From positions 1 through 64,000 of the forward strand of contig NZ_NPEV01000015.1 of assembly GCF_003258835.1 (NCBI RefSeq): 64,000 bases of DNA, read 5' to 3'. Numbering within the stretch: position 1 is the first letter of the stretch; each line of letters starts with the position of its first letter. The notes beneath the pieces are model-generated. The model was not told the DNA's origin, did no database searches, and saw nothing but the letters and a program-made list of their open reading frames with translations. This DNA is from Rhodobium orientis (GTDB taxonomy: Bacteria; Pseudomonadota; Alphaproteobacteria; Rhizobiales; Rhodobiaceae). The translations under genes and the position numbers were made by a program. Shown piece after piece: positions 1-64,000 of the stretch.

Positions 1-147
1 TTCGACACCCCCGAGCACCTGGCCAACGAGCTCATCGAATATATCATCTACTACAACGAGTTCAGGCCCCACCAGGCAATCGGAAACATCCCGCCAAAGA
101 CCTTCGCCGAACAAAAGAAAACCGAACAGCCATCACCGAATTCGTGA
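1..147 (+). mobile_element. 3' end of an IS transposase (rve integrase core), cut by the window edge
   Basis: The frame is open from base 1 to a TGA at 145-147 (48 residues). It carries the tail typical of DDE integrase-type transposases of the IS3/IS481 kind: a YYNEFRPHQAIG block followed by PPKTFAE. The catalytic DDE residues lie upstream of the window, so I cannot tell whether the element is intact. It runs toward nosY and ends only 32 bp from the nosY stop codon, so an insertion sequence borders the nos operon. No inverted repeat could be recognised downstream. The IS family assignment is uncertain; the transposase identity is fairly firm. Confidence 0.65.
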
Positions 148-179
148 ACTTGCACAGCAATGACGGCGGAAGCCCTGTC

Positions 180-1007
180 CTAAACCAAGTCGCCAGACTT
201 GAACCGCCAGTAGCCGATGGCGGCCAGCACCAGGCCGATGGCAGTCGGATAGGCGAAGGCCCAGGCGAGATAGCCGTAATAGCCGAAATGATCGAGGATG
301 ACGTAGGCCGAGGGGCCGAGGAGCACGAGCTGCGGGTCGAACAGCATCATCGCCGCGGTCCGGAACACCTGCATCGGGTTGGCGAGCGCGATGGCTACCA
401 GCAGGTCGGCCGGGAACTGCTCGCGGATCATCACGCCGAGAAGGATCAGGTCGAGGAACAGGAGGAGCACCAGCCAGATCAGGAAGGCGGTGCCCTGGGC
501 GATGTCGATCGACGGCGCGAAGCTCGACAGCATGAAGGAAATGCCGAGGAAGCAGACGCCCAGCGCCGCCAGCAGCGCGGTGTAGAACAGGATGTGGTCC
601 CAGGGAACGCTGGCGCCCTTGAAGGCGCCATAGGCGACCGCGCCCATCATCGCGATGAAGACCGGCGCAAAGACGATCAGGAACCGGCCGGCAAAGCGCC
701 CCCAGTACCAGGCAGCGAGCGAGACCGGAAAGGCGAGCATGTATTCCGAGACGCCGGTCTCCCGGTCGCCGGCGAGCGAGCGCACCGTGGTGATCAGGAC
801 GAAGATCGGCAGGATCGCCATGGAAAGCTGGATATAGGTGACGAGGAGCCTGGTCAGGCCGGTAAAGCCCATCACCCGGGACTCGGTCAGCCCGAAGGCG
901 AACAGCGCCGCGATCAGGCCGCCGAAGACGACCACATAGACCACGAACCACTTGGCGCGCAGGGATTCGGAGATGTCGAGGCGCGCGGCGACGAGGAACT
1001 GGGACAC
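180..1007 (-). CDS. nosY: NosY, ABC-2 type permease of the NosDFY system
   Basis: A 275-residue polytopic membrane protein, the usual NosY size. With the ATPase NosF and periplasmic NosD it forms the complex needed for assembly of the CuZ (Cu4S) centre of N2O reductase. About six hydrophobic segments are visible, and the SLAGDRETGVSEYMLAFPVS stretch after the second segment is typical of NosY and related ABC-2 permeases. The frame stays open further upstream, but those residues overlap nosL in another frame. I chose the GTG at 1007, 7 bp after the nosL stop, giving a start VSQFLVAARLD. It is the last gene of the nos operon, followed directly by IS sequence. Confidence 0.85.
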   Translation of the reverse strand: MSQFLVAARLDISESLRAKWFVVYVVVFGGLIAALFAFGLTESRVMGFTGLTRLLVTYIQLSMAILPIFVLITTVRSLAGDRETGVSEYMLAFPVSLAAWYWGRFAGRFLIVFAPVFIAMMGAVAYGAFKGASVPWDHILFYTALLAALGVCFLGISFMLSSFAPSIDIAQGTAFLIWLVLLLFLDLILLGVMIREQFPADLLVAIALANPMQVFRTAAMMLFDPQLVLLGPSAYVILDHFGYYGYLAWAFAYPTAIGLVLAAIGYWRFKSGDLV

Positions 1008-1014
1008 GGTCGGG

Positions 1015-1527
1015 CTATCCTTGGGGCTGCTGCGTGATGGGGGTAATGGCCGGTCCGCTCTGCGGCAGGCAGCGGCTGCTGGGGCCGGCTTCGCGCACCT
1101 TCTCGGCCATCTCGTTATAGGTAAACGCGTCCTCGCGGGCGTCGGGGACCGCCGCGTAGCCATAGTCCATGGGCGTCGGCTGACCGCGCACATAGTGGGC
1201 CTTGTACGCATCGAGCCAGGTTTCCGCGTCTTCGGAATTCATCACATAGAACTCGACCTTGGGATCGTCCTTCCATTCCTGCTGTTCCAGGAAATGGATG
1301 CCGTCGCCGATGTCGTCGAACTTGTAGGCCTTGTGCTTCGGCCCGCCGCGGATCTGCGCGGCAAAGCGCGGATCGGAAATGATCATGCGGCAGAAGTCGC
1401 AAATATCCCGGCCGTAGCGGATCTTCACCGGCCCGGTCTCCGGCTCGCCGAAGCAGCCCGCGAGGAGAAGCGGCACGAGGACGACAAGCGCGAGCGAACG
1501 GACGAGGGATACGGCTTGCTCAGACAT
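1015..1527 (-). CDS. nosL: NosL, copper-binding lipoprotein of N2O reductase maturation
   Basis: A 170-residue protein with a lipoprotein signal (lipobox LLAGC, lipidated Cys about residue 25) and the NosL copper motif DICDFCRMII (Cys43, Cys46, Met48). NosL is an outer-leaflet or periplasmic lipoprotein that binds Cu(I) and passes it to NosDFY for CuZ assembly. An upstream start would run into nosF. I chose the ATG at 1527, which overlaps the nosF stop by 8 bp, indicating translational coupling. The tail after residue 150 is poorly conserved and contains one extra Cys. Confidence 0.9.
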   Translation of the reverse strand: MSEQAVSLVRSLALVVLVPLLLAGCFGEPETGPVKIRYGRDICDFCRMIISDPRFAAQIRGGPKHKAYKFDDIGDGIHFLEQQEWKDDPKVEFYVMNSEDAETWLDAYKAHYVRGQPTPMDYGYAAVPDAREDAFTYNEMAEKVREAGPSSRCLPQSGPAITPITQQPQG

Positions 1528-2434
1528 GGGCGTCGCCCTGCGACGGGTCTCCCTGGATACTCCCGGCCTGGGCCGAGGCGGCATTCGGCGCCGCCTTCAG
1601 GTGCACCGAGCGGATGAGGCCGGCATAGCGGGTCATCAGGCCGAGGAAGCGGATGCGGTCCGGCCCGGCGATCTCGCCCGTCCAGGTGGCGCCGCCGTCG
1701 GGCGAGGCGAACTGCCAGTCGGCGATCGCCCGCTCGAACGCACCGTCGGGCTGGATGAGTTCGATCTCGCAGGCCTGGATTTCCGAGATGTCGCCGGCAT
1801 CGGCCACCCGGTCGTCGAGCACCACCTTGCCGCGGTCGAGCTCCACCACCCGGTTGACGAGGCCGGAGATCTCCTCCAGCCGGTGCGAGGAGATGATCAT
1901 CGGCTCGTCGAGCCGCTCGCTGATGAGCGAGAACAGCGCCCGGCGCGCCTGCGGGTCGAGATTGGCGGTCGGCTCGTCGAAGACCAGGAGCTTGCTGTCG
2001 CGGCCGAGCGCGATGGCAACGAGGATCTTCTGCTTCTGGCCGCCGGAGAGCTTGTAGAAGGGGCGCGAGTCCACTTCGGAAAGATCGAGGCCGAGGCGGT
2101 CGGCAACGCCGCCGATGCGGTCGACCGTGGTGTGGCAGACCTTTGAGGAAAACCGGATCAGTTCGCCGACCGGCATCTTCAGCGGCGGCGGCAGTTGCGG
2201 CACGAAGCCGATTTCCGACAGCACCTCGCGGCGGTCCTTGCGCGGCCTGTGGCCGCTCACCGTGATCGTTCCGGCATGGACGTATTCCCCGAGCAGGCAG
2301 CGGATCATCGTCGTCTTGCCGGCGCCGTTGGCGCCGATCAGCGCGATGCGGTCGGTCTCGTGGATCGCCAGCGACAGCGCGTCGAGCACCCGCCGCCGCC
2401 GGAACGTCTTGGAGATGTCCTCGATGCGGATCAC
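1520..2434 (-). CDS. nosF: NosF, ABC transporter ATP-binding protein
   Basis: A 304-residue ABC ATPase with Walker A GANGAGKTT, signature LSGGQKQK, Walker B LLVFDEPTANLD and a switch His in IISSHRLEE. It energises NosY in the NosDFY complex that supplies sulfur and copper handling for CuZ. The start is a GTG at 2434 overlapping the nosH stop in a GTGA arrangement, which puts the protein start at VIRIEDISKTF, where ABC domains normally begin. About 75 residues follow the core domain, as in other NosF proteins. Its position between nosH and nosL supports the name. Confidence 0.9.
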   Translation of the reverse strand: MIRIEDISKTFRRRRVLDALSLAIHETDRIALIGANGAGKTTMIRCLLGEYVHAGTITVSGHRPRKDRREVLSEIGFVPQLPPPLKMPVGELIRFSSKVCHTTVDRIGGVADRLGLDLSEVDSRPFYKLSGGQKQKILVAIALGRDSKLLVFDEPTANLDPQARRALFSLISERLDEPMIISSHRLEEISGLVNRVVELDRGKVVLDDRVADAGDISEIQACEIELIQPDGAFERAIADWQFASPDGGATWTGEIAGPDRIRFLGLMTRYAGLIRSVHLKAAPNAASAQAGSIQGDPSQGDAHV

Positions 2435-3408
2435 AGGAGACCTCCCGTGCCGCGCAGCTTGAAGGTGAGGGCGCCCGTCGGGCAGGCGTCCACGCACATG
2501 CCGCAGCGGGTGCAATCCGCGCCGATATCTATCTTCAAGTCGGTCGCCCTCTGCTTCTTCGTCATCTCAAGCACATGCGGCACCATGCAGACCTTGCGGC
2601 ACTCACCCTCGTGCAGGCAGTGCTGCAGGTCGTAGCGCACGGCCACCGGCGACACGCTGCCGACGAAGCCGTAGGTAAGGCCGATCGGGCAGGCATAGCG
2701 GCACCAGAACCGCCGCGAATAGAAGATCTCGATGAGGAGAAGCACGACGACCCATATCAGCGCAAGGCTGGCGCCATAGATCAGCGCGCGGCTGAGGATG
2801 CCGACCGGCGAGATCGTTTCGAACACGGTATAGCCGGTAACGAAGGCGAGCACGGCAAAGATCACATAGAGAGCTGGCCGCATGCCGCGATGGAACTCGT
2901 GGTCGGAAACCAGCTTCTTCTCGGCGAGCCAGAGATGGATCTTCTCGGCAAACTCCGCGACCAGGTGATAGGGGCAGACCCAGGAGCAGAACGAACGCCC
3001 GCCGACCAGCCACCACACCAGCGCCACCGTCACCGTGCCGATGACGAGGTTGATGAGGATCTCCTTGTGCGCCAGCACCACCTGCAGCGAGGAATTGAGG
3101 TCGGCCATGTGGAAGCCGACGAAGCGCGAGGCGGTCAGCGCCCCTTCCACGAGTTGGACGTCGAAATGGAAGGAGACGATGAACATCAGGTTGACGATGA
3201 TGATCGAGGCCCAGCGCAGGTTCCGCCACTTGTGGCTCTTTTCCTTGTCCTCGAACTCCGCCTTGATGGCGGCAACGCGCAGCTTCTTCTGCTCCGGCGT
3301 CTGCTTGAACCTGTGCAGCGCCGCTGCCTCCTCGGTGAAGTCTTCCTTTTCCGGGCGGTGCGGGGCGCCGCCGAGCATGATCCGGAGGGAGTCGATGAAG
3401 CGGTTCAT
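2431..3408 (-). CDS. nosH: NosH, NapH-type membrane polyferredoxin
   Basis: A 325-residue membrane iron-sulfur protein. It has about four to five hydrophobic segments, two CxxxCP motifs (CSWVCP and CRYACP) typical of NapH/NosR-like quinol-oxidising proteins, a CLHEGECRKVC cysteine cluster and a C-terminal ferredoxin site CTRCGMCVDACP. With NosG it is thought to pass electrons from the quinol pool toward periplasmic N2O reductase in clade II systems, in place of NosR. I chose the ATG at 3408, which overlaps the nosG stop as ATGA. NapH from a nap operon is the alternative reading, but no nap genes are present here. Confidence 0.85.
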   Translation of the reverse strand: MNRFIDSLRIMLGGAPHRPEKEDFTEEAAALHRFKQTPEQKKLRVAAIKAEFEDKEKSHKWRNLRWASIIIVNLMFIVSFHFDVQLVEGALTASRFVGFHMADLNSSLQVVLAHKEILINLVIGTVTVALVWWLVGGRSFCSWVCPYHLVAEFAEKIHLWLAEKKLVSDHEFHRGMRPALYVIFAVLAFVTGYTVFETISPVGILSRALIYGASLALIWVVVLLLIEIFYSRRFWCRYACPIGLTYGFVGSVSPVAVRYDLQHCLHEGECRKVCMVPHVLEMTKKQRATDLKIDIGADCTRCGMCVDACPTGALTFKLRGTGGLL

Positions 3409-4145
3409 GCCGTCCCCCACATCTTGCGCGTCTCGACCTCGATGCACGGCTCCTCGACCGGGCAGATCATCTCGCACATGCCGCAGCCGACGCAGGCCTC
3501 CTGGACGACGGGCGTCCTGCGCTTGTCAGTCGGATCGTCGCTCATCGGCTCAAGCTTGATGGCGTTCTCGATCGGGCATTCGCGGACGCACAGGTCGCAA
3601 AGCTCCAGGTCGTAGGGGTGGTCGGCGATCTTGATCGGGTTCCAGCGGTCGATCTCAACGTAGCGGTGGGTGCCTTCGAAATCGGCGCCGCGGGCAAGGC
3701 CCTTGAAGCCTTCGCCCTTGCGCGCCAGGCACGCATTCGGCCGGGTGAGCTGGGCAAGCCCCATGTGCACCTGTTCCTTCTTGTCGATCTCGTGGGTCAG
3801 CGCGCCGGTCGGGCAGGACAGCACGCACTGCACGGCGTCGCAGGAGAAGTCGCAGGCCTGGGTGCGGGCATCGAGATAGGGAACGCCGATGCCGAAGCCG
3901 TCGCCTGCATCGGCCAGCTTGATCGCCTCCACCGGGCAGACCTGGACGCACTGGCCGCATTTGATGCAGGAGGCGAGGAACGATTTTTCCGCGAGCGCGC
4001 CGGGCGGCCGCAGCCGTTTCGCGGCTGCCGCGATGATCGGCACGAAGCCGAGCAGGGAGAGCCCGACGGTGCCGGCGCCGGCGATGACCGACATCAGGAT
4101 CATCCGCCGTTCGGTACGCTGCTTTGCTGTGAGGTGTTTGGCCAT
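3405..4145 (-). CDS. nosG: NosG, NapG-type ferredoxin with four [4Fe-4S] sites
   Basis: A 246-residue ferredoxin-like protein with four cysteine clusters: CIKCGQCVQVCP, CDFSCDAVQCVLSCP, CDLCVRECP and CVGCGMCEMICP. The N-terminus has a pair of arginines (TERRMILMS) before a hydrophobic stretch, compatible with the Tat signal or anchor seen in NapG proteins. It should work in the periplasm with membrane-bound NosH as an electron relay to the cytochromes or NosZ. It starts 23 bp after nosD and overlaps nosH by 4 bp. The nos context, not sequence alone, decides NosG over NapG. Confidence 0.85.
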   Translation of the reverse strand: MAKHLTAKQRTERRMILMSVIAGAGTVGLSLLGFVPIIAAAAKRLRPPGALAEKSFLASCIKCGQCVQVCPVEAIKLADAGDGFGIGVPYLDARTQACDFSCDAVQCVLSCPTGALTHEIDKKEQVHMGLAQLTRPNACLARKGEGFKGLARGADFEGTHRYVEIDRWNPIKIADHPYDLELCDLCVRECPIENAIKLEPMSDDPTDKRRTPVVQEACVGCGMCEMICPVEEPCIEVETRKMWGTA

Positions 4146-4168
4146 TGGTTCAGCCTTTTTTGTCCGGC

Positions 4169-5536
4169 CTAGTCGGAATGCAGTCCGAAGGGGTCGACGC
4201 GGCCGCTCGCCGATCCGGCGTCGGCATTGTCGGCCGCGTTGGTTGCGGGCTCGAATTGGGTGGAGATGCGCGGCTGCTGGTCCTTAAGCATGATCAGCGG
4301 ATCGGAGAACGGCGCCAGGCGCTCCAGGAAGTCGAGGGCGGTGAGTAGCGGCGTGCCCTTGAAGAAGCCGGCCGGCGGCACGTCCATCCACAGCCGGTCG
4401 GAATAGACCTTGGGCGCATAGGGCCGGTCGCCGGTGCCGTCGCGGTCGAGGTCGAAGCCCTCGTAGTCGTCCCAGTAATTGCCCTGCCAGACATTGCGGG
4501 CAGCGCTCGCGAACGAGCCGACGCCGACCTGGCGGATGTTGTTCCAGAACACGTTGTCCTTGAAGATGTTGTTGGTCCAGTCGCTGAGGAACAGGGCGCC
4601 GGTGGCGTTGTAGGCGATGCGGTTGCGAAAGATCCGGTTGGTGGTGTCCGGCTGGAACGGCGACAGGTCGAGATAGATGCCGGTGGCGTTGTAGAGGATG
4701 TCGTTGTCGGTGATCTCGACGTTGCTGGTCTCTTTCAGGCCGACGCCGATGCCGGTCGGGCCGAGCGCCTGGAACACGCGGTTGCCGCGCACCACCACAT
4801 CGTCGCTGTACATCAGGAAGATGCCGACGGAGTTCTGGCGGATCTCGTTTCCCTCCACCAGATTGTATTTGGAATACATGAAATGGAGGCCGTAGCGGCC
4901 GTTGCGGATCTTGTTGCGCGCGATGGTGTTGTCGGAGGAGTACCAGACGACGGCGTCGCGGCTGTCGAAGATCTCGTTGTCCTCGACCTTGTTGTTCTTT
5001 GAATACCAGAGGCGGATCGCGTCGCCCTTGACGCCGAGGCCGCTATCCGCCTTGGAGGAGATCTTGTTGCGCCGCACGACATTGTTGTCGGCCTGCTGGA
5101 TGTCGACGCCGAACAGGCACTCGCGCACGATGTTGTCTTTGACGACGTTGAAGTCGCCCTCGATGTGGACGCCGGCGTCCAGGTCGTTGTGCAGGTCACC
5201 GGAGTTCTGGATGATCAGCGACTTGATGGTGGCGCCGTTGGTGAACAGCGAGACGACCGTGCCCTTGCCGCCGCCGTCGATGATCGCCTTGCCGCCGCCG
5301 TCGATCGTCAGCGGCTTCTCTAAGGTGACCGGGCCCTGATAGACGCCGGGCGCCAGCTCGATGATGGCGTTTTCCTCCGCCGCATCGATGATCGGCTGCA
5401 GCGGTATCATCTCGGCCTGACCGGCCGCGGTCTCGGCAGCCGGCGCCGTCCCGGCGCCGCTGGCATAGGCGCCAAGGACCGCAAGGCAGGCCACCGCGAG
5501 GCTGCCGAGGAACAGGGTCGTCCGGTTGAGTGTCAT
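4169..5536 (-). CDS. nosD: NosD, periplasmic right-handed beta-helix maturation protein
   Basis: A 455-residue protein with a Sec signal peptide (residues 1 to about 26, ending in a small-residue AYASGAG region). It is followed by many CASH-type parallel beta-helix turns with repeated asparagine ladders such as NNVVRRNKI, NNKVEDNEI and NLVEGNEI, typical of NosD. It is the periplasmic partner of NosFY and accepts copper from NosL for CuZ assembly. The reading frame is open far upstream, but that part is antisense-like and overlaps the preceding gene. The ATG at 5536 puts the signal peptide at the start. A GC-rich hairpin lies just upstream of it. Confidence 0.9.
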   Translation of the reverse strand: MTLNRTTLFLGSLAVACLAVLGAYASGAGTAPAAETAAGQAEMIPLQPIIDAAEENAIIELAPGVYQGPVTLEKPLTIDGGGKAIIDGGGKGTVVSLFTNGATIKSLIIQNSGDLHNDLDAGVHIEGDFNVVKDNIVRECLFGVDIQQADNNVVRRNKISSKADSGLGVKGDAIRLWYSKNNKVEDNEIFDSRDAVVWYSSDNTIARNKIRNGRYGLHFMYSKYNLVEGNEIRQNSVGIFLMYSDDVVVRGNRVFQALGPTGIGVGLKETSNVEITDNDILYNATGIYLDLSPFQPDTTNRIFRNRIAYNATGALFLSDWTNNIFKDNVFWNNIRQVGVGSFASAARNVWQGNYWDDYEGFDLDRDGTGDRPYAPKVYSDRLWMDVPPAGFFKGTPLLTALDFLERLAPFSDPLIMLKDQQPRISTQFEPATNAADNADAGSASGRVDPFGLHSD

Positions 5537-5603
5537 GTTCTTTCGTATCCCGGCGTCGCCGCGGCGATTGGAGCTCTCCGGCCGGCGCGGATTGTCTTTT
5601 TCG

Positions 5604-5636
5604 CCCGCGCGGGAAACGGGAGCGTTCCCGCGCGGG
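5604..5636 (-). repeat. GC-rich stem-loop between nosB-like gene and nosD
   Basis: Perfect 12-bp arms (CCCGCGCGGGAA at 5604-5615 and its complement at 5625-5636) enclose a 9-base loop in the 113-bp gap. No U-run follows on the minus strand, so it is not a classical terminator. A role in mRNA processing or stability within the operon is inferred. Confidence 0.6.
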
Positions 5637-5649
5637 TGAGGGCCTTGTG

Positions 5650-6840
5650 TCAGGCCGCGTTGCCTTGCGCGTCGCGCAACGACTTGCGCCGGATCAGGGC
5701 GGCCAGGATCAAGAGCACGGACGACGCCACCATCAGGCCGAAGCCGATATTCGGATAGGAGTGGGTGGTGAACTGCGCCACCTTGCCCTGTCCGAAGACC
5801 GTCGGCATGAACGGCTTCAGCGTGAAGGCGCCCATCTCGTTGAGGCTGTGCCCGTACCACCAGAGCCAGGCCGAATATTCGGCGATGAAGAACACCGGCA
5901 ACAGGATCGGGATGATCACCAGCAGCCAGTAGAGCGGCCAGGTGGTCTTCCAGGCGGCGACCAGCATCGCCACCATGCCGACGATCACGACCCAGAACAG
6001 GATCGTCCCGGCCATGTGCATGTTGGCGACCATCGGGTTGATTTCCTGCGGATTGTTGAACCAGCGCCCGAGCGCCCGGTGGTAATGCCAGAACAGCACC
6101 TGCTCGCCAGAGCCGGTCCATTCCTCGCGCTCGTCGGCGGGCTTGCGGGTCTGGTCGTTCTCAAAGGCGCTTTTCAGGATCTGGTAGTTCTCTTCCGAGC
6201 TGCCCTCCTCGGCCGCGACCTCCACGTCGGGCGCCGAGGTCTCGGTGCGCACGCCGCTCTCGCGCAGGGATTCCTTGAGCTGCGCGATGATCGGGTTGAG
6301 TTCTTCCTTCTTGGCCTCCTCCGAGGTCTGGTCGAGGGAGATCACCATCGACGACAGATAGCCGGGCGTCTGCCATTTCAGGCCTTCTGGCGTGTAATAG
6401 GTCAGGTACATCCAGGCGGCGACGCCGCCGAAGCCGATCACCATGACCGTCAGCCGGACCCCGCGATGGGTGATCATGAAGCCGATCATCATGACGCCGA
6501 GCATGGAAATCAGGAATGGAGAAAACGCCTTTTCGACGACGCCGCCCGACGCGATCGGGTACATGCCGACGAAGTGGTTGATGGTGTCCATCTCGTGGAC
6601 GCAGTCGAGCGCCACGTCTTCGTCGATTTCGGCCTTATCGACCTTGCGGCAGCCGTTGAAGACGCCGTTCATGTGGAAATTGATGCGCACGCCGTCGGGA
6701 AACGCCTCGGGCGGATAGTTGGGTGCGGTCAGCGACACCCACCAGATCGGCATGAAATAAAGGACGGCAAGCAGAACCACCGCTGCCGAGACCAGGAATG
6801 TGACGACGATTCCGCGTTTTTTTTGAAGTTTGTCACTCAT
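5650..6840 (-). CDS. nosB: NosB-like integral membrane protein of clade II nos operons
   Basis: A 396-residue protein with roughly seven hydrophobic segments: one at residues 11-32, two around 105-150 and about four after residue 270. Between them is a soluble section (about 155-255) rich in Glu/Lys. It has conserved-looking Trp and His residues near membrane borders (WHYHRALGRW and others). Clade II nos clusters characteristically encode a multi-spanning protein, NosB, of unknown exact role next to nosZ/nosD, and this gene sits in that slot. I recognise no cofactor motif. The name rests on position, topology and size, so it is less certain than its neighbours. Confidence 0.6.
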   Translation of the reverse strand: MSDKLQKKRGIVVTFLVSAAVVLLAVLYFMPIWWVSLTAPNYPPEAFPDGVRINFHMNGVFNGCRKVDKAEIDEDVALDCVHEMDTINHFVGMYPIASGGVVEKAFSPFLISMLGVMMIGFMITHRGVRLTVMVIGFGGVAAWMYLTYYTPEGLKWQTPGYLSSMVISLDQTSEEAKKEELNPIIAQLKESLRESGVRTETSAPDVEVAAEEGSSEENYQILKSAFENDQTRKPADEREEWTGSGEQVLFWHYHRALGRWFNNPQEINPMVANMHMAGTILFWVVIVGMVAMLVAAWKTTWPLYWLLVIIPILLPVFFIAEYSAWLWWYGHSLNEMGAFTLKPFMPTVFGQGKVAQFTTHSYPNIGFGLMVASSVLLILAALIRRKSLRDAQGNAA

Positions 6841-6878
6841 GCCAGAGCCGTTGTTTCGTCTTTAAGAAAATGAAGGAT

Positions 6879-6930
6879 GCCGGGCGGGCGGAGGGCCGCG
6901 TGGCGGGCACCGCAAAGGCGCCCGCCCGGC
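6879..6930 (-). repeat. Long GC stem-loop between second nos cytochrome and nosB-like gene
   Basis: Perfect 12-bp arms (GCCGGGCGGGCG at 6879-6890, complement at 6919-6930) flank a 28-base loop in the 99-bp intercistronic gap. There is no U-run on the minus strand. It resembles an mRNA-stabilising or transcript-attenuating hairpin separating highly from weakly expressed operon parts (inference). Confidence 0.55.
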
Positions 6931-6939
6931 GGGATGGGA

Positions 6940-7638
6940 TCAGTCGAAATCCGGATTGATCCAGCCCGGAGGGCCGACCTTGTCTGCCGGCGGCTTCTGG
7001 CGCGAGACGTAGTCCATCACGGCGACCATGTCCTCGTCGGAGAAGTTCTTGATCTGCTCGACCATCTCCGGATTGGCGTTGCGGCGCTTGCCGTCGCGGA
7101 TCCACTCAAACTGGCGGACCAGATACTTGTAATGCTGGCCCTGGATGCGCGGATAGTACTTGTCCGGCATGCCCTGGCCGTTGTCGCCATGGCAGCGCAC
7201 GCAGTTGTCCGCGTAGAGTTTCGCGCCGAGTTCCAGATTGTCGCCCGGGCCGACGCCCGGTTCCGGGTTCATCGGCAGCCGGGAGATGTATTCCGCCACG
7301 TCCGCGATCGACTGGGCGCCGCCGATCTCGCGCGGCAGCGCGAACGGATACATGGTCGGGTTGTCGCGGTTCTTGGCGCGAATGTCGGAAAGCTGCTTGA
7401 TGATGACGGTGCGGTGCTGGCCGGCGAGCTGCGGGAAGGTGCCGTCCTCGGTGCCCCAGCCTTCCGGCAGGTGGCAGGCGGAACAGACCTCGTAGACGTC
7501 CATGCCGTTTTCCGCGTCCGGCTCCAGGTGCATCGCTTCGTCCTGTTCGCCGCCGCCTTCGTTCCAGCCGTAGGAGGCCGGCGTAGCCAGCAGCAGCATG
7601 CCTGCGGCAAGCGCCAGTCCGGTTTTCATGAGTTTCAT
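6940..7638 (-). CDS. Diheme cytochrome c (c4-like) of the nos operon
   Basis: A 232-residue periplasmic protein with a Sec signal peptide (MKLMKTGLALAAG...) and two class I haem c domains, each with one CxxCH site: CSACH in the first half and CVRCH in the second. Likely axial Met ligands lie in TMYPFALP and NANPEMVE. The two-domain layout is that of cytochrome c4. It probably carries electrons to NosZ, the role given to NosC1/NosC2 in clade II systems, although those were described as monohaem. It follows the other cytochrome by 41 bp. A strong hairpin follows it. Confidence 0.8.
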   Translation of the reverse strand: MKLMKTGLALAAGMLLLATPASYGWNEGGGEQDEAMHLEPDAENGMDVYEVCSACHLPEGWGTEDGTFPQLAGQHRTVIIKQLSDIRAKNRDNPTMYPFALPREIGGAQSIADVAEYISRLPMNPEPGVGPGDNLELGAKLYADNCVRCHGDNGQGMPDKYYPRIQGQHYKYLVRQFEWIRDGKRRNANPEMVEQIKNFSDEDMVAVMDYVSRQKPPADKVGPPGWINPDFD

Positions 7639-7679
7639 AATCAGAACCTCCGTTGTTCGTATCTAAGGGTCGCTGCGGC

Positions 7680-8405
7680 CTAGTCGGCGGTGCGATCGAT
7701 CTGGGAAAGGTAGTCGGCGATGAGGGCGATCTCGTCGTCCTCCATCTTGCGGACGAACGGGTACATCAGTTTCGACCGGCCGTTGGTGCGGATTTTCTCA
7801 CGCGTGTCGGTCATCTGCGCGATTATATAAGTCCGCTTCTGGCCGGCGATATAGGGGTATCCCTTAAGCGGCTTTTTGCCGTCGGGCCCATGACATGTGC
7901 GGCACCGCCCCTTCTTGTAGGCGGCAGCGCCTGCGGTCATCCGCTCCTCGGTGATCGGCGGATCGAGCGGCTGTACGGGTGCCGGCTCCATTTCGCTCAA
8001 CCAGGTCGAAACCTGCTTGATTTCCTCGTCGGTTATCCGGACTTCGCCGTCGGCCGTGACGAGCGCGCCGCGCATGCCTTCGGAGCGCGGATTGCCGGTC
8101 TCGTCGACGCTTCCGACGCGCTTGCCGGCGATGATGTCCTCCATCTGGCTGATCATGTATTTGACGTCCTGGCCCGCCAGATTGGGGTAATCCATAATCG
8201 CCTTTTTGCCGTCGCGTCCGTGGCAGGCGATGCAGGTCTTGCGCATGAAGATCCGCTTGCCCGGATCGCGCTTCTTTTTCGCATCGGCCGCCTTTTCGGC
8301 CGCTGCCGCCGGTCCCGCGTCGGCGAATGTGGCTGTCGCAAGTCCGCCGCCGATGAAGGCCGCAAGGACGAGGGCAGGAATGGTGTTGATACCGCGCATG
8401 CTCAT
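7680..8405 (-). CDS. Diheme cytochrome c following nosZ
   Basis: A 241-residue exported protein with a Sec signal peptide, a short Lys-rich linker (AADAKKKRDPGKR) and two haem-binding motifs, CIACH and CRTCH, in tandem class I cytochrome domains. Candidate Met ligands are in RSEGMRG and SKLMYPF. Its place as the first gene after nosZ suggests that it is the immediate electron donor or relay to the NosZ CuA site. The ATG at 8405 was chosen because a GGGAGAG ribosome-binding site lies 8 bases upstream; an upstream in-frame start would lack a signal peptide at its N-terminus. It is paralogous in layout to the next cytochrome. Confidence 0.82.
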   Translation of the reverse strand: MSMRGINTIPALVLAAFIGGGLATATFADAGPAAAAEKAADAKKKRDPGKRIFMRKTCIACHGRDGKKAIMDYPNLAGQDVKYMISQMEDIIAGKRVGSVDETGNPRSEGMRGALVTADGEVRITDEEIKQVSTWLSEMEPAPVQPLDPPITEERMTAGAAAYKKGRCRTCHGPDGKKPLKGYPYIAGQKRTYIIAQMTDTREKIRTNGRSKLMYPFVRKMEDDEIALIADYLSQIDRTAD

Positions 8406-8435
8406 TTTTTGTTCTCTCCCATTGCCGGATGGAAA

Positions 8436-8457
8436 GGGGGCGGAACATCCCGCCCCC
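8436..8457 (-). repeat. Stem-loop between nosZ and the first cytochrome gene
   Basis: The sequence GGGGGCGG-AACATC-CCGCCCCC has perfect 8-bp arms and a 6-base loop. It sits 26 bases after the nosZ stop. No minus-strand U-run follows. It could cap the nosZ mRNA so that nosZ accumulates above downstream genes (inference). Confidence 0.65.
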
Positions 8458-8483
8458 GATCCGTCATGCGTCATGCGCAGGCG

Positions 8484-10781
8484 TCACTCTTTGACGACCT
8501 TGGCGTCGTTCTGGTCGAGGTAGGTCTTGGCGCGAAGGCCGATATCGGCCGCCTTGACCTGGTACTGGAACCACTGCTGTGCCCAGAGGGTGGCGTTCTG
8601 CCAGTCCTCGTTCGTCGCATAGTCCTCGGCCTTCTTCTTCGCGTCGGCGGCGAAGTTGAGCTGGTCGGTGGCGTCCTCGACGAGGGCGACGACCGGCGGG
8701 AAGTCCTTGAAGTTGCGAGCAGTGATGTACTCAACGACGCTGTCGATCACGGCCTGGGTGTCGGTGTTGGCCTTGACCTGCTTGTCGAAGTCTTCCTGGC
8801 TGTAGGACTGGCCTTCCTGCAGTGCGACTTCTTCGGCCTGGTAGCCCTTCGGGGTCACCAGCAGGTAGCCCTGCATTTCCAGGTGCAGCGCCGAGCAGAA
8901 CTCCGTGCAGTAGTACGGATAGACGCCCGGCTTATCGACCTTGAAGGTCGCCGACACGGTTTTGCCCGGCTCGGCCGACAGGTTGACGTTGAAGCCGTAG
9001 ATGGCAAAGCCGTGGGTCTCGTCTTCGGCGCGCTCCACGTTGGTGAAGTGCAGGGAGACCGTCGAGCCTTCTTCCACCTGGATGATTTCAGGCGTGATGT
9101 GCGAACGGATCAGGGTGCCGTAGACGTGGGTGACGCCGTCGGCGACCTCGGTGCGTTCGCGGCCCGGACGCACGCGATACTCGGAGCGCTCGTCCTTGCG
9201 GCTGTTCCAGCCGGTGCTGTAGCGGATCTTCGGCTTCAGCTTGTCGGCGGAGATGGCAACCGCGTAGTGCGGCTCGCCGAGCGGCAGCGGCATGTCGTAG
9301 ATCAGCTCCATCTTGTCGTTGGAGATGTCGATGAGCTGATGGTTCTGCGGATGCAGCGGGCCGACCGGATTGAAGCGGTCGATGGCGAGCTTGTTGAGCG
9401 AGACCAGATAGTGGCCCTTCGGCGAAACGGTGTCGCCCTCCATGCTCATCAGGTGACCGATGTTGTAGTGGATGGAGATCTTGTCGAGAACCTTGCCCTC
9501 ACAGTAGTTCCACTTGGTGACCTGGCTGTCGACGTAGATCGAGGTGTAGACGATGCACGGCTTGGAATCGTACTGGTTGTGCAGCGGGCCGAGGCCGACC
9601 TGCACCTGGGTGTGCAGCGACTTCTTCAGGTCGAGGATCGGGATACCGTAGGGATCGGTGCCTGCGAAGTCCTTGGCGTCGATCAGCGCCTTCATCTTCT
9701 CGAACGAGTAGACCGAGGCGTGGGTGTCGAGCTTGCCGGCGACGATGATGAACTTGCCGTCCGGGGAAACGTCGACGCCGTGCGGGCTCTTCGGTTCCGG
9801 GATCAGGAACAGGATGCCTTCCTTGATGGCGGTGTCCATCGTGATGACATCATGGTCATTGATCTTCGTCGCCTTGCCTTCCGCAACGAGTTCGGCCGCC
9901 CTCTTCCAGTTGATCATGTGGAGGAAGTCGGTGTCCTTCTGCGAGCAACCGGCTTCGAACGGCGGACGACCGGACTCGATGCCGCCGATGTAACGCTCGG
10001 TGCAGAACGAGTTGGTGAACGACCAGCCGTCGGAGTCCAGCTTGCCGGCGTCCGAAAGGTCCTGGCTGTAGGGCGGCAGTTCGACGGAGAACGAGTTCTC
10101 CGGCTCGATCCGGCCCGCTTCGCGGTTGAACTTCCAGTAGGTGACGGCGCCGCGATACTCGTCGTTGAATTTGGAGAGCGGAACGAAGTCCCTGCTGTAC
10201 GGGGCGGCGTACTGGGTCGCCTCGATGACATATTCGGTGTTCGGCGTGACGAAGGCGCCGCCGTGCTCCGAACTCATGATCGGGTTGACGACGATCTGCT
10301 TGGTCTCGAAGTCCTTCAGGTCGATCACGGCAACGCGCGGGTTGGCCTTGTCGTTGATGAACAGCCACTCGCCGTCATACTCGCCGTTGGTCTCCGACAT
10401 CGCCGGATGGTGGGTGTCGCCGTAGTTGAGCTGCTTGCCGCCGATCTTGCCCTGGGCGAGCACTTCCTTGGACTCGTCGTCGAAGCCGTAGCCCTGCCAG
10501 GGTTCCGGGGTAAAGACGGCGATGTATTTCAGGATCCGCATCGACGGAATGCCGTAGACGAGAACCTGGCCGCTCTGGCCGCCGGAGGAGAACACGAGGA
10601 ACTCGTCGCGACCACCGGTCGGCGTGTAGGTCTTGGCTGCCGCCAAGAGGTCCTTCTGGGTCAGCCCACGACGCTTCATGACGTCGTCGAGGGATTCCGC
10701 CGACCAGGCGGCGGCCGTCCAGGCGAGACCAATGCCGAAGGCGGTCGATACGCTTAGTATCTTCTTCACAGTGCTTTTCAT
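8484..10781 (-). CDS. nosZ: NosZ, Sec-dependent (clade II) nitrous oxide reductase
   Basis: A 765-residue periplasmic copper enzyme reducing N2O to N2. The N-terminus is a Sec signal (about residues 1-28, ending WSA) without the twin arginines of clade I NosZ. All seven CuZ histidines are visible: H124/H125 (GDTHHPAMS), H173 (SEHGGAF), H334 (SPHGVDVS), H401, H443 and H505. The CuA site is complete: H590, C625, C629, H633 and M636 (CTEFCSALHLEM). The start is the ATG at 10781. A C-terminal extension of about 118 residues after the cupredoxin domain is helical, charged and has no CxxCH. It heads the operon, so its promoter should lie in 10782-11000. Confidence 0.97.
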   Translation of the reverse strand: MKSTVKKILSVSTAFGIGLAWTAAAWSAESLDDVMKRRGLTQKDLLAAAKTYTPTGGRDEFLVFSSGGQSGQVLVYGIPSMRILKYIAVFTPEPWQGYGFDDESKEVLAQGKIGGKQLNYGDTHHPAMSETNGEYDGEWLFINDKANPRVAVIDLKDFETKQIVVNPIMSSEHGGAFVTPNTEYVIEATQYAAPYSRDFVPLSKFNDEYRGAVTYWKFNREAGRIEPENSFSVELPPYSQDLSDAGKLDSDGWSFTNSFCTERYIGGIESGRPPFEAGCSQKDTDFLHMINWKRAAELVAEGKATKINDHDVITMDTAIKEGILFLIPEPKSPHGVDVSPDGKFIIVAGKLDTHASVYSFEKMKALIDAKDFAGTDPYGIPILDLKKSLHTQVQVGLGPLHNQYDSKPCIVYTSIYVDSQVTKWNYCEGKVLDKISIHYNIGHLMSMEGDTVSPKGHYLVSLNKLAIDRFNPVGPLHPQNHQLIDISNDKMELIYDMPLPLGEPHYAVAISADKLKPKIRYSTGWNSRKDERSEYRVRPGRERTEVADGVTHVYGTLIRSHITPEIIQVEEGSTVSLHFTNVERAEDETHGFAIYGFNVNLSAEPGKTVSATFKVDKPGVYPYYCTEFCSALHLEMQGYLLVTPKGYQAEEVALQEGQSYSQEDFDKQVKANTDTQAVIDSVVEYITARNFKDFPPVVALVEDATDQLNFAADAKKKAEDYATNEDWQNATLWAQQWFQYQVKAADIGLRAKTYLDQNDAKVVKE

Positions 10782-11524
10782 GTGATTTGCCCCGTTGATG
10801 TGACAAATGCCGTTCACATTCCACTTTTGAATGAGTGTAGTTGTGAACGACGACGGGTTGCGCATTTGCTTGCGCGAGCGGGACGGAGGCTAGAAGAGGT
10901 TTTGCGGAGCTGTCTTTGTCTTTAGTCAAATCCGGAAATGCTGTTTTCCGCCGCCAGCTCCGGTTCTCTGCGTTTCCTCCGATTCGCTGCGTCACTTTGG
11001 CACGGATGCAATATCAGGTAAATTAGAATGTGCTATCAAACTTTCTAAGATAGGGTGAATAACCTATTGAAATGCATGGTGGCATTAAAAAGCTTAAAGT
11101 AAGTAAGACGGTATGATTCAACTTTTGATCATTCTTGCGCCCCGACAGAAGGCAAACCCTGACAAACGGCCACATTGTATTTTATGAATGTATATGCGGC
11201 ACATACACCCATAACGCGAAAAGCGGGCGAGGAGCGCACGAAAAACCCGTCGGTCCTTGGCCGGAAAAAGCGCCGATTTTGCTGGAATACCGGAATGTAT
11301 ATTGTGTATTTAGGCCGTTGCCGCCGCCTGTTTGCGTATTCGGTTACCGCTTTTGAGCGCGCAAGGACACGGACATCGCCGAAGGTCGCTACGGGAGCGG
11401 GTGGCATTCCCTGCCGCCGGTCCGCATCGCTTTCCCACAAAGTCGACAGATATTGCGCATAGGAACCTGTGTTAAAACAACGGGTTCAAGCGTGTCGTGT
11501 GGTCCGGGCGAAACGCGGCCTGCC
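10782..11524. other. Intergenic region upstream of nosZ, relatively AT-rich
   Basis: This 743-bp gap must contain the nosZ promoter. It is clearly richer in A/T than its surroundings, especially 11000-11330. I looked for an FNR/NNR box (TTGAT-N4-ATCAA) on both strands and found no convincing match. An imperfect palindrome (TGATTCAA...TTGATCA) lies near 11114-11131. Short open frames here resemble nothing I know and have no good ribosome-binding sites. Confidence 0.6.
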
Positions 11525-12286
11525 TCAGGCCTGCGGCTTGGTGGCGGCGTGGATTGCGGCGACGCCGAAGAAGAGGCGCTTAATGTCCACCCTGGCATAG
11601 CCGGTCGCCGTCAGCGAGGCGGCGACGACCTTGGGGTCGGGGAAGGCGGCGATGGATTCGATCAGGTAGCGATAGGCGCCGCGGTTCTGGGTGACGACCG
11701 CGCCGAGCGTCGGGATGACCGTGCGCGAGAAGGCCCGGTAGACCGGCGCGAACCAGGGCTCCGGCTGTGAGAATTCCAGGATGAAGAGCTGGCCGCCCGG
11801 CACCAGGATCCGGTTGACCTCGGCGAGCGCCCCTTCCGGCTCGGTCATGTTGCGAAGGCCGAAGGAAAGCGTCACCGCATCGACTGAGGCATCGGCAAAG
11901 GGCAGGCGTTCGCCCTCCGCGGCAATGCAGGTGCCCGTGAGCTCCGGCCGTTGCTGCGCGACCGACAGCATCGCCGTGCTCGGATCGCAGACAAAGATGT
12001 CGGCATCGGGCAGCCGAGCTCGGATGCGCTCGGCAATGTCGCCAGTGCCCCCGGCAAGATCGACGATGCGCGCCGCCGTCCCCCGTTCTGCCGCCGCCGC
12101 GACCGCGGTGCTCTCCTTCACCATGTCGGCGAACCGCGCCTTCCACATGCGGTGGGTGCCGCCGCTCATCAGGTCGTTCATCAGGTCGTAGCGCGGCGCG
12201 ATGTCCTGGAACACGGAGCGGATGCGGCTGCGCCGGCCCTCCGGGTCGACGGTGTCGCGGCCGAAGGTGCGCGAAAGATCGTCCAT
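11525..12286 (-). CDS. ubiE: UbiE/MenG-type C-methyltransferase
   Basis: A 253-residue class I SAM-dependent methyltransferase. The N-terminal VFQDIAPRYDLMNDLMSGG block is the UbiE family signature, and the SAM site VDLAGGTGDIAERI plus SFGLRNM follow. UbiE C-methylates demethylmenaquinone and 2-polyprenyl-6-methoxy-benzoquinol in quinone synthesis. I chose the ATG at 12286; a TTG at 12313 would add nine residues. The gene is alone on its strand between the nos promoter region and a patatin gene, not in the usual ubiE-ubiB or mutM-ubiE order, so it may be a second copy. Whether it is the main UbiE cannot be decided here. Confidence 0.8.
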   Translation of the reverse strand: MDDLSRTFGRDTVDPEGRRSRIRSVFQDIAPRYDLMNDLMSGGTHRMWKARFADMVKESTAVAAAAERGTAARIVDLAGGTGDIAERIRARLPDADIFVCDPSTAMLSVAQQRPELTGTCIAAEGERLPFADASVDAVTLSFGLRNMTEPEGALAEVNRILVPGGQLFILEFSQPEPWFAPVYRAFSRTVIPTLGAVVTQNRGAYRYLIESIAAFPDPKVVAASLTATGYARVDIKRLFFGVAAIHAATKPQA

Positions 12287-12431
12287 GGCGGTGCGCCTTT
12301 CGGGCTCGGGCAAGGGGGCGCGGGCAAGCGGCGGGCTCCCCGGACCGGTGACTGCTCAGGCACCGCTTATGGCAAAGCCCGGCCGGCCTGTCGACTGCCG
12401 CCGCGACGCAGGGCCCCGGCGCGCTGTCGCG

Positions 12432-13646
12432 TTACTGGTTCGGCGGCTTCCTGCTCCAGTCATAGCCGTCGCGGCCGAGCCGGTAGCCGAGGCCATAGAG
12501 CTTCGACATGTAGTCGGTATCGAAGATCTCATTGCGCTCCTCCTGGAAGTCCTTCGGAATGAAGGCCAGATAGTAGTCGCCGTCGACTTTTTGCGAGAAC
12601 TGGTAGATGCGGGCGAGGTCGTTGAGGCCCTGATATTTGATGAGGGTCGAAATCGACCGTCCGGCAATCGAAACGGTGCTCGCCTTGACCGGCTCCCATT
12701 CCGGGTCGACCTTACCGTTCCAGATCACGTAGAACTTGATCCTCTGGTCGCGGCGCACATGCTGGCGGACGAGCTCGCGCGCCGGCATGTCGAGCGGTGC
12801 CACATAGATTTCGGTCGTCGCGCCGCCGTCGACATGCAGTTCTTCGTGCTCTGTGCCGTTGACGGTGACCGGAATGCGCACCGGCGGGAACAGCGCCGGC
12901 ACCGAGGCCGACGCCAGCAGCACCTTGCGGAACAGCTCGAGCGACTGTGGCGTGTCCCGGGCGGCGATCATGCCCATGTCCCAGACCACCGGGCGCTGGG
13001 CATCGAGATTGGTGGTGACCACATAGAGCCGCCGGCCGGTCTTGTACTCGGCAGCGACCTCGCGCAGGAAATCGCGGGTGACGTAGCGGGCGATGATGTT
13101 GGCGAGCGGCTTGCTGTCGGCAACCGAGGGCGACGACCCGAGAATGCCGGACGCGATGGTGTAGACGACCAGGTCGTTGGTCTTGAACTCGGTGTACATC
13201 TGCTTGAGTTGGGCGTCGTATTGCGGACCGAGAAAGACGAAGGAGGCCATCAGCGCACCGGTGCTGACGCCGGTCACCATCTCGAAGTCCGGCCGGTCGC
13301 CGCGCGCCGTCCAGCCGTTGAGGAGGCCGGCGCCGAACGCGCCGTCCCAGGCGCCGCCGGAAAGCGCAAGCACGTCGTAGGTCTTCTCGCCCTTCAGCCG
13401 CTGGGACGCCCGGTACTGCGCGACGCGGAGCTGCTCGCGCTGGATGACGTCTTTCGGCGCCGCATTGGCCCAGTGCCGCACCGGCAGCCCGTCTAGCGGC
13501 TCAGCCTCGCCGACCTCCGTCTCCGGCACCACATTGCGCGCCGCCGGCGTCGCGCAGGCGACAAGGGCGAGAACGCCAAGAGCGGCCGCGGCCATGCGCA
13601 GGAGCCGTCGCGGCCTGCCGCCGGGCGATCCGGTGTCGGATGTCAT
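12432..13646 (-). CDS. Patatin-like phospholipase lipoprotein
   Basis: A 404-residue putative lipid acyl hydrolase. A lipoprotein signal is present (lipobox LVAC, Cys31). The patatin fold motifs follow in order: oxyanion loop SGGAWDGAFGAG (about 96-107), nucleophile elbow GVSTG with Ser128, and catalytic Asp in DGG (Asp273). The Ser-Asp dyad is complete. The ATG at 13646 was chosen because the signal peptide begins a few residues later; the frame is open upstream to 13742. It should be membrane-anchored in the periplasm. The substrate is unknown, and no toxin-secretion genes are nearby. Confidence 0.8.
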   Translation of the reverse strand: MTSDTGSPGGRPRRLLRMAAAALGVLALVACATPAARNVVPETEVGEAEPLDGLPVRHWANAAPKDVIQREQLRVAQYRASQRLKGEKTYDVLALSGGAWDGAFGAGLLNGWTARGDRPDFEMVTGVSTGALMASFVFLGPQYDAQLKQMYTEFKTNDLVVYTIASGILGSSPSVADSKPLANIIARYVTRDFLREVAAEYKTGRRLYVVTTNLDAQRPVVWDMGMIAARDTPQSLELFRKVLLASASVPALFPPVRIPVTVNGTEHEELHVDGGATTEIYVAPLDMPARELVRQHVRRDQRIKFYVIWNGKVDPEWEPVKASTVSIAGRSISTLIKYQGLNDLARIYQFSQKVDGDYYLAFIPKDFQEERNEIFDTDYMSKLYGLGYRLGRDGYDWSRKPPNQ

Positions 13647-13809
13647 CAATCGGCCCCCATACGCTGCGCCCTGACCGGAGCATCGATACAACCGGCGTTC
13701 CAAACAGGATACCTCAATACCCGCTTTTGGCTTACCCCGCAAAAACGGCGTATAGCAGAAGGCGTTAACATCGGCTTGAGGCCGCGGCTACCCTCGCAAT
13801 GGAGGTGTT

Positions 13810-14907
13810 TTGACCCAGACGGCGATCCCCTGCCTGTTCATGCGCGGCGGCACCTCGCGCGGTCTCTATTTCGACCGCGCCGACCTGCCGGCGGACCGGG
13901 AGACGTTGAGCGCCGTGCTGCTCGCCGCTCTCGGTGCCGGCCATCCGCTTTGCATCGACGGCATGGGCGGCTCGGAGTCCGTCACCACCAAGGTGGCGAT
14001 GCTGTCGCGGTCGACGAGCGAAGACACCGACGTCGACTTCTTCTTCGCCCAGATCTCCGGCAACGAGCGCCGGGTCGACTACGCGCCGACGTGCGGCAAC
14101 ATCCTCGTCGGCGTCGGCCCGGCGGCGATCGAGATGGGGCTCAAGGCGCCAAAGGGCGCGGCGACCTCCGTCGACATCCTTGCCACCAACACTGGGGCGC
14201 GCATCACCGAGGTGGTGACGACGCTGGACGGGCGGGTCGTCTATGACGGCGACACCGCGATCGCCGGCGTGCCGGGGACGGCGGCCCCGGTCCTGGTCAA
14301 GTTCCGCGGCGTCACCGGCGGCAAGACCGGCGCGATGTTCCCGACCGGGCGGACGGTCGAGGAGATCGACGGCATTCCCGTCACGCTGATCGACGTGGCG
14401 ATGCCGATGATGATTGCCCGCGCCGGGGATTTCGGCCTCACCGGCTACGAGACCAAGGCGGAGCTCGACGAGAACGCCGCCTTCTTTGCCCGCATGGAGC
14501 CGATGCGCCGGGAGGCGGGGCGGCGCATCGGCCTCGGCGACGTTGCCGGGAAGGTGGTGCCCAAGGTCGGGCTGCTGGCGCCGCCGCGCGGTGCCGCGCA
14601 TCTGTCGTCACGCTATTTCGTGCCCGATGCCTGCCACCCGAGCCACGCCGTCAGCGGCGCCATCTGCACGGCGGCCTGCCTGCTCTCGCCGGGCACCGTC
14701 GCCGAAGGCCTCGGCCCGCCGCCCCCGCCATCGCCGGCGGCGATCCGCATCGAGCATGCGATGGGGACGATGGAGGTGGTGATGGAGTATAGCCGTGATG
14801 CGGACGGCGCCCTCGTCGTGGAAGCTGCGGGCGTGATCCGCACCGCCCGCCTGATCATGCGCGGCGAGGTGATGGTGCCGCGCAGCGTCTGGGACGGGAA
14901 CCCTTAG
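13810..14907 (+). CDS. PrpF-family isomerase (4-oxalomesaconate tautomerase-like)
   Basis: A 365-residue member of the PrpF/DUF453 family, which has a diaminopimelate-epimerase fold and moves double bonds in unsaturated tricarboxylates (2-methylaconitate isomerase PrpF, 4-oxalomesaconate tautomerase GalD). Family features seen are the start PCLFMRGGTSRGLYF, the SGN block with Cys in PTCGN (TCGN active-site loop) and a GGKTGAMFPTG segment. The start is TTG at 13810 behind a GGAGG site; an upstream ATG hits a stop at once. It converges on the regulator gene with an 18-bp gap. The substrate in this locus is unknown: no prp or protocatechuate cleavage genes are nearby. Confidence 0.8.
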   Translation: MTQTAIPCLFMRGGTSRGLYFDRADLPADRETLSAVLLAALGAGHPLCIDGMGGSESVTTKVAMLSRSTSEDTDVDFFFAQISGNERRVDYAPTCGNILVGVGPAAIEMGLKAPKGAATSVDILATNTGARITEVVTTLDGRVVYDGDTAIAGVPGTAAPVLVKFRGVTGGKTGAMFPTGRTVEEIDGIPVTLIDVAMPMMIARAGDFGLTGYETKAELDENAAFFARMEPMRREAGRRIGLGDVAGKVVPKVGLLAPPRGAAHLSSRYFVPDACHPSHAVSGAICTAACLLSPGTVAEGLGPPPPPSPAAIRIEHAMGTMEVVMEYSRDADGALVVEAAGVIRTARLIMRGEVMVPRSVWDGNP

Positions 14908-14925
14908 TATAAAGGGAGCCTGCCT

Positions 14926-15966
14926 TCACCGCGCCGCGGCATCGGACTGGCGGGTCGCCCGCGGGCTCTCGCCGTAGCGCGCCCGGTAGCAGCGGGAAAA
15001 CGCCGTCGCCGAGTGGAACCCCGTCGCCGCGGCGATGTCGGCGACAGGAATGCGCGTTTCGATCACGAGGCGCCGTGCGCTGTTCAGCCTCAGCGCCTGG
15101 TAGTGGGTGTGCGGGCTGACGCCGAGGGACCGCCGGAAGAGGGTCTGCAAATGCCGCGCCGTCACGCCGACCCGGCGGGCGAGTTTTGTGAGCGGCAGCG
15201 GCGTATCGATGGTCTCCTCCATCAGCGTCACCGCTTCGGCGACCCGCGCATCGATCAACCGGAGATTGCCGATGGAGGGCGTGTGTGCGGTCGCCGCCGT
15301 CGTTCCCGCCGGGTCGTAGATGAACTGCCGCGAGACCTCCAGCGCCAGCGTGTAGCCCTGGCGCTGGCGGACCAGCTCCAGCATCAGGTCCAGCGTCGGC
15401 AGCGGCCCGCCGGTGGTGATCCGCCGTCCGTCGACCACATAGCGGTCGCGCACCAGGTGAACCTCTGGAAACCGCCGCTCGAACGCCTCGAAGTCCTCCC
15501 AATGCGTGGTCGCCCGCCGCCCGTTAAGGAGACCGGATGCCGCCAGCAGCCAGCCACCCGTCTCCGCGCCGACGAGCGCGCTGCGATGCCGTGCCGCCGT
15601 TGCAAGCTGCCGGCGCAGCGTCGCCGTCGCCTTGGCCTCCCATCCGTAGCTGGCAACGACGACCAGGGCGGCGTCGCCGTCCGCCGGATCGAAGCGGCCG
15701 TCGACGGGGATCGGCAATCCGCTCGCCGTCGGCACCTGTTCGCCGTCGGAACTGAGGAAGCGCCAGCGATAGAGCTGCTGGCCGGCGAGCCGGTTGGCCG
15801 CCCTGAGCGGCTCGATGACCGCGGCGACAAGGATCAGCGTTGCCTCCGGCAACACCAGGATGTCGAGATCGAGCGGATCGTCCCCGCCCGCCGAAAGCAC
15901 GGTGTCGAACACGCCAATGTGCCCCGATTGTTCCGAAAACGGCAGAATTTGTTCTGAAAATATCAT
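14926..15966 (-). CDS. GlxA/CdhR-type AraC-family regulator (DJ-1/PfpI plus HTH)
   Basis: A 346-residue regulator with an N-terminal class I amidotransferase-like (DJ-1/PfpI) domain, including the [24 protein letters not shown] stretch around the elbow position, and a C-terminal AraC helix-turn-helix pair (about 235-340). Proteins of this layout control carnitine and glycine betaine catabolism (CdhR, GbdR) in other bacteria, and here it is divergent from a carnitine operon. The ATG at 15966 is the longest start, but its first residues [11 protein letters not shown] are encoded by a DNA direct repeat. A GTG at 15912 would give a more usual N-terminus and leave that repeat intergenic. Confidence 0.85.
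15928..15960. promoter_or_regulatory. Candidate operator: two direct repeats 21 bp apart
   Basis: TTGTTCCGAAAA (15928-15939) and TTGTTCTGAAAA (15949-15960) match in 11 of 12 bases with a period of exactly 21 bp, two helical turns. This is the usual geometry for an AraC-family dimer. They lie between the regulator and the divergent BKACE-carnitine genes. Binding by the adjacent regulator is inferred. Confidence 0.5.
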
Positions 15967-16062
15967 GCATGCCGTGCCGGCGCGATGTCAGTCTCGCCGG
16001 AAACCAGACTGCGCCCGCCGCCGTCGCCCGGCGACGCCAACGAACAACGAAAAAGGAAAGCC

Positions 16063-16965
16063 ATGCCGCTCGCCATGAACCGGGAGGTCTTCATCACCTG
16101 TGCCGTCACCGGCGCCGGCGACACCACGGCCAGATCCGACAAGGTGCCCGTCACCCCGAAGGAGATCGCGGCGGCCGGCATCGAGGCGGCAAGGGCCGGG
16201 GCGGCCGTCGTCCACTGCCATGTCCGCGACCCGCGGACCGGCGCCGCGGCGCGCGACCCGGCGCTCTACCGCGAGGTGGTCGACCGCATCCGCTCCGCCG
16301 ATATCGACGTCGTCATCAACCTGACGGCCGGCATGGGCGGCGACCTCGTGCTCGGCGGCGTGGAAACCCCTCTACCGCTCGCCGAGGCCGGCACCGACAT
16401 GGCCGGCGCCACCGAGCGCCTCGCCCACATACGCGACTGCCTGCCGGAGATATGCACCCTCGATTGCGGCACCATGAACTTCAGCGTCGGCGACTACATC
16501 ATGGCCAACACGCCCGACATGCTGCGCGAAATGGGCCGACAGATGACGGCACTCGGCGTTAGGCCCGAAATCGAGGCCTTCGACACCGGCCATCTCTGGT
16601 TCGCCAGGCAGCTCGCCGACGAGGGCATCATCGAGGATCCGGTCCTCGTCCAGCTCTGCATGGGCGTTCCCTGGGGTGCTCCCGACGATCTCAACACGTT
16701 CCTGGCGATGGTCAACAACCTGCCCGAAAGCTGGACGTTTTCGGCCTTTTCCATCGGCCGCAACGCGCTCGCCTATCCCGCCGCGGCCGTTCTGGCCGGC
16801 GGCAATGTCCGGGTCGGGCTGGAGGACAACATCTACCTCTCCAAGGGCGTCTTTGCCTCCAACGGCCAATTGGTCGAAAAGGCCGTTCAGGTGGTGGAGG
16901 GCATGGGCGCGGCGATCGTCGGCCCGGACGAGGTGCGCAAGCGCCTCAAGCTGACGAAGCGGTAG
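16063..16965 (+). CDS. BKACE (DUF849) enzyme, probable 3-dehydrocarnitine cleavage enzyme
   Basis: A 300-residue beta-keto acid cleavage enzyme. The family is a TIM barrel with one Zn2+; the His-x-His ligand pair is seen at residues 51/53 (VHCHVRDP), and the EAFDTGHLW segment is typical. BKACE enzymes transfer a unit from a beta-keto acid to acetyl-CoA. The immediate downstream carnitine dehydrogenase makes 3-dehydrocarnitine the expected substrate, giving betainyl-CoA and acetoacetate, as CdhC does in pseudomonads. The ATG at 16063 has an AAGGAAA site 5 bases upstream. It is the first gene of the operon and 9 bp from the next. Confidence 0.85.
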
Positions 16966-16974
16966 GGCGCCCCC

Positions 16975-18462
16975 ATGCACCGGATAAAAAAGGCCGCCTG
17001 CATCGGCGGCGGCGTCATCGGCGGCGGCTGGGCCGCCCGCTTCCTGCTTTCCGGCCACGACGTCGCCGTCTATGACCCGCACCCGGAATGCAAACGTCTG
17101 GTCGAGACGGTGCTGGCCAACGCCGCCCGTGCCTATGGCCGGCTGACCATGGCGCCGCTGCCGAAGCCCGGTACGCTGACCTTCGCGGCATCGCTTCAAG
17201 AGGCGGTCGCCGATACCCAGTGGGTGCAGGAAAGCGTGCCGGAGCGGCTTGACCTTAAGCAACGCGTGCTCGCCGAGATCGACGCCGCCGCGCCGGAAGG
17301 CGCGATCATCGGCTCGTCGACATCGGGCCTCCTTCCGAGCGACCTGCAGCGGGACATGCGGCGCCCGGAGCGCTTCTTCGTCGCTCACCCCTTCAACCCG
17401 GTCTACCTGGTGCCGCTGGTCGAACTGGTCGGCGGCAAGAAGACCAGCCCCGAGGCCATCGCCCGCGCGGAAAAACTGCTTGCCGAAATCGGCATGAAGG
17501 GCGTTGCCATCGAGCACGAGATCGAGGCCTTCGTCGCCGACCGGCTGATGGAGGCGCTCTGGCGCGAGGCCCTGTGGCTGGTCAATGACGGCGTCGCGAC
17601 GGTCACCGAGATCGACGACATCATGCGCTACGGCTTCGGGCTCCGCTGGGCCCAGATGGGCCTCTTCCAGACCTACCGCATCGCCGGCGGCGAGGCCGGC
17701 ATGCGCCACTTCCTGCACCAGTTCGGCCCAGCCCTGAAATGGCCGTGGACCAAGCTGATGGACGTGCCGGACCTGACCGAAGACCTGATCAACCGGATTG
17801 CCGACCAGAGCGACGCGCAGGCCGGGGTCCTCACCATCCGCGATCTGGAGCGCATCCGCGACGACAACCTCGTCGCCATCCTGCAGGCCCTGAAGGCCGG
17901 CAATGACGGCGCCGGCTGGGGCGCCGGCGCGCTCTTGAAGGATTTCGAGGCGCGGCTGCAGGCCGAAGCCCCGGCGCCCGAGGTCGATCTGTCCGGGCCC
18001 TTGCGGCTGGTGGAGACCACCGTCGGCCCGGCCTGGATCGACTACAACGGGCACATGACCGAGCACCGCTATTTGCAGCTCTTCGGCGACACCACCGACG
18101 CGCTTCTGCGCCTCATCGGCGTCGATGCCGACTACGTGGCAAAGGGCGCCAGCTACTACACGGTCGAGACCCATATCCGCCATCTCGGCGAGGCAAAGCT
18201 CGGGGAAAGGCTCCACACCACCTGCCAGGTGGTCTCAGCCGACGACAAGCGGCTGCACGTCTTTCATACGATCCGGAATACGGAAAGTGCGCAGATCGTT
18301 GCAACAGCCGAGCAGATGCTGCTCCACGTCGACACGGAAGCAGGGAAGAGCACACCGGCACCACGCACGGTCCTCGACCGGCTGGAGCCGATCGTCCGCG
18401 CCCACGCGGCGCTGGAGGAGCCCGACGGCTTCGGGCGAAAGGTCGGAGAGGGAAGAGAATGA
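16975..18462 (+). CDS. lcdH: Fused L-carnitine dehydrogenase / betainyl-CoA thioesterase
   Basis: A 495-residue two-domain protein. Residues 1 to about 320 are an L-carnitine dehydrogenase of the 3-hydroxyacyl-CoA dehydrogenase superfamily: NAD site IGGGVIGGGWAARF, then STSGLLPSDL and HPFNPVYLVPLVELV. Residues about 345-485 are a hotdog thioesterase with the IDYNGHMTEHRYLQLF motif. Carnitine is oxidised to 3-dehydrocarnitine with NAD+, and after BKACE cleavage the second domain hydrolyses betainyl-CoA to glycine betaine. In pseudomonads these are two genes (cdhA, cdhB); the fused form is known from rhizobia. Length and both active regions look intact. Confidence 0.92.
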   Translation: MHRIKKAACIGGGVIGGGWAARFLLSGHDVAVYDPHPECKRLVETVLANAARAYGRLTMAPLPKPGTLTFAASLQEAVADTQWVQESVPERLDLKQRVLAEIDAAAPEGAIIGSSTSGLLPSDLQRDMRRPERFFVAHPFNPVYLVPLVELVGGKKTSPEAIARAEKLLAEIGMKGVAIEHEIEAFVADRLMEALWREALWLVNDGVATVTEIDDIMRYGFGLRWAQMGLFQTYRIAGGEAGMRHFLHQFGPALKWPWTKLMDVPDLTEDLINRIADQSDAQAGVLTIRDLERIRDDNLVAILQALKAGNDGAGWGAGALLKDFEARLQAEAPAPEVDLSGPLRLVETTVGPAWIDYNGHMTEHRYLQLFGDTTDALLRLIGVDADYVAKGASYYTVETHIRHLGEAKLGERLHTTCQVVSADDKRLHVFHTIRNTESAQIVATAEQMLLHVDTEAGKSTPAPRTVLDRLEPIVRAHAALEEPDGFGRKVGEGRE

Positions 18463-18630
18463 CGGCGCATTCCTGCCGCGTCGCCGGGGAACGACCGCTC
18501 GCGGTCACCGGATGATTGACGGAGAGGCACATGCTGTCGTGCAATTGCCAGTATCCGTCGAGCCCTGCACAACGACAGGTCGGCAACGTCGCCAACCTTG
18601 GCGCCACACCCGAACCGGATCGGAGACGCC

Positions 18631-20181
18631 ATGACCGGACGCGAGGAAAGGCAGAGGGGGCGCCGCCGCAACCGCGGCGACGGCACGACGAAGCCGGTCC
18701 TCGAGCAGATGCCGTGGCGCCAGCCCACCTACCAGGACCCGCCCATCGAGCCGCTCGACGCTGAGGGGGTTGAGAAGATCCACCTCACCGCCATGCGGAT
18801 CCTCGAAGAAATCGGCATCGACTTCCTCAACGAGGAGGCGAAAGACGTCCTGAAGAAAGCCGGCGTCGACGTCGATCCGGACAGCGACCGCGTCCGCATG
18901 GACCGCGACTTCGTCATGGAGCGCGTGCGAAGGGCGCCGGAACAGTTCACGATCACGCCGCGCAATCCCGAGCGCAGCATCGTCTGGGGCGGCCGCCACA
19001 CCACCTTCGGCAACGTTTCGAGCCCGCCCAACGTCACCGACCTCGACCATGGACGCCGGACGGGGACCCGGGAGGATTTCCGCGCCCTCCTGAAGCTCTC
19101 CCACGCCTTCAACTGCATCCATTTCGTCGGCGGCTATCCGGTCGAGCCCATCGACATCCACCCGTCCGTGCGCCACCTCGATGCCATCCTCGACAAGCTG
19201 GTCCTCACCGACAAGGTGATCCACGCCTATTGCCTCGGCACGGAGCGGGTCGAGGACGCGATGGAAATGGTGCGCATCGCCGCCGGCCTCACCCACGAGG
19301 AGTTCGATGCCCGGCCACGCATGTTCACCAACATAAATTCCTCCTCGCCGCTGAAACACGACTGGCCGATGCTGGATGGTGCCATGCGCATGGCCCGGCG
19401 CGGCCAGCCGGTGCTCGTCACCCCGTTCACCCTGTCGGGTGCAATGGCGCCGGTGACCCTTGCCGGCGCCATCGCCCAGCAGACGGCGGAGGCGCTCGCC
19501 GCCATCGCGCTTCTTCAGGAGATCAATCCGGGCGTGCCGGTCGGTTACGGCGCCTTCACCTCCAATGTGGACATGAAGACGGGCGCGCCGGCCTTCGGGA
19601 CGCCGGAATTCATGCGCGCCACCCAGATGTCCGGCCAGATGGCCCGCTTCTACGGCCTGCCGTTCCGCTCCACCGGCGCCAATGCGGCGAACTTCCCCGA
19701 CGGCCAGGCGGTCTGGGAGAGCATGAACTCGCTCTTCGGCGCCACCACCGCCCATGCCAACGTCATCTACCATGCCGCCGGCTGGCTGGAAGGCGGGCTG
19801 CTCGCCAGCATGGAAAAGTTCGTCATGGACTGCGAGGTGCTGCAGCAGATCGCCTACTACCACCAGCCGGTGCCGGTCGACGACGACAGCCTTGCCTTTG
19901 CGGCCATCGCCGAGGTCGGCCCGAACGGCCACTTCTTCGGCGCCGCCCACACCATGGAGCGCTACCGCACCGCCTATTACGCGCCGTTCCTGTCCGACTG
20001 GAGCAACTTCGAGACCTGGATGGAGCATGGCGGGCGCACGGTCCACGAGCGCGCCAACACGCTCTGGAAGAAGATCGTCGCCGCCTATGAGCCGCCGCCG
20101 ATGGATGAGGCGATCCGCGAGGAACTGGAAGCCTTCGTCGCCAGGCGCAAGGAAGAGGGCGGCGCGCCGACGGATTTCTGA
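18631..20181 (+). CDS. MttB-family (non-pyrrolysine) methylamine/betaine methyltransferase
   Basis: A 516-residue TIM-barrel methyltransferase of the trimethylamine methyltransferase family. There is no in-frame TAG, so it lacks pyrrolysine and belongs with the MtgB/MtcB/MtpB-type homologues, which demethylate glycine betaine, carnitine or proline betaine with a corrinoid acceptor. The ATG at 18631 has GGAG six bases upstream; a TTG at 18598 is in frame but less likely. A basic leader (REERQRGRRRNRGDG) precedes the folded part. Glycine betaine, the product of the upstream enzymes, is the obvious candidate substrate. No corrinoid protein or reactivase gene is in the window, so the methyl acceptor must come from elsewhere. 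Confidence 0.85.
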   Translation: MTGREERQRGRRRNRGDGTTKPVLEQMPWRQPTYQDPPIEPLDAEGVEKIHLTAMRILEEIGIDFLNEEAKDVLKKAGVDVDPDSDRVRMDRDFVMERVRRAPEQFTITPRNPERSIVWGGRHTTFGNVSSPPNVTDLDHGRRTGTREDFRALLKLSHAFNCIHFVGGYPVEPIDIHPSVRHLDAILDKLVLTDKVIHAYCLGTERVEDAMEMVRIAAGLTHEEFDARPRMFTNINSSSPLKHDWPMLDGAMRMARRGQPVLVTPFTLSGAMAPVTLAGAIAQQTAEALAAIALLQEINPGVPVGYGAFTSNVDMKTGAPAFGTPEFMRATQMSGQMARFYGLPFRSTGANAANFPDGQAVWESMNSLFGATTAHANVIYHAAGWLEGGLLASMEKFVMDCEVLQQIAYYHQPVPVDDDSLAFAAIAEVGPNGHFFGAAHTMERYRTAYYAPFLSDWSNFETWMEHGGRTVHERANTLWKKIVAAYEPPPMDEAIREELEAFVARRKEEGGAPTDF

Positions 20182-20287
20182 CCGGCCACACTTGCCCCCT
20201 GCCTCTTTTTGATGCGCGCCGCTTTTTTGGCTAAGGTCGCAAGGCCCGGACTGTCAAACCACCGGTTCGGCCGCGAAAGGCCGCCAG

Positions 20288-21475
20288 ATGACGACCGAAA
20301 ACCCGCTCGATGCCTTCGCTACCCAGCCCTTCCGGCTCGGCCCCATTCCCGAGCTCGTCTTCGGAGCGGGCGAGGCGAAAAGGATCGCCGACCATGCCGC
20401 CGCCTTGCGGGCGTCGGGCGATGAGGCGCCCATCCTCCTCATCGCCGATGCGACCCTTGCCGAAATGGGCGGCACCGCGCCCGTTGCCGAGGCGCTGGGC
20501 GCGGCCGGCGCCACCATCGAGATCCATGCCGCGATCGCCGGCGAGCCCAAGGCGACCGACATCGACGCCGCCGCCGAACGCGTCCGCATGACCGGTCCCG
20601 GCCTCGTCGTCGTCATGGGCGGCGGCTCGGCCATCGATGCGGCCAAGATCGCCGCCGCCGTCGCCGCGTCCAACGAGGGCGTGCTCCACTACAAGCTCGG
20701 CGAAAACCCGCTACCGCGCCGGCAGATGCGGATGATTGCCATCCCGACGACGGCCGGCACCGGAGCGGAGGTGACCGCGACCGCCGTCTTTGCCGGCCCG
20801 GACGGCAAGAAGCTTTGGGTCCATGACGCGGCGGCAAAGCCCGACGTCGTCATCCTCGATCCGGAGACGACCGTTACCCTGCCGTCGACGCTGACGGCCT
20901 GGACCGGGCTCGACGCCTTCGTCCATGCGCTGGAAGCCTGCACCAACCGGCGCCGCTTCGCCGCCGCTGAGGTCCATTCCTTCCTTGCCCTGCAACTGAT
21001 CGCCGGGGCGCTGGAGACGGCGGTCAAGACCCCGACCGACCTTGCCGCCCGCGGCCGGATGCTGCTCGGCGCCGCCTATGCCGGCATCGGCATCGACGCC
21101 TGCGGCACCGCGATTGCCCATACCATTTCCCATGCGCTCTCCGGCCTCGGCCCCATCCACCACGGCTTTGCAACGGCTCTCGGCCTCGACGCCACGCTCG
21201 CCTGGTCGGTCGAAGAGGATGACGGCCGCTTCGCCCGCGCCGCCCGCGCCTGTGGCCTGGAAAATGCCGCCGCGCTGCCGGACTGGTTCTCCGGCCTGGT
21301 GGCCTCCTGCGACGTCGAAAAGCGCCTGCCGGAGGCGTTCAAGGACAGGACGGCCGAGGACCTTGCCGCCGAGATGCGCCTCCCGGCCAATGCGCCGATG
21401 CGCGAGGCGACGGCCCGCACCGTCACGGACGCCGACATCGACGCCTTTGCCGCGCGCGTCATGGCCCTCGCCTGA
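20288..21475 (+). CDS. Iron-containing (group III) alcohol dehydrogenase
   Basis: A 395-residue Fe-ADH. The NAD-binding GGGSAIDAAK motif is at residues 111-120. The metal ligands can be placed at Asp209, His213, His278 and His292, with spacing like that of FucO. Family members oxidise short alcohols, reduce aldehydes or act on hydroxy acids. The ATG at 20288 is 106 bp after the MttB gene on the same strand. Its substrate is unknown. Given its place between an MttB homologue and an enolase-superfamily enzyme, it may act on a product of quaternary amine or acid-sugar breakdown, but the sequence does not show this. Confidence 0.85.
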   Translation: MTTENPLDAFATQPFRLGPIPELVFGAGEAKRIADHAAALRASGDEAPILLIADATLAEMGGTAPVAEALGAAGATIEIHAAIAGEPKATDIDAAAERVRMTGPGLVVVMGGGSAIDAAKIAAAVAASNEGVLHYKLGENPLPRRQMRMIAIPTTAGTGAEVTATAVFAGPDGKKLWVHDAAAKPDVVILDPETTVTLPSTLTAWTGLDAFVHALEACTNRRRFAAAEVHSFLALQLIAGALETAVKTPTDLAARGRMLLGAAYAGIGIDACGTAIAHTISHALSGLGPIHHGFATALGLDATLAWSVEEDDGRFARAARACGLENAAALPDWFSGLVASCDVEKRLPEAFKDRTAEDLAAEMRLPANAPMREATARTVTDADIDAFAARVMALA

Positions 21476-21504
21476 GCGATGTCCCCTGCACCGGAACACC
21501 GCCC

Positions 21505-22632
21505 GTGAGCCGCATCGCGTCCATCGCCGTTTCCCACCACCGCCTGCCCCTCGATCCACCGTTCAAGGCGAGCTGGGACGGCCGGCCGCGCACCCATTTC
21601 GACGCCACCATCGTCCGCGTCCGCGACGACGAGGGGAGGGAAGGCGTCGGCTCCGGCGACCTGATGCTCGGCTTTGCCGGCCACGAGGACTTGTTTCTCG
21701 GCGAGGACGCGCGCCGCGTCGAACGCCACTACGAGGTGCTGTCGCACATCCAGTTCCACTACGGCCGCTGCTGGCCGCTCGATCTCGCCCTGTGGGACCT
21801 ATTCGGCAAGATCACTGGCGAGCCTGTCTGGCGGCTCTTGGGTGGCCGCGCCGACCGGGTTCGGCTCTATGCCTCGTCCGGCGTCCTGCGCGAGACCGCC
21901 GAAATGGTCGAGGCGGCGGAACGTTTTGCCGGCGAAGGATTCCCGGCCATGAAGATCCGGTTTTCCTCAAGCGCCGGCGGTCGCGACGGCTGGCGCGCCG
22001 ATCTTAAGGTGCTGGAAGCGATCCGCGCCCGCCTCGGCGATAAGCTGGACCTGATGGTCGACTGCAACCAGGGTTGGCGCATGCCCTCGGACACGGCCGC
22101 GCCCTGGACCTTCAAGGACGCGCTGGCCGTCGCCCGCGAGTTGGAGCGCCTCGGCGTCTATTGGATGGAGGAGCCTTTGCACCGCGCCGACCGCGCCGGC
22201 ATGCGGGCGCTCCGCGAGGCGACATCGGTGCGCATCGCCGGCGGCGAGATGACCCGCGAGCTCCACGAATTCCGTGACCTTATTGCCGACAGGGCCCTCG
22301 ACATCCTGCAGCCCGACGTCGCCCTCGTCGGCGGCATCACGGGCCTGAGGCGCGTCGCGCTGATGGCCCGTGAGCACAACATTGCCTTCACGCCCCATAG
22401 CTGGACCAACGGCATCGGGGTGCTGGCCAACGCCCATCTGACGGCCGGCATCGGCGAGGCGCCGTGGCTGGAATTCCCCTACGATCCGCCGGAATGGTCC
22501 CTGGCGCGCCGCGACTTCCCGCTGCGCGCGTCGCTCGCCCACGCCGATGGCTGGCTGCTGTTGGGCGAGGTGCCGGGCCTCGGGATCGCGCTCGATGAGG
22601 ACCGCCTTGCCGCGACCCGGTTGGGACCGTGA
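21505..22632 (+). CDS. Mandelate racemase/muconate lactonizing enzyme family protein
   Basis: A 375-residue enolase-superfamily enzyme. It has a K150-x-R152 element at the end of the second barrel strand, metal ligands Asp186 (VDCNQ), Glu222 (EEP) and Glu248 (GGE), and an Asp271/His298 dyad (QPD, PHSW) as in the mandelate racemase subgroup. Such enzymes abstract a proton alpha to a carboxylate, giving racemisation or dehydration of acid sugars, or epimerisation of amino-acid betaines (HpbD). The start is GTG at 21505, 29 bp after the Fe-ADH. The substrate is not predictable. Carnitine racemisation is unlikely because its chiral carbon is beta to the carboxylate. Confidence 0.85.
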   Translation: MSRIASIAVSHHRLPLDPPFKASWDGRPRTHFDATIVRVRDDEGREGVGSGDLMLGFAGHEDLFLGEDARRVERHYEVLSHIQFHYGRCWPLDLALWDLFGKITGEPVWRLLGGRADRVRLYASSGVLRETAEMVEAAERFAGEGFPAMKIRFSSSAGGRDGWRADLKVLEAIRARLGDKLDLMVDCNQGWRMPSDTAAPWTFKDALAVARELERLGVYWMEEPLHRADRAGMRALREATSVRIAGGEMTRELHEFRDLIADRALDILQPDVALVGGITGLRRVALMAREHNIAFTPHSWTNGIGVLANAHLTAGIGEAPWLEFPYDPPEWSLARRDFPLRASLAHADGWLLLGEVPGLGIALDEDRLAATRLGP

Positions 22633-23234
22633 TCGGCCGCGATGCCCGGCAGACCCGGAACCGCATGCGGTATTACATGCCGAACGTTTCGTTCCATTGC
22701 ATATGAGGGGCGAACGACAGTATCCGAACCAGGCGTTCCGGTAAGTGCGGAGCCTCTGTAAGTCATTCTGCTGTATTTCCTTTTCCCGGAAGCAGCGATC
22801 CGGATTTTTCGAGCGATATCCGGATAGACGGTTGCGCGCCATGCTCTCGGCGCACTATCCTCGGGCGAGCGCGTTTCAAGAACGACACCGCGCCGGGAGG
22901 ACTTAAGCTAGCACCGACAGGGCCTGAAGCCGCCAAATTACGATATTTGGACGATGGGTGTCGCTTTCCCGCGGACCGCGTACGGTCCCCACGGCTTCCA
23001 TTGTCCCGCCCCGACAGAACGAAAAATCACGCGGCCGGAATGAAACCGATCCGCGCAACGATATCCCGGGGACGAGGGGAACAGCACTGACGAGCGCATC
23101 TTCGTCATGGCGTTTTGAGACGATCGACGCGTGCCGTCCCGCATCCGAGATGGCGCGCCAACGAGACGAGCGCCGGCTGACAACGGCCGGCGCCAAAACG
23201 ACACCGCACAGCGAGTGATTAAGGGAGTGCAGCA
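22633..23234. other. 602-bp gap upstream of the ABC transporter operon
   Basis: No open frame here resembles a gene. It holds several small palindromes: ATCCGGAT twice, 20 bp apart (22798-22805 and 22818-22825); CCAAAT-N6-ATTTGG (22933-22950); GGACCG-N4-CGGTCC (22973-22988); and a GCGCCGGC hairpin (23170-23193). A GGGAG ribosome-binding site precedes the ATG at 23235. It probably carries the transporter promoter and a long leader. Confidence 0.55.
22798..22825. promoter_or_regulatory. Two copies of palindrome ATCCGGAT spaced 20 bp
   Basis: The self-complementary octamer ATCCGGAT occurs at 22798-22805 and 22818-22825, same face of the helix, about 410 bp before the substrate-binding protein gene. 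A protein-binding role is only inferred; a chance pair in GC-rich DNA is possible. Confidence 0.3.
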
Positions 23235-24890
23235 ATGACCGAACACAACGAGACCATCAACGGCAAGCCGCTGAAGCCCCAGATCCGGGAGTGGGCGGAA
23301 GCCGCGCGAAAGGGCCTGGTCGACCGCCGCGAATTCCTCGCCATGGCGACCGCCTTCGGCGCCACCACCGCCACCGCCTACGGCCTTCTCGGCATTGCCG
23401 TGCCGGGCGAAGCGCGGGCCCAGGAGGCCAAGAAGGGCGGCATCCTGAAAGTCTCCATGAATGTCCGCCGCGTCGACGATCCGCGCATCTTCGACTGGTC
23501 GGAAATGGCCAATGTCGCCCGCCAGGTCGTCGAGCCGCTGGTGCTCTACACCCACGACTTCACCTTCAAGCCCTGGCTCCTTGAAAGCTGGGACATCAAC
23601 GACGACGCCACCGAATATGTGCTGAATGTGCGAAAGGGCGTGACCTGGAACAACGGCGACGATTTCACTGCGGAGGACGTCGCCTTCAACCTCAATCGCT
23701 GGTGCGAAAAGAACGTCGAAGGCAACTCCATGGCCGGCCGCATGTCCTCCCTTATCGACGAGGAGACCGGCAAGGCCCGCGACAGCGCGATCGAGATCGT
23801 CGACGACCACACCGTCAAGCTGACCCTGCCCAAGCCCGACATCACCATCATCCCGGGCATGGTCGACTACCCGGCGCTGGTCGTGCACCGCGACTTCGAA
23901 AAGATGGGTGGCAAGCTGTCGGAGAACCCGATCGGCACCGGCGCCTTCGAGCTGGTCGCCCTGGAGGTCGGCGTGCGCGCTGAGGTCAAGCGCCGCGAGA
24001 ACGGCTCCTGGTGGGGCGGCGAGGCGCTGCTCGACGGCGTCGAATGGACCGATTTCGGCACGGATCCGGCGGCCGAGGTCGCCGCCTTCGAGGCCGAGGA
24101 AGTGCAGATGAACTACGAGTCGACGGCCGACTTCGTGGAGGTCTTCGACGCTCTCGGCCTCAAAAAGTCTGAGGCGGTGACGTCGGCAACCGTGGTCGCG
24201 CGCACCAACGTCGCCAACAAGCCCTATGACGACGAGCGGGTGCGCCGCGCCCTGCAGCTTGCCGTCGACAACGAGGTGGTGCTGCAGCTCGGCATTAGCG
24301 GCGCCGGCACGGTGGCGGAAAACCACCATGTCTGCCCGATCCATCCGGAATATTTCAAGCTGCCGCCGATCAAGCGCGACATCGAGGCGGCCAAGAAGCT
24401 GATGGAAGAGGCCGGCCAGATGGATTTCGAGCACGAGCTCATCTCCATCGACGACGACTATCGCCGCAACACCACAGACGCGATTGCCGCGCAGCTCCGC
24501 GAGGCCGGCTTCAAGATCAAGCGGACCGTCATTCCCGGCTCCTCGTTCTGGAACAACTGGACCAAATACCCCTATTCCACGACGAACTGGAACATGCGCC
24601 CGCTCGGCGTCCAGGTGCTGGCGCTGGGCTACCGCAGCGGCGGCGCCTGGAACGAGTCGGCCTGGTCCAACAAGGAGTTCGATGCGGCGCTGGAAGAGGC
24701 GCTGGCGACCCCGGACGTGGAAAAGCGCAAGGCGATGATGGAGAACGTGGAGAAGATCCTGCAGGACTCCGGCGTCATCATCCAGCCCTACTGGCGTTCG
24801 CTCTTCAAGCACATGACCGACGCCGTGAAGGGCGACGCCATGCACCCGGCCTACGAGCAGCACTTCCACGACGTCTGGCTCGACGAATAG
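23235..24890 (+). CDS. ABC transporter substrate-binding protein, peptide/opine type (SBP_bac_5)
   Basis: A 551-residue extracellular solute-binding protein of the DppA/OppA class. The N-terminus has a long n-region and a twin-arginine-like stretch [14 protein letters not shown], then a hydrophobic core and an AxA-type site (GEARAQ), suggesting Tat export. Class landmarks are a [22 protein letters not shown] segment and conserved blocks such as [12 protein letters not shown]. It is the first gene of a transporter operon and starts 602 bp after the catabolic genes on the same strand. The ligand is unknown; a catabolic substrate of the neighbouring enzymes is plausible. Two hairpins follow the stop. 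Confidence 0.88.
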
Positions 24891-24951
24891 ACACCTCGGC
24901 CGGGGGGCGGTGTCGGCCGTTCCCCGTCTCGTTTGCCTCGGCCCGACGGGG
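24890..24951 (+). repeat. Two intercistronic hairpins after the binding-protein gene
   Basis: GACACC...GGTGTC (24890-24895 with 24909-24914) and CCCCGTC...GACGGGG (24922-24928 with 24945-24951) can fold in the 76-bp gap before the first permease. No U-run follows. Such hairpins commonly let the binding protein be made in excess of the permeases; that role is inferred. Confidence 0.5.
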
Positions 24952-24966
24952 GAGGTCCGGCTCTAA

Positions 24967-25902
24967 ATGCTCGGTTTCATTCTGCGGCGTCTCGGCGTCA
25001 TGCTGGCGACGATGATCGCCCTCACGTTCATCGTCTTCTCGCTGGTCAACCTGGAGCCCAACCTGCGCAAGCTGGCGCTGGAACAGGGCAACATCCGGAT
25101 GTCCGATGAGGCCATCGAGAACTGGCTGGAAAAGAACGGCTACCGGCGCCCGTTCCTGTTGCGCTACGGCGAATGGCTCGGCAATTCGCTGACCGGCGAG
25201 TTTGGCCGCTCGACCCGCTTTCGCCGCCCGGTCAACGACGTCCTGCCCGAGCGCCTCGGCTATACCGGCATCCTCGCCTTCTGGGTGATGGCAACCATGG
25301 TGCCCGGCGCGCTGATCATCGGCGTCCTTGCCGGCATGCGCGAAGGCTCCAAGACGGACCGAAGTCTGTCCATCTTCTCCATCATCACGACGGCAACGCC
25401 CGAATACGTCTCCGGCATCATCTTCACCGTGATCTTCGCCACCTGGCTCGGCTGGTTCAAGGGCGTCGCCAAGGCCGGCGACATCGATTTCTGGAACTTC
25501 ACCCTGCCGGTGATGACCATGGCCCTCTACGGAATGGGCTACATCGCCCGCATGACCCGCGCCTCCATGGCCGAGGTCATGACCTCGCAATATATCCGCA
25601 CGGCCCGCCTCAAGGGCCTTTCCTTCCCCGTCATTGTCCTGCGCCATGCCTTGAGGAATGCGCTGATCGCCCCGTTCACGGTCATCATGCTGCAGTTCCC
25701 CTGGCTGCTGACCGGCGTTGTCATCGTCGAGAAGCTGTTCAACTACAAGGGCTTCGGATGGGTCCTCGTGGAGGCCGCCGACAACAACGACATCGACCTC
25801 CTGCTCGCCTGCTCGCTCGTCTCCGTCGCCGTCGTCATCATCACCCAGTTGATCTCCGATGTTGGCTACGCCTTTCTCAACCCGCGCATCCGCGTGCAGT
25901 AG
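24967..25902 (+). CDS. ABC transporter permease, DppB type
   Basis: A 311-residue inner-membrane permease with six predicted transmembrane segments and the N-terminal MLGFILRRLGVMLATM start usual for DppB/OppB proteins. The cytoplasmic EAA loop (RTARLKGLSFPVIVLRHALRNAL) that contacts the ATPase is intact. It follows the binding protein by 76 bp and precedes the second permease by 11 bp, all on one strand. It pairs with the DppC-type subunit to form the pore. Confidence 0.9.
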   Translation: MLGFILRRLGVMLATMIALTFIVFSLVNLEPNLRKLALEQGNIRMSDEAIENWLEKNGYRRPFLLRYGEWLGNSLTGEFGRSTRFRRPVNDVLPERLGYTGILAFWVMATMVPGALIIGVLAGMREGSKTDRSLSIFSIITTATPEYVSGIIFTVIFATWLGWFKGVAKAGDIDFWNFTLPVMTMALYGMGYIARMTRASMAEVMTSQYIRTARLKGLSFPVIVLRHALRNALIAPFTVIMLQFPWLLTGVVIVEKLFNYKGFGWVLVEAADNNDIDLLLACSLVSVAVVIITQLISDVGYAFLNPRIRVQ

Positions 25903-25913
25903 GGAGCCGACAG

Positions 25914-27065
25914 ATGACCGAGATCGGTTCCCTGGAAATCCTCATCGGCGCCCTGTTCCGCTTCTGGCCGGTCTGGGCTTGCCTTGCGGTGATCCTCGGC
26001 ACCAGCTTCTATTTTCGCGGCCGCCTCGGGCTCTACGGCCATCTGTTCGATTCCGGCGTCGGCTTCGTCGGCCTGACGCTGGTCCTGTTCTGGCTCCTGA
26101 CCGCGCTCTTTGCCGATGTCATCGCCACCTTCCCGCCGTTGGAACAGTTCGCGCTTTTAAAGCGCGCCGTGCCCGGCACCGTGGAGGCGGAAACCGGCAT
26201 TCCGCTCTATTTCGGCGCCGACAATCTCGGCCGCGATCTCTTCAGCCGCATGGTGCACGGCTCGCGCTTCGTGCTGGCGATCGCCCCGGCGGCGACCTTC
26301 GTTGCCTATGTGGTCGGCATCACGCTCGGCCTTCCCGCCGGCTATTTCGGCGGCCGCATCGATGCCGTCCTCTCCTTCATCGCCAATCTGGTGCTCGCCT
26401 TCCCCGTGATCCTCCTGTTCTACCTGCTGGTGACGCCCGGCGTGCGGGAAACGGCGATCCCCGTGTTCATGGCCGGTCTTTTCTTCATCTTCCCGATCAT
26501 CTTCCTCGGCATCCTGTTCCATTCCCGCTATGCGGCGCGGCCGCAGATATTCTGGTCGCTGATGGCGGTGACCCTCGTCGTCGGCGGCTGGGTCTATGCC
26601 GGCCTCGTCTTCGATGCCGATCCGCTCGGCGTCTTCTCGCTGGCGCCGAACGAGCTCAACATCTTCGCCGCCGTGGTCTTCGCCTCCTCGCCCGGCGTCT
26701 TTCGCATCGTGCGCGGCCTGACCATGGATATCCGCACCCGGGATTACGTTGCCGCCGCCCAGACCCGCGGCGAGCGCCCGGCCTACATTATGCTCTGGGA
26801 GATCCTGCCGAACGCTAGAGGCCCGCTCATCGTCGATGCCTGCCTGCGCATCGGCTACACCACGATCCTGCTCGGCACTCTCGGCTTCTTCGGTCTCGGC
26901 CTGGCGCCGGAATCCCCCGACTGGGGCTCCATGATCAACCAGACCCGCGGCTTCATCCGCATCGTGCCGACGATCGTGCTGCCGCAGACGATCGCCATCG
27001 CTACGCTGGTGCTCGGCCTCAACCTCCTGGCCGACGGGCTGCGCGAGCAGTCGCTGAAAGACTGA
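25914..27065 (+). CDS. ABC transporter permease, DppC type, with an enlarged membrane section
   Basis: A 383-residue permease, about 80-90 residues longer than usual DppC/OppC. The N-terminal part ends with FGADNLGRDLFSRMVHGSR, the DppC hallmark, and the EAA loop (AAAQTRGERPAYIMLWEILPNARGPLIV) is intact. The extra length lies before the EAA loop, about residues 180-255, as additional hydrophobic segments around FIFPIIFLGILFHSRYAARPQ and VVGGWVYAGLVFDAD. The ATG at 25914 has AGGGAG upstream; the frame is open further but that overlaps the first permease. It works with the DppB-type subunit and the fused ATPase. Confidence 0.88.
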   Translation: MTEIGSLEILIGALFRFWPVWACLAVILGTSFYFRGRLGLYGHLFDSGVGFVGLTLVLFWLLTALFADVIATFPPLEQFALLKRAVPGTVEAETGIPLYFGADNLGRDLFSRMVHGSRFVLAIAPAATFVAYVVGITLGLPAGYFGGRIDAVLSFIANLVLAFPVILLFYLLVTPGVRETAIPVFMAGLFFIFPIIFLGILFHSRYAARPQIFWSLMAVTLVVGGWVYAGLVFDADPLGVFSLAPNELNIFAAVVFASSPGVFRIVRGLTMDIRTRDYVAAAQTRGERPAYIMLWEILPNARGPLIVDACLRIGYTTILLGTLGFFGLGLAPESPDWGSMINQTRGFIRIVPTIVLPQTIAIATLVLGLNLLADGLREQSLKD

Positions 27066-27075
27066 GGAACGGATC

Positions 27076-29172
27076 ATGAGCGACGAAACAACGACCTCAC
27101 CGGAGCCGATCCTCGACATCAAGGGCCTGTCGATCTCCTACTTCACCCGCGCCGTGGAGATCGACGCGGTGAAGGACTTTTCCTGCCGCGTCATGCCCGG
27201 CGAGGCGATGGGCCTTGTCGGCGAATCCGGCTGCGGCAAGTCCACGGTGGCCCTCGCCATCATGCGCGACCTCGGCGTCAATGGCGGCATCGTCGACGGC
27301 TCCATGACCTTCATGGGCCGCGACCTCGTCAACATGTCGGACGGGGAATTGAGGAAAATCCGCGGCTCCAAGATCGCCATGGTCTACCAGGAGCCGATGG
27401 CGAGCCTCAATCCGGCCATGCGCATCGGCCGCCAGCTCGTCGAGGTGCCGCTGGAACATGAGGACGTCTCCAAGGCCGAGGCCGAGGAGCGCGCCATCGC
27501 CATGCTGGAGGCCGTGCGCCTGCCGGACCCCAGGCGCATCATGCGCGCCTTCCCGCACCAGATCTCCGGCGGCCAGCAGCAGCGCATCGTCATCGCCATG
27601 GCGTTGTTGTCGAAGCCCTCGCTCCTGATCCTCGACGAGCCGACGACGGCGCTCGACGTCACGGTCGAGGCCGGCATCATCGAGCTGATCGCCGAACTGG
27701 CCGACAAGTTCGGCACCTCGATCCTCTTCATCTCCCACAATCTCGGCCTCATCCTGGAGACCTGCGACAAGATCACGGTGATGTATTCCGGCGAGGCGGT
27801 CGAGGTCGGCACCTGCAAGGAGATGTTCAACAACATCCGCCACCCCTATATGCAGGGGCTCCTGCGTTCCCTGCCGCTTCCCGGCGCCAACAAGAACACA
27901 CGGCCGCTGGTCGCCATTCCCGGGCAACTGCCGTTGCCGACGGAACGCCCGCCGGGCTGCCGTTTCGGTCCGCGCTGCGAGCACTTCCGTCCCGGCATCT
28001 GCGACGTCGGCCCGATCCCGATGCGCCCGGTGCCGGGCGGCGAAGGCCACACGAGCCGCTGCGTGCGTTTTGAAGAGATCGACTGGGACGCGCCGCCGGA
28101 AAACGCCGTCCAGCAGGACGCCGTTGAGGCCGGCGGCCCGGTCCTCGTCGTCAACGACCTGAAGAAGCACTACGAGGTCTCCGCCAACAAGATGTTCGGC
28201 GGCGGCGGGCAGCGCGTCGTCAAGGCGGTGGAGGAGATCGAGTTGACGGCGCTGGAAGCCGAGACGGTCGCCATCGTCGGCGAATCCGGCTGCGGCAAGT
28301 CCACCTTCGCCAAGGTGCTCCTGGGGCTTGAGACCGCGACCGACGGCTCGGTCCGGCTCGACGAGACCGACATCGGCAGCCTTGAGGTGGAGAACCGCGA
28401 TGCCGGCACGCTGAGCTCGATCCAGATGGTGTTCCAGAACCCCTTCGACACCCTCAATCCGAGCCACGCGGTCGGCGCGCAGATCATCCGCGTCCTGGAG
28501 AAATTCAAGGTCGGCAAGAGCCAGGCGGAACGCCGCGAGCGCATGCTCGACCTCCTCGATCTCGTCAAGCTGCCGCGCGAATTCGCTGAGCGCATGCCGC
28601 GCCAGCTCTCCGGCGGCCAGAAGCAGCGGATCGGCATCGCCCGCGCCTTTGCCGGCCGGCCCCGCGTCGTCGTCGCCGACGAGCCGGTCTCGGCCCTCGA
28701 CGTCTCGGTCCAGGCCGCCGTCACCGAGCTCCTGATGGACATCCAGAGGAGTTCGCGCACGACGCTCCTCTTCATCAGCCACGATCTCTCCGTCGTGCGC
28801 TATCTCGCCGACCGGGTGGTGGTCATGTATCTCGGCCACATCATGGAGGAGGGGCTGACCGACGAGGTCTTCGCCCCGCCCTACCACCCCTATACCGAGG
28901 CGCTGCTGTCGGCCGTGCCGATCGCCGATACCGCGATCGAGAAGAAGCGCATCGTGCTGGAAGGCGAGATCCCGTCCGCCGTCAATCTGCCGTCCGGCTG
29001 TCCGTTCCAGACCCGTTGCCAGCACAAGCACCGCATCCCCGACAATCTCTGCGAGACGGAAAAGCCGGCCTTGCGCGATCTCGGGGCCGGTCACCTCATC
29101 CGCTGCCACCTGCCGGACGACTTCCTGAAGACCATGGAGTCCGTCATCGTCCAGGTCGATGCCGCCCAATAA
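27076..29172 (+). CDS. Fused double ABC ATPase, DppD-DppF type
   Basis: A 698-residue protein with two complete nucleotide-binding domains. Domain 1 has Walker A GESGCGKST (residues 49-57), signature ISGGQQQR and Walker B LLILDEPTTALD. It is followed by an oligopeptide-transporter C-terminal region with cysteines (PPGCRFGPRCEHF...). Domain 2 has Walker A again near residue 402, LSGGQKQR, VVVADEPVSALD and a second C-terminal Cys region (SGCPFQTRCQHKH). Peptide-type importers normally use two separate ATPases; here one gene supplies both. It ends the transporter operon, 11 bp after the second permease. Confidence 0.92.
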   Translation: MSDETTTSPEPILDIKGLSISYFTRAVEIDAVKDFSCRVMPGEAMGLVGESGCGKSTVALAIMRDLGVNGGIVDGSMTFMGRDLVNMSDGELRKIRGSKIAMVYQEPMASLNPAMRIGRQLVEVPLEHEDVSKAEAEERAIAMLEAVRLPDPRRIMRAFPHQISGGQQQRIVIAMALLSKPSLLILDEPTTALDVTVEAGIIELIAELADKFGTSILFISHNLGLILETCDKITVMYSGEAVEVGTCKEMFNNIRHPYMQGLLRSLPLPGANKNTRPLVAIPGQLPLPTERPPGCRFGPRCEHFRPGICDVGPIPMRPVPGGEGHTSRCVRFEEIDWDAPPENAVQQDAVEAGGPVLVVNDLKKHYEVSANKMFGGGGQRVVKAVEEIELTALEAETVAIVGESGCGKSTFAKVLLGLETATDGSVRLDETDIGSLEVENRDAGTLSSIQMVFQNPFDTLNPSHAVGAQIIRVLEKFKVGKSQAERRERMLDLLDLVKLPREFAERMPRQLSGGQKQRIGIARAFAGRPRVVVADEPVSALDVSVQAAVTELLMDIQRSSRTTLLFISHDLSVVRYLADRVVVMYLGHIMEEGLTDEVFAPPYHPYTEALLSAVPIADTAIEKKRIVLEGEIPSAVNLPSGCPFQTRCQHKHRIPDNLCETEKPALRDLGAGHLIRCHLPDDFLKTMESVIVQVDAAQ

Positions 29173-29288
29173 GCCGCGCCGGGCAATGGCGGGAAGCGCT
29201 TCAAGTTTCAGGGGAACCGATTTAGAGTGGCCGCAAATCACGCGTCGCTCCAACGCAGACACTCCTCCGGAAAAGAAGCCCGCCCGAC

Positions 29289-30302
29289 GTGACCGACGGC
29301 GCCCCATTGCCCCAGCATCTCCACTTTCCGCTTGTCCTCGCCGATCTTGGCGGCACCAATCTGCGCCTCGGCTACCTCGCCGATCCGGCCGCCGACATGC
29401 GCTTCCTGAAGAAGGTCAAGGTCGCCGACTATCCCGGCCTCGGCGCGGCGATGGCGGCCGTGCTGGCCGAATTCGGCACCCGGGTCCGCACCGCGATCAT
29501 CGCCTTTGCCGGCCCGGTCGGCGGCGACGACATGCGCCTCACCAACCATCCCTGGGACATCACGCCGAAGAAGGTTGCCGGCGATGTCGGCCTCGACGAA
29601 GTCATTCTCGTAAACGATTTCGCGGCACAGGCGCTCGCCCTGCCGGGTCTGGACGCCGGCGAACTCTCGCAGATCGGCGGCAGGGGTCCGGTGGCGCACG
29701 CGGCAAAGCTCGTGCTCGGCCCCGGAACCGGCCTCGGCGTTGCCGGTCTGGTGCCGTCGCCCGGCGGCTGGGTGCCGGTGGCCGGCGAGGCGGGCCATGT
29801 GGAACTCGGCCCAGGTGACGACGATGAGGAGATCTGGCGCCACCTGGAACGGATCGAGGGCCGGGTGACCGCCGAGACCGTCATTTCCGGGCCGGGCCTG
29901 CTCAGGCTCTACCGCGCCGTCTGCGCCGCCGCCGGCAGCGCGCCAACGTTCGACGCGCCGGAAAAGATCACCGCCGCGGCCAAGGACGATGCGCTCGCCG
30001 GCAGGGCGCTCGAGTGCTTCGTCGCCGCGCTCGGGCGCACCGCCGGGGATCTTGCGCTGGTGTTCCTCGCCAAGGGCGGGGTATTCCTTTCCGGCGGCAT
30101 CGCCCCGCGCATCGTGCCCTGGCTGCAGGCTGGCGGGTTCAGGGCGGCCTTTGAGGCAAAGGCCCCGCACCGCGACCTCGTCACGGCGATGCCGGTCTAT
30201 GTGGTGACGACGGCGGAGCCGGCGCTCGCGGGTCTTTGCGCGCTCGCCAAGGGCACCGACCGCTTCGCCATCGACCTTTCCGCCGCCCGCTACACGGCGT
30301 GA
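29289..30302 (+). CDS. glk: Glucokinase
   Basis: A 337-residue ROK-unrelated bacterial glucokinase (Glk family). The phosphate loop LADLGGTNLRLGYL is near residue 17, with the catalytic Asp expected in VNDFAAQALALPGL and the GPGTGLGVAGL and GEAGHVELGP blocks following. It phosphorylates glucose to glucose 6-phosphate with ATP. The start is GTG at 29289. It stands 116 bp after the transporter operon and is probably separately transcribed. Confidence 0.88.
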   Translation: MTDGAPLPQHLHFPLVLADLGGTNLRLGYLADPAADMRFLKKVKVADYPGLGAAMAAVLAEFGTRVRTAIIAFAGPVGGDDMRLTNHPWDITPKKVAGDVGLDEVILVNDFAAQALALPGLDAGELSQIGGRGPVAHAAKLVLGPGTGLGVAGLVPSPGGWVPVAGEAGHVELGPGDDDEEIWRHLERIEGRVTAETVISGPGLLRLYRAVCAAAGSAPTFDAPEKITAAAKDDALAGRALECFVAALGRTAGDLALVFLAKGGVFLSGGIAPRIVPWLQAGGFRAAFEAKAPHRDLVTAMPVYVVTTAEPALAGLCALAKGTDRFAIDLSAARYTA

Positions 30303-30416
30303 GCGGCCCGAAAGGGCATTGACGACCTTCGGTTCGGAACGCATGGAGGATATGGAGAGCGCGGTCTGTCCGCTGGCTCCTGGTCGCGGTCAATGCCCGT
30401 CTGCAAGAAGGTGCCG

Positions 30417-32846
30417 ATGCAACTCCCCATCGAATCCGCCCTGCCGGAGCTTCTGAAAAGCCTCAGCGCGCGGCCCGACGCGGTGCTCGTCGCACCCCCG
30501 GGCGCCGGCAAGACGACCCGCGTGCCCCTGGCGCTCCTCGACGCCGCCTGGCGCGGCGACGGCCGCATCGTGGTGCTGGAGCCGCGCCGGCTCGCGGCCC
30601 GCGCCGCCGCCCGGCGCATGGCGTCCATGCTCGGCGAGGAGGTCGGCGAAACGGTCGGCTACCGGGTGCGGATGGAGAGCCGCGTTTCAAAAAAGACCCG
30701 CATCGAGGTGGTGACGGAAGGCGTCTTCACCAGGCGCATCCTCGGCGATCCGGAACTTTCGGGCGTCGCCGCCGTGCTCTTCGACGAGTTCCACGAAAGG
30801 AGCCTCGACGGCGACACCGGCCTCGCGCTGGCGTTGGAGGTTCGCGAGGCCTTGCGCCCCGACCTCCGTCTCCTCGTCATGTCGGCGACCATCGACGGCG
30901 CCCGCGTTTCATCGCTCCTCGGCGATGCCCCGGTGATCGACTGCCCGGGCCGCATCTTTCCGGTCGAAACCCGCTATCTCGGCCGGGATCCCTTGAAGCG
31001 CATCGAGGACGAGGCGACTGCCGCCGTCCGCAAGGCGCTGCGCGAGGAGACAGGTTCCGTCCTTGTCTTCCTGCCCGGCCAGGGCGAGATCGAGCGCACG
31101 GCCGAGCGGCTCCGCGAGGCCGTGCCGGAGACCGTCGACCTCTGCCCCCTCTACGGCGCTCTGAGGCCGGCCGACCAGGACCGCGCCATCCGCCCGGCCG
31201 AGCCCGGCCGGCGCAAGGTGGTGCTGGCGTCCGCGATCGCCGAGACCTCGCTGACAATCGAGGGCGTGCGCGTGGTCATCGACTGCGGCCTTGCCCGCAA
31301 GCCGGTTTATGAGCCGGCTAATGGGCTGACGCGCCTTGAGACCGTCCGCGTCTCCCGCGCCGCCGCCGACCAGCGCCGCGGCCGTGCCGGCCGGCTGGAG
31401 CCCGGCATCTGCTACCGGCTCTGGGAGGAGGGCCAGACGGCGGCCCTGCAGCCCTTCGACCGGCCGGAGATCCTGGAAGCGGACCTCGCCGGCCTCGTCC
31501 TCGACGTCGCCGCCTGGGGCACGAGCGATCCGGCGAGCCTACAATGGCTCGACCCGCCGCCGAAACCGGCCTGGACCGAGGCCGTGGCACTCCTCAAAGA
31601 CCTCGACGCGCTGGACAACGACGGCCGGCTGACGGCGGCCGGAAAGGCCATCGCCGACCTGCCGCTTCACCCGCGGCTCGCCCATATGGTCGCCCGCGCG
31701 GCGCAAGACGGCGAGGCGATGCTTGCCGCCGAGATCGCCGTCCTCGTCTCAGAACGTGGCCTCGGCGGCACGGACGTGGACGTCACGGACCGCCTGCGCC
31801 GGTTGCGGACCGAAAAGGGCAGGGCCACGAGCGCCCGCAAGCTGGCGGAAGGCTGGGCACGCCGCGCCGGCGGGACAATGACCAAGGGCGACCCGGCCGA
31901 CGCCGGCCGCCTGCTGGCCATCGCCTATCCCGACCGCATCGCCCAGGCCAGGGGCGCCCACGGCCATTTCCGTCTCGCCAACGGCCGCGGCGGCCGCCTC
32001 GACGAGACGCACACGCTCGCCGGCGCGCCGTTCCTCGCCGTCGCCGAGTTGCAGGGCGCCGCGAAGGCGGCCCGCATCACGCTGGCGGCCCCGCTGTCGC
32101 TTGCCGGTATCGAGGCCGATTTCGCCGACCGTATCGAGACGAGCATCGACATCGCCTTCGACCGCTCCGCAAAGGCCGTCCGCGCCAGACGCCGCCGCCG
32201 CCTCGACAGCCTCGTCCTCGACGAGACGCCGGAGCCTAATCCCGATCCGGAGGCGGTGACGGCCGCGCTCCTTCAGGGCATCGCAGGCCTCGGCCTTTCC
32301 TGCTTGCCCTGGACGGCAAAGCTGGAGCGCCTGCGCGGGCGGATAGCGTTCGTCCACGCCCGCGACCCGCAAAACTGGCCGGACGTCGCAGACGATGCCC
32401 TGACGAAAACCCTGGACACCTGGCTCGGCCCCTTCATCGCCGGCAAGGCGGCGCTTGCCGAGATTTCCTCAGGTGATCTTCACGCCGCGTTCGACGCCCT
32501 TGCGCCGCGGGCCATGCTCGACCGGCTGGCGCCTGAGGAGATTTCCCTGCCGACGGGCCGCACCGCGCCCGTCGACTACGGCGCGGAAGCCGGCCCGACG
32601 CTTTCCGTCCGCCCGCAGGAGCTTTTCGGCCTCGACACCCATCCGGTGCTCGCCGGAACGCCGGTGGTGATCGAACTCCTGTCGCCCGCCGGCCGGCCGA
32701 TTCAGTTGACGCGGGACCTTCCCGGCTTCTGGCGCGGCTCCTGGGCCGATGTGCGCCGCGACATGCGCGGCCGCTATCCCAAGCACCCCTGGCCGGAAGA
32801 CCCCGTCGCCGCTGACCCGACGACGCGCGCCAAACCGCGAAAATAG
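30417..32846 (+). CDS. hrpB: ATP-dependent helicase HrpB
   Basis: An 809-residue DEAH-type helicase, the normal HrpB size. Motifs in order: Walker A APPGAGKTT, motif II in FDEFHERS, SATIDG (motif III), and the C-terminal half with a RRGRAGR motif VI. These are followed by the HrpB-specific C-terminal region ending in the WRGSWADVRRDMRGRYPKHPWPEDP block, which is diagnostic. Cellular function is poorly defined in all bacteria. The ATG at 30417 was chosen because it starts the conserved QLPIESALPELL sequence; an earlier start at 30393 is in frame. Confidence 0.93.
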   Translation: MQLPIESALPELLKSLSARPDAVLVAPPGAGKTTRVPLALLDAAWRGDGRIVVLEPRRLAARAAARRMASMLGEEVGETVGYRVRMESRVSKKTRIEVVTEGVFTRRILGDPELSGVAAVLFDEFHERSLDGDTGLALALEVREALRPDLRLLVMSATIDGARVSSLLGDAPVIDCPGRIFPVETRYLGRDPLKRIEDEATAAVRKALREETGSVLVFLPGQGEIERTAERLREAVPETVDLCPLYGALRPADQDRAIRPAEPGRRKVVLASAIAETSLTIEGVRVVIDCGLARKPVYEPANGLTRLETVRVSRAAADQRRGRAGRLEPGICYRLWEEGQTAALQPFDRPEILEADLAGLVLDVAAWGTSDPASLQWLDPPPKPAWTEAVALLKDLDALDNDGRLTAAGKAIADLPLHPRLAHMVARAAQDGEAMLAAEIAVLVSERGLGGTDVDVTDRLRRLRTEKGRATSARKLAEGWARRAGGTMTKGDPADAGRLLAIAYPDRIAQARGAHGHFRLANGRGGRLDETHTLAGAPFLAVAELQGAAKAARITLAAPLSLAGIEADFADRIETSIDIAFDRSAKAVRARRRRRLDSLVLDETPEPNPDPEAVTAALLQGIAGLGLSCLPWTAKLERLRGRIAFVHARDPQNWPDVADDALTKTLDTWLGPFIAGKAALAEISSGDLHAAFDALAPRAMLDRLAPEEISLPTGRTAPVDYGAEAGPTLSVRPQELFGLDTHPVLAGTPVVIELLSPAGRPIQLTRDLPGFWRGSWADVRRDMRGRYPKHPWPEDPVAADPTTRAKPRK

Positions 32847-32928
32847 CCCGTATTCCCGAACCGCAGGTCCGTGGCAGCGAAAAGTGGGAACCGGTTTTCG
32901 GACAAGAATACGGGCAGAAACAAAAGGT

Positions 32929-32970
32929 TGGAGCATTTCTCGCGGTTCAACAACCGCGAGAAATGCTCCA
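32929..32970. repeat. Near-perfect 42-bp palindrome after hrpB (Rhizobiales-type intergenic repeat)
   Basis: Arms of 19 bp (TGGAGCATTTCTCGCGGTT at 32929-32947, exact complement at 32952-32970) enclose a 4-base loop CAAC. Just before it is a stretch, GCGAAAAGTGGGAACCGGTT, that I recognise as recurrent in Rhizobiales intergenic repeats. The pair is probably one small mobile or repeated palindromic element. It could also end hrpB transcripts, but no U-run follows. Confidence 0.6.
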
Positions 32971-33038
32971 GCACCCTCCGATTTTACGGCCCGACAAGGT
33001 TTTTCTGCTAGCGGAAAGGGGTAAACGGAGCGGACGCC

Positions 33039-33557
33039 ATGGCGCGCATCATCGTTATTCTGGTCCTTGCTTGCGTTGCGGCGCTCTACGGCCCGCGGCT
33101 GTTGCAGGACGTTGCCGACAATCCGGACAGCCTTGCCGTCTCCTTCGGCGATAGCGAACCGGAGCGGCCGAAGGCCCGGGCCAGCGGCGGCACCATGGTG
33201 CTGAAGGCCGACCGCAGCGGCCATTTCTTTGCCGAGCCGCGCATCAACGGCCGCCAGATCGATGCCGTCATCGACACCGGCGCCACCGCCGTCGTCCTCA
33301 CCTATGAGGATGCGCGCAACATCGGCGTTCTGCCGCCGGAGTCGAAATTCACCGTACCGGTGCGCACCGCCAACGGCACGACGACGACGGCGGCCGCCGA
33401 TCTTCGCGAAATCCGCCTCGGCTCCATCCGCGTCGGCAATGTGCGGGCCCTCGTCGCACGCCGCGGCGAGCTTTCCGTCACGCTCCTCGGCATGTCGTTC
33501 CTCAGCCGCCTGTCGCGCGCCGACATGCGCGGCGGCGAACTCGTACTGCGCCCCTGA
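33039..33557 (+). CDS. TIGR02281-family clan AA aspartic protease
   Basis: A 172-residue retropepsin-like protein. It has an N-terminal membrane anchor or signal (residues 1-20), a linker rich in Arg/Lys/Glu, and a single aspartic protease domain with AVIDTGATAVVLTYEDA (catalytic Asp about residue 72) and the closing LLGMSFLSRL. Proteins of this family are 120-200 residues, probably dimerise to form the active site, and face the periplasm. The substrate is unknown. The ATG at 33039 follows a GGGG-type site after the palindromic element. Confidence 0.88.
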   Translation: MARIIVILVLACVAALYGPRLLQDVADNPDSLAVSFGDSEPERPKARASGGTMVLKADRSGHFFAEPRINGRQIDAVIDTGATAVVLTYEDARNIGVLPPESKFTVPVRTANGTTTTAAADLREIRLGSIRVGNVRALVARRGELSVTLLGMSFLSRLSRADMRGGELVLRP

Positions 33558-33558
33558 G

Positions 33559-33587
33559 AGACGGACCCTTTCCCGTCGGTTCCGTCT
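33559..33587 (+). terminator. Possible weak terminator after the aspartic protease gene
   Basis: Arms AGACGGA (33559-33565) and TCCGTCT (33581-33587) form a 7-bp stem immediately after the stop codon, followed by only a short T-poor tract. The evidence is limited to the stem. Confidence 0.3.
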
Positions 33588-33723
33588 TGCCCGTCCGCGC
33601 GGCCAGGGCTGGAACAACTACGGCCTTTACCTCATTCATCCTATGTCCGGTCTAGGCAAAAGTTGGCCGATCGGCTAACACCGTCCTAGATATTTTCGCA
33701 AAAGCATAGCGCGAGGCCTTTCG

Positions 33724-35244
33724 ATGTTTCCGACCCCCAAGCCGTCGCTCCAGCCCAACACCTACGCCTTCGAAACCGAGCCGCTCGTCAAGCCGACCGG
33801 CTTTCGCGAATACGATGCGCGCTGGTGGTTCGGCCATCCCGGCTCCGACAAGCCGCCCGAGCTCAACCTGATGGGCGTCCAGGCGCTCGGCATGGGCCTC
33901 GGCACCCTGATCAAGGAGCGCGGCGTCAAACCGGAACTGGTCACCGGCCACGACTACCGGTCCTATTCCTCGGCCATCAAGATGGCGCTGGTGAATGGCC
34001 TGATGGCGGCCGGCATCAAGGTCCACGACATCGGCCTGGCGCTCTCGCCGATGGCCTATTTCGCCCAGTTCGCCCTCGACGTTCCGGCCGTCGCCATGGT
34101 CACCGCGTCGCACAACGACAATGGCTGGACCGGCGTCAAGATGGGCTGCGACCGCCCGCTGACCTTCGGCCCGGACGAGATGGGCCGGCTCAAGGACATC
34201 GTGCTGAACGGCGAGTTCGACCTGTCCGGCGGCGGCACCTACGTCTTCGTCGAGAACTTCCCGGACAAATACACCGAGGACCTGACGTCGAGCTTCAAGC
34301 TGAAGCGGCCGATCAAGGTCGTCGCGGCCTGCGGCAACGGCACCGCGGGTGCCTTCGCCCCGCGCGTTTTGCGCGAGATCGGCGCCGACGTCATCGAGCT
34401 GGACTGCGAGCTCGACCACTCCTTCCCGCGCTACAATCCGAACCCGGAGGACATGGAGATGCTCCATGCCCTGCGCGACAAGGTGCTGGAGACGGGCGCT
34501 GAGATCGGCGTCGGCTTCGACGGCGACGGCGACCGCTGCGGCGTCGTCGACAACAAGGGCGAGGAGATATTTGCCGACAAGGTCGGCGTCATGCTCGCGC
34601 GCGATCTCTCCGCCAAGCACCCCAACGCCCAGTTCGTCGTCGACGTGAAGTCGACGGGCCTGTTCATGACCGACCCGGTGCTGCAGCAGAACGGCGCCAA
34701 GACGGACTACTGGAAGACCGGCCACTCCTACATCAAGCGCCGGGTGACCGAACTCAACGCCCTCGTCGGCTTCGAGAAGTCCGGCCACTATTTCTTCAAC
34801 AAGCCGATCGGGCGCGGCTATGACGACGGCCTCGTCTCGGCGATCGCCGTCCTGAAGATGCTCGACAACAACCCGGACAAGACCATGGCGGAGCTCCGCC
34901 AGGCCCTGCCGCACACCTGGGGCTCGCCGACCATGTCGCCCCATTGCGACGACGAGACCAAATACGGCGTCGTCGACAAGGTCGTCGCCCGTTTCACGGA
35001 GATGAAGGAAAAGGGCGAGAAGGTCGCCGGTCACGACATCCTCGACCTGGTCACCGTCAACGGCGTGCGCGTCGTCGCCGACGACGGCACCTGGGGCCTG
35101 GTGCGGGCCTCGTCCAACAAGCCGGAACTGGTCGTCGTCGTCGAAAGCCCCGTGTCCGAAGAGCGCATGCGCGACATGTTCCATGCCGTCGACGGCGTCC
35201 TTCGCGAGAACCCGGAAGTCGGCGACTACAACCAGACCATCTGA
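33724..35244 (+). CDS. Phosphomannomutase/phosphoglucomutase
   Basis: A 506-residue alpha-D-phosphohexomutase. The active-site phosphoserine is in TASHNDNGWTGVKMG (about residues 136-150) and the Mg2+ loop is GFDGDGDRCG. A sugar-binding GFEKSGHYFF block follows, and the C-terminal phosphate-binding domain contains RASSNKPELVVVVES. It interconverts hexose 1- and 6-phosphates for nucleotide-sugar and surface polysaccharide synthesis. It is somewhat longer than the 460-residue AlgC type, matching an alphaproteobacterial subgroup. The ATG at 33724 starts a few bases after a gap with no other gene. Confidence 0.9.
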   Translation: MFPTPKPSLQPNTYAFETEPLVKPTGFREYDARWWFGHPGSDKPPELNLMGVQALGMGLGTLIKERGVKPELVTGHDYRSYSSAIKMALVNGLMAAGIKVHDIGLALSPMAYFAQFALDVPAVAMVTASHNDNGWTGVKMGCDRPLTFGPDEMGRLKDIVLNGEFDLSGGGTYVFVENFPDKYTEDLTSSFKLKRPIKVVAACGNGTAGAFAPRVLREIGADVIELDCELDHSFPRYNPNPEDMEMLHALRDKVLETGAEIGVGFDGDGDRCGVVDNKGEEIFADKVGVMLARDLSAKHPNAQFVVDVKSTGLFMTDPVLQQNGAKTDYWKTGHSYIKRRVTELNALVGFEKSGHYFFNKPIGRGYDDGLVSAIAVLKMLDNNPDKTMAELRQALPHTWGSPTMSPHCDDETKYGVVDKVVARFTEMKEKGEKVAGHDILDLVTVNGVRVVADDGTWGLVRASSNKPELVVVVESPVSEERMRDMFHAVDGVLRENPEVGDYNQTI

Positions 35245-35350
35245 TTTTTTCGACCTGGCGCGTCGCGGCTTGCCGCGGCCGCATCCTTTTCGGACCGGCG
35301 TGCCGACCAAAAGAACGGCGCGCCGGCCGTCCTTTCTGGATATCCCCGCC

Positions 35351-36388
<1,038 letters not shown>

Positions 36389-36749
36389 GTTCCGCCGCTC
36401 AACAGGCCAATCGCCAGGTCGCGCGTTGAGCGCCCCTGTTGCCGCACCCTCTGCCGTCATCCCGGCCGGAGCGAAGCGGAGAGCCGGGATCTCGTGCTGC
36501 CAATGCGGAAGCCTGTCGCAGATCCCTATGGATTGCCGCGTCGGCCTAACGGCCTCCTCGCAATGACGTTGAAATTGTTCGTAAAACTAACCAAGACCGT
36601 CATTGCGAGCGAAGCGAAGCAATCCAGGCAACGGCGTTCCGGCAGCAATCGGCATATTGTTTGGACAGGGCCAATAGCCCGGGGGGAAGGCGGTTGGTGT
36701 CGCAGGAGGGAGGGCAACGGTCGTTCAACCGTGCTCCGGCCCAAAAGCG
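36389..36749. other. 361-bp convergent intergenic gap holding repeat elements
   Basis: The gap lies between two convergent genes. It contains no gene-like frame. The repeat sequences described in the next entry occupy 36455-36629, and nothing was recognised in 36630-36749. Confidence 0.7.
36455..36629. repeat. REP-like elements, inverted pair (copy 1 of 3)
   Basis: Within a convergent gap, GATTGCCGCG...CGCAATGACG (36531-36568) faces GTCATTGCGAGCGAAGCGAA...CAATCCAG (36599-36627). A related GTCATCCCGG...CCGGGATCTC palindrome sits at 36455-36492. The same CTGGATTGC/GCAATGAC sequence recurs at 53835-53936 and 59202-59291. The paired, inverted layout is like bacterial BIME/REP units. Confidence 0.75.
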
Positions 36750-37370
36750 TCACGCCACCGGCAGTCCGAAGCGTTCGAAATCCGCACGAAGCGCTGCCGG
36801 CGAGGTGAATTGAACCGCCTGAAGGCCGACCGAGCGTGCGCCCTCCACATTGGCGGCGACGTCGTCGATGAAGAGCGAGCGCTGAGGCTCGATGCCGAAG
36901 CGGTCGACCGCCAGCCGGAAGAGGCGCGGGTCGGGTTTGCCGAGGCCTTCCTCGGCCGAGACGACGATATCCCGGAAGAGCGACAGGAACGGGAACCGCG
37001 CCTTCGTCTCGGCGAAGGTGTCGCTGGAAAAATTGGTGATCGAATAGAGCGGCACGCCGTTCCGGTGCAGCGCTTCAAGGAGATCAACGCTTTCCGGGAT
37101 CGGGCCCGGCACCATCTCCTGCCAGCGGGTGCGGAAGGCGCGGATGGCGTCTTCGTGCTCTGGAAAGCGCGCGATGCGTTCCGCAATCGCCACGTCCCAG
37201 CTTCGCCCGAGATCCTGCTGGTAGTTCCACTCCGAGGTACAGATCTCGGCAAGGAACCGGTCGACGGCCGCCTCGTCCGGCAGGATCTGGCGGAACAGGA
37301 GGTGGGGGTCATAGGCGACGAGCACCCGGCCGATATCGAAAATGACGGTGTCGATCTTGGTCTCGGTCAT
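36750..37370 (-). CDS. HAD-IA family hydrolase (YihX-like phosphatase)
   Basis: A 206-residue haloacid dehalogenase-superfamily phosphatase. Motif I reads VIFDIGRVLVAYD: the nucleophile Asp is kept and the second position is Gly, as in the YihX/HAD subfamily with the FDxGxVL pattern. Motif II is in SITNFSS, motif III is GKPDPRLF and motif IV FIDDVAANVEGA. The likely substrate class is sugar phosphates (YihX hydrolyses glucose 1-phosphate), but this cannot be read from sequence. The ATG at 37370 was chosen by alignment of motif I; the open frame continues far upstream without family features. Confidence 0.85.
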   Translation of the reverse strand: MTETKIDTVIFDIGRVLVAYDPHLLFRQILPDEAAVDRFLAEICTSEWNYQQDLGRSWDVAIAERIARFPEHEDAIRAFRTRWQEMVPGPIPESVDLLEALHRNGVPLYSITNFSSDTFAETKARFPFLSLFRDIVVSAEEGLGKPDPRLFRLAVDRFGIEPQRSLFIDDVAANVEGARSVGLQAVQFTSPAALRADFERFGLPVA

Positions 37371-37547
37371 GGCGAAGGGTCCGGGGCAGGGCGTTGGCGC
37401 AAGAGCAAACAGGTCGAACAGATGTCCCGTTTTGGCCGGGCGATTGCGGCAAGGCAAGCGGATCGCGCAAGCATTTCGGTTTGAAATCGCGGGCCTTGTG
37501 ACGCAGTATCGGCAAGGCGAGGGGGCGGAACACCGGGACCAGGACAG

Positions 37548-38498
37548 ATGATCCGGATCAGGGTCGGCACAGTGCCACTCCTCGTTGCCGCCGTTGTCGC
37601 CATGCTGGCGGCCGGGCTGCCGGCGCGCGCCGACTGGCGCGACACGGTCAAGGTGCTGCGGATCGGCGTCGTCGTCGGCGCCAACCCGATCCAGCGCCTC
37701 AAGCAACTGGAGCCGTTTCGCCGCCGCATCAGCGCCAAAGCCGGGCTGCCAGTCGAGTTCGTCCCCGCGGTCGGCTATTCCAGCCTCATCGACGCCCACA
37801 CCACCGGCCGCATCGACTACGCCATCTACGGCGCCGCCGCCTATGGTGCCGCGTCCGCGCTCTGCGGCTGCATCGAGCCGCTTGCCGCGCCCGCGGCCGC
37901 CGACGGCAGCCTTTCCTATCGCGCCGTCATCGTGGTGCGCGCCGATGCGGCGGTCCGCGCGATCGACGACCTGAAAGGCAAATCCCTGATCCTCGGCCGT
38001 CCCGGCGCCACGGCCGGCGATCTGGTGCCGATCGCCGAACTTGCCGCGGCCGGCCTCGAGCCGGCCTCCTTCTTTTCCCGCATCCGCCATGCCGACGGGC
38101 CGAAGGCCGCCATCGGCACGGTGCTGGCCGGCCTTGGTGACGCCGCCGTCGCCTGGGAGCCGGACGACGCTGGCCGCGGGCCGCTCGCCGGCCTCGCGGC
38201 GGCAGCGGACGTCGCGGGTCCCGCCGTGCGGATCGTCTGGCGGTCGCGGCCGATCGCCCACGGGCCGCACGCGGTCTCAAAACGCCTTCCGCAGCCCCTG
38301 AAGGACCGCTTGCGCTCCGCGCTCCTCAGGCTGAAATCCCTCGACCGCACCGCCTATGACGCGGTGGAGCGCTATTTCGCGGGTGGCTTTTCCGGGGTTA
38401 CCGAGGACGCCTATCGGCCGATGGTGGAGGTGTTCGCGCCGGCAGCAACGGCGCCGGCAACGGCCCCTCCGGCCGCTGTCGGGCCGGACAATGGATGA
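37548..38498 (+). CDS. PhnD/SsuA-like phosphate/phosphonate-type substrate-binding protein
   Basis: A 316-residue periplasmic binding protein with a Sec signal (cleavage after PARA, about residue 27). The type 2 binding fold is recognisable from IGVVVGANPIQRLKQLEPFRRRI, the GRIDYAIYGAAAYGAA ligand strand, and DLKGKSLILGRPGATAGDL. It is related to PhnD proteins, which bind phosphonate, phosphate or phosphite. No permease or ATPase gene is adjacent, so it is an orphan and may have a sensing role. The C-terminal tail is Ala/Pro-rich. The ATG at 37548 is divergent from the HAD gene. Confidence 0.8.
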   Translation: MIRIRVGTVPLLVAAVVAMLAAGLPARADWRDTVKVLRIGVVVGANPIQRLKQLEPFRRRISAKAGLPVEFVPAVGYSSLIDAHTTGRIDYAIYGAAAYGAASALCGCIEPLAAPAAADGSLSYRAVIVVRADAAVRAIDDLKGKSLILGRPGATAGDLVPIAELAAAGLEPASFFSRIRHADGPKAAIGTVLAGLGDAAVAWEPDDAGRGPLAGLAAAADVAGPAVRIVWRSRPIAHGPHAVSKRLPQPLKDRLRSALLRLKSLDRTAYDAVERYFAGGFSGVTEDAYRPMVEVFAPAATAPATAPPAAVGPDNG

Positions 38499-38549
38499 GC
38501 CGGGGAAGGGGACGGGCGGCGGCGGTCGGCCTGCAGGCGGCCGCGCCGG

Positions 38550-39131
38550 TCAGTTGAATTCGATGGTCGCGGAATTGCGCGGCCTCAGGAACGTGATCTC
38601 TTCCATTTCGAAGTTCGGCGAGCCGAAAAGCTCGTCGGCGAGGGTGGGGAAGATCGCCCGATAGCTGAATTCGACCCTGGCGATGATCAGCCACTGGTCG
38701 GACAGGTCGAGGGTGTCGGGAATGGAGACCGGCGGCGCTGCTCCCTTCGCCCAGGCGCTGTCGTTCTGCGCCTTGCTCCATTTGACCTCGGCATTGCCGG
38801 TGTCTTCGTCCTCGCCGATGGCGGCAACGACGATTTTCAGGCCGGTGGCGTCGTAGGGCGACATCACCGTTTCCGTCGCGGAAAAGACGTTGGAGATCTC
38901 GTCGTCGGTCATCTGGGTTTCCTGGGTGACCAGGTCGGCCAGGGTACTCGCGGTCTGTGTGATCTTGCGGTTGACGGTGATCGCTTCGGAGAGTTCCACC
39001 GTGCCGATGAAAGTGGTGATCAGGATCGGCGCCAGCAGCGCGAATTCGACCGCGGCGATACCGGCCAGGTCCCGGCGGAAGCGGCGGGCGCTTTCAAGGG
39101 CATTCTGGGAGATACGGGACAGGAACGTCAT
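38550..39131 (-). CDS. TadE-like pilus minor component (second copy)
   Basis: A 193-residue protein with a short basic N-terminus, the TadE-type segment GIAAVEFALLAPILITTFIG (prepilin-like cleavage and membrane helix, about residues 22-46), and a C-terminal soluble domain. TadE/TadF/TadG pseudopilins are needed for Flp pilus assembly. It lies 16 bp downstream of another TadE-like gene and is transcribed with it, away from the flp-cpa genes. The start ATG at 39131 follows the conserved layout; the upstream open frame overlaps the previous gene. Confidence 0.82.
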   Translation of the reverse strand: MTFLSRISQNALESARRFRRDLAGIAAVEFALLAPILITTFIGTVELSEAITVNRKITQTASTLADLVTQETQMTDDEISNVFSATETVMSPYDATGLKIVVAAIGEDEDTGNAEVKWSKAQNDSAWAKGAAPPVSIPDTLDLSDQWLIIARVEFSYRAIFPTLADELFGSPNFEMEEITFLRPRNSATIEFN

Positions 39132-39147
39132 CGGCGGCACCTGCGGT

Positions 39148-39747
39148 TCACCAGGGGAACGGTTCGTTGCGGAACGCGGCAACGGAGGCGAGCAGGCGGC
39201 GGCCGTTCGACATGTCGGAAAAGATGAGGCCCGTCATCGGGCTGATCATCGGCCATTCGTAGTAGGCCCGGACGACAACGATATCGCGGGCGCCGCCCTG
39301 GTCGTACTGCATCTTGCCTTCGTCAACCTTCAGCTTGGTATCGCCCTCGTCGTCGGTGACCTCGTCGACCGGATTGGAGGCGGCGTTGGCGGAGGTGAAG
39401 TTGTCGTAGGTGCGCACGTCGATATGCAGGAAGGCGTCACAATCGAACATGCTGGTGAGCTTGTCGCAGACCTGTTCCTTGAATTTCGCCTTGCTGAACG
39501 ACTGCTGCTGCGCCTGGCCCGTGCGGATCAATCGCGCGGTATCGGAGACGGCGTTGTCGAGCAACTGGTTGGCGAAGATCGTGAAGGCGACCTCGAAGAT
39601 CATGAACAGCAGCGGAAAGAACCAGATCGACACCAGCGCGAACTCGATCGCGTAGACGCCGTCCTCATTGGCGAGGAACCGGCGCGGAACGAGACGCCGG
39701 GCCATGCGGCCAATGGTTTTCCCGGTCGATGTCGCGATGTCGCGCAT
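39148..39747 (-). CDS. TadE-like pilus minor component (first copy)
   Basis: A 199-residue protein with a basic start, the TadE motif region NEDGVYAIEFALVSIWFFPLLFMIFEVAFT and a soluble domain of about 140 residues with two Cys (CDKLTSMFDCD) that may form a disulfide. It should be a minor pseudopilin of the Tad system. The ATG at 39747 was chosen because a GAGGGGAAGGA ribosome-binding site ends directly before it; a start at 39792 is also in frame. A GTTAAC half-site lies 145 bp upstream. Confidence 0.83.
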   Translation of the reverse strand: MRDIATSTGKTIGRMARRLVPRRFLANEDGVYAIEFALVSIWFFPLLFMIFEVAFTIFANQLLDNAVSDTARLIRTGQAQQQSFSKAKFKEQVCDKLTSMFDCDAFLHIDVRTYDNFTSANAASNPVDEVTDDEGDTKLKVDEGKMQYDQGGARDIVVVRAYYEWPMISPMTGLIFSDMSNGRRLLASVAAFRNEPFPW

Positions 39748-39959
39748 TCCTTCCCCTCTTTGCTCCGCCAACCAAATGATGGATCGGAACAATTTCGCTC
39801 CGGATTAATATCAGGGGAACATTGATGAAGGGTTTCTATCACCGGCAGTTACCGCAAACGCGGCCCGAACCGGGAGCGTCGTAAACGCCGGGTTAACGCA
39901 ACGGGGATGCGGGCCGGGCACGCGGGCCGGGATCTGGTGGGGTGCTCCGGAAAACGACC

Positions 39960-40451
39960 CTACTTCTTCTTGAAGCCGGTGGCGGCTGCCTGGGCCGCTT
40001 CGTTGCGCTGCAAGGTCTGCTTGCCCGTATTGTCGAAATAGTCGACCTGGTCGCCGGGCATCGGGGCCGGTGCGCAGTCCGGCGCACAGGTATAGGAGTA
40101 GCGCGCCCCTCGGCGCTGCACCGTCACCATGGAGGTCTCGTTCGGCCGCACGATGATGGTTTCGTCGGCGATCGGCTCGTTGTCGACGTTGAGAACGATC
40201 AGATTGGTGCTGCCGTAGCCCCGCCCGACGATGATCAGCGTGTTGGCGTCGTGCATGACGGCATCGGCAATCGCGGGATTGCCGACGATGATCGTGTCGG
40301 CGCCGCCCTCGATATGCATCACCTTGGCGCGATCGACGGACGCGAAGATCGGTTCCTTGGCGAGCGCCGGCGCGCTGCTGGCCGTGGCAAGGACAAGAAA
40401 GCCGAGAATGATCGCCGACGCGGCAGAAGCCGTCTTTGCGGGCCGGAACAT
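39960..40451 (-). CDS. Secretin N-domain protein (CpaC N-terminal-like)
   Basis: A 163-residue exported protein. After a signal peptide (residues 1 to about 31, ending ALAKE) it has one domain with VDRAKVMHIEGGADTIIVGNPAIADAVMHDANTLIIVGRGYGSTNLIVL. This matches the N-terminal domain of the CpaC secretin encoded further along (compare VGNPAIADAV with SSPEIADAVV). Two Cys (SYTCAPDCAP) follow. It is probably a stand-alone pilus assembly accessory in the periplasm. The ATG at 40451 was picked for the signal peptide. It is divergent from flp. Confidence 0.8.
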   Translation of the reverse strand: MFRPAKTASAASAIILGFLVLATASSAPALAKEPIFASVDRAKVMHIEGGADTIIVGNPAIADAVMHDANTLIIVGRGYGSTNLIVLNVDNEPIADETIIVRPNETSMVTVQRRGARYSYTCAPDCAPAPMPGDQVDYFDNTGKQTLQRNEAAQAAATGFKKK

Positions 40452-41014
40452 GAAACCGCTCCTTAAGAAGGGACGTCCCGATCCTTTCCCGAAATTGGTG
40501 AATCTTTCCCTAACCGCACGGCGGGTTGCCGAAAACCCCTTTGAATCGGTTGCGTTGCGGGGTCGCCAGTATCTCAGGTGCACATTGTATGGTTTTTATC
40601 CGCGGTTTTGCGGAAGCCTTCGGGCCTGCTTCTTGGCTCAGGAGGTCGAACCGGCACGCGCATCCGCCAGGGAAGGCTTATCGGGCCAACGTGCGGCGTT
40701 ATTTTCGGTCTTCGACGGTGGGTTTGTCTTGCCCCGGCAAAGCCAATCCCGGAGTCGAGGGATGCCTAACATTTCAAGTCAAAAAGTTTATCTCAGTAAA
40801 ATGTAAAAAAATACTCAGAAAAATTTCGGTTTCGATGTGTACGATCAAGTTGAAGGATTGTTAACCAAACCAATATTCATGGCGAATAGGGGCAGGTGTG
40901 TACGATCAACTTAATCACTTGGAAAGATGCCGTTGCTAGGGTGTCCATGGTTTCGATCGGCCGGACAACAATCCGACGAACCGGTGCAAACTTTAGAGAA
41001 GTATGGAGCTGAAA
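40452..41014. other. 563-bp divergent promoter region upstream of flp
   Basis: No gene-like frame was found. The part 40780-40880 is the most AT-rich stretch of the Tad region and holds a direct repeat GTGTACGATCAA and a TTAACCA box, listed separately. It should carry the strong flp promoter and, at its left end, the promoter of the divergent secretin-domain gene. Confidence 0.6.
40837..40909. promoter_or_regulatory. Direct repeats and a CtrA-like half-site upstream of flp
   Basis: GTGTACGATCAA occurs exactly twice, at 40837-40848 and 40898-40909, a 61-bp period. Between them lies GTTAACCA (40860-40867), matching the TTAACCA half of CtrA boxes. The repeats end about 105 bp before the flp ATG. 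Function is inferred from position only. Confidence 0.4.
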
Positions 41015-41194
41015 ATGAAGAACCTGGTCATGCGTTTCGTCAAGGACGAAGAAGGCGCTACCGCTATCGAATACGGCCTCATCGCCGCCCTGATCGCCGT
41101 CGGCATCATCACCGCCGCCACGACTCTCGGCGACCAGCTGTCCGCGACCTTCGACTACATCTCGTCTGAACTGGCTTCCGCCTCCGTGAAGTAG
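41015..41194 (+). CDS. flp: Flp/Fap-type major pilin
   Basis: A 59-residue prepilin, the usual Flp size. The leader (MKNLVMRFVKDEEG) ends at a Gly followed by ATAIEYGLIAALIAVGII, the flp motif with the Glu-Tyr pair required for processing. The prepilin peptidase should cut after that Gly. The polar C-terminal tail is exposed in the pilus. The ATG at 41015 has GGAG six bases upstream; an ATG at 41003 is in frame with a poorer site. The gene is monocistronic-looking, with its own long promoter region and a downstream terminator. Confidence 0.95.
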   Translation: MKNLVMRFVKDEEGATAIEYGLIAALIAVGIITAATTLGDQLSATFDYISSELASASVK

Positions 41195-41263
41195 TGACAG
41201 AATCGCCAAGTGGGAAGGCGGCGCTTTTCGAAGGTGCCGCCAGATCCCTCCGACGGATTCAAG

Positions 41264-41298
41264 AAAAGTCGGCGCGCCAAGGCGGGCCGGCTTTTCTT
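41264..41298 (+). terminator. Probable Rho-independent terminator after flp
   Basis: AAAAGTCGGC (41264-41273) pairs with GCCGGCTTTT (41286-41295) with one G-T pair; inner bases GCGCC/GGCGG extend the stem almost to an AA loop. The right arm ends in TTTTCTT. It lies 70 bp after flp and before cpaA, fitting high pilin mRNA relative to the assembly genes. Confidence 0.6.
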
Positions 41299-41400
41299 CC
41301 GTTCCGGGGGCATCGATGCTTCGGCATTTGAGCGGCTGCGTTTACCGCATCTTCAGTCGCCACGGTTATCACAGGAGCCATGTCAGCGATGGGAGGCGGC

Positions 41401-41922
41401 ATGTTTTCCGATATCGGACTTTTCGGCCTGGTCCTTTTGGTCTTTTTTCCCGCCGCGATGGCCTTTGCCGCCAGTTCGGACCTCTTCACCATGAAGATCT
41501 CCAACTGGGTGTCGCTGGCGCTTGCCGGCGGGTTTTTCGTGACTGCGCCCTTTGCCGGCTTCGGCCTGCAGCTCTTCGGCCAGCACCTTGCCATCGGCGC
41601 CCTTGTGCTGGCGGTCGGCTTCGCCTGTTTTTCCTTCGGCTGGATGGGCGGGGCGGACGCCAAGATCGCCGCTGCCGTCGCCCTCTGGTTCGGCTGGCCG
41701 GCGACCTTCGATTTCCTTTTGATCGCCTCCGTCATCGGTGGTGGGCTCACGCTGGCCCTTCTCACCTTCCGCCACGTCCCGCTTCCCGCAGCGGTGGCCG
41801 GACACGACTGGCTGAAGCGTTTGCACAACGCCGGCAACGGCGCGCCCTACGGCATTGCGCTGGCCGCCTCGGCGCTCATCGTCTATCCGAACACGTTCTG
41901 GATGTCGGCGATAGTTCGTTGA
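41401..41922 (+). CDS. cpaA: CpaA, A24 prepilin peptidase
   Basis: A 173-residue (180 from the alternative ATG at 41380) membrane protease with about five hydrophobic segments. The two catalytic aspartates are seen in SSDLFTMKISN and GGADAK, the latter in place of the common GxGD. It cleaves the Flp and TadE-type leaders at the cytoplasmic face. I favour the ATG at 41401, preceded by GGGAGG. It is the first gene of the assembly block; 137 bp separate it from cpaB. Confidence 0.88.
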   Translation: MFSDIGLFGLVLLVFFPAAMAFAASSDLFTMKISNWVSLALAGGFFVTAPFAGFGLQLFGQHLAIGALVLAVGFACFSFGWMGGADAKIAAAVALWFGWPATFDFLLIASVIGGGLTLALLTFRHVPLPAAVAGHDWLKRLHNAGNGAPYGIALAASALIVYPNTFWMSAIVR

Positions 41923-41978
41923 TTTGTCCGTCGAAAACGGCCGGTTACGATTTGTGAACCTAAAAACTTCATGCCGCA

Positions 41979-41993
41979 TTAACCGTAATTTGA
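41979..41993. promoter_or_regulatory. CtrA-like box upstream of cpaB
   Basis: TTAA-CCGTAAT-TTGA has the TTAA-N7-TTAA spacing of the full CtrA site with a single mismatch, 66 bp before the cpaB ATG. Tad genes are CtrA targets in Caulobacter, which makes the match credible but unproven. Confidence 0.4.
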
Positions 41994-42059
41994 CCATTTG
42001 CCGACGACAGTGGACCGCGTGGTGACAAACCGTCACCGGGTCACCGATCGGATGTGGGC

Positions 42060-42854
42060 ATGAAAGTCACGCGTATCATCGTTCTTGCCGTAGCTCTCGG
42101 CGCCGGTCTGATTGCCGCCATGCTGTTGGTGAACATGGTCGGCAAAAAGCCGGGCGCGCCTCAGATCGTCCGCGAGGTCGAGGAAGTCCCGTCCGAGGAT
42201 GTCCTCGTCGCCTCCATCGACATCCCGATCGGCAAATCGGTCGGAGCCGACGACCTGCGCTGGCAGAAATGGCCGGCCGAAGGCCTGTCGTCGACCGTGA
42301 TCACCCGGTCCAAGCGTCCCGACGCCATTAAAGAGCTTTCCGGCGGGATCGCCCGCACCCCGTTCCTGGATGGCGAGCCGATCAAGGAGCAGAAGCTGAT
42401 CCGCGCCGATGCCGGCTTCATGTCGGCGATCCTGCCGAAGGGCCGCCGCGCCATCGCGGTGCAGGTCTCCGCGCTGAACACCGCCGGTGGGTTCATCCTT
42501 CCCAACGACCGCGTCGACGTCGTTCTGACGCGCCAGAGGAACACCGGCAACGACGAACGCGCCGAGTGGTACAGCGAGACGATCCTCACCAACATCCGCA
42601 TCCTCGCCATCGACCAGAAGATCGAAGACAAGAAGGGCGAGAAGGTCGTCGTCGCCCGCGAGACCGCGACGCTGGAGCTGACGCCGACCCAGGTCGAGGT
42701 CGTCGCCCGGGCCCAGCAGGTCGGCACCCTGTCGCTGGCCTTGAGATCGATCGTCGACGCGCGCCCCGACGGCGAGGACGAGCCGATCAAGAAGCGGCGC
42801 TCCGGCGTCAACTACGTCAAGTTCGGGCTGCAGTCGCAGTCGATGTCCCAATGA
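42060..42854 (+). CDS. cpaB: CpaB/RcpC, Flp pilus assembly protein
   Basis: A 264-residue protein with an N-terminal signal anchor (residues 4-26), followed by an SAF-type domain (EEVPSEDVLVASIDIPIGK, then ADDLRWQKWP) and an RcpC/CpaB C-terminal beta domain containing ISAL-like VSALNTAGGFILPNDRVDVVLT. CpaB works in the periplasm with the secretin CpaC and CpaD. ATG 42060 is preferred to a GTG two codons earlier. It ends 38 bp before the cpaC start. Confidence 0.92.
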   Translation: MKVTRIIVLAVALGAGLIAAMLLVNMVGKKPGAPQIVREVEEVPSEDVLVASIDIPIGKSVGADDLRWQKWPAEGLSSTVITRSKRPDAIKELSGGIARTPFLDGEPIKEQKLIRADAGFMSAILPKGRRAIAVQVSALNTAGGFILPNDRVDVVLTRQRNTGNDERAEWYSETILTNIRILAIDQKIEDKKGEKVVVARETATLELTPTQVEVVARAQQVGTLSLALRSIVDARPDGEDEPIKKRRSGVNYVKFGLQSQSMSQ

Positions 42855-42892
42855 TGAGCGTCGCCATGGGTTTCCTTGCAAGGAGTAGGGCA

Positions 42893-44335
42893 ATGGTTGG
42901 ATGGGTGAAGCGCGGCTCGCTGCCGGCTCCGTCAGTTGCCGTCGCGCTGGCGCTTGCCCTCGTTGTTGCCTTCGTGGTGCTCGCCGGTCCTGGAACCGCC
43001 TTCGCCGGATCGAACTATCCCAAGGTCATCCGCATTTCCAAGGCCGACGCCGGCGTCACCCGGCCGCTCAATGTCGGCCTCAACAAGTCGGTCGTCGTCG
43101 AGCTCGACGAAGACGTCCGCGACGTGCTGGTCTCCAGTCCCGAAATCGCCGACGCCGTTGTCCGCAATTCCCGCCGCGTCTACATCCTCGGCGTCGCCTT
43201 CGGCCAGGCAAACGTCTTCCTGTTCGGCGACGGCGGTCGCCAGATTGCCGCCTTCGACCTGTCCGTGGAACCGGACACCGGCGATCTTGCCCGGGCGATT
43301 CGCCGCGTCATCCCGGACAGTGCCATCGAGGTCGAGGCGGTCAATGGTTCGATCATCCTGCGCGGCTCGGCCGCGAGCCCGGTCGATGCCAAGCGCGCAA
43401 CCGACATCGCCGCCAAATTCGTCGGCAACGATGTGGAAAAGGTGGTCAACACGATCGCCGTCGCCGGCAAGGAGCAGGTTCACCTGAAGGTGACCATCGC
43501 CGAGGTCCAGCGCTCCATCATCAAGCAGCTCGGCGTCGATCTGCGGGTCGCTGGCCAGAACGGCCGCGTCGCCTTCGACGTTCTGACGGAAAATCCGTTC
43601 TCCACGAACGGCACGGCCCTGTCGTCCACGGCCGGCGCTTTTTCCTACGCCGCGGGCGGCACTACCGCGGACGCCACCATCCGGGCCCTGCAGGAGGACG
43701 GCGTCATCCGCACGCTGGCCGAGCCGACCCTGACCGCGATCTCGGGCGAAAAGGCCGATTTCCTCGTCGGCGGCGAGTTCCCGGTTCCGGTCGGCTATGA
43801 CAACGGCGAGGTTTCCATCGAGTTCAAGCCCTACGGCGTCAGCCTCGACTTCACGCCGGTGGTCCTGACGGAGGGCAATATCAGCCTGCACGTCAAGACC
43901 GAGGTCAGCGAACTCACCAATGAGGGGGCCATCACGCTGTCGACGACGGGCCTGACCATTCCCGCGCTCAGGGTGCGCCGCGCCAACACGACGGTGGAAA
44001 TGCCCTCGGGCAGCGCCCTGGTGCTCGCCGGCCTGATCAAGGACGACATCCGCCAGAGCATTGCAGGCGTTCCCGGTCTGATGCAGGTGCCGGTGCTCGG
44101 TGCGCTCTTCAAGAGCCGCGATTTCCAGCGCTCCCAGACCGAACTGGTGGTCTTCGTCACGCCCTATGTGGTCAACCCGGTCTCGCCCAAGAAGATCACC
44201 CGTCCCGACAAGAACTTCAATCCGCCCTCCGATGCCGCCGGCTACTTCCTCAACCGGTTGAACCGCACCTACCGCATCGGCGGCGGCGAGACGGATACCA
44301 AATATTACGGCCGCTTCGGCTTTATCTATGAGTGA
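42893..44335 (+). CDS. cpaC: CpaC/RcpA, outer-membrane secretin of the Tad pilus
   Basis: A 480-residue secretin. It has a signal peptide (to about residue 38), an N-terminal domain (VVVELDEDVRDVLVSSPEIADAVV), a BON-like section (about 110-175) and the secretin core with the signature VPVLGALFKSRDFQRSQTEL near residue 400-425. It forms the outer-membrane pore for the Flp fibre. The ATG at 42893 has AGGAG seven bases upstream and puts the signal peptide first; ATGs at 42851/42854 overlapping the cpaB stop are also in frame. Confidence 0.93.
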   Translation: MVGWVKRGSLPAPSVAVALALALVVAFVVLAGPGTAFAGSNYPKVIRISKADAGVTRPLNVGLNKSVVVELDEDVRDVLVSSPEIADAVVRNSRRVYILGVAFGQANVFLFGDGGRQIAAFDLSVEPDTGDLARAIRRVIPDSAIEVEAVNGSIILRGSAASPVDAKRATDIAAKFVGNDVEKVVNTIAVAGKEQVHLKVTIAEVQRSIIKQLGVDLRVAGQNGRVAFDVLTENPFSTNGTALSSTAGAFSYAAGGTTADATIRALQEDGVIRTLAEPTLTAISGEKADFLVGGEFPVPVGYDNGEVSIEFKPYGVSLDFTPVVLTEGNISLHVKTEVSELTNEGAITLSTTGLTIPALRVRRANTTVEMPSGSALVLAGLIKDDIRQSIAGVPGLMQVPVLGALFKSRDFQRSQTELVVFVTPYVVNPVSPKKITRPDKNFNPPSDAAGYFLNRLNRTYRIGGGETDTKYYGRFGFIYE

Positions 44336-44368
44336 CGTGCAGGCTAGCGCGTTCGGAGGTCACGGAAG

Positions 44369-45109
44369 ATGACAGGTCAAAGGTCAACAAGGCTGCAGCG
44401 TCAGACGGTGCTCCGGCGTCCGGCACCGCGACTGGTCGCCCTTGCCGCGCTCGCCATGGGCGTTGCCGCCCTTGCCGGGTGCAAGAGCCAGACGACCGGC
44501 GCGATCGCCACCGACGGCTACCGGACCCGTCACCCGATCGTCCTCGCCGAGGCCCCGGAAACCTTCGATATTCCAGTCGGCCGGGCGACCCGGACCCTGG
44601 CGCCCTCGCTGGCCAGGAAGGTGCGCGCCTTCGGCCGCGATGCCCTGAAGCGCGGCGACGGCGGCGTCGAGATCCTCGTTCCTGCCGGCTCCGCCAACGA
44701 GACCGCGGCGATTTCGGTCGCCCGCCATATCCATGCCGAACTGACCGCGGCCGGCGTCCCGCGCGGCGTCATTTCTCCGCTTACCTATCGGGTCGACGAT
44801 CCGCTCGCCGAGGCGCCGATCCGGATCTCCTACCTGCGCATGCAGGCGATGACGGATCGCTGCGGCATCTGGCGCGACGACCTGACCGCCAAGCACCAGA
44901 ATACCGGCTATGACGAGTTCGGCTGCGCGACCCAGAGCAATCTCGCGGCGATGGTCGCCGATCCGACCGACCTGATCCAGCCGCGCGCCGCCACCCCGGG
45001 CGATCCGGCCCGCCGCGGCGTCGTCTTCGACAAGTACCGCAAGGGCGAGAAGACGGCGACCGAGTATGGCGACGACGACAAAGGCAACGTCGCCAAGGTC
45101 GGAGGATGA
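44369..45109 (+). CDS. cpaD: CpaD, pilus assembly lipoprotein
   Basis: A 246-residue lipoprotein (lipobox LAGC, Cys38) of the CpaD/RcpB family. The TRHPIVLAEAPETFDIPVG segment after the lipid attachment region and the GCATQSNLAAMVADPTDLI motif near the C-terminus are family landmarks. It supports secretin assembly at the outer membrane. Its last bases include the GGAGG ribosome-binding site of cpaE. Confidence 0.92.
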   Translation: MTGQRSTRLQRQTVLRRPAPRLVALAALAMGVAALAGCKSQTTGAIATDGYRTRHPIVLAEAPETFDIPVGRATRTLAPSLARKVRAFGRDALKRGDGGVEILVPAGSANETAAISVARHIHAELTAAGVPRGVISPLTYRVDDPLAEAPIRISYLRMQAMTDRCGIWRDDLTAKHQNTGYDEFGCATQSNLAAMVADPTDLIQPRAATPGDPARRGVVFDKYRKGEKTATEYGDDDKGNVAKVGG

Positions 45110-45111
45110 TG

Positions 45112-46386
45112 ATGTCCAGTCTGGCCTATGAGAGCGATCAGGATGCGGTCGAACGGGCGCCGGCGCTGAACCGCGACGCGCGGCCGGTGCCGCGCATTTC
45201 CATCCAGGCATTCTGCGAGACCGCCGAGGTCGCGCAGACCATCGAGCAGGCCGCCTCCGACCGGCGGATGATGAAGGCCCATGTCAAGGTTCATATGGGC
45301 GGCATCGACTCCGCGGTCGAGTTCTACCAGTCCGCGCCGACGCCGAACCTGGTGGTGGTCGAGAGCCAGTTGCCGCGCGAGGCCCTGTTCGGGCAGCTCG
45401 ACGGCCTCGCCGACGTCTGCGACGTCGGCACCCGCGTGGTCCTGATCGGCCATATCAACGACGTCGTCCTCTACCGCGACCTGATCCGCAAGGGGGTCAG
45501 CGAATACGTCATCGCGCCGATCGACGTCTTCGACTTCGTCGCCATGGTCGGCGATCTCTACAATTCCGAGGACTCCGAACCGCTCGGCCGCTCGGTCGCC
45601 TTCATCGGTGCCAAGGGCGGTTGCGGCTCCTCGACCGTCGCCCACAACGTCGCCTGGTCGATCGCGCGCGCCTACCAGAACGACGTCATCCTCGCCGATC
45701 TCGACCTGCCCTTCGGCACCGCCGGCCTCGACTTCAACCAGGATCCGATCCAGGGCATCGCCGAGGCGGTTGCCTCGCCGGACCGGGTCGACGACGTCTT
45801 CATCGACCGGCTGTTGTCGAAATGCACCGACCACCTCAGCCTGCTGGCGGCGCCGGCGACCCTCGACCGCACCTATGATTTCGAGGAAAAGATCTTCGAC
45901 AACATCGTCGACGTGCTGCGCTCCGGCGTTCCGACCGTGGTCCTCGACGTGCCCCATGTCTGGACGAGCTGGTCGCGCCGGGTGCTGTCGATCGCCGACG
46001 AGATCGTCATCACGGCGTTGCCCGATCTTGCCAACCTGCGCAACGTCAAGAACATCTGCGACTATCTGCAATCCGTGCGCGCCAATGACGGCCCGCCGCA
46101 TCTGGTGCTGAACCAGGTCGGCACGCCGAAGCGCCCGGAAATCCGCACCGAGGAATTCGTCCGCGCGCTGTCCATGAAGCCGATCGCGGAGATTTCCTTC
46201 GACGGCCAGCTCTTCGGCGCGGCCGCCAACAACGGCCAGATGATCGGCGAGGCCGATCCCAAGAACGCCGCCGCCGAGACGTTTAAATTCATCGGCCAGG
46301 TCGTGACCGGCCGCGCCGAGGCGCGCAAGCAGAAGCGCTCCGCCCTGGCCCCGATCCTGTCGCGACTGCGCGGCAAGAAGGACTGA
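45112..46386 (+). CDS. cpaE: CpaE/TadZ, ParA/MinD-type pilus localisation ATPase
   Basis: A 424-residue protein with an N-terminal atypical receiver-like domain (about 25-140) and a C-terminal MinD/ParA ATPase domain starting with the deviant Walker A FIGAKGGCGSSTVAHN (about residue 160) and continuing DLDLPFGTAGLDF. CpaE/TadZ places the pilus machinery, commonly at the pole. Three ATGs in a row occur (45106, 45109, 45112); the last has a 6-base gap to GGAGG. The C-terminal tail is basic. Confidence 0.92.
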   Translation: MSSLAYESDQDAVERAPALNRDARPVPRISIQAFCETAEVAQTIEQAASDRRMMKAHVKVHMGGIDSAVEFYQSAPTPNLVVVESQLPREALFGQLDGLADVCDVGTRVVLIGHINDVVLYRDLIRKGVSEYVIAPIDVFDFVAMVGDLYNSEDSEPLGRSVAFIGAKGGCGSSTVAHNVAWSIARAYQNDVILADLDLPFGTAGLDFNQDPIQGIAEAVASPDRVDDVFIDRLLSKCTDHLSLLAAPATLDRTYDFEEKIFDNIVDVLRSGVPTVVLDVPHVWTSWSRRVLSIADEIVITALPDLANLRNVKNICDYLQSVRANDGPPHLVLNQVGTPKRPEIRTEEFVRALSMKPIAEISFDGQLFGAAANNGQMIGEADPKNAAAETFKFIGQVVTGRAEARKQKRSALAPILSRLRGKKD

Positions 46387-46413
46387 TTTTGGTAACCCGG
46401 AGTATCCTCAGGC

Positions 46414-47946
<1,533 letters not shown>

Positions 47947-47955
47947 GGCTGAGCC

Positions 47956-48960
47956 ATGTTCAATTCCGGCCTGATCGTCCTTGCCGTCGCCGGTCTCGTC
48001 GTCCTCAGCGTTGGCGGTATCCTCTATGCGCTGCTCTATCCGATGGTGTCGGGCAACTCGCGTACGGAAAAGCGGCTGGAGGTCGTCAACCGTAAGCCCA
48101 AGCCGTCGACCGGAAACGTCCGTGCCGCGACCGACATCAACCAGCGCCGGCGCCAGGTCCAGGACCGGCTGGCCGAGCTTGAGGAAGCCCAGAAAGCAAA
48201 GGCAAAGAAGCGCGCCGGCCCGGGCCTGAAGATAAGATTGCGCCAGGCGGGCCTGAACTGGTCGAAAGGCAAGTTCTACGTGGTCAGCGCCATTTGCGGC
48301 GCCGTGTTCTTCGTTGTCGCCAAGGTGCTGGGCGCGCCGATCTATGTCGCCGGAGGCCTTGCGATCGTCGGTCTCCTCGGGTTTCCGAACTGGTTGATCA
48401 AATTCCGGCGCAAGCGCCGGGAAAAGAAATTCCTCAACGAGTTCCCCAACTCCGTCGACGTCATCGTGCGCGGCGTCAAGGCGGGCCTGCCGCTCGGCGA
48501 CTGCCTCGGCATCATCGCCCGCGAGGCCCAGGAGCCGGTTCGCACCGAGTTCCAGCGCATCCTGGAGACCCAGCGGATGGGCATCCCGCTGTCGGAAGCG
48601 GTCCAGAAGCTTCCGGAAAGCATGCCGCTGGCCGAAGCCAACTTCTTTGCCGTCGTCATCTCAATCCAGCAGCAGGCCGGCGGCAACCTGTCGGAAGCGC
48701 TTTCCAACCTCTCCAAGGTGCTGCGCGACCGCAAGAAGCTCAAGGGCAAGATCGTCGCCATGAGCCAGGAGGCCAAGGCATCGGCGGGCATCATCGGCTC
48801 GCTGCCGATCATCGTCATGGCCCTCGTCTACCTGACCACGCCGAGCTACATCGCGATCCTGTTCAACGAGACGGTCGGCAACATCATCCTCGGCGTATCT
48901 GCCTTTTGGATGTTCATCGGCATCATGGTGATGCGCAAGATGATCAATTTCGACTTCTAG
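47956..48960 (+). CDS. tadB: TadB, inner-membrane platform protein
   Basis: A 334-residue type II secretion F-domain protein. One N-terminal hydrophobic segment (about 4-28), two segments around residues 112-150, then the T2SSF domain (NSVDVIVRGVKAGLPLGDCL to SNLSKVLRDRKKLKGKIVAMSQEAKASAG) and two C-terminal helices. With TadC it forms the platform on which CpaF acts. The start ATG at 47956 lies 9 bp after cpaF. Confidence 0.93.
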   Translation: MFNSGLIVLAVAGLVVLSVGGILYALLYPMVSGNSRTEKRLEVVNRKPKPSTGNVRAATDINQRRRQVQDRLAELEEAQKAKAKKRAGPGLKIRLRQAGLNWSKGKFYVVSAICGAVFFVVAKVLGAPIYVAGGLAIVGLLGFPNWLIKFRRKRREKKFLNEFPNSVDVIVRGVKAGLPLGDCLGIIAREAQEPVRTEFQRILETQRMGIPLSEAVQKLPESMPLAEANFFAVVISIQQQAGGNLSEALSNLSKVLRDRKKLKGKIVAMSQEAKASAGIIGSLPIIVMALVYLTTPSYIAILFNETVGNIILGVSAFWMFIGIMVMRKMINFDF

Positions 48961-48975
48961 ACGGCGGCCGGCGCA

Positions 48976-49953
48976 ATGTTCCAGACCCTCACCCAACTCA
49001 TCGCCGATCCCCAGATCCTGTTGATGGTCTTCACCGTCATTGCGGTGTCGGCGACCATCATGACCGTGGCGCTGCCGATGCTGCAGCGCGACGAACTGAA
49101 GTCGCGCATGCGGAATGTGGCCACCGAACGCGAGGCGATGCGCGCCCGCGAGCGGGCCCGCCTGCAGCAGAGCAAGGCCGAGCAGGTCAATTTGCGCCCG
49201 CAGCCGAAGGACTACATGCAGCGGGTCGTGAACAAGTTCAACCTGCGCGAGCTGCTGATCGACGAGAACACGGTCAACAGGCTGAAGATGGCGGGATTCA
49301 GGGGCCAGGCGCCGCTGGTGATGTTCCTGTTCGCCCGCTTCGTCGCGCCGATCGCGTTGTTCGTGATCGCGCTTCTCTACATGTTCCTGGTGCTGCCGTC
49401 CGGTCAGCCGGTGATGATCAAGGTCCTCATCGCCTCGGTCATTGCCGCCGTCGGCTTCTACGCTCCGGCGCTCTATGTCTCAAACGTCACTTCCAAGCGC
49501 CAGCTCTCCATCCGCCGTGCCTGGCCGGACGCCCTCGACCTGATGCTGATCTGCGTGGAGTCGGGCATGTCCATCGAGGCCGCCTTCCGCAAGGTCGGCG
49601 GCGAGATCGGCGAATCCTCGATCCCGCTTGCCGAGGAACTGACCCTGACGACGGCGGAGCTTTCGTACCTCCAGGACCGCCGCCAGGCCTACGAGAACCT
49701 CGCCGGCCGTACCGGGCTCGAAGGTGTCAAGTCGGTGACGACCGCGCTGCTCCAGTCCGAGCGCTACGGCACGCCCCTTTCGCAATCGCTGCGCGTCATG
49801 GCCGACGAGAACCGCGAGATGCGAATCACCGAAGCGGAAAAGAGGGCGGCCGCCCTGCCGCCGAAGCTGACGGTGCCGATGATCGTCTTCTTCCTGCCGG
49901 TGCTGTTCGCCGTCATCATGGGTCCGGCGATCATCCAGATCGTCAACCGCTGA
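48976..49953 (+). CDS. tadC: TadC, inner-membrane platform protein
   Basis: A 325-residue partner of TadB with the same T2SSF domain (DALDLMLICVESGMSIEAAF... ALLQSERYGTPLSQSLRVMADE), an N-terminal membrane helix, a pair of helices at about 110-155 and a C-terminal one. A basic, Gln/Arg-rich cytoplasmic loop (about residues 40-75) follows the first helix. It is the last plus-strand gene of the pilus operon and converges on tadD. Confidence 0.93.
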   Translation: MFQTLTQLIADPQILLMVFTVIAVSATIMTVALPMLQRDELKSRMRNVATEREAMRARERARLQQSKAEQVNLRPQPKDYMQRVVNKFNLRELLIDENTVNRLKMAGFRGQAPLVMFLFARFVAPIALFVIALLYMFLVLPSGQPVMIKVLIASVIAAVGFYAPALYVSNVTSKRQLSIRRAWPDALDLMLICVESGMSIEAAFRKVGGEIGESSIPLAEELTLTTAELSYLQDRRQAYENLAGRTGLEGVKSVTTALLQSERYGTPLSQSLRVMADENREMRITEAEKRAAALPPKLTVPMIVFFLPVLFAVIMGPAIIQIVNR

Positions 49954-49994
49954 CGGCTTGCGCCCGCCGGGCGCTCGATCCCGCCCCCCCTTCC

Positions 49995-50025
49995 AGAAAA
50001 AAGAGCAGCCAAACGGGCTGCTCTT
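49995..50025 (-). terminator. Rho-independent terminator of tadD
   Basis: A 10-bp stem (AAGAGCAGCC at 50001-50010, GGCTGCTCTT at 50016-50025) with loop AAACG. On the minus strand it is followed by six U residues (AAAAAA at 49996-50001 on the plus strand), giving a standard intrinsic terminator for tadD. On the plus strand it may also slow read-through from tadC. Confidence 0.8.
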
Positions 50026-50055
50026 CAAGGCGTCGCGGTAAAAGGCGGGTTGGCT

Positions 50056-50892
50056 TTATCCCGAAGTGCGTTTGGCGTCGGCTTCCCGGACCTTCTGCCA
50101 GGAATTGCGCTGCGAGAGCATGCCGCGCAAATAGGCGATGTTGGCCTCCGCCTGGCGCGGGTCGAGCTCGTCGCGGGCGATCTTTTCCGCCTCGTCGAAC
50201 TTGCCGGAAAGACCGAGGACGAGGGCAAGGTTCTGGCGCACCCGGCTGTCGGATCCCGGCTGGGCGACGGCTTGGCGCAGCACCGCTTCGGCCTTGTTGA
50301 GATCGCCGGAGAGCACGTAGGAAAGGCCTTCATTGTTTAGGACGGAAGGCTCGTTCGGCCGGATCTTCAGCGCCTGGGCGTATTTGGCGCGAGCCTCGGC
50401 ATTGGCACCGGTCTGGTCGAGGATCGCGCCCTCGGCCGACAACAGCCGCCAGTCCGGCTGGTCCGGGCTGTGCGCGGCGCGGATCACCTTCATCGCCTCG
50501 CTGAAGCGGCCCTTGGCGGCCAGCGCCTTGCCGTAGGCGGCGGCGATCTGGCGGTCCTTCTGGTGCTTGATGGTCGCCTTGCGCAAGACCGCGATGGCCT
50601 GGTCGAGCTGGCCGTTCATCCTGAGCACGGTGGCATAGTTCAGCGCGATCTCCGGATCGTCCGGATCGGAGGAATAGCGCCTGCCCCATTTCTCGACCGC
50701 GGCGCTGACCTCGGCTGCCGAATAGTCCTTGCCGCCATAGCTTGCGCCGGTGGCATCGGTATGGGAGCCGAGCGACGCCTTTTTCTTGGAGGCGCAGGCC
50801 GACACGGCCAGCGCCAGCGCGATCGACAGCACCAGCCCGCCGGTGGCGGGGCTTTTGGCAAGGCGGCGAAGGGAAGATATGGACATCGTCAT
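50056..50892 (-). CDS. tadD: TadD, TPR-repeat pilus lipoprotein
   Basis: A 278-residue lipoprotein (lipobox AVSAC, Cys33) with tetratricopeptide repeats: NYATVLRMNGQLDQAIAVLRKA, AYGKALAAKGRFSEAMKVIR, KYAQALKIRPNEPSVLNNEG and others up to the C-terminus. TadD is required for Tad pilus biogenesis, probably stabilising the secretin complex. It lies opposite to tadC, with its own terminator and a promoter region containing two GTTAACC boxes. ATG at 50892 or 50886. Confidence 0.88.
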   Translation of the reverse strand: MTMSISSLRRLAKSPATGGLVLSIALALAVSACASKKKASLGSHTDATGASYGGKDYSAAEVSAAVEKWGRRYSSDPDDPEIALNYATVLRMNGQLDQAIAVLRKATIKHQKDRQIAAAYGKALAAKGRFSEAMKVIRAAHSPDQPDWRLLSAEGAILDQTGANAEARAKYAQALKIRPNEPSVLNNEGLSYVLSGDLNKAEAVLRQAVAQPGSDSRVRQNLALVLGLSGKFDEAEKIARDELDPRQAEANIAYLRGMLSQRNSWQKVREADAKRTSG

Positions 50893-50945
50893 CTCTGGCC
50901 ATTACGGCTTTTCGGAACCGGATGAGCTTTCCCGATCAATAGTCT

Positions 50946-50969
50946 GTTAACCCTAATAGTTGGTTAACC
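50946..50969. promoter_or_regulatory. Paired GTTAACC boxes between tadD and the aminopeptidase gene
   Basis: GTTAACC occurs at 50946-50952 and 50963-50969 (17-bp period), midway between the two divergent start codons. On the minus strand TTAACCAACTATTAG also has a TTAA-N7-TTAG layout, one base from a full CtrA-type site. A cell-cycle regulator site is a reasonable guess. Confidence 0.4.
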
Positions 50970-51020
50970 GGGCCGCCCGTCCGCCGAGGTTCCGTCTGCC
51001 CGCCGAGGAGTTCTCCGCCG

Positions 51021-52430
51021 ATGTCCGTTACCCTGCCTGACTGCCTGGTCGCCGCGTCCGATCCCGCCGCCGAAGCGGCCGTCCCGGTTCTTTTCCTCGG
51101 ACCTGAAAACCTGGAAGAAACCCTTGCCGGCGGCACCGGCATGGCCCGCGCCTGGGTCGCGGCGAACGGTTTCAAGGCGGGTGCCGGCGCGCTCCTGACC
51201 ATCCCCGACGAGACCGGCGCGCCCGCCGCCGTCCTCTTCGGCCTCGGCAAGCCTGAGGTCCGCGCCGAGACACCGTCCCTTGCCGGCAAGCTGGCGACCG
51301 GCCTTGCCGACGGCGTCTATCGCCTGGAAGGGGAGGTGGACGACCTTGAGGCGGCGATCCTCGCCTTTGCCCTCGGCGCCTACCGGTTCGACCTCTACGC
51401 CAGGAAATCGGCCCGCTCCGTCCGCCTCGTCGTGCCCGAGACCGTCGATGCCGAGGTGCTGTCCCGCACCGTTGCGGCCGTTACGCTGGTCCGCGACCTC
51501 GTCAACACCCCGGCCAACGACCTCGGCCCGGCCGAGATCGCCGATGCGGCGGAAAAACTCGCCGAAGCGCACGGGGCCGAGTTCAAGGTCACCGTCGGCG
51601 ACGAGCTTCTGGACAAGAACTTCCCGATGATCCACGCCGTCGGCCGGGCCAGCACCTCCGCGCCGCGGCTCATCGACATCGCCTGGGGCGACGAGGCGGC
51701 GCCGAAGGTGACGCTGGTCGGCAAGGGCGTTGCCTTCGATACCGGCGGCCTCAACCTCAAGCCCGGCACCTCCATGGCGCTGATGAAGAAGGACATGGGC
51801 GGTGCTGCCAACGTCCTTGGCCTCGCCTCCATGATCATGGCGGCCAAACTGCCGGTGCGCCTGCGCGTGCTCATCCCGGCGGTGGAGAACTCCGTCGCCG
51901 GCAACGCGTTCAGGCCCGGCGACGTGCTTTCGAGCCGCAAGGGGCTGACGGTGGAGATCGGCAACACCGACGCCGAGGGCCGGCTGGTGCTCGCCGATGC
52001 GCTGGCGCTCGCCGACGAGGAGGAGCCGGAACTCGTCCTCGACCTTGCAACCCTCACCGGTGCCGCCCGCGTCGCCCTCGGCACCGACCTGCCGCCTTTT
52101 TACACCGACGATGAGGATCTGGCCGCCGCCGTCGCTGAGGCCGCCGAGGCGACCGCCGACCCGCTCTGGCGCATGCCCCTGTGGAAACCCTACAAGAAGC
52201 TGCTGGAGTCCAAGATCGCCGACATCAACCACATCTCCAGCGGCGGCTTTGCCGGCTCCATGACGGCGGCCCTTTTCCTCGCGCGCTTCGTGGAAAAGGC
52301 GAAAAGCTGGGCCCATTTCGACATCTACGCCTGGTGCCCGGCCGGCAAGACCGGGCGCCCCGAGGGTGGCGAGGCGCAGGCCATCCGCGCCCTCTTCAAG
52401 GTTCTGTCCGACCGCTATCCGCCGGCCTGA
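51021..52430 (+). CDS. Leucyl aminopeptidase family (M17) metallopeptidase
   Basis: A 469-residue M17 aminopeptidase. The two-metal site and signature are present: GKGVAFDTGGLNLKPG, MKKDMGGAA and NTDAEGRLVLADAL; catalytic Lys and Arg lie in those blocks. The N-terminal domain (1-165) is less conserved, as usual. It removes N-terminal residues in the cytoplasm during peptide turnover. The gene order pilus genes - M17 peptidase - MarR - NlpC/P60 is common in Hyphomicrobiales. An imperfect hairpin at 52446-52468 may end its transcript. Confidence 0.92.
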   Translation: MSVTLPDCLVAASDPAAEAAVPVLFLGPENLEETLAGGTGMARAWVAANGFKAGAGALLTIPDETGAPAAVLFGLGKPEVRAETPSLAGKLATGLADGVYRLEGEVDDLEAAILAFALGAYRFDLYARKSARSVRLVVPETVDAEVLSRTVAAVTLVRDLVNTPANDLGPAEIADAAEKLAEAHGAEFKVTVGDELLDKNFPMIHAVGRASTSAPRLIDIAWGDEAAPKVTLVGKGVAFDTGGLNLKPGTSMALMKKDMGGAANVLGLASMIMAAKLPVRLRVLIPAVENSVAGNAFRPGDVLSSRKGLTVEIGNTDAEGRLVLADALALADEEEPELVLDLATLTGAARVALGTDLPPFYTDDEDLAAAVAEAAEATADPLWRMPLWKPYKKLLESKIADINHISSGGFAGSMTAALFLARFVEKAKSWAHFDIYAWCPAGKTGRPEGGEAQAIRALFKVLSDRYPPA

Positions 52431-52579
52431 TCCGAAAACCCCGAACGCCGCCCTTGCCAAGGACGGCGCTTCCGTCGAAAACTGTCTCGGGCCCGAAATG
52501 ATCGGGCCGGCGACGGTCCTTCCCGCGCGTCGCCGGTCCGATGCGACAATTCGGTCAGTTGCGAGAGTGTGCGTATCCG

Positions 52580-52930
52580 ATGACCGTTGAAATTCGCCCG
52601 AGCCAGGCGCTGAAACTCTGGCATGACGTGACGCTCGACCTTGTGCGTGGCGGCGATGCCGACCTTTCGGCGCGGCAGATGACGATCCTGATGACGGTCT
52701 ATCTCGAAGCCCCGCCGCACACCGTGCGCGGCCTTGCCGAAAAGCTTGGCGTGACCAAGCCGGCAATCACGCGGGCGCTCGACACCATGGGCCGCCTGAA
52801 GCTCGTCGCCCGCCGCCGCGACGACAAGGACCGGCGCAACGTCATCGTCCAGCGCACGGTGGAGGGCGCGCTGTATCTGGAACGCGTTGGCGACCTGATC
52901 GTCGCCAAGGCAGGAGCGCTGCCGCGATGA
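52580..52930 (+). CDS. Small MarR-family winged-helix regulator
   Basis: A 116-residue DNA-binding protein. The winged helix runs DLSARQMTILMTVY, TVRGLAEKLGVTKPAITRALDTM (recognition helix) and LKLVARRRDDKDRRNVIVQRT (wing). It is shorter than typical MarR proteins (about 140), with little of the dimerisation helices. The ATG at 52580 is chosen; a start at 52541 is in frame. It overlaps the next gene by 4 bp, so the two are co-translated. Confidence 0.85.
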   Translation: MTVEIRPSQALKLWHDVTLDLVRGGDADLSARQMTILMTVYLEAPPHTVRGLAEKLGVTKPAITRALDTMGRLKLVARRRDDKDRRNVIVQRTVEGALYLERVGDLIVAKAGALPR

Positions 52931-53790
52931 CAGAATTCGACCGCCGCCGCCATCCGGTCCGCCCGGATCTCGCCGCCGAGGCCTATCGCGGCCGCGTCGA
53001 GGCCGGCATTTTTGCCGAAGGCATCGAGCGCCGCGTCAATGCCGACGCCATACCGCTCAGGCCCGAGGCCGACGAGCGGTCGCCCATCGACACCGAGGCC
53101 CTCTTCGGGGAGACATTCACGGTCTTTGAAGAGGGCGATGCCTGGTGCTGGGGCCAGCTTGCCACCGACGGCTATGTCGGCTGGCTGCCGGCCGGCGCCC
53201 TCGGCATCCCCGGCCCCGAGCCGACCCACCGGGTCGCGGCGCTCAGGAGCTATCGCTATCCGCAGCCGGAACTGAAGCTGCCGCCGCTCGGGCTCCTCTC
53301 CATGGGCTCCCGCGTCACGGTCGTCGGCGAGGAGAGGGTCCGCGACCTCGACTACGCCGTCCTTGCCGACGGCACCGCCATGGTCTCCCGTCACCTGATG
53401 CCCGTCGGCGAGGCCGAGCCGGACTGGGTCGCGGTTGCCGAGCGCTTTGCCGGCACGCCGTACCTGTGGGGCGGGCGCACCAGCCTCGGCCTCGACTGCT
53501 CGGCGCTGATCCAGATTGCCTGCCAGGCCGCCGGCATCGACGCGCCGCGCGATTCCGACATGCAGGAGGACGAGCTCGGCAGCCGCATGAACAACGAAAA
53601 GGCCTGCGCCATGCCGTGTCGCGGCGACCTTTATTTCTGGAAGGGCCATGTCGGCGTGTTGAGCGATCCGCAGACCCTGCTCCACGCCAACGGCTTCACC
53701 ATGACGGTGGCGTATGAGCCGCTTGCCGCGGTCACGCGGCGCCTGGAAGAAGCCGGCCTCCCCGTCACCGCGATCAGGCGCATTGCGTGA
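52927..53790 (+). CDS. C40 (NlpC/P60) family peptidase
   Basis: A 287-residue cell-wall endopeptidase-like protein. Residues about 55-120 and 125-160 look like bacterial SH3 modules (GETFTVFEEGDAWCWGQLATDGYVGWLP). The C-terminal NlpC/P60 domain has the catalytic Cys in YLWGGRTSLGLDCSALIQ and the His in FWKGHVGVL. Such enzymes cut the gamma-D-Glu-mDAP bond of stem peptides. No signal peptide is visible, so it may act on cytoplasmic recycled muropeptides or be exported otherwise. The ATG at 52927 overlaps the marR stop. Confidence 0.88.
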   Translation: MTEFDRRRHPVRPDLAAEAYRGRVEAGIFAEGIERRVNADAIPLRPEADERSPIDTEALFGETFTVFEEGDAWCWGQLATDGYVGWLPAGALGIPGPEPTHRVAALRSYRYPQPELKLPPLGLLSMGSRVTVVGEERVRDLDYAVLADGTAMVSRHLMPVGEAEPDWVAVAERFAGTPYLWGGRTSLGLDCSALIQIACQAAGIDAPRDSDMQEDELGSRMNNEKACAMPCRGDLYFWKGHVGVLSDPQTLLHANGFTMTVAYEPLAAVTRRLEEAGLPVTAIRRIA

Positions 53791-53834
53791 GAGGCGGCGG
53801 AGCGAATTTGCCGGGTTTCAAACGTAAAACACGG

Positions 53835-53936
53835 CGTCATCGCGAGGAGCCGAAGGCGACGCGGCGATCCAGAGCCGCTTGCTCCGAGCGTGGAGCCCTG
53901 GATTGCCGCACTCGCTGCGCTCGTTCGCAATGACGG
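53835..53936. repeat. REP-like inverted pair (copy 2 of 3)
   Basis: CGTCATCGCGAGGAG...GATCCAG (53835-53872) is followed in inverted orientation by CTGGATTGCC...GCAATGACGG (53898-53936), filling most of the 167-bp gap between convergent genes. It belongs to the same family as the elements at 36455 and 59202. Confidence 0.75.
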
Positions 53937-53957
53937 CCGTCCGGCGCAAACCCTGCC

Positions 53958-54908
53958 TCAATACCCCCGCGTCCGGTCCACCACATTGACCAGTTCCCCG
54001 CCGGCCTCGAACGTTTCCATCTGGTCGAAGACGTAGGAAATCAGGTGGTCCGGGTCGCTCTCCGCCGCCACGTGGGGGGTGAGGATGGCGCGGGGGTGGC
54101 CCCAGAGCGGGCTCGCCTCCACCAGCGGCTCGGTCTCGAAGACATCGAGGCTGACGCCTGCGAGCGTGCCGTCGTCGAGCGCGCGGGCGATGTCGGCCTC
54201 CACCTGCGACTTGCCGCGCCCGGCATTGATGACGACGGGACCCTCGATCCGGCCGTCGCGGGCGAGCCTGGAGAAGAGATCGGCGTTGAGAATGCCTTCG
54301 GTTGCCGGCGTCATCGGCAGCAGGCAGACGAGGATGGCGGTGCGGGCAAGGAAAGCCCCAAACCCGGCATCGCCGGCAAAGCAGGCGACGCCCTCGATGG
54401 TCTTCTCGCTGCGGCTCCAGCCGGCGACGTCGTAGCCGAGGCGCCGCAGCATTTCGGCGGCATCGCGGCCGAGCTCGCCAAGGCCCATGACGCCGACGCG
54501 CACGTCCTTTGCCATCGGACAGCGATGGGCGCGCCATTCCCGGTGCCGCTGCTGGTCCAGGTAGCGCAGTTGGTCCCGGTGATGGGTCAGCACCTGCAGC
54601 ACCACCCATTCGGTCATCCGCCGCGTCAGGCTCGGATCGACCACCCGCACGATCGGGACGTCGGGGACGTCGGGGTCGGCCATCAGATGGTCGACGCCGG
54701 CGCCGAGCCAGAAGATGACCTCAAGATTGGGAAGATCGGCGACGATGCCGTGCGGCGCCTGCCAGAGGAGGGCGTAGCGCACGGCTTCAGGGTCGTCGAC
54801 TACGCCGTCCGCGCCGGCCGATTGCAGCGCCCGGCCCGGCGCGCGTTCGCGGATGCGCCCCATCCAGACGTCCTGGTCCCAGCGGGGCGCGGAAAAAAGC
54901 ACGGTCAT
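53958..54908 (-). CDS. Glyoxylate/hydroxypyruvate reductase A-like 2-hydroxyacid dehydrogenase
   Basis: A 316-residue D-2-hydroxyacid dehydrogenase of the GhrA type. It has the NAD(P) site VGVMGLGELGRDAAEMLRRLGYDVAGWSRS, the catalytic Arg in NAGRGKSQ and the His in PHVAAESD. It probably reduces glyoxylate or hydroxypyruvate. The ATG at 54908 is selected because it precedes the conserved VLFSAPRWD start; the open frame continues upstream into rmuC. It lies 16 bp after rmuC on the same strand. Confidence 0.88.
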   Translation of the reverse strand: MTVLFSAPRWDQDVWMGRIRERAPGRALQSAGADGVVDDPEAVRYALLWQAPHGIVADLPNLEVIFWLGAGVDHLMADPDVPDVPIVRVVDPSLTRRMTEWVVLQVLTHHRDQLRYLDQQRHREWRAHRCPMAKDVRVGVMGLGELGRDAAEMLRRLGYDVAGWSRSEKTIEGVACFAGDAGFGAFLARTAILVCLLPMTPATEGILNADLFSRLARDGRIEGPVVINAGRGKSQVEADIARALDDGTLAGVSLDVFETEPLVEASPLWGHPRAILTPHVAAESDPDHLISYVFDQMETFEAGGELVNVVDRTRGY

Positions 54909-54924
54909 TGGAGAGAATTCCTGT

Positions 54925-56100
54925 CTACTCGGCAGCGTTTTGCGAAGAGCTGCGGCCGGTCTCGCCGTCCCGCGGCACATCGTCGAATTCCAGTGCCTCG
55001 ATCTTGCCGCCACGCTTGATGATCTTGTCGCTGGAAATGAGGATCTGCTCCACGTCCTTTGTTGCCTGGCCGAAATGGTTCTGCAGCTTCAGGACCCGGT
55101 CGCGCAGCCGGTTGGTGTCGTCGGCAAGATGGGCGACCTCGCGCTGGATGACGAGGGCCTCCTCGCGCATGCGCACGTCGCGCAGCACCGTCTGCACGAT
55201 CTGGATGGAAAGGACGAGCAGGGCAGGGGAGACGATGACGACCCGCGCCCGGTGCGCCTTCTGGACGATGTCGTCGAAATGCTCGTGCAGATCGGCAAAG
55301 ATCGCCTCCGACGGCACGAACAAGAACGCGGTGTCCTGGGTCTCGCCGGGAATGAAGTAGCGCTCGGAAATATCCTGCACGTGCTTTGAGATGTCGCGCC
55401 GCACCTGCTGTGCCGCCTGCTGTGCCCGTTCCGGCGTTTCCGCCTCGCGGAACCGGGTGAAGCCTTCCAGCGGGAACTTGGCGTCGACGACGAGGCCCGG
55501 CGCCTCATTCGGCATGTGGATCAGGCAGTCGGGCCGCGTACCGGTGCTCAGCGTTGCCTGCAGCGTGTAGCTGCCGGCCGGCAGGCCGTCGGAGATGATC
55601 GCCTCCATGCGCCCCTGGCCGAAGGCTCCGCGGGTCTGCTTGTTGGCGAGCACCTGCTGCAGGCCGGAGACCTGGCCGGTCAGGTCCTGGATCGACTTCT
55701 GCGCCCGGTCGATCAGCGCCAGCCGCTCGTTGAGCTGGCTGAGGTTGGTTTGCGTGTCCTTGGAGCTCTGCGACATCGACTGGCCGAGCCGGTGGCCGAG
55801 GCCGTCGAGCCGCTCTGCCAGCGCCCGCGTCAGGTCCGACTGGCGCGAGCCGAACACCTCGGCCATGGTCTGCATGCGCCCGGTCATTTCCGACTGGGTC
55901 TTCAGAAGATCGGCGATGCGCGCTTCCATCTCGTGGCCACGCTCCGCCGCGGCCGCTTCCGCCTCGGCCCGGGCCCTCGCATTGCGCCAAAGCGCCACGG
56001 TCATGACCAGGAGGATGAGGAAGAAGAGGCCGGCAACGGCGATAACCGCCTCGCCGGTGGAGACGGCGCGGTCCCCGATAAGCAACAAGGTCTCGTTCAT
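54925..56100 (-). CDS. rmuC: RmuC family DNA recombination protein
   Basis: A 391-residue protein with an N-terminal membrane helix (about 17-37), a long coiled coil (about 45-150) and the RmuC nuclease-like domain with VVDAKFPLEGFTRFREAE and TAFLFVPSEAIFADLHEH. RmuC limits recombination at inverted repeats in E. coli; its biochemical activity is unclear. The ATG at 56100 puts the membrane segment near the start. It is divergent from def. Confidence 0.9.
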   Translation of the reverse strand: MNETLLLIGDRAVSTGEAVIAVAGLFFLILLVMTVALWRNARARAEAEAAAAERGHEMEARIADLLKTQSEMTGRMQTMAEVFGSRQSDLTRALAERLDGLGHRLGQSMSQSSKDTQTNLSQLNERLALIDRAQKSIQDLTGQVSGLQQVLANKQTRGAFGQGRMEAIISDGLPAGSYTLQATLSTGTRPDCLIHMPNEAPGLVVDAKFPLEGFTRFREAETPERAQQAAQQVRRDISKHVQDISERYFIPGETQDTAFLFVPSEAIFADLHEHFDDIVQKAHRARVVIVSPALLVLSIQIVQTVLRDVRMREEALVIQREVAHLADDTNRLRDRVLKLQNHFGQATKDVEQILISSDKIIKRGGKIEALEFDDVPRDGETGRSSSQNAAE

Positions 56101-56201
56101 GAAACAAAGATAGAACGATTCGGGGCGGCGTTCGACATCCAACGCGTGCATTCGCGCGTACAAAGTTGACCATTAAAAACGGATTGCCTATTTCTAACCC
56201 C

Positions 56202-56738
56202 ATGGCCAAGCTCGATATCATAACCCTGCCCGATCCCCGCCTCCGGCTGGTTTGCGAACCGGTGAAAGAGGTCGACGACACCATTCGCCAGCTCATGGAC
56301 GACATGCTGGAGACGATGTACGACGCGCCGGGCATCGGCCTTGCCGCGATCCAGGTCGCCGTGCCGAAGCGGGTGATCGTCGTCGACGTCGCCGGAAAGG
56401 ACGAGGAGGAGAACCCGATCTGCCTCGCCAACCCGGAAATCCTCTGGAAGTCCGAGGAGACCAAGGTCTACCAGGAAGGTTGCCTGTCGATCCCGGACTA
56501 TTACGAGGATGTCGAGCGCCCGGACCGCATCCGGGTCAGGTTCCTCGGCTATGACAACACCTGGCAGGAGATCGAGGCCGACGGCGTTCTTGCGGTCTGC
56601 ATCCAGCACGAGATCGACCATCTCGATGGTGGCCTCTTCATCGACTACCTGTCGAAGCTGAAGCGCGACCGGGTCGTCAAGAAGTTCAAGAAATACGCCC
56701 GCCAGGACGTCAAGTTCGAAAAGGTCGGCGCGGCGTAA
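56202..56738 (+). CDS. def: Peptide deformylase
   Basis: A 178-residue iron/zinc deformylase that removes the N-formyl group from new proteins. All three motifs are present: [23 protein letters not shown] (metal Cys) and [16 protein letters not shown] (metal His and catalytic Glu). The ATG at 56202 starts the usual [14 protein letters not shown]; an earlier in-frame start exists at 56166. In most relatives def is followed directly by fmt; here 182 bp intervene, containing a toxin remnant. Confidence 0.95.
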
Positions 56739-56755
56739 GGCTCCCGGTTCACTGA

Positions 56756-56884
56756 ACATACTGTTTGGCTGTGATGGTGATGGCCATTGCCCGCCACACC
56801 GGCTTTGCCGTTGCGACACGAAACCTCGGTGATTTCGAGGGGCTCGGGCTTGCTCTCGTCGACCCGTTTGATAAACCGGCCTGA
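56756..56884 (+). pseudogene. C-terminal remnant of a VapC/FitB-type PIN-domain toxin
   Basis: Between def and fmt, one frame reads ...VMAIARHTGFAVATRNLGD and then FEGLGLALVDPFDKPA before a stop at 56882-56884. This is the C-terminal end of PIN toxins: the TRNxxDFEGxGxxLVxPF block carries the last acidic active-site residue. The frame is closed by a TGA at 56753-56755, leaving about 42 codons, and no antitoxin or N-terminal half is present. It is a decayed piece of a toxin-antitoxin module. The match is by eye but distinctive. Confidence 0.65.
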
Positions 56885-56920
56885 CCGACCACGAACCGCC
56901 GGGAAGGCGCGCTGCCAGCC

Positions 56921-57853
56921 ATGCCCCTCAAGATCGCCTTCATGGGAACGCCGGATTTTTCCGTGCCGACGCTGGTGGAAATCCTCGGCCAGGGCCACGA
57001 GATCGCCGCCGTCTACACGCGCGCTCCGCGGCCGGCCGGTCGCGGCATGGACGAACGTAAATCCCCGGTACACGAAAAGGCCGAGGCCTTCGGCATTCCG
57101 GTCCGCACGCCCAAGACCCTGCGCGACGCGGACGAGCAGGCGCGCTTTGCCGAACTCGGCGTGGACGCCGCCGTGGTCGTCGCCTACGGACTGATTCTGC
57201 CGGCGCCCGTGCTCGAGGCCCCGGCCCATGGCTGCCTCAACCTGCATGCCTCGCTGCTGCCGCGCTGGCGCGGCGCCGCGCCCATCAACCGGGCGATCAT
57301 GGCCGGCGACGAGGCCACCGGCGTCATGGTCATGCGCATGGAGGAGGGGCTCGACACCGGCCCGGTCTGCATGTCCGAAGAGGTTGCGATCACACGGGAA
57401 ATGACCGCAGGCCAACTGCACGACCGGCTCGCGCGGCTCGGCGGTGACCTGATGGTCCGGGCGCTTGCCGCGCTGGAGCGCGACGCCCTGTCCTGCACCC
57501 CGCAATCGGGGGACGGCGTCACCTACGCGAAAAAAATCGACAAGGCCGAGACACGTATACACTGGACGCGGACCGCCGATGAGTTGCATGATCACGTCCG
57601 TGGCCTCTCGCCATTCCCGGGTGCCTGGTGCGAGATGGCCCGCGGCGGCAAGACGGAGCGGATCAAGGTTCTGCGCACCGAGCCCGCCGAGGGGACAGGA
57701 GTACCCGGAACGCTGCTCGACGACGCACTGACAATCGCCTGCGGTGACGGAGCCATCCGGCTGCTGGAGGTTCAGCGCGCCGGCAAGGCGGCGATGTCTG
57801 CAGAGGCCTTCCTGCGCGGTGCCGGTCTGACGGTCGGCTCCGTGCTCCGGTAA
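56921..57853 (+). CDS. fmt: Methionyl-tRNA formyltransferase
   Basis: A 310-residue enzyme that formylates initiator Met-tRNA using 10-formyl-THF. Visible are the start [15 protein letters not shown], the folate site [20 protein letters not shown] (catalytic Asn-His-Asp region: [10 protein letters not shown], and Asp in GLDTGPVCM) and a C-terminal OB-like tRNA-binding domain. It works in sequence with def. The ATG at 56921 gives the standard N-terminus. Confidence 0.95.
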
Positions 57854-57871
57854 CAGACGGAGGGGGCCGTC

Positions 57872-58423
57872 ATGACCGAACCCGCCGACCTGATCGTTCG
57901 CGAGGAGCACATCGCCGAGCGCTCGTCCGTGGTCCGCCTTTTGTGCGATGCCTTCGGCAAGATCGACGACGCCCAGCTCACCGAGGACCTGCACCGCGAC
58001 GGTGACGTCCTCGTCGGCCTCGTCGCCGAGGCGGACGGCGACATCGTCGGCTACGTCCTGTTCTCGCGCGTCGTCATCGACACCCTGCAAGGGCCCGTTC
58101 CTGCCGTGACGCTTGCGCCGCTCGCCGTCGCCGAGGCCTATCGCCGGCGCGGCATCGGCGCCGCGCTCGTCGAACAGGGGCTCGGCCGCCTCGCCGCAAA
58201 GGGCGAGGACATCGTCTTCGTCATCGGCCACCCCAGTTACTACCGGCGCTTCGGCTTTTCCTCAGAAGACGCCAAGGCGTTCCGCTGCCCGTGGTCGAAG
58301 GAGGCCGGCGAGGCCCATATGGTGCTGGCCCTGAAGTCCCGCAGCCTCGCCGACAAGGCCGGCAACGTCACCTACAGTCGCGGCTTCGAACGCTTCATTC
58401 CCGCCGGCGAAGCCTCGAGATAA
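57872..58423 (+). CDS. GNAT N-acetyltransferase (YhbS-like)
   Basis: A 183-residue acetyltransferase with the acetyl-CoA loop [15 protein letters not shown] (about residues 90-104) and the following [13 protein letters not shown] block typical of YhbS-like GNATs. The substrate is unknown. It sits 18 bp after fmt and 7 bp before truA, so it is transcribed with the translation-related genes. Confidence 0.88.
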
Positions 58424-58430
58424 TCGGATC

Positions 58431-59171
<741 letters not shown>

Positions 59172-59201
59172 AGGGTGCTTCTGCGTGAGGGGACGGCCGC
59201 T

Positions 59202-59291
59202 CTGGATTGCTTCGCTTTGCTCGCAATGACAGTTTTGTTTTTATTTTCAACGTCATTGCGAGGAGGCCGACAGGCCGACGCGGCAATCCAG
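59202..59291. repeat. REP-like inverted pair (copy 3 of 3)
   Basis: CTGGATTGCTTCG...GCAATGAC (59202-59230) is inverted relative to CGTCATTGCGAGG...GGCAATCCAG (59251-59291), with a T-rich spacer TTTTGTTTTTATTTT between. It sits in the convergent gap between truA and the transglycosylase gene. The orientation of the halves is the reverse of copy 2. Confidence 0.75.
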
Positions 59292-59323
59292 AGGCTCCAT
59301 GCGAGGAATTGCACGGGCTTGTC

Positions 59324-60526
59324 CTACCGCCCGCCCAACCTTCGATAGATCTCCCGCCCGGCCCGGCCGGTGACCTCCATGCCGTAATGCGCCTCCGCCC
59401 GCTTGATGCCGGCGCGGGTTCCCTGGCCGACCTTGCCATCGGGTTCCCCGACATTGAAGCCGGCGCGGTTGAGGAGCTTCTGCAGCTCCAGCCGTTCCGC
59501 CCGTGACAGACCCCCGTCATTGGTCGGCCACGGTGTCTGGATCGGCCCGTAGCCGGCCAGCCGGTCGGCGAGGTGCGAGATGGCAAGGGCGTAGGATTCG
59601 GCGAGGTTATAGGAATAAATGGCGTTGAAGTTGCGGAAGACGAGGAACGCCGGCCCGCGCTTTCCGGCGGGAAGCAGCAGCCCCGCGTTGCCGCCATTGC
59701 CGAGCGGGCGGCCGTCGACCTTGGTGAGGCCGCGCTTGCGCCAGGTGGCGATGGAGGCCGTGCGCTTGCGACCCGAGGGGCCGCGATAGCCGTTCGGCAG
59801 CTTCACCTCCCAGAGGAAGGATTCGCCCGGCCGCCAGCCAGCCTTCCTGAGGAAGTTCGCGGTCGAGGCGAGCGCGTCGGGCACGGAGTTGATGAGGTCG
59901 CGCCGGCCGTCGCCGTCGCCGTCGACGGCGAGCCGTTTGTAGGTGGTCGGGATGAACTGGGTCTGGCCGAAGGCGCCGGCCCAGGAGCCGTAGAGCTGGT
60001 CGGGGCGCAGGTGATCGTCGCTGGCAAGCTTCAGTGCCGCAATGAGCTGCTGGCGGAAGAACTTCTGGCGCCGGCCGCCGACGCAGGTGAGGCTGGCCAG
60101 CGCATGCGGGATGTAGAAGTCGCCCTGGTCGCGGCCGTAATTGCTTTCGATGCCCCAGACCGCGGCGACCACGTGGCGGTCGACGCCGTAGCGCCGCTCA
60201 ACGCCGCGCAGCACCCGGTCGTATTTGCGCATCATCGCCTTGCCGTCGCGGATCCGCTGTTCGTCGACGAGGAAGGCCATGTAGTCCCAGATCGGCGTCT
60301 TGTGTTCCGGCTGCTTGCCGGAGAACCGCACGGCCTTTTCGTCGTAGCGGGCGCCGTCGAGCGCCGTGGAGGCGACCGAAGGACTGACCCCGGCGCGAAT
60401 GGCGTCGCGCTTCAGCCCGGCGACGCAGCTCTCAAACGAGGCCGCGGCCGGCCGCGCCACGGCCAGTACGGCCAGGGCGAGGGCAAGCGTCAGGCTGGTG
60501 CGTCGGGTTGTCGGTCGGCCGGGCAT
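59324..60526 (-). CDS. Lytic murein transglycosylase, MltB type, with peptidoglycan-binding domain
   Basis: A 400-residue exported enzyme. It has a Sec signal (residues 1 to about 29), an SLT_2 catalytic domain with the Glu in VVAAVWGIESNYGRDQG, and the GSWAGAFGQTQFIPTTY and DGDGRRDLINSVPDALAS blocks. A C-terminal PG_binding_1 domain (LNRAGFNVGEPDGKVGQGTRAG) follows. It cleaves glycan strands to 1,6-anhydromuropeptides in the periplasm. No lipobox is seen, so it is a soluble relative of MltB. Confidence 0.92.
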   Translation of the reverse strand: MPGRPTTRRTSLTLALALAVLAVARPAAASFESCVAGLKRDAIRAGVSPSVASTALDGARYDEKAVRFSGKQPEHKTPIWDYMAFLVDEQRIRDGKAMMRKYDRVLRGVERRYGVDRHVVAAVWGIESNYGRDQGDFYIPHALASLTCVGGRRQKFFRQQLIAALKLASDDHLRPDQLYGSWAGAFGQTQFIPTTYKRLAVDGDGDGRRDLINSVPDALASTANFLRKAGWRPGESFLWEVKLPNGYRGPSGRKRTASIATWRKRGLTKVDGRPLGNGGNAGLLLPAGKRGPAFLVFRNFNAIYSYNLAESYALAISHLADRLAGYGPIQTPWPTNDGGLSRAERLELQKLLNRAGFNVGEPDGKVGQGTRAGIKRAEAHYGMEVTGRAGREIYRRLGGR

Positions 60527-60665
60527 CCCCTTCTCCGCGAATCATCCGTATTTGTCCGACTATGGCATCGCTTTGAGGCAGGTAAAGGGGCAGGCGCGAT
60601 GGCGCGCGGTTGCGGCCGTGTGCGGCCATTCACATTCCCGTGTGTATGGAACGGTGTCGGCGCGG

Positions 60666-61265
60666 TCAGGTAATGCCGACCATCTGGCCGATCAGCTCGC
60701 TGAGGAAGAGGCCGAGCACGAAGTCGAGGGCGACGAGGCCGACGACGACAGAGGTCTGCCCGCCCAGCGCCGCCTTCGTCACCACATAGCGATAGCGCAG
60801 CACGATGCCGACGGCGATCAGCGTCAAAAGCATCATCATCTGGCCGGACGCAATGCCGAGCGCGTAGAGGATCTGCGGCAGCGCGTAAGGGACAAGGGCG
60901 ATGACGCTGGTCCAGTTGCGGGCGACGATCAGCGGGATGTAGCGCTGGGAAAAGCCGAGCGGTCCGGCGATCGCAGCCGCGACGAGCGGAAAGGCGATCC
61001 AGTCGACGGCGATGCCGAGCGCGCTGACGGTAAAGAACAGGCCGTCGGGAAAGTCCGCCGCCGTCACCGGCAGCATCTCGATGCTGACGGCGCGCTGGGC
61101 GAGCAGCGTCGGGAGATAGAGCGGCAGCATCAGGAGGATCGCGCCGAAGGAGCGCCAGAACCCGTCGATGCTGACGTCGAAGGCCCGCATGCCGGCCTCC
61201 TTGCCCTTCATCAGAAGCCAGGCGCCGGTCAGCGAGCGGGCAATCTCCTCAAGCGTCAGCATCAA
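60666..61265 (-). CDS. Conserved membrane protein of unknown function
   Basis: A 199-residue protein with about five hydrophobic segments (around residues 38-58, 76-93, 95-110, 118-138 and 175-195). I recognise no family motif. The start ATG at 61265 overlaps the dapE stop (ATGA-like), indicating translational coupling to dapE. The N-terminal 30 residues ([20 protein letters not shown]) look cytoplasmic and amphipathic. It is probably a small inner-membrane protein; a transport role cannot be supported. Confidence 0.75.
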
Positions 61266-62458
61266 CGCCCGTTTCCGTTCGCCGTGGCAAAGAAGCCGTC
61301 AAGGAAGCGCTCGTAGATCGCCGACAGCCGGTCGAGGTCGGCGGTCGGCACGCGCTCGTCGACCTGGTGCATGGTCTGGCCGACAAGGCCGAACTCCACC
61401 ACCGGGCAGACATCCTTGATGAAGCGGGCGTCCGACGTGCCGCCATTGGTGGAAAGTTCCGGCCGCCGGCCGGTAACCTCGGCAATCGCATCGGACAGGG
61501 TGCGGATGAGGTCCGTTGCCTCGGTCCGAAAGACGTCGCTGACGGCCGGCTCGAAGACAAGGTCATAGCGGATGCTGTTGCCGGCCGCCGCATCGAGTTT
61601 TTCGGACAACCAGGCTTTCAGGTGCTCGGCCGTCCAGGTGTCGTTGAAGCGGATGTTGAAGCGCGCCGTCGCCCTGGCCGGAATGACGTTGAACGCGGAA
61701 TTGCCGACGTCGATGGAGGTAACCTCCAGGTTCGAGGGCTGGAAATGTTCCGTGCCGCCGTCGAGCGGCTCGCCGATCAGCGCGTCGACAAGGCGGACGA
61801 TGCCGGGGATCGGATTGTCGGCGAGATGCTGGTAGGCGGCATGGCCCTGCGTGCCCGTCACCGTCAGCGTCGCCGACAGGCTGCCGCGTCGGCCGATCTT
61901 GATGGCATCGCCGAGCGTTTGCGGATTGGTCGGCTCGCCGACGATGGCCGCATCGAAGGCCTCGCCGCGCGCCGTGCACCAGTCGAGAAGCTTGCGCGTA
62001 CCGTTGACGGCCGGGCCTTCCTCGTCGCCGGTGATGAGAAACGAGATCGAGCCGGCAAAGCTGTCGCCGGTCCGCTCCAGGAACCGAAGGGCGGCGGCCA
62101 GGAACGCGGCGATGCCGCCCTTCATGTCGACGGCACCGCGCCCGAACAGCACGCCGTCGACGATCGTTCCAGCGAACGGATCGTGGCTCCAGTGCGCCGC
62201 ATCGCCGACCGGTACCACGTCGGTGTGACCGGCGAAGGTGAGGTGCGGCGTGCCGCTGCCGATCCGCGCATAGAGGTTTTCCACGTCCGGCGTGCCCTCT
62301 TCGGAAAACACCATCCGGTGGACCTCGAAGCCGGCTGCCGACAGCACGTCGTCCAGATAGGCAAGCGCGCCGCCCTCCTCGGGCGTGACTGACGGGCAGG
62401 CCAGCAAGTCGCGGGCAAGGCGGATCGGGTCGGTCGTCGGTGCGGCGGTATCGGTCAT
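61262..62458 (-). CDS. dapE: Succinyl-diaminopimelate desuccinylase
   Basis: A 398-residue M20 zinc peptidase-family enzyme acting in lysine and diaminopimelate synthesis. The metal and catalytic blocks are seen: [12 protein letters not shown] (His), [15 protein letters not shown] (Asp), [13 protein letters not shown] (Glu pair), and the C-terminal [14 protein letters not shown] and [14 protein letters not shown]. It hydrolyses N-succinyl-LL-DAP to LL-DAP. The gene keeps the usual closeness to truA but in opposite orientation, separated by the transglycosylase and the membrane protein gene. Confidence 0.93.
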
Positions 62459-62751
62459 GAAGGCTCGTCGGTCTTTTTTCAGCAGATGAGCATTTAGAGC
62501 ACTTGGCCCCGATATTGAAGCGATTCCGCTGCAAGCTGCGGCCAGTCCTGCGGCGGCAAAACGTCTGGCCAGGCCGTCATTGCCGCCCGATCACCTTTGT
62601 GCACGGCCTTTGCCGTGGTTTCTCCCCCGCTTTTTCGGGGTCGGTACATCTTGCAGGTGCACGAATTGTTCGTCTTTTCGCGGTTCAATTCGCCGGTTGA
62701 CCTTGCGCGGCCCGCTAACCGCCGCGGGCGCTTTGCTAGGGGGACCGCCTT

Positions 62752-63900
62752 TTGGACGAGACGACGAACGAGACTGCTGCGCCAGCGCCCGGCACGCGGT
62801 GGGGGTCGGCGATCGCCCGCGAATGGATGCTGGGGGCGGCGGCCATCACCTGCGGCATCTTCCTCGTCTATGGCGAAACCCTCTTTCCCGACCTGTCCGA
62901 TCCTGCTTCCCTCTTCGCCCTCTCGGCCTGGCTGTTCGCCGTCGTCCTCGGCTCCGCCCTCGGCGTCGTCCGCCACGCCGAGCATGTCTCGGAGCGGCTC
63001 GGCGAGCCCTACGGCACGCTGGTGCTGACCCTCGCCATCGCTGCCATCGAGGTCATGAGCATCACTGCGGTGATGATGCATGGCGACAACAATCCGACCC
63101 TCGTCCGCGACACCCTCTTTTCGGTCACCATGATCTTCATGGCCGGCATGGTCGGCATCTCCCTGCTTCTCGGCGCCATCCGCCACCGCGAACAGAGCTT
63201 CAGCCTGCAGGGCGCCAACGCCTATCTCGGGCTGATCGTGCCGCTGGCCGTCTTCAGCCTCGTCCTGCCGGACTTCACCCGCTCCACCTCCGGCCCGACC
63301 CTGACGCCCGCGCAGCAGCTCATGGTCGGCGCCATGGCCGCCGGGCTTTACATTGTCTTTCTCTTTATCCAGACCGGCAGGCACCGGGATTATTTCGCCC
63401 AGCCGGAGCCCGACGGCGACGGCCACGGCGCCGAGGGACATGTGTCGCCGCCGCTGCTGCCGCACGTCATCCTGCTGCTCGCCTATGTCGTGCCAGTCGT
63501 CTTCCTCGTCGAACAGCTTGCCCGGCCGATCGACTACGTGATCGAGACCGCCGGCGCGCCGCACATCATCGGCGGCGTCATCGTCGCCATCCTGGTCACC
63601 ACACCGGAGGCCATCGGCGGCGTCAAGGCGGCGCTCCGCAACCGTTTGCAGATCTCGGTCAACGTCTTCCTCGGCTCGGTGCTGGCGACCATCGGTCTGA
63701 CCGTTCCGATCATGCTGGTGGTGTCCAACCTGATCGGCCTCGATCTGGTGCTCGGCCTGCAGTCGACGGAGATGGTGATGCTGCTCCTGGTGCTGGCGGT
63801 CAACGTCATCACCTTTTCCAGCGGCCGCACCAACCTTCTGCAGGGCGCCGTCCATCTGCTGCTGTTCCTGGCCTTCCTGTTTCTCCTCTTCCAGAACTGA
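62752..63900 (+). CDS. Calcium/proton antiporter (ionic transporter y4hA type)
   Basis: A 382-residue CaCA-superfamily membrane protein with about eleven hydrophobic segments in two halves. The ion-binding repeats are LAIAAIEVMSITAVMMHG in the first half and VTTPEAIGGVKAALRNR in the second. Members of the y4hA/ChaA group exchange Ca2+ or Na+ for protons. The start is TTG at 62752, with an AGGGGGA site upstream. A His/Gly-rich cytoplasmic loop (GDGHGAEGHV) lies near the middle. Confidence 0.85.
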   Translation: MDETTNETAAPAPGTRWGSAIAREWMLGAAAITCGIFLVYGETLFPDLSDPASLFALSAWLFAVVLGSALGVVRHAEHVSERLGEPYGTLVLTLAIAAIEVMSITAVMMHGDNNPTLVRDTLFSVTMIFMAGMVGISLLLGAIRHREQSFSLQGANAYLGLIVPLAVFSLVLPDFTRSTSGPTLTPAQQLMVGAMAAGLYIVFLFIQTGRHRDYFAQPEPDGDGHGAEGHVSPPLLPHVILLLAYVVPVVFLVEQLARPIDYVIETAGAPHIIGGVIVAILVTTPEAIGGVKAALRNRLQISVNVFLGSVLATIGLTVPIMLVVSNLIGLDLVLGLQSTEMVMLLLVLAVNVITFSSGRTNLLQGAVHLLLFLAFLFLLFQN

Positions 63901-64000
63901 AAACGCCTTTCGAAACCGTTTGTTGAGGCCTTGGCGATAGGGTGTCGGCATATTTTGCGCGTCGCACGGATGCCGGTGCGACAGGAATTCGAGTCAAGGC

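Follow-up and report, generated by a model that had tools for sequence, protein, structure and literature searches.

Two functional units may adjoin at a carnitine locus of Rhodobium orientis: the carnitine route and a module headed by an MttB homologue

On the plus strand of Rhodobium orientis, genes for carnitine degradation are directly followed by a gene of the MttB family. Does this neighbour carry carnitine breakdown on into one-carbon metabolism? The first-pass annotation of the window, as the whole analysed stretch of 64,000 nucleotides is called here, proposed that the MttB homologue removes a methyl group from glycine betaine (MtgB-like) or acts on carnitine itself (MtcB-like). It also held that such a link in a respiring bacterium was not known to be described. 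This does not stand, as the link is already in print for the respiring alphaproteobacterium R. pomeroyi. During growth on the N-osmolytes glycine betaine, choline and carnitine, CdhABC, MtgB, MtgC and MtgD are increased, and an mtgC mutant was tested on glycine betaine, according to the accessible part of that report (PMC12478193, PNAS 2025). Its MtgBCD system resembles the set described below, with MttB-family methyltransferases together with MtgC, MtgD, RamA and DUF1638. A further likeness is found in the anaerobic acetogen E. limosum, although its lifestyle differs from that of the window organism. There the MttB paralogues MtcB, MtyB and MtpB use differing quaternary amines with one shared corrinoid protein (PMC8604678, available text).

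Results

The arrangement of a BKACE gene, a fused carnitine dehydrogenase/thioesterase gene and an MttB homologue in one plus-strand run was confirmed, both in coordinates and in families (Table 1). The fusion protein reached 859 bits against the NCBIfam model NF005716 'carnitine 3-dehydrogenase', for a cut-off of 592. A BKACE gene 9 nt upstream of a dehydrogenase with a fused thioesterase is the composition of the BKACE-type carnitine route. With the BKACE family score of 323 bits and the 4HBT_2 domain of the fusion, the earlier assignment of the first two genes to the formation of glycine betaine is upheld. No equivalog model exceeded its own cut-off for the BKACE in the NCBIfam profile search, and dehydrocarnitine is taken as its probable substrate because the carnitine dehydrogenase adjoins. 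The divergent regulator scored 212 bits against the GbdR model NF052371, under the cut-off of 480.

The sequences thus support the known route from carnitine to glycine betaine. The dehydrogenase would oxidize carnitine to 3-dehydrocarnitine, the BKACE would convert 3-dehydrocarnitine and acetyl-CoA into betainyl-CoA and acetoacetate, and the thioesterase domain would release glycine betaine from betainyl-CoA. The carnitine route of S. meliloti likewise has a dehydrogenase with both activities, SM2011_c01638 acting on carnitine and betainyl-CoA (PMC12482172, available text).

Table 1. Features of the plus-strand run and of the divergent regulator gene. Counts refer to the 40 neighbourhoods of MttB orthologues described in the text.
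Feature	Position	Strand	Evidence
AraC/GlxA-type regulator, GbdR/CdhR-like	14926..15966	-	PF12833 and DJ-1_PfpI; divergent from carnitine genes
BKACE, probable dehydrocarnitine:acetyl-CoA cleavage enzyme	16063..16965	+	PF05853, 323 bits
Carnitine 3-dehydrogenase fused to thioesterase	16975..18462	+	PF02737, PF00725, PF13279 (3HCDH_N, 3HCDH, 4HBT_2)
Non-pyrrolysine MttB-superfamily methyltransferase, clade W	18631..20181	+	PF06253, 704 bits; AF2 model; tree
Iron-containing alcohol dehydrogenase	20288..21475	+	PF00465; MttB-linked module; 13/40
Enolase-superfamily (mandelate racemase-like) enzyme	21505..22632	+	PF13378, 200 bits; MttB-linked module; 14/40
Family-5 solute-binding protein, Opp-type importer	23235..24890	+	PF00496; 18/40
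OppB-type permease	24967..25902	+	PF00528; 15/40
OppC-type permease	25938..27065 (stretch scanned)	+	PF00528, 52 bits; 15/40
Double ATPase OppDF	27076..29172	+	two ABC_tran and two oligo_HPY stretches; 15/40

The MttB homologue of the window covers positions 2–500 of the 500 of the PF06253 profile, for which the cut-off is 25 bits. The listed frame opens at a TTG at 18598, and an ATG preceded by GGAGA is found at 18631. As the frame contains no internal stop, and no in-frame amber codon, the protein is a non-pyrrolysine MttB homologue (COG5598/PF06253). Its AF2 model (pLDDT 81) gave 2QNE, 9YCE, 4YYC and 7XCL as top Foldseek matches. The best of these, MtgB of D. hafniense (2QNE, 9YCE) and the S. 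meliloti protein 4YYC, superimpose with TM scores of 0.85–0.86 at 38–39% identity, so that the modelled protein is predicted to have the MtgB/MttB fold.

A betaine site consisting of Tyr94, Asn199, Arg309 and His345 has been predicted for MtgB by docking (PMC6855144, available text). In the alignment, three of these four residues are kept in the window MttB, as in the D. hafniense and S. meliloti proteins: Asn199, Arg309 and His345. The cage tyrosine, Tyr94, is replaced by Ser130, and Phe98 by Asn134. The argument from Tyr94 leans on docking performed in a different enzyme.

A tree was computed from 169 rows, of which 167 are distinct; each main clade holds one duplicate, and distinct sequences were counted. 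The window MttB belongs to a clade of 123 sequences with a support of 1.0, termed clade W, which comprises members from the window's taxonomic order and from Rhodobacteraceae, and a few metagenome-assembled genomes labelled Gammaproteobacteria. The Asn, Arg and His of the predicted site are each present in 123 of 123 members, and Tyr94 is lost in all. The sister clade (33 sequences, support 0.98) contains 4YYC, MtgB1 of R. pomeroyi and a second MttB of R. orientis, encoded on contig C165; Tyr94 is retained in 30 of its 33 sequences. The window MttB therefore stands apart from the group of 4YYC and R. pomeroyi MtgB1, and D. hafniense MtgB falls outside both clades. In R. pomeroyi, the window MttB has an orthologue at 2.942 Mb (64% identity) that differs from both MtgB1 and MtgB2. 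It is a third gene beside those for SPO2108 and SPO2134, the two members of PF06253 that the accessible part of PMC12478193 lists as increased; both of these belong to other clades. No substrate assignment for the clade W branch was found in the accessible literature.

The corrinoid partners are encoded outside the window. Contig C165 carries mtgC, mtgD, ramA and DUF1638 genes with the second MttB gene on one strand within about 6.4 kb (L003, 10088–16440), which amounts to an MtgBCD system. A genome devoid of a corrinoid partner was thereby rejected as a possibility. In S. meliloti, mtgBCD genes are similarly clustered with reductive modules (PMC12478193, available text). The C165 MttB has all four residues of the predicted betaine site and scored 658 bits against 4YYC and 407 bits against D. 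hafniense MtgB, compared with 355 and 337 bits for the window MttB. From these sequences, it is the better candidate for the glycine betaine (MtgB-like) step.

Matches were present in 77 genomes, and conservation of the neighbourhood was examined in 40 of them, taken mostly from the top of the match list and some from lower down, all 40 MttB proteins belonging to clade W. Presence was scored by tblastn above chosen bit thresholds, and absence weighs less in the five neighbourhoods on short contigs. In none of the 39 neighbourhoods of the same taxonomic order outside the genus is the MttB orthologue flanked by carnitine genes. Such flanking is confined to the genus mate G001, where the gene order is identical and the proteins are 91–95% identical; in a second genus mate (G002) the only MttB shares 42% identity. 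Adjacency as a sign of a shared pathway was rejected, as within the order it is kept only in the genus.

Other partners recur. A gene for a dimethylglycine-dehydrogenase-like (DMGDH-like) enzyme lies within 2 kb downstream of the orthologue in 23 of the 40 neighbourhoods; in R. orientis it is on contig C106. A BHMT-like gene is near the orthologue in 16, and MtgC, MtgD and RamA genes are near it in 8, 5 and 4, respectively. The plus-strand run continues beyond the MttB gene through the iron-containing alcohol dehydrogenase, the mandelate racemase-like enzyme and an Opp-type importer to position 29172, an extension that the earlier annotation of this run does not mention. A complete Opp set was found in 15 neighbourhoods, and the alcohol dehydrogenase and the mandelate racemase-like enzyme recur at similar frequencies (Table 1).

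The mandelate racemase-like enzyme is 62–71% identical to its counterparts outside the genus. A named function was rejected for it, as none of the NCBIfam cut-offs was reached; with sugar-acid dehydratases and putative racemases as its nearest PDB sequences, it does not reveal the substrate. Matches of the alcohol dehydrogenase and of the solute-binding protein to PDB sequences were too general to point to a substrate. The literature search found no paper joining MttB with a mandelate racemase and DMGDH.

A Rieske-type route through GbcA was rejected, since the only PF00848 ring-hydroxylase of the genome reaches 95 of the 670 bits required for GbcA. Among PDB sequences it comes closest to carnitine monooxygenase (126 bits), and it may therefore serve another Rieske-type role. 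The genome encodes a Sec-type nitrous-oxide reductase. Taken together, the corrinoid-to-folate parts, a sole ring-hydroxylase that is not GbcA by the curated model and the nitrous-oxide reductase make it plausible that carnitine breakdown feeds one-carbon metabolism in a respiring bacterium. This part of the original proposal survives; a role of the adjacent MttB in the glycine betaine step is not supported.

Discussion

With moderate confidence, the locus is explained by two functional units lying end to end: an ordinary route from carnitine to glycine betaine (14926–18462) and a separate catabolic module (18631–29172) headed by a corrinoid-dependent demethylase of the MttB superfamily. From the gene identities, their order and conservation, the tree and the residues, we infer the reactions and the class of substrate, and also that MtgC is shared. 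The importer of the second unit would take up a carboxylated quaternary amine, probably hydroxylated and bulkier than glycine betaine. The alcohol dehydrogenase and the mandelate racemase-like enzyme would act on its carbon skeleton, and the window MttB would transfer one N-methyl group to the shared corrinoid protein MtgC encoded on C165. MtgD would pass the methyl group from MtgC to tetrahydrofolate, with RamA and the DUF1638 protein holding the cobalamin reduced, and the DMGDH-like enzyme would remove the remaining methyl groups. Glycine betaine from the first unit would most likely be demethylated by the second MttB. On this sequence evidence, carnitine methyl groups are likely to reach folate mainly via the C165 MttB, and the window MttB likely demethylates another carboxylated quaternary amine. 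Counting against separate units, both are on one strand, and a scan of the 168 nt between the fusion and MttB genes found neither a promoter-like site nor a plus-strand terminator-like site, which makes co-transcription possible.

It is unlikely, at perhaps one chance in a handful, that the window MttB itself demethylates the glycine betaine formed by the carnitine route, the C165 MttB serving another substrate. Such a role would agree with the retained Asn, Arg and His and with the position of the genes, which adjoin on one strand in two genomes of the genus. DMGDH-like enzymes are of the kind expected after betaine demethylation, and glycine betaine as the substrate would likewise fit the linkage of clade W with DMGDH-like and BHMT-like genes. 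A loose functional tie could also be read from the carnitine fusion gene, which in 12 of 45 named genomes, drawn from the best 80 of 586 confirmed MttB stretches, starts 8–13 kb upstream of the start of the orthologue on the same strand. However, when 35 more genomes were included, carnitine dehydrogenase was present in 67 of the 80 orthologue-bearing genomes and adjoined MttB only in the genus mate. Moreover, the mtgC, mtgD and ramA genes accompany the C165 MttB, which also matches proven MtgB with a higher score and has retained Tyr94. The PF06253 proteins that the accessible text lists as increased during growth on N-osmolytes do not include the R. pomeroyi counterpart of the window MttB. 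The MtgB-like assignment of the first-pass annotation is for these reasons not retained.

Demethylation of carnitine by the window MttB (MtcB-like), as a second use of carnitine beside the BKACE, is improbable. The gene adjoins the carnitine genes, the retained Arg and His fit a carboxylate, and the loss of Tyr94 may admit a longer substrate, but the carnitine genes are missing from all 39 neighbourhoods outside the genus, and of the PF06253 proteins only SPO2108 and SPO2134 are named as increased on N-osmolytes in the available part of PMC12478193.

Least probable of all, the window MttB would rely on some corrinoid protein or methyl acceptor different from MtgC/MtgD, or be no catabolic demethylase: none of the seven PF02310 places in the genome is on the window's contig (C62), contig C51 encodes a second short B12-binding protein, and orthologues among the best 80 of 586 loci, mostly from Rhodobacteraceae, often lie, as judged by eye, beside HAD-like and H-NOX-like frames and not in a catabolic cluster, but the helical-domain match of the C51 protein is weak (24.5 bits) and MtgC, MtgD and RamA genes do occur near some orthologues.

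A broader proposal can be made tentatively, at somewhat less than even chances. Clade W may consist of uncharacterised, widespread corrinoid-dependent demethylases whose substrate is a carboxylated quaternary amine other than glycine betaine and carnitine. Opp-type import, processing by the iron-containing alcohol dehydrogenase and the enolase-superfamily enzyme, and completion by a DMGDH-like oxidase would then form an undescribed methylotrophic osmolyte pathway via MtgC.

A tempting inference from gene adjacency is corrected. The link from carnitine to methyl-folate has been published and is probably present in this organism too, where it more likely runs via a different MttB, and a large branch of the MttB family with conserved gene partners of its own is brought to notice.

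Organization of the carnitine region

The genome of R. orientis comprises 5.19 Mb in 244 contigs, and the window comes from contig C62. The plus-strand run of BKACE, fused carnitine gene and MttB homologue described by the first-pass annotation was confirmed, as coordinates and models agree.

Features of the window and of other loci
Feature	Location	Strand	Evidence
Frame adjoining nitrous-oxide reductase	7680-8474		two CxxCH motifs by eye; no NCBIfam model matched at E 1e-20
Sec-type nitrous-oxide reductase	8484-10865	-	882 bits, cut-off 625
PrpF-family protein	13810-14907	+	4-oxalomesaconate tautomerase model, 427 of 440 bits
BKACE	16063-16965	+	PF05853, 323 bits
Carnitine dehydrogenase/thioesterase fusion	16975-18462	+	3HCDH_N, 3HCDH, 4HBT_2; NF005716 (carnitine 3-dehydrogenase), 859 bits, cut-off 592
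MttB homologue	18631-20181	+	PF06253, 704 bits
Ring-hydroxylase, L230	C177:2967-3533		PF00848
DddP-like protein	L052:10845-12176		DMSP lyase model NF043017, 451 of 600 bits
Fatty acid desaturase	L083:4210-5145		PF00487
Fatty acid desaturase	L049:15156-15944		PF00487
Fatty acid desaturase	L214:6113-7054		PF00487

The mttB frame contains no internal stop, and its product does not reach the curated model of pyrrolysine MttB (302 of 525 bits). A divergent GbdR-like AraC regulator, below the cut-off of its model, lies upstream, and the plus-strand run continues 3' of mttB with an Fe-ADH, an enolase-superfamily (MR/MLE) enzyme and an Opp-type importer, ending at 29172. The carnitine route itself is well supported and of an ordinary kind. 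The PrpF-family gene beside the carnitine regulator is conserved in the genus mate G001, in which about 420 nt (7226-7646 of its locus L047) separate BKACE from the fusion, versus 9 nt in the window.

The bacterium had been presumed to respire. Since its genome encodes a Sec-dependent nitrous-oxide reductase of the clade II type, which passed its model, R. orientis is taken to do so.

A second MttB homologue with corrinoid machinery

The genome contains two PF06253 genes, the second of which, on contig C165, encodes a protein 39% identical to the MttB of the window. Within 6.4 kb on the same strand are found the corrinoid protein MtgC (PF02607 and PF02310), a DUF1638 protein, the pterin-binding protein MtgD (NF005719, 403 bits, cut-off 259) and a RACo-type activase, RamA. 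This cluster resembles the clustered mtg genes of S. meliloti, as given in the accessible text of PMC12478193. Contig C170 encodes a BHMT-like MtgE (496 bits, cut-off 338), with a weak MetF-like frame (37 of 294 bits) next to it; DMGDH-like FAD/GcvT proteins are encoded there and on C106 and C190. A second short B12-binding protein, with a weak PF02607 match, is found on C51. The sole PF00848 ring-hydroxylase found in the genome was rejected as GbcA (95 of 670 bits); it reaches no curated model, and its nearest PDB sequence is a carnitine monooxygenase (126 bits).

Phylogeny and predicted substrate site

FastTree phylogenies were built with 162 and then 169 MttB rows. One clade, here called clade W, contains the MttB of the window; it comprises 124 rows, of which 123 are distinct, and has a support of 1.0 (0.995 in the smaller first tree). 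The C165 MttB groups with the S. meliloti structure 4YYC in another clade (34 rows, 33 of them distinct; support 0.98). The D. hafniense MtgB lies outside both. Docking to MtgB, in the accessible text of PMC6855144, proposes Tyr94, Asn199, Arg309 and His345 as betaine contacts and Phe353 as a fifth residue. All of the first four are present in the C165 MttB, and Tyr94 is kept in 30 of the 33 distinct sequences of its clade. In the MttB of the window, Ser130 occupies the position of Tyr94, and the other three are kept. The same holds throughout clade W: Tyr94 is replaced in 123/123 distinct sequences (Ser 88, Ala 27, Gly 7, Asn 1), with Asn, Arg and His kept in all. Phe353 is Gly in both R. orientis proteins and does not separate them. 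These residues suggest that clade W would accept a carboxylated substrate in a cage of different shape.

The AlphaFold2 model of the MttB of the window, built on 14 orthologues (pLDDT 81, pTM 0.84), best matches MtgB (2QNE, 9YCE) and 4YYC, with TM-scores of 0.85-0.86 by query length and 38-39% identity. As the stretch 383-389 beside the predicted site has a pLDDT below 50, no conclusion on the pocket is drawn from it.

Genome G346, which we take to be that of R. pomeroyi DSS-3, contains seven PF06253 genes. Two of them, at 2,243,882 and 2,267,973, are 24 kb apart; mtgC is at about 2.298 Mb, its product 81% identical to the C165 MtgC, with DUF1638 just after. Judging by spacing, these four are probably SPO2108, SPO2134, SPO2160 and SPO2162. 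The putative SPO2108 is 62% identical to 4YYC, and the putative SPO2134 belongs to a distant type, 26-29% identical to either R. orientis MttB. The orthologue of the MttB of the window (64%, at 2.942 Mb) is a third gene, distinct from both. The C165 MttB is nearest, within its clade, to a further R. pomeroyi paralogue, at 0.187 Mb, and is not one-to-one with MtgB1. The accessible text of PMC12478193 names SPO2108 and SPO2134 as the PF06253 proteins raised on N-osmolytes; its silence on the third gene is not proof of an unchanged level.

Conserved neighbours of the MttB homologue

A search at E ≤ 1e-120 through 297 genomes of the order gave a match in 77. Neighbourhoods were fetched in 40 of these, all with an MttB of clade W, and neighbours were scored by tblastn with set bit thresholds. 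Near MttB, BKACE and the carnitine fusion were each found in 1/40, that of the genus mate. A DMGDH-like gene was present in 23/40, always within 2 kb downstream on the same strand, a family-5 binding protein in 18, a complete Opp set in 15, MR/MLE in 14, Fe-ADH in 13 and a BHMT-like gene in 16. The conserved partners are therefore the genes after MttB, not those before it. Nine of the 15 Opp-set neighbourhoods also hold Fe-ADH or MR/MLE. In 13 of the 15 the importer genes read away from MttB; in the window they lie downstream of it on one strand. Another MttB, of the C165 type, occurs in 9/40, MtgC in 8, MtgD in 5 and RamA in 4. DddP-like proteins are encoded in 8/40, hinting at mixed osmolyte clusters. 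PF00487 desaturases and PF12974 phosphonate-binding-like genes are each found in 6/40.

A looser association was seen in the best 80 of 586 confirmed stretches with an orthologue (L096-L175, mostly Rhodobacteraceae, 59-71% identity): the fusion lies 8-10 kb upstream inside the fetched stretch in six. It is present in 67 of 80 genomes with an orthologue (45 from these loci and 35 further). Twelve of the 45 carry it on the same strand, with its start 8-13 kb upstream of that of MttB, as seen in the locus itself for five (L126, L131, L138, L157, L160) and by coordinates on contigs of matching length for seven (L116, L117, L119, L122, L123, L135, L166); coordinate matches at L104, L124, L141, L142, L162 and L172 did not pass this length check and were dropped from the count. 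In locus L214, the carnitine genes (PF05853; 3HCDH, 4HBT_2) come first, then a regulator-like frame and a desaturase; further frames, judged by eye to encode an EamA-like transporter, a NUDIX protein and a PleD-like regulator, lie between these and MttB. Such synteny is loose and does not amount to an operon, but the distant carnitine genes may have a functional tie to MttB.

In the same best 80 of 586, a HAD-like frame precedes MttB in 40, H-NOX-like and PAS-like frames accompany it in 33 and 39 (all named by eye), and a desaturase-like frame is present in 25. The HAD/H-NOX/PAS-like setting is odd for a catabolic demethylase.

The carnitine to one-carbon link

R. orientis is likely to have a route that leads from carnitine via glycine betaine to folate. 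The adjoining MttB had been proposed as its possible MtgB-like betaine step; the C165 MttB is a better candidate, and among the 40 neighbourhoods carnitine genes accompany the adjoining one only in the genus mate. Nor is the link new: the accessible text of PMC12478193 already describes it for a respiring alphaproteobacterium. The MttB of the window heads a separate conserved module, and this module is the part of the region worth following up.
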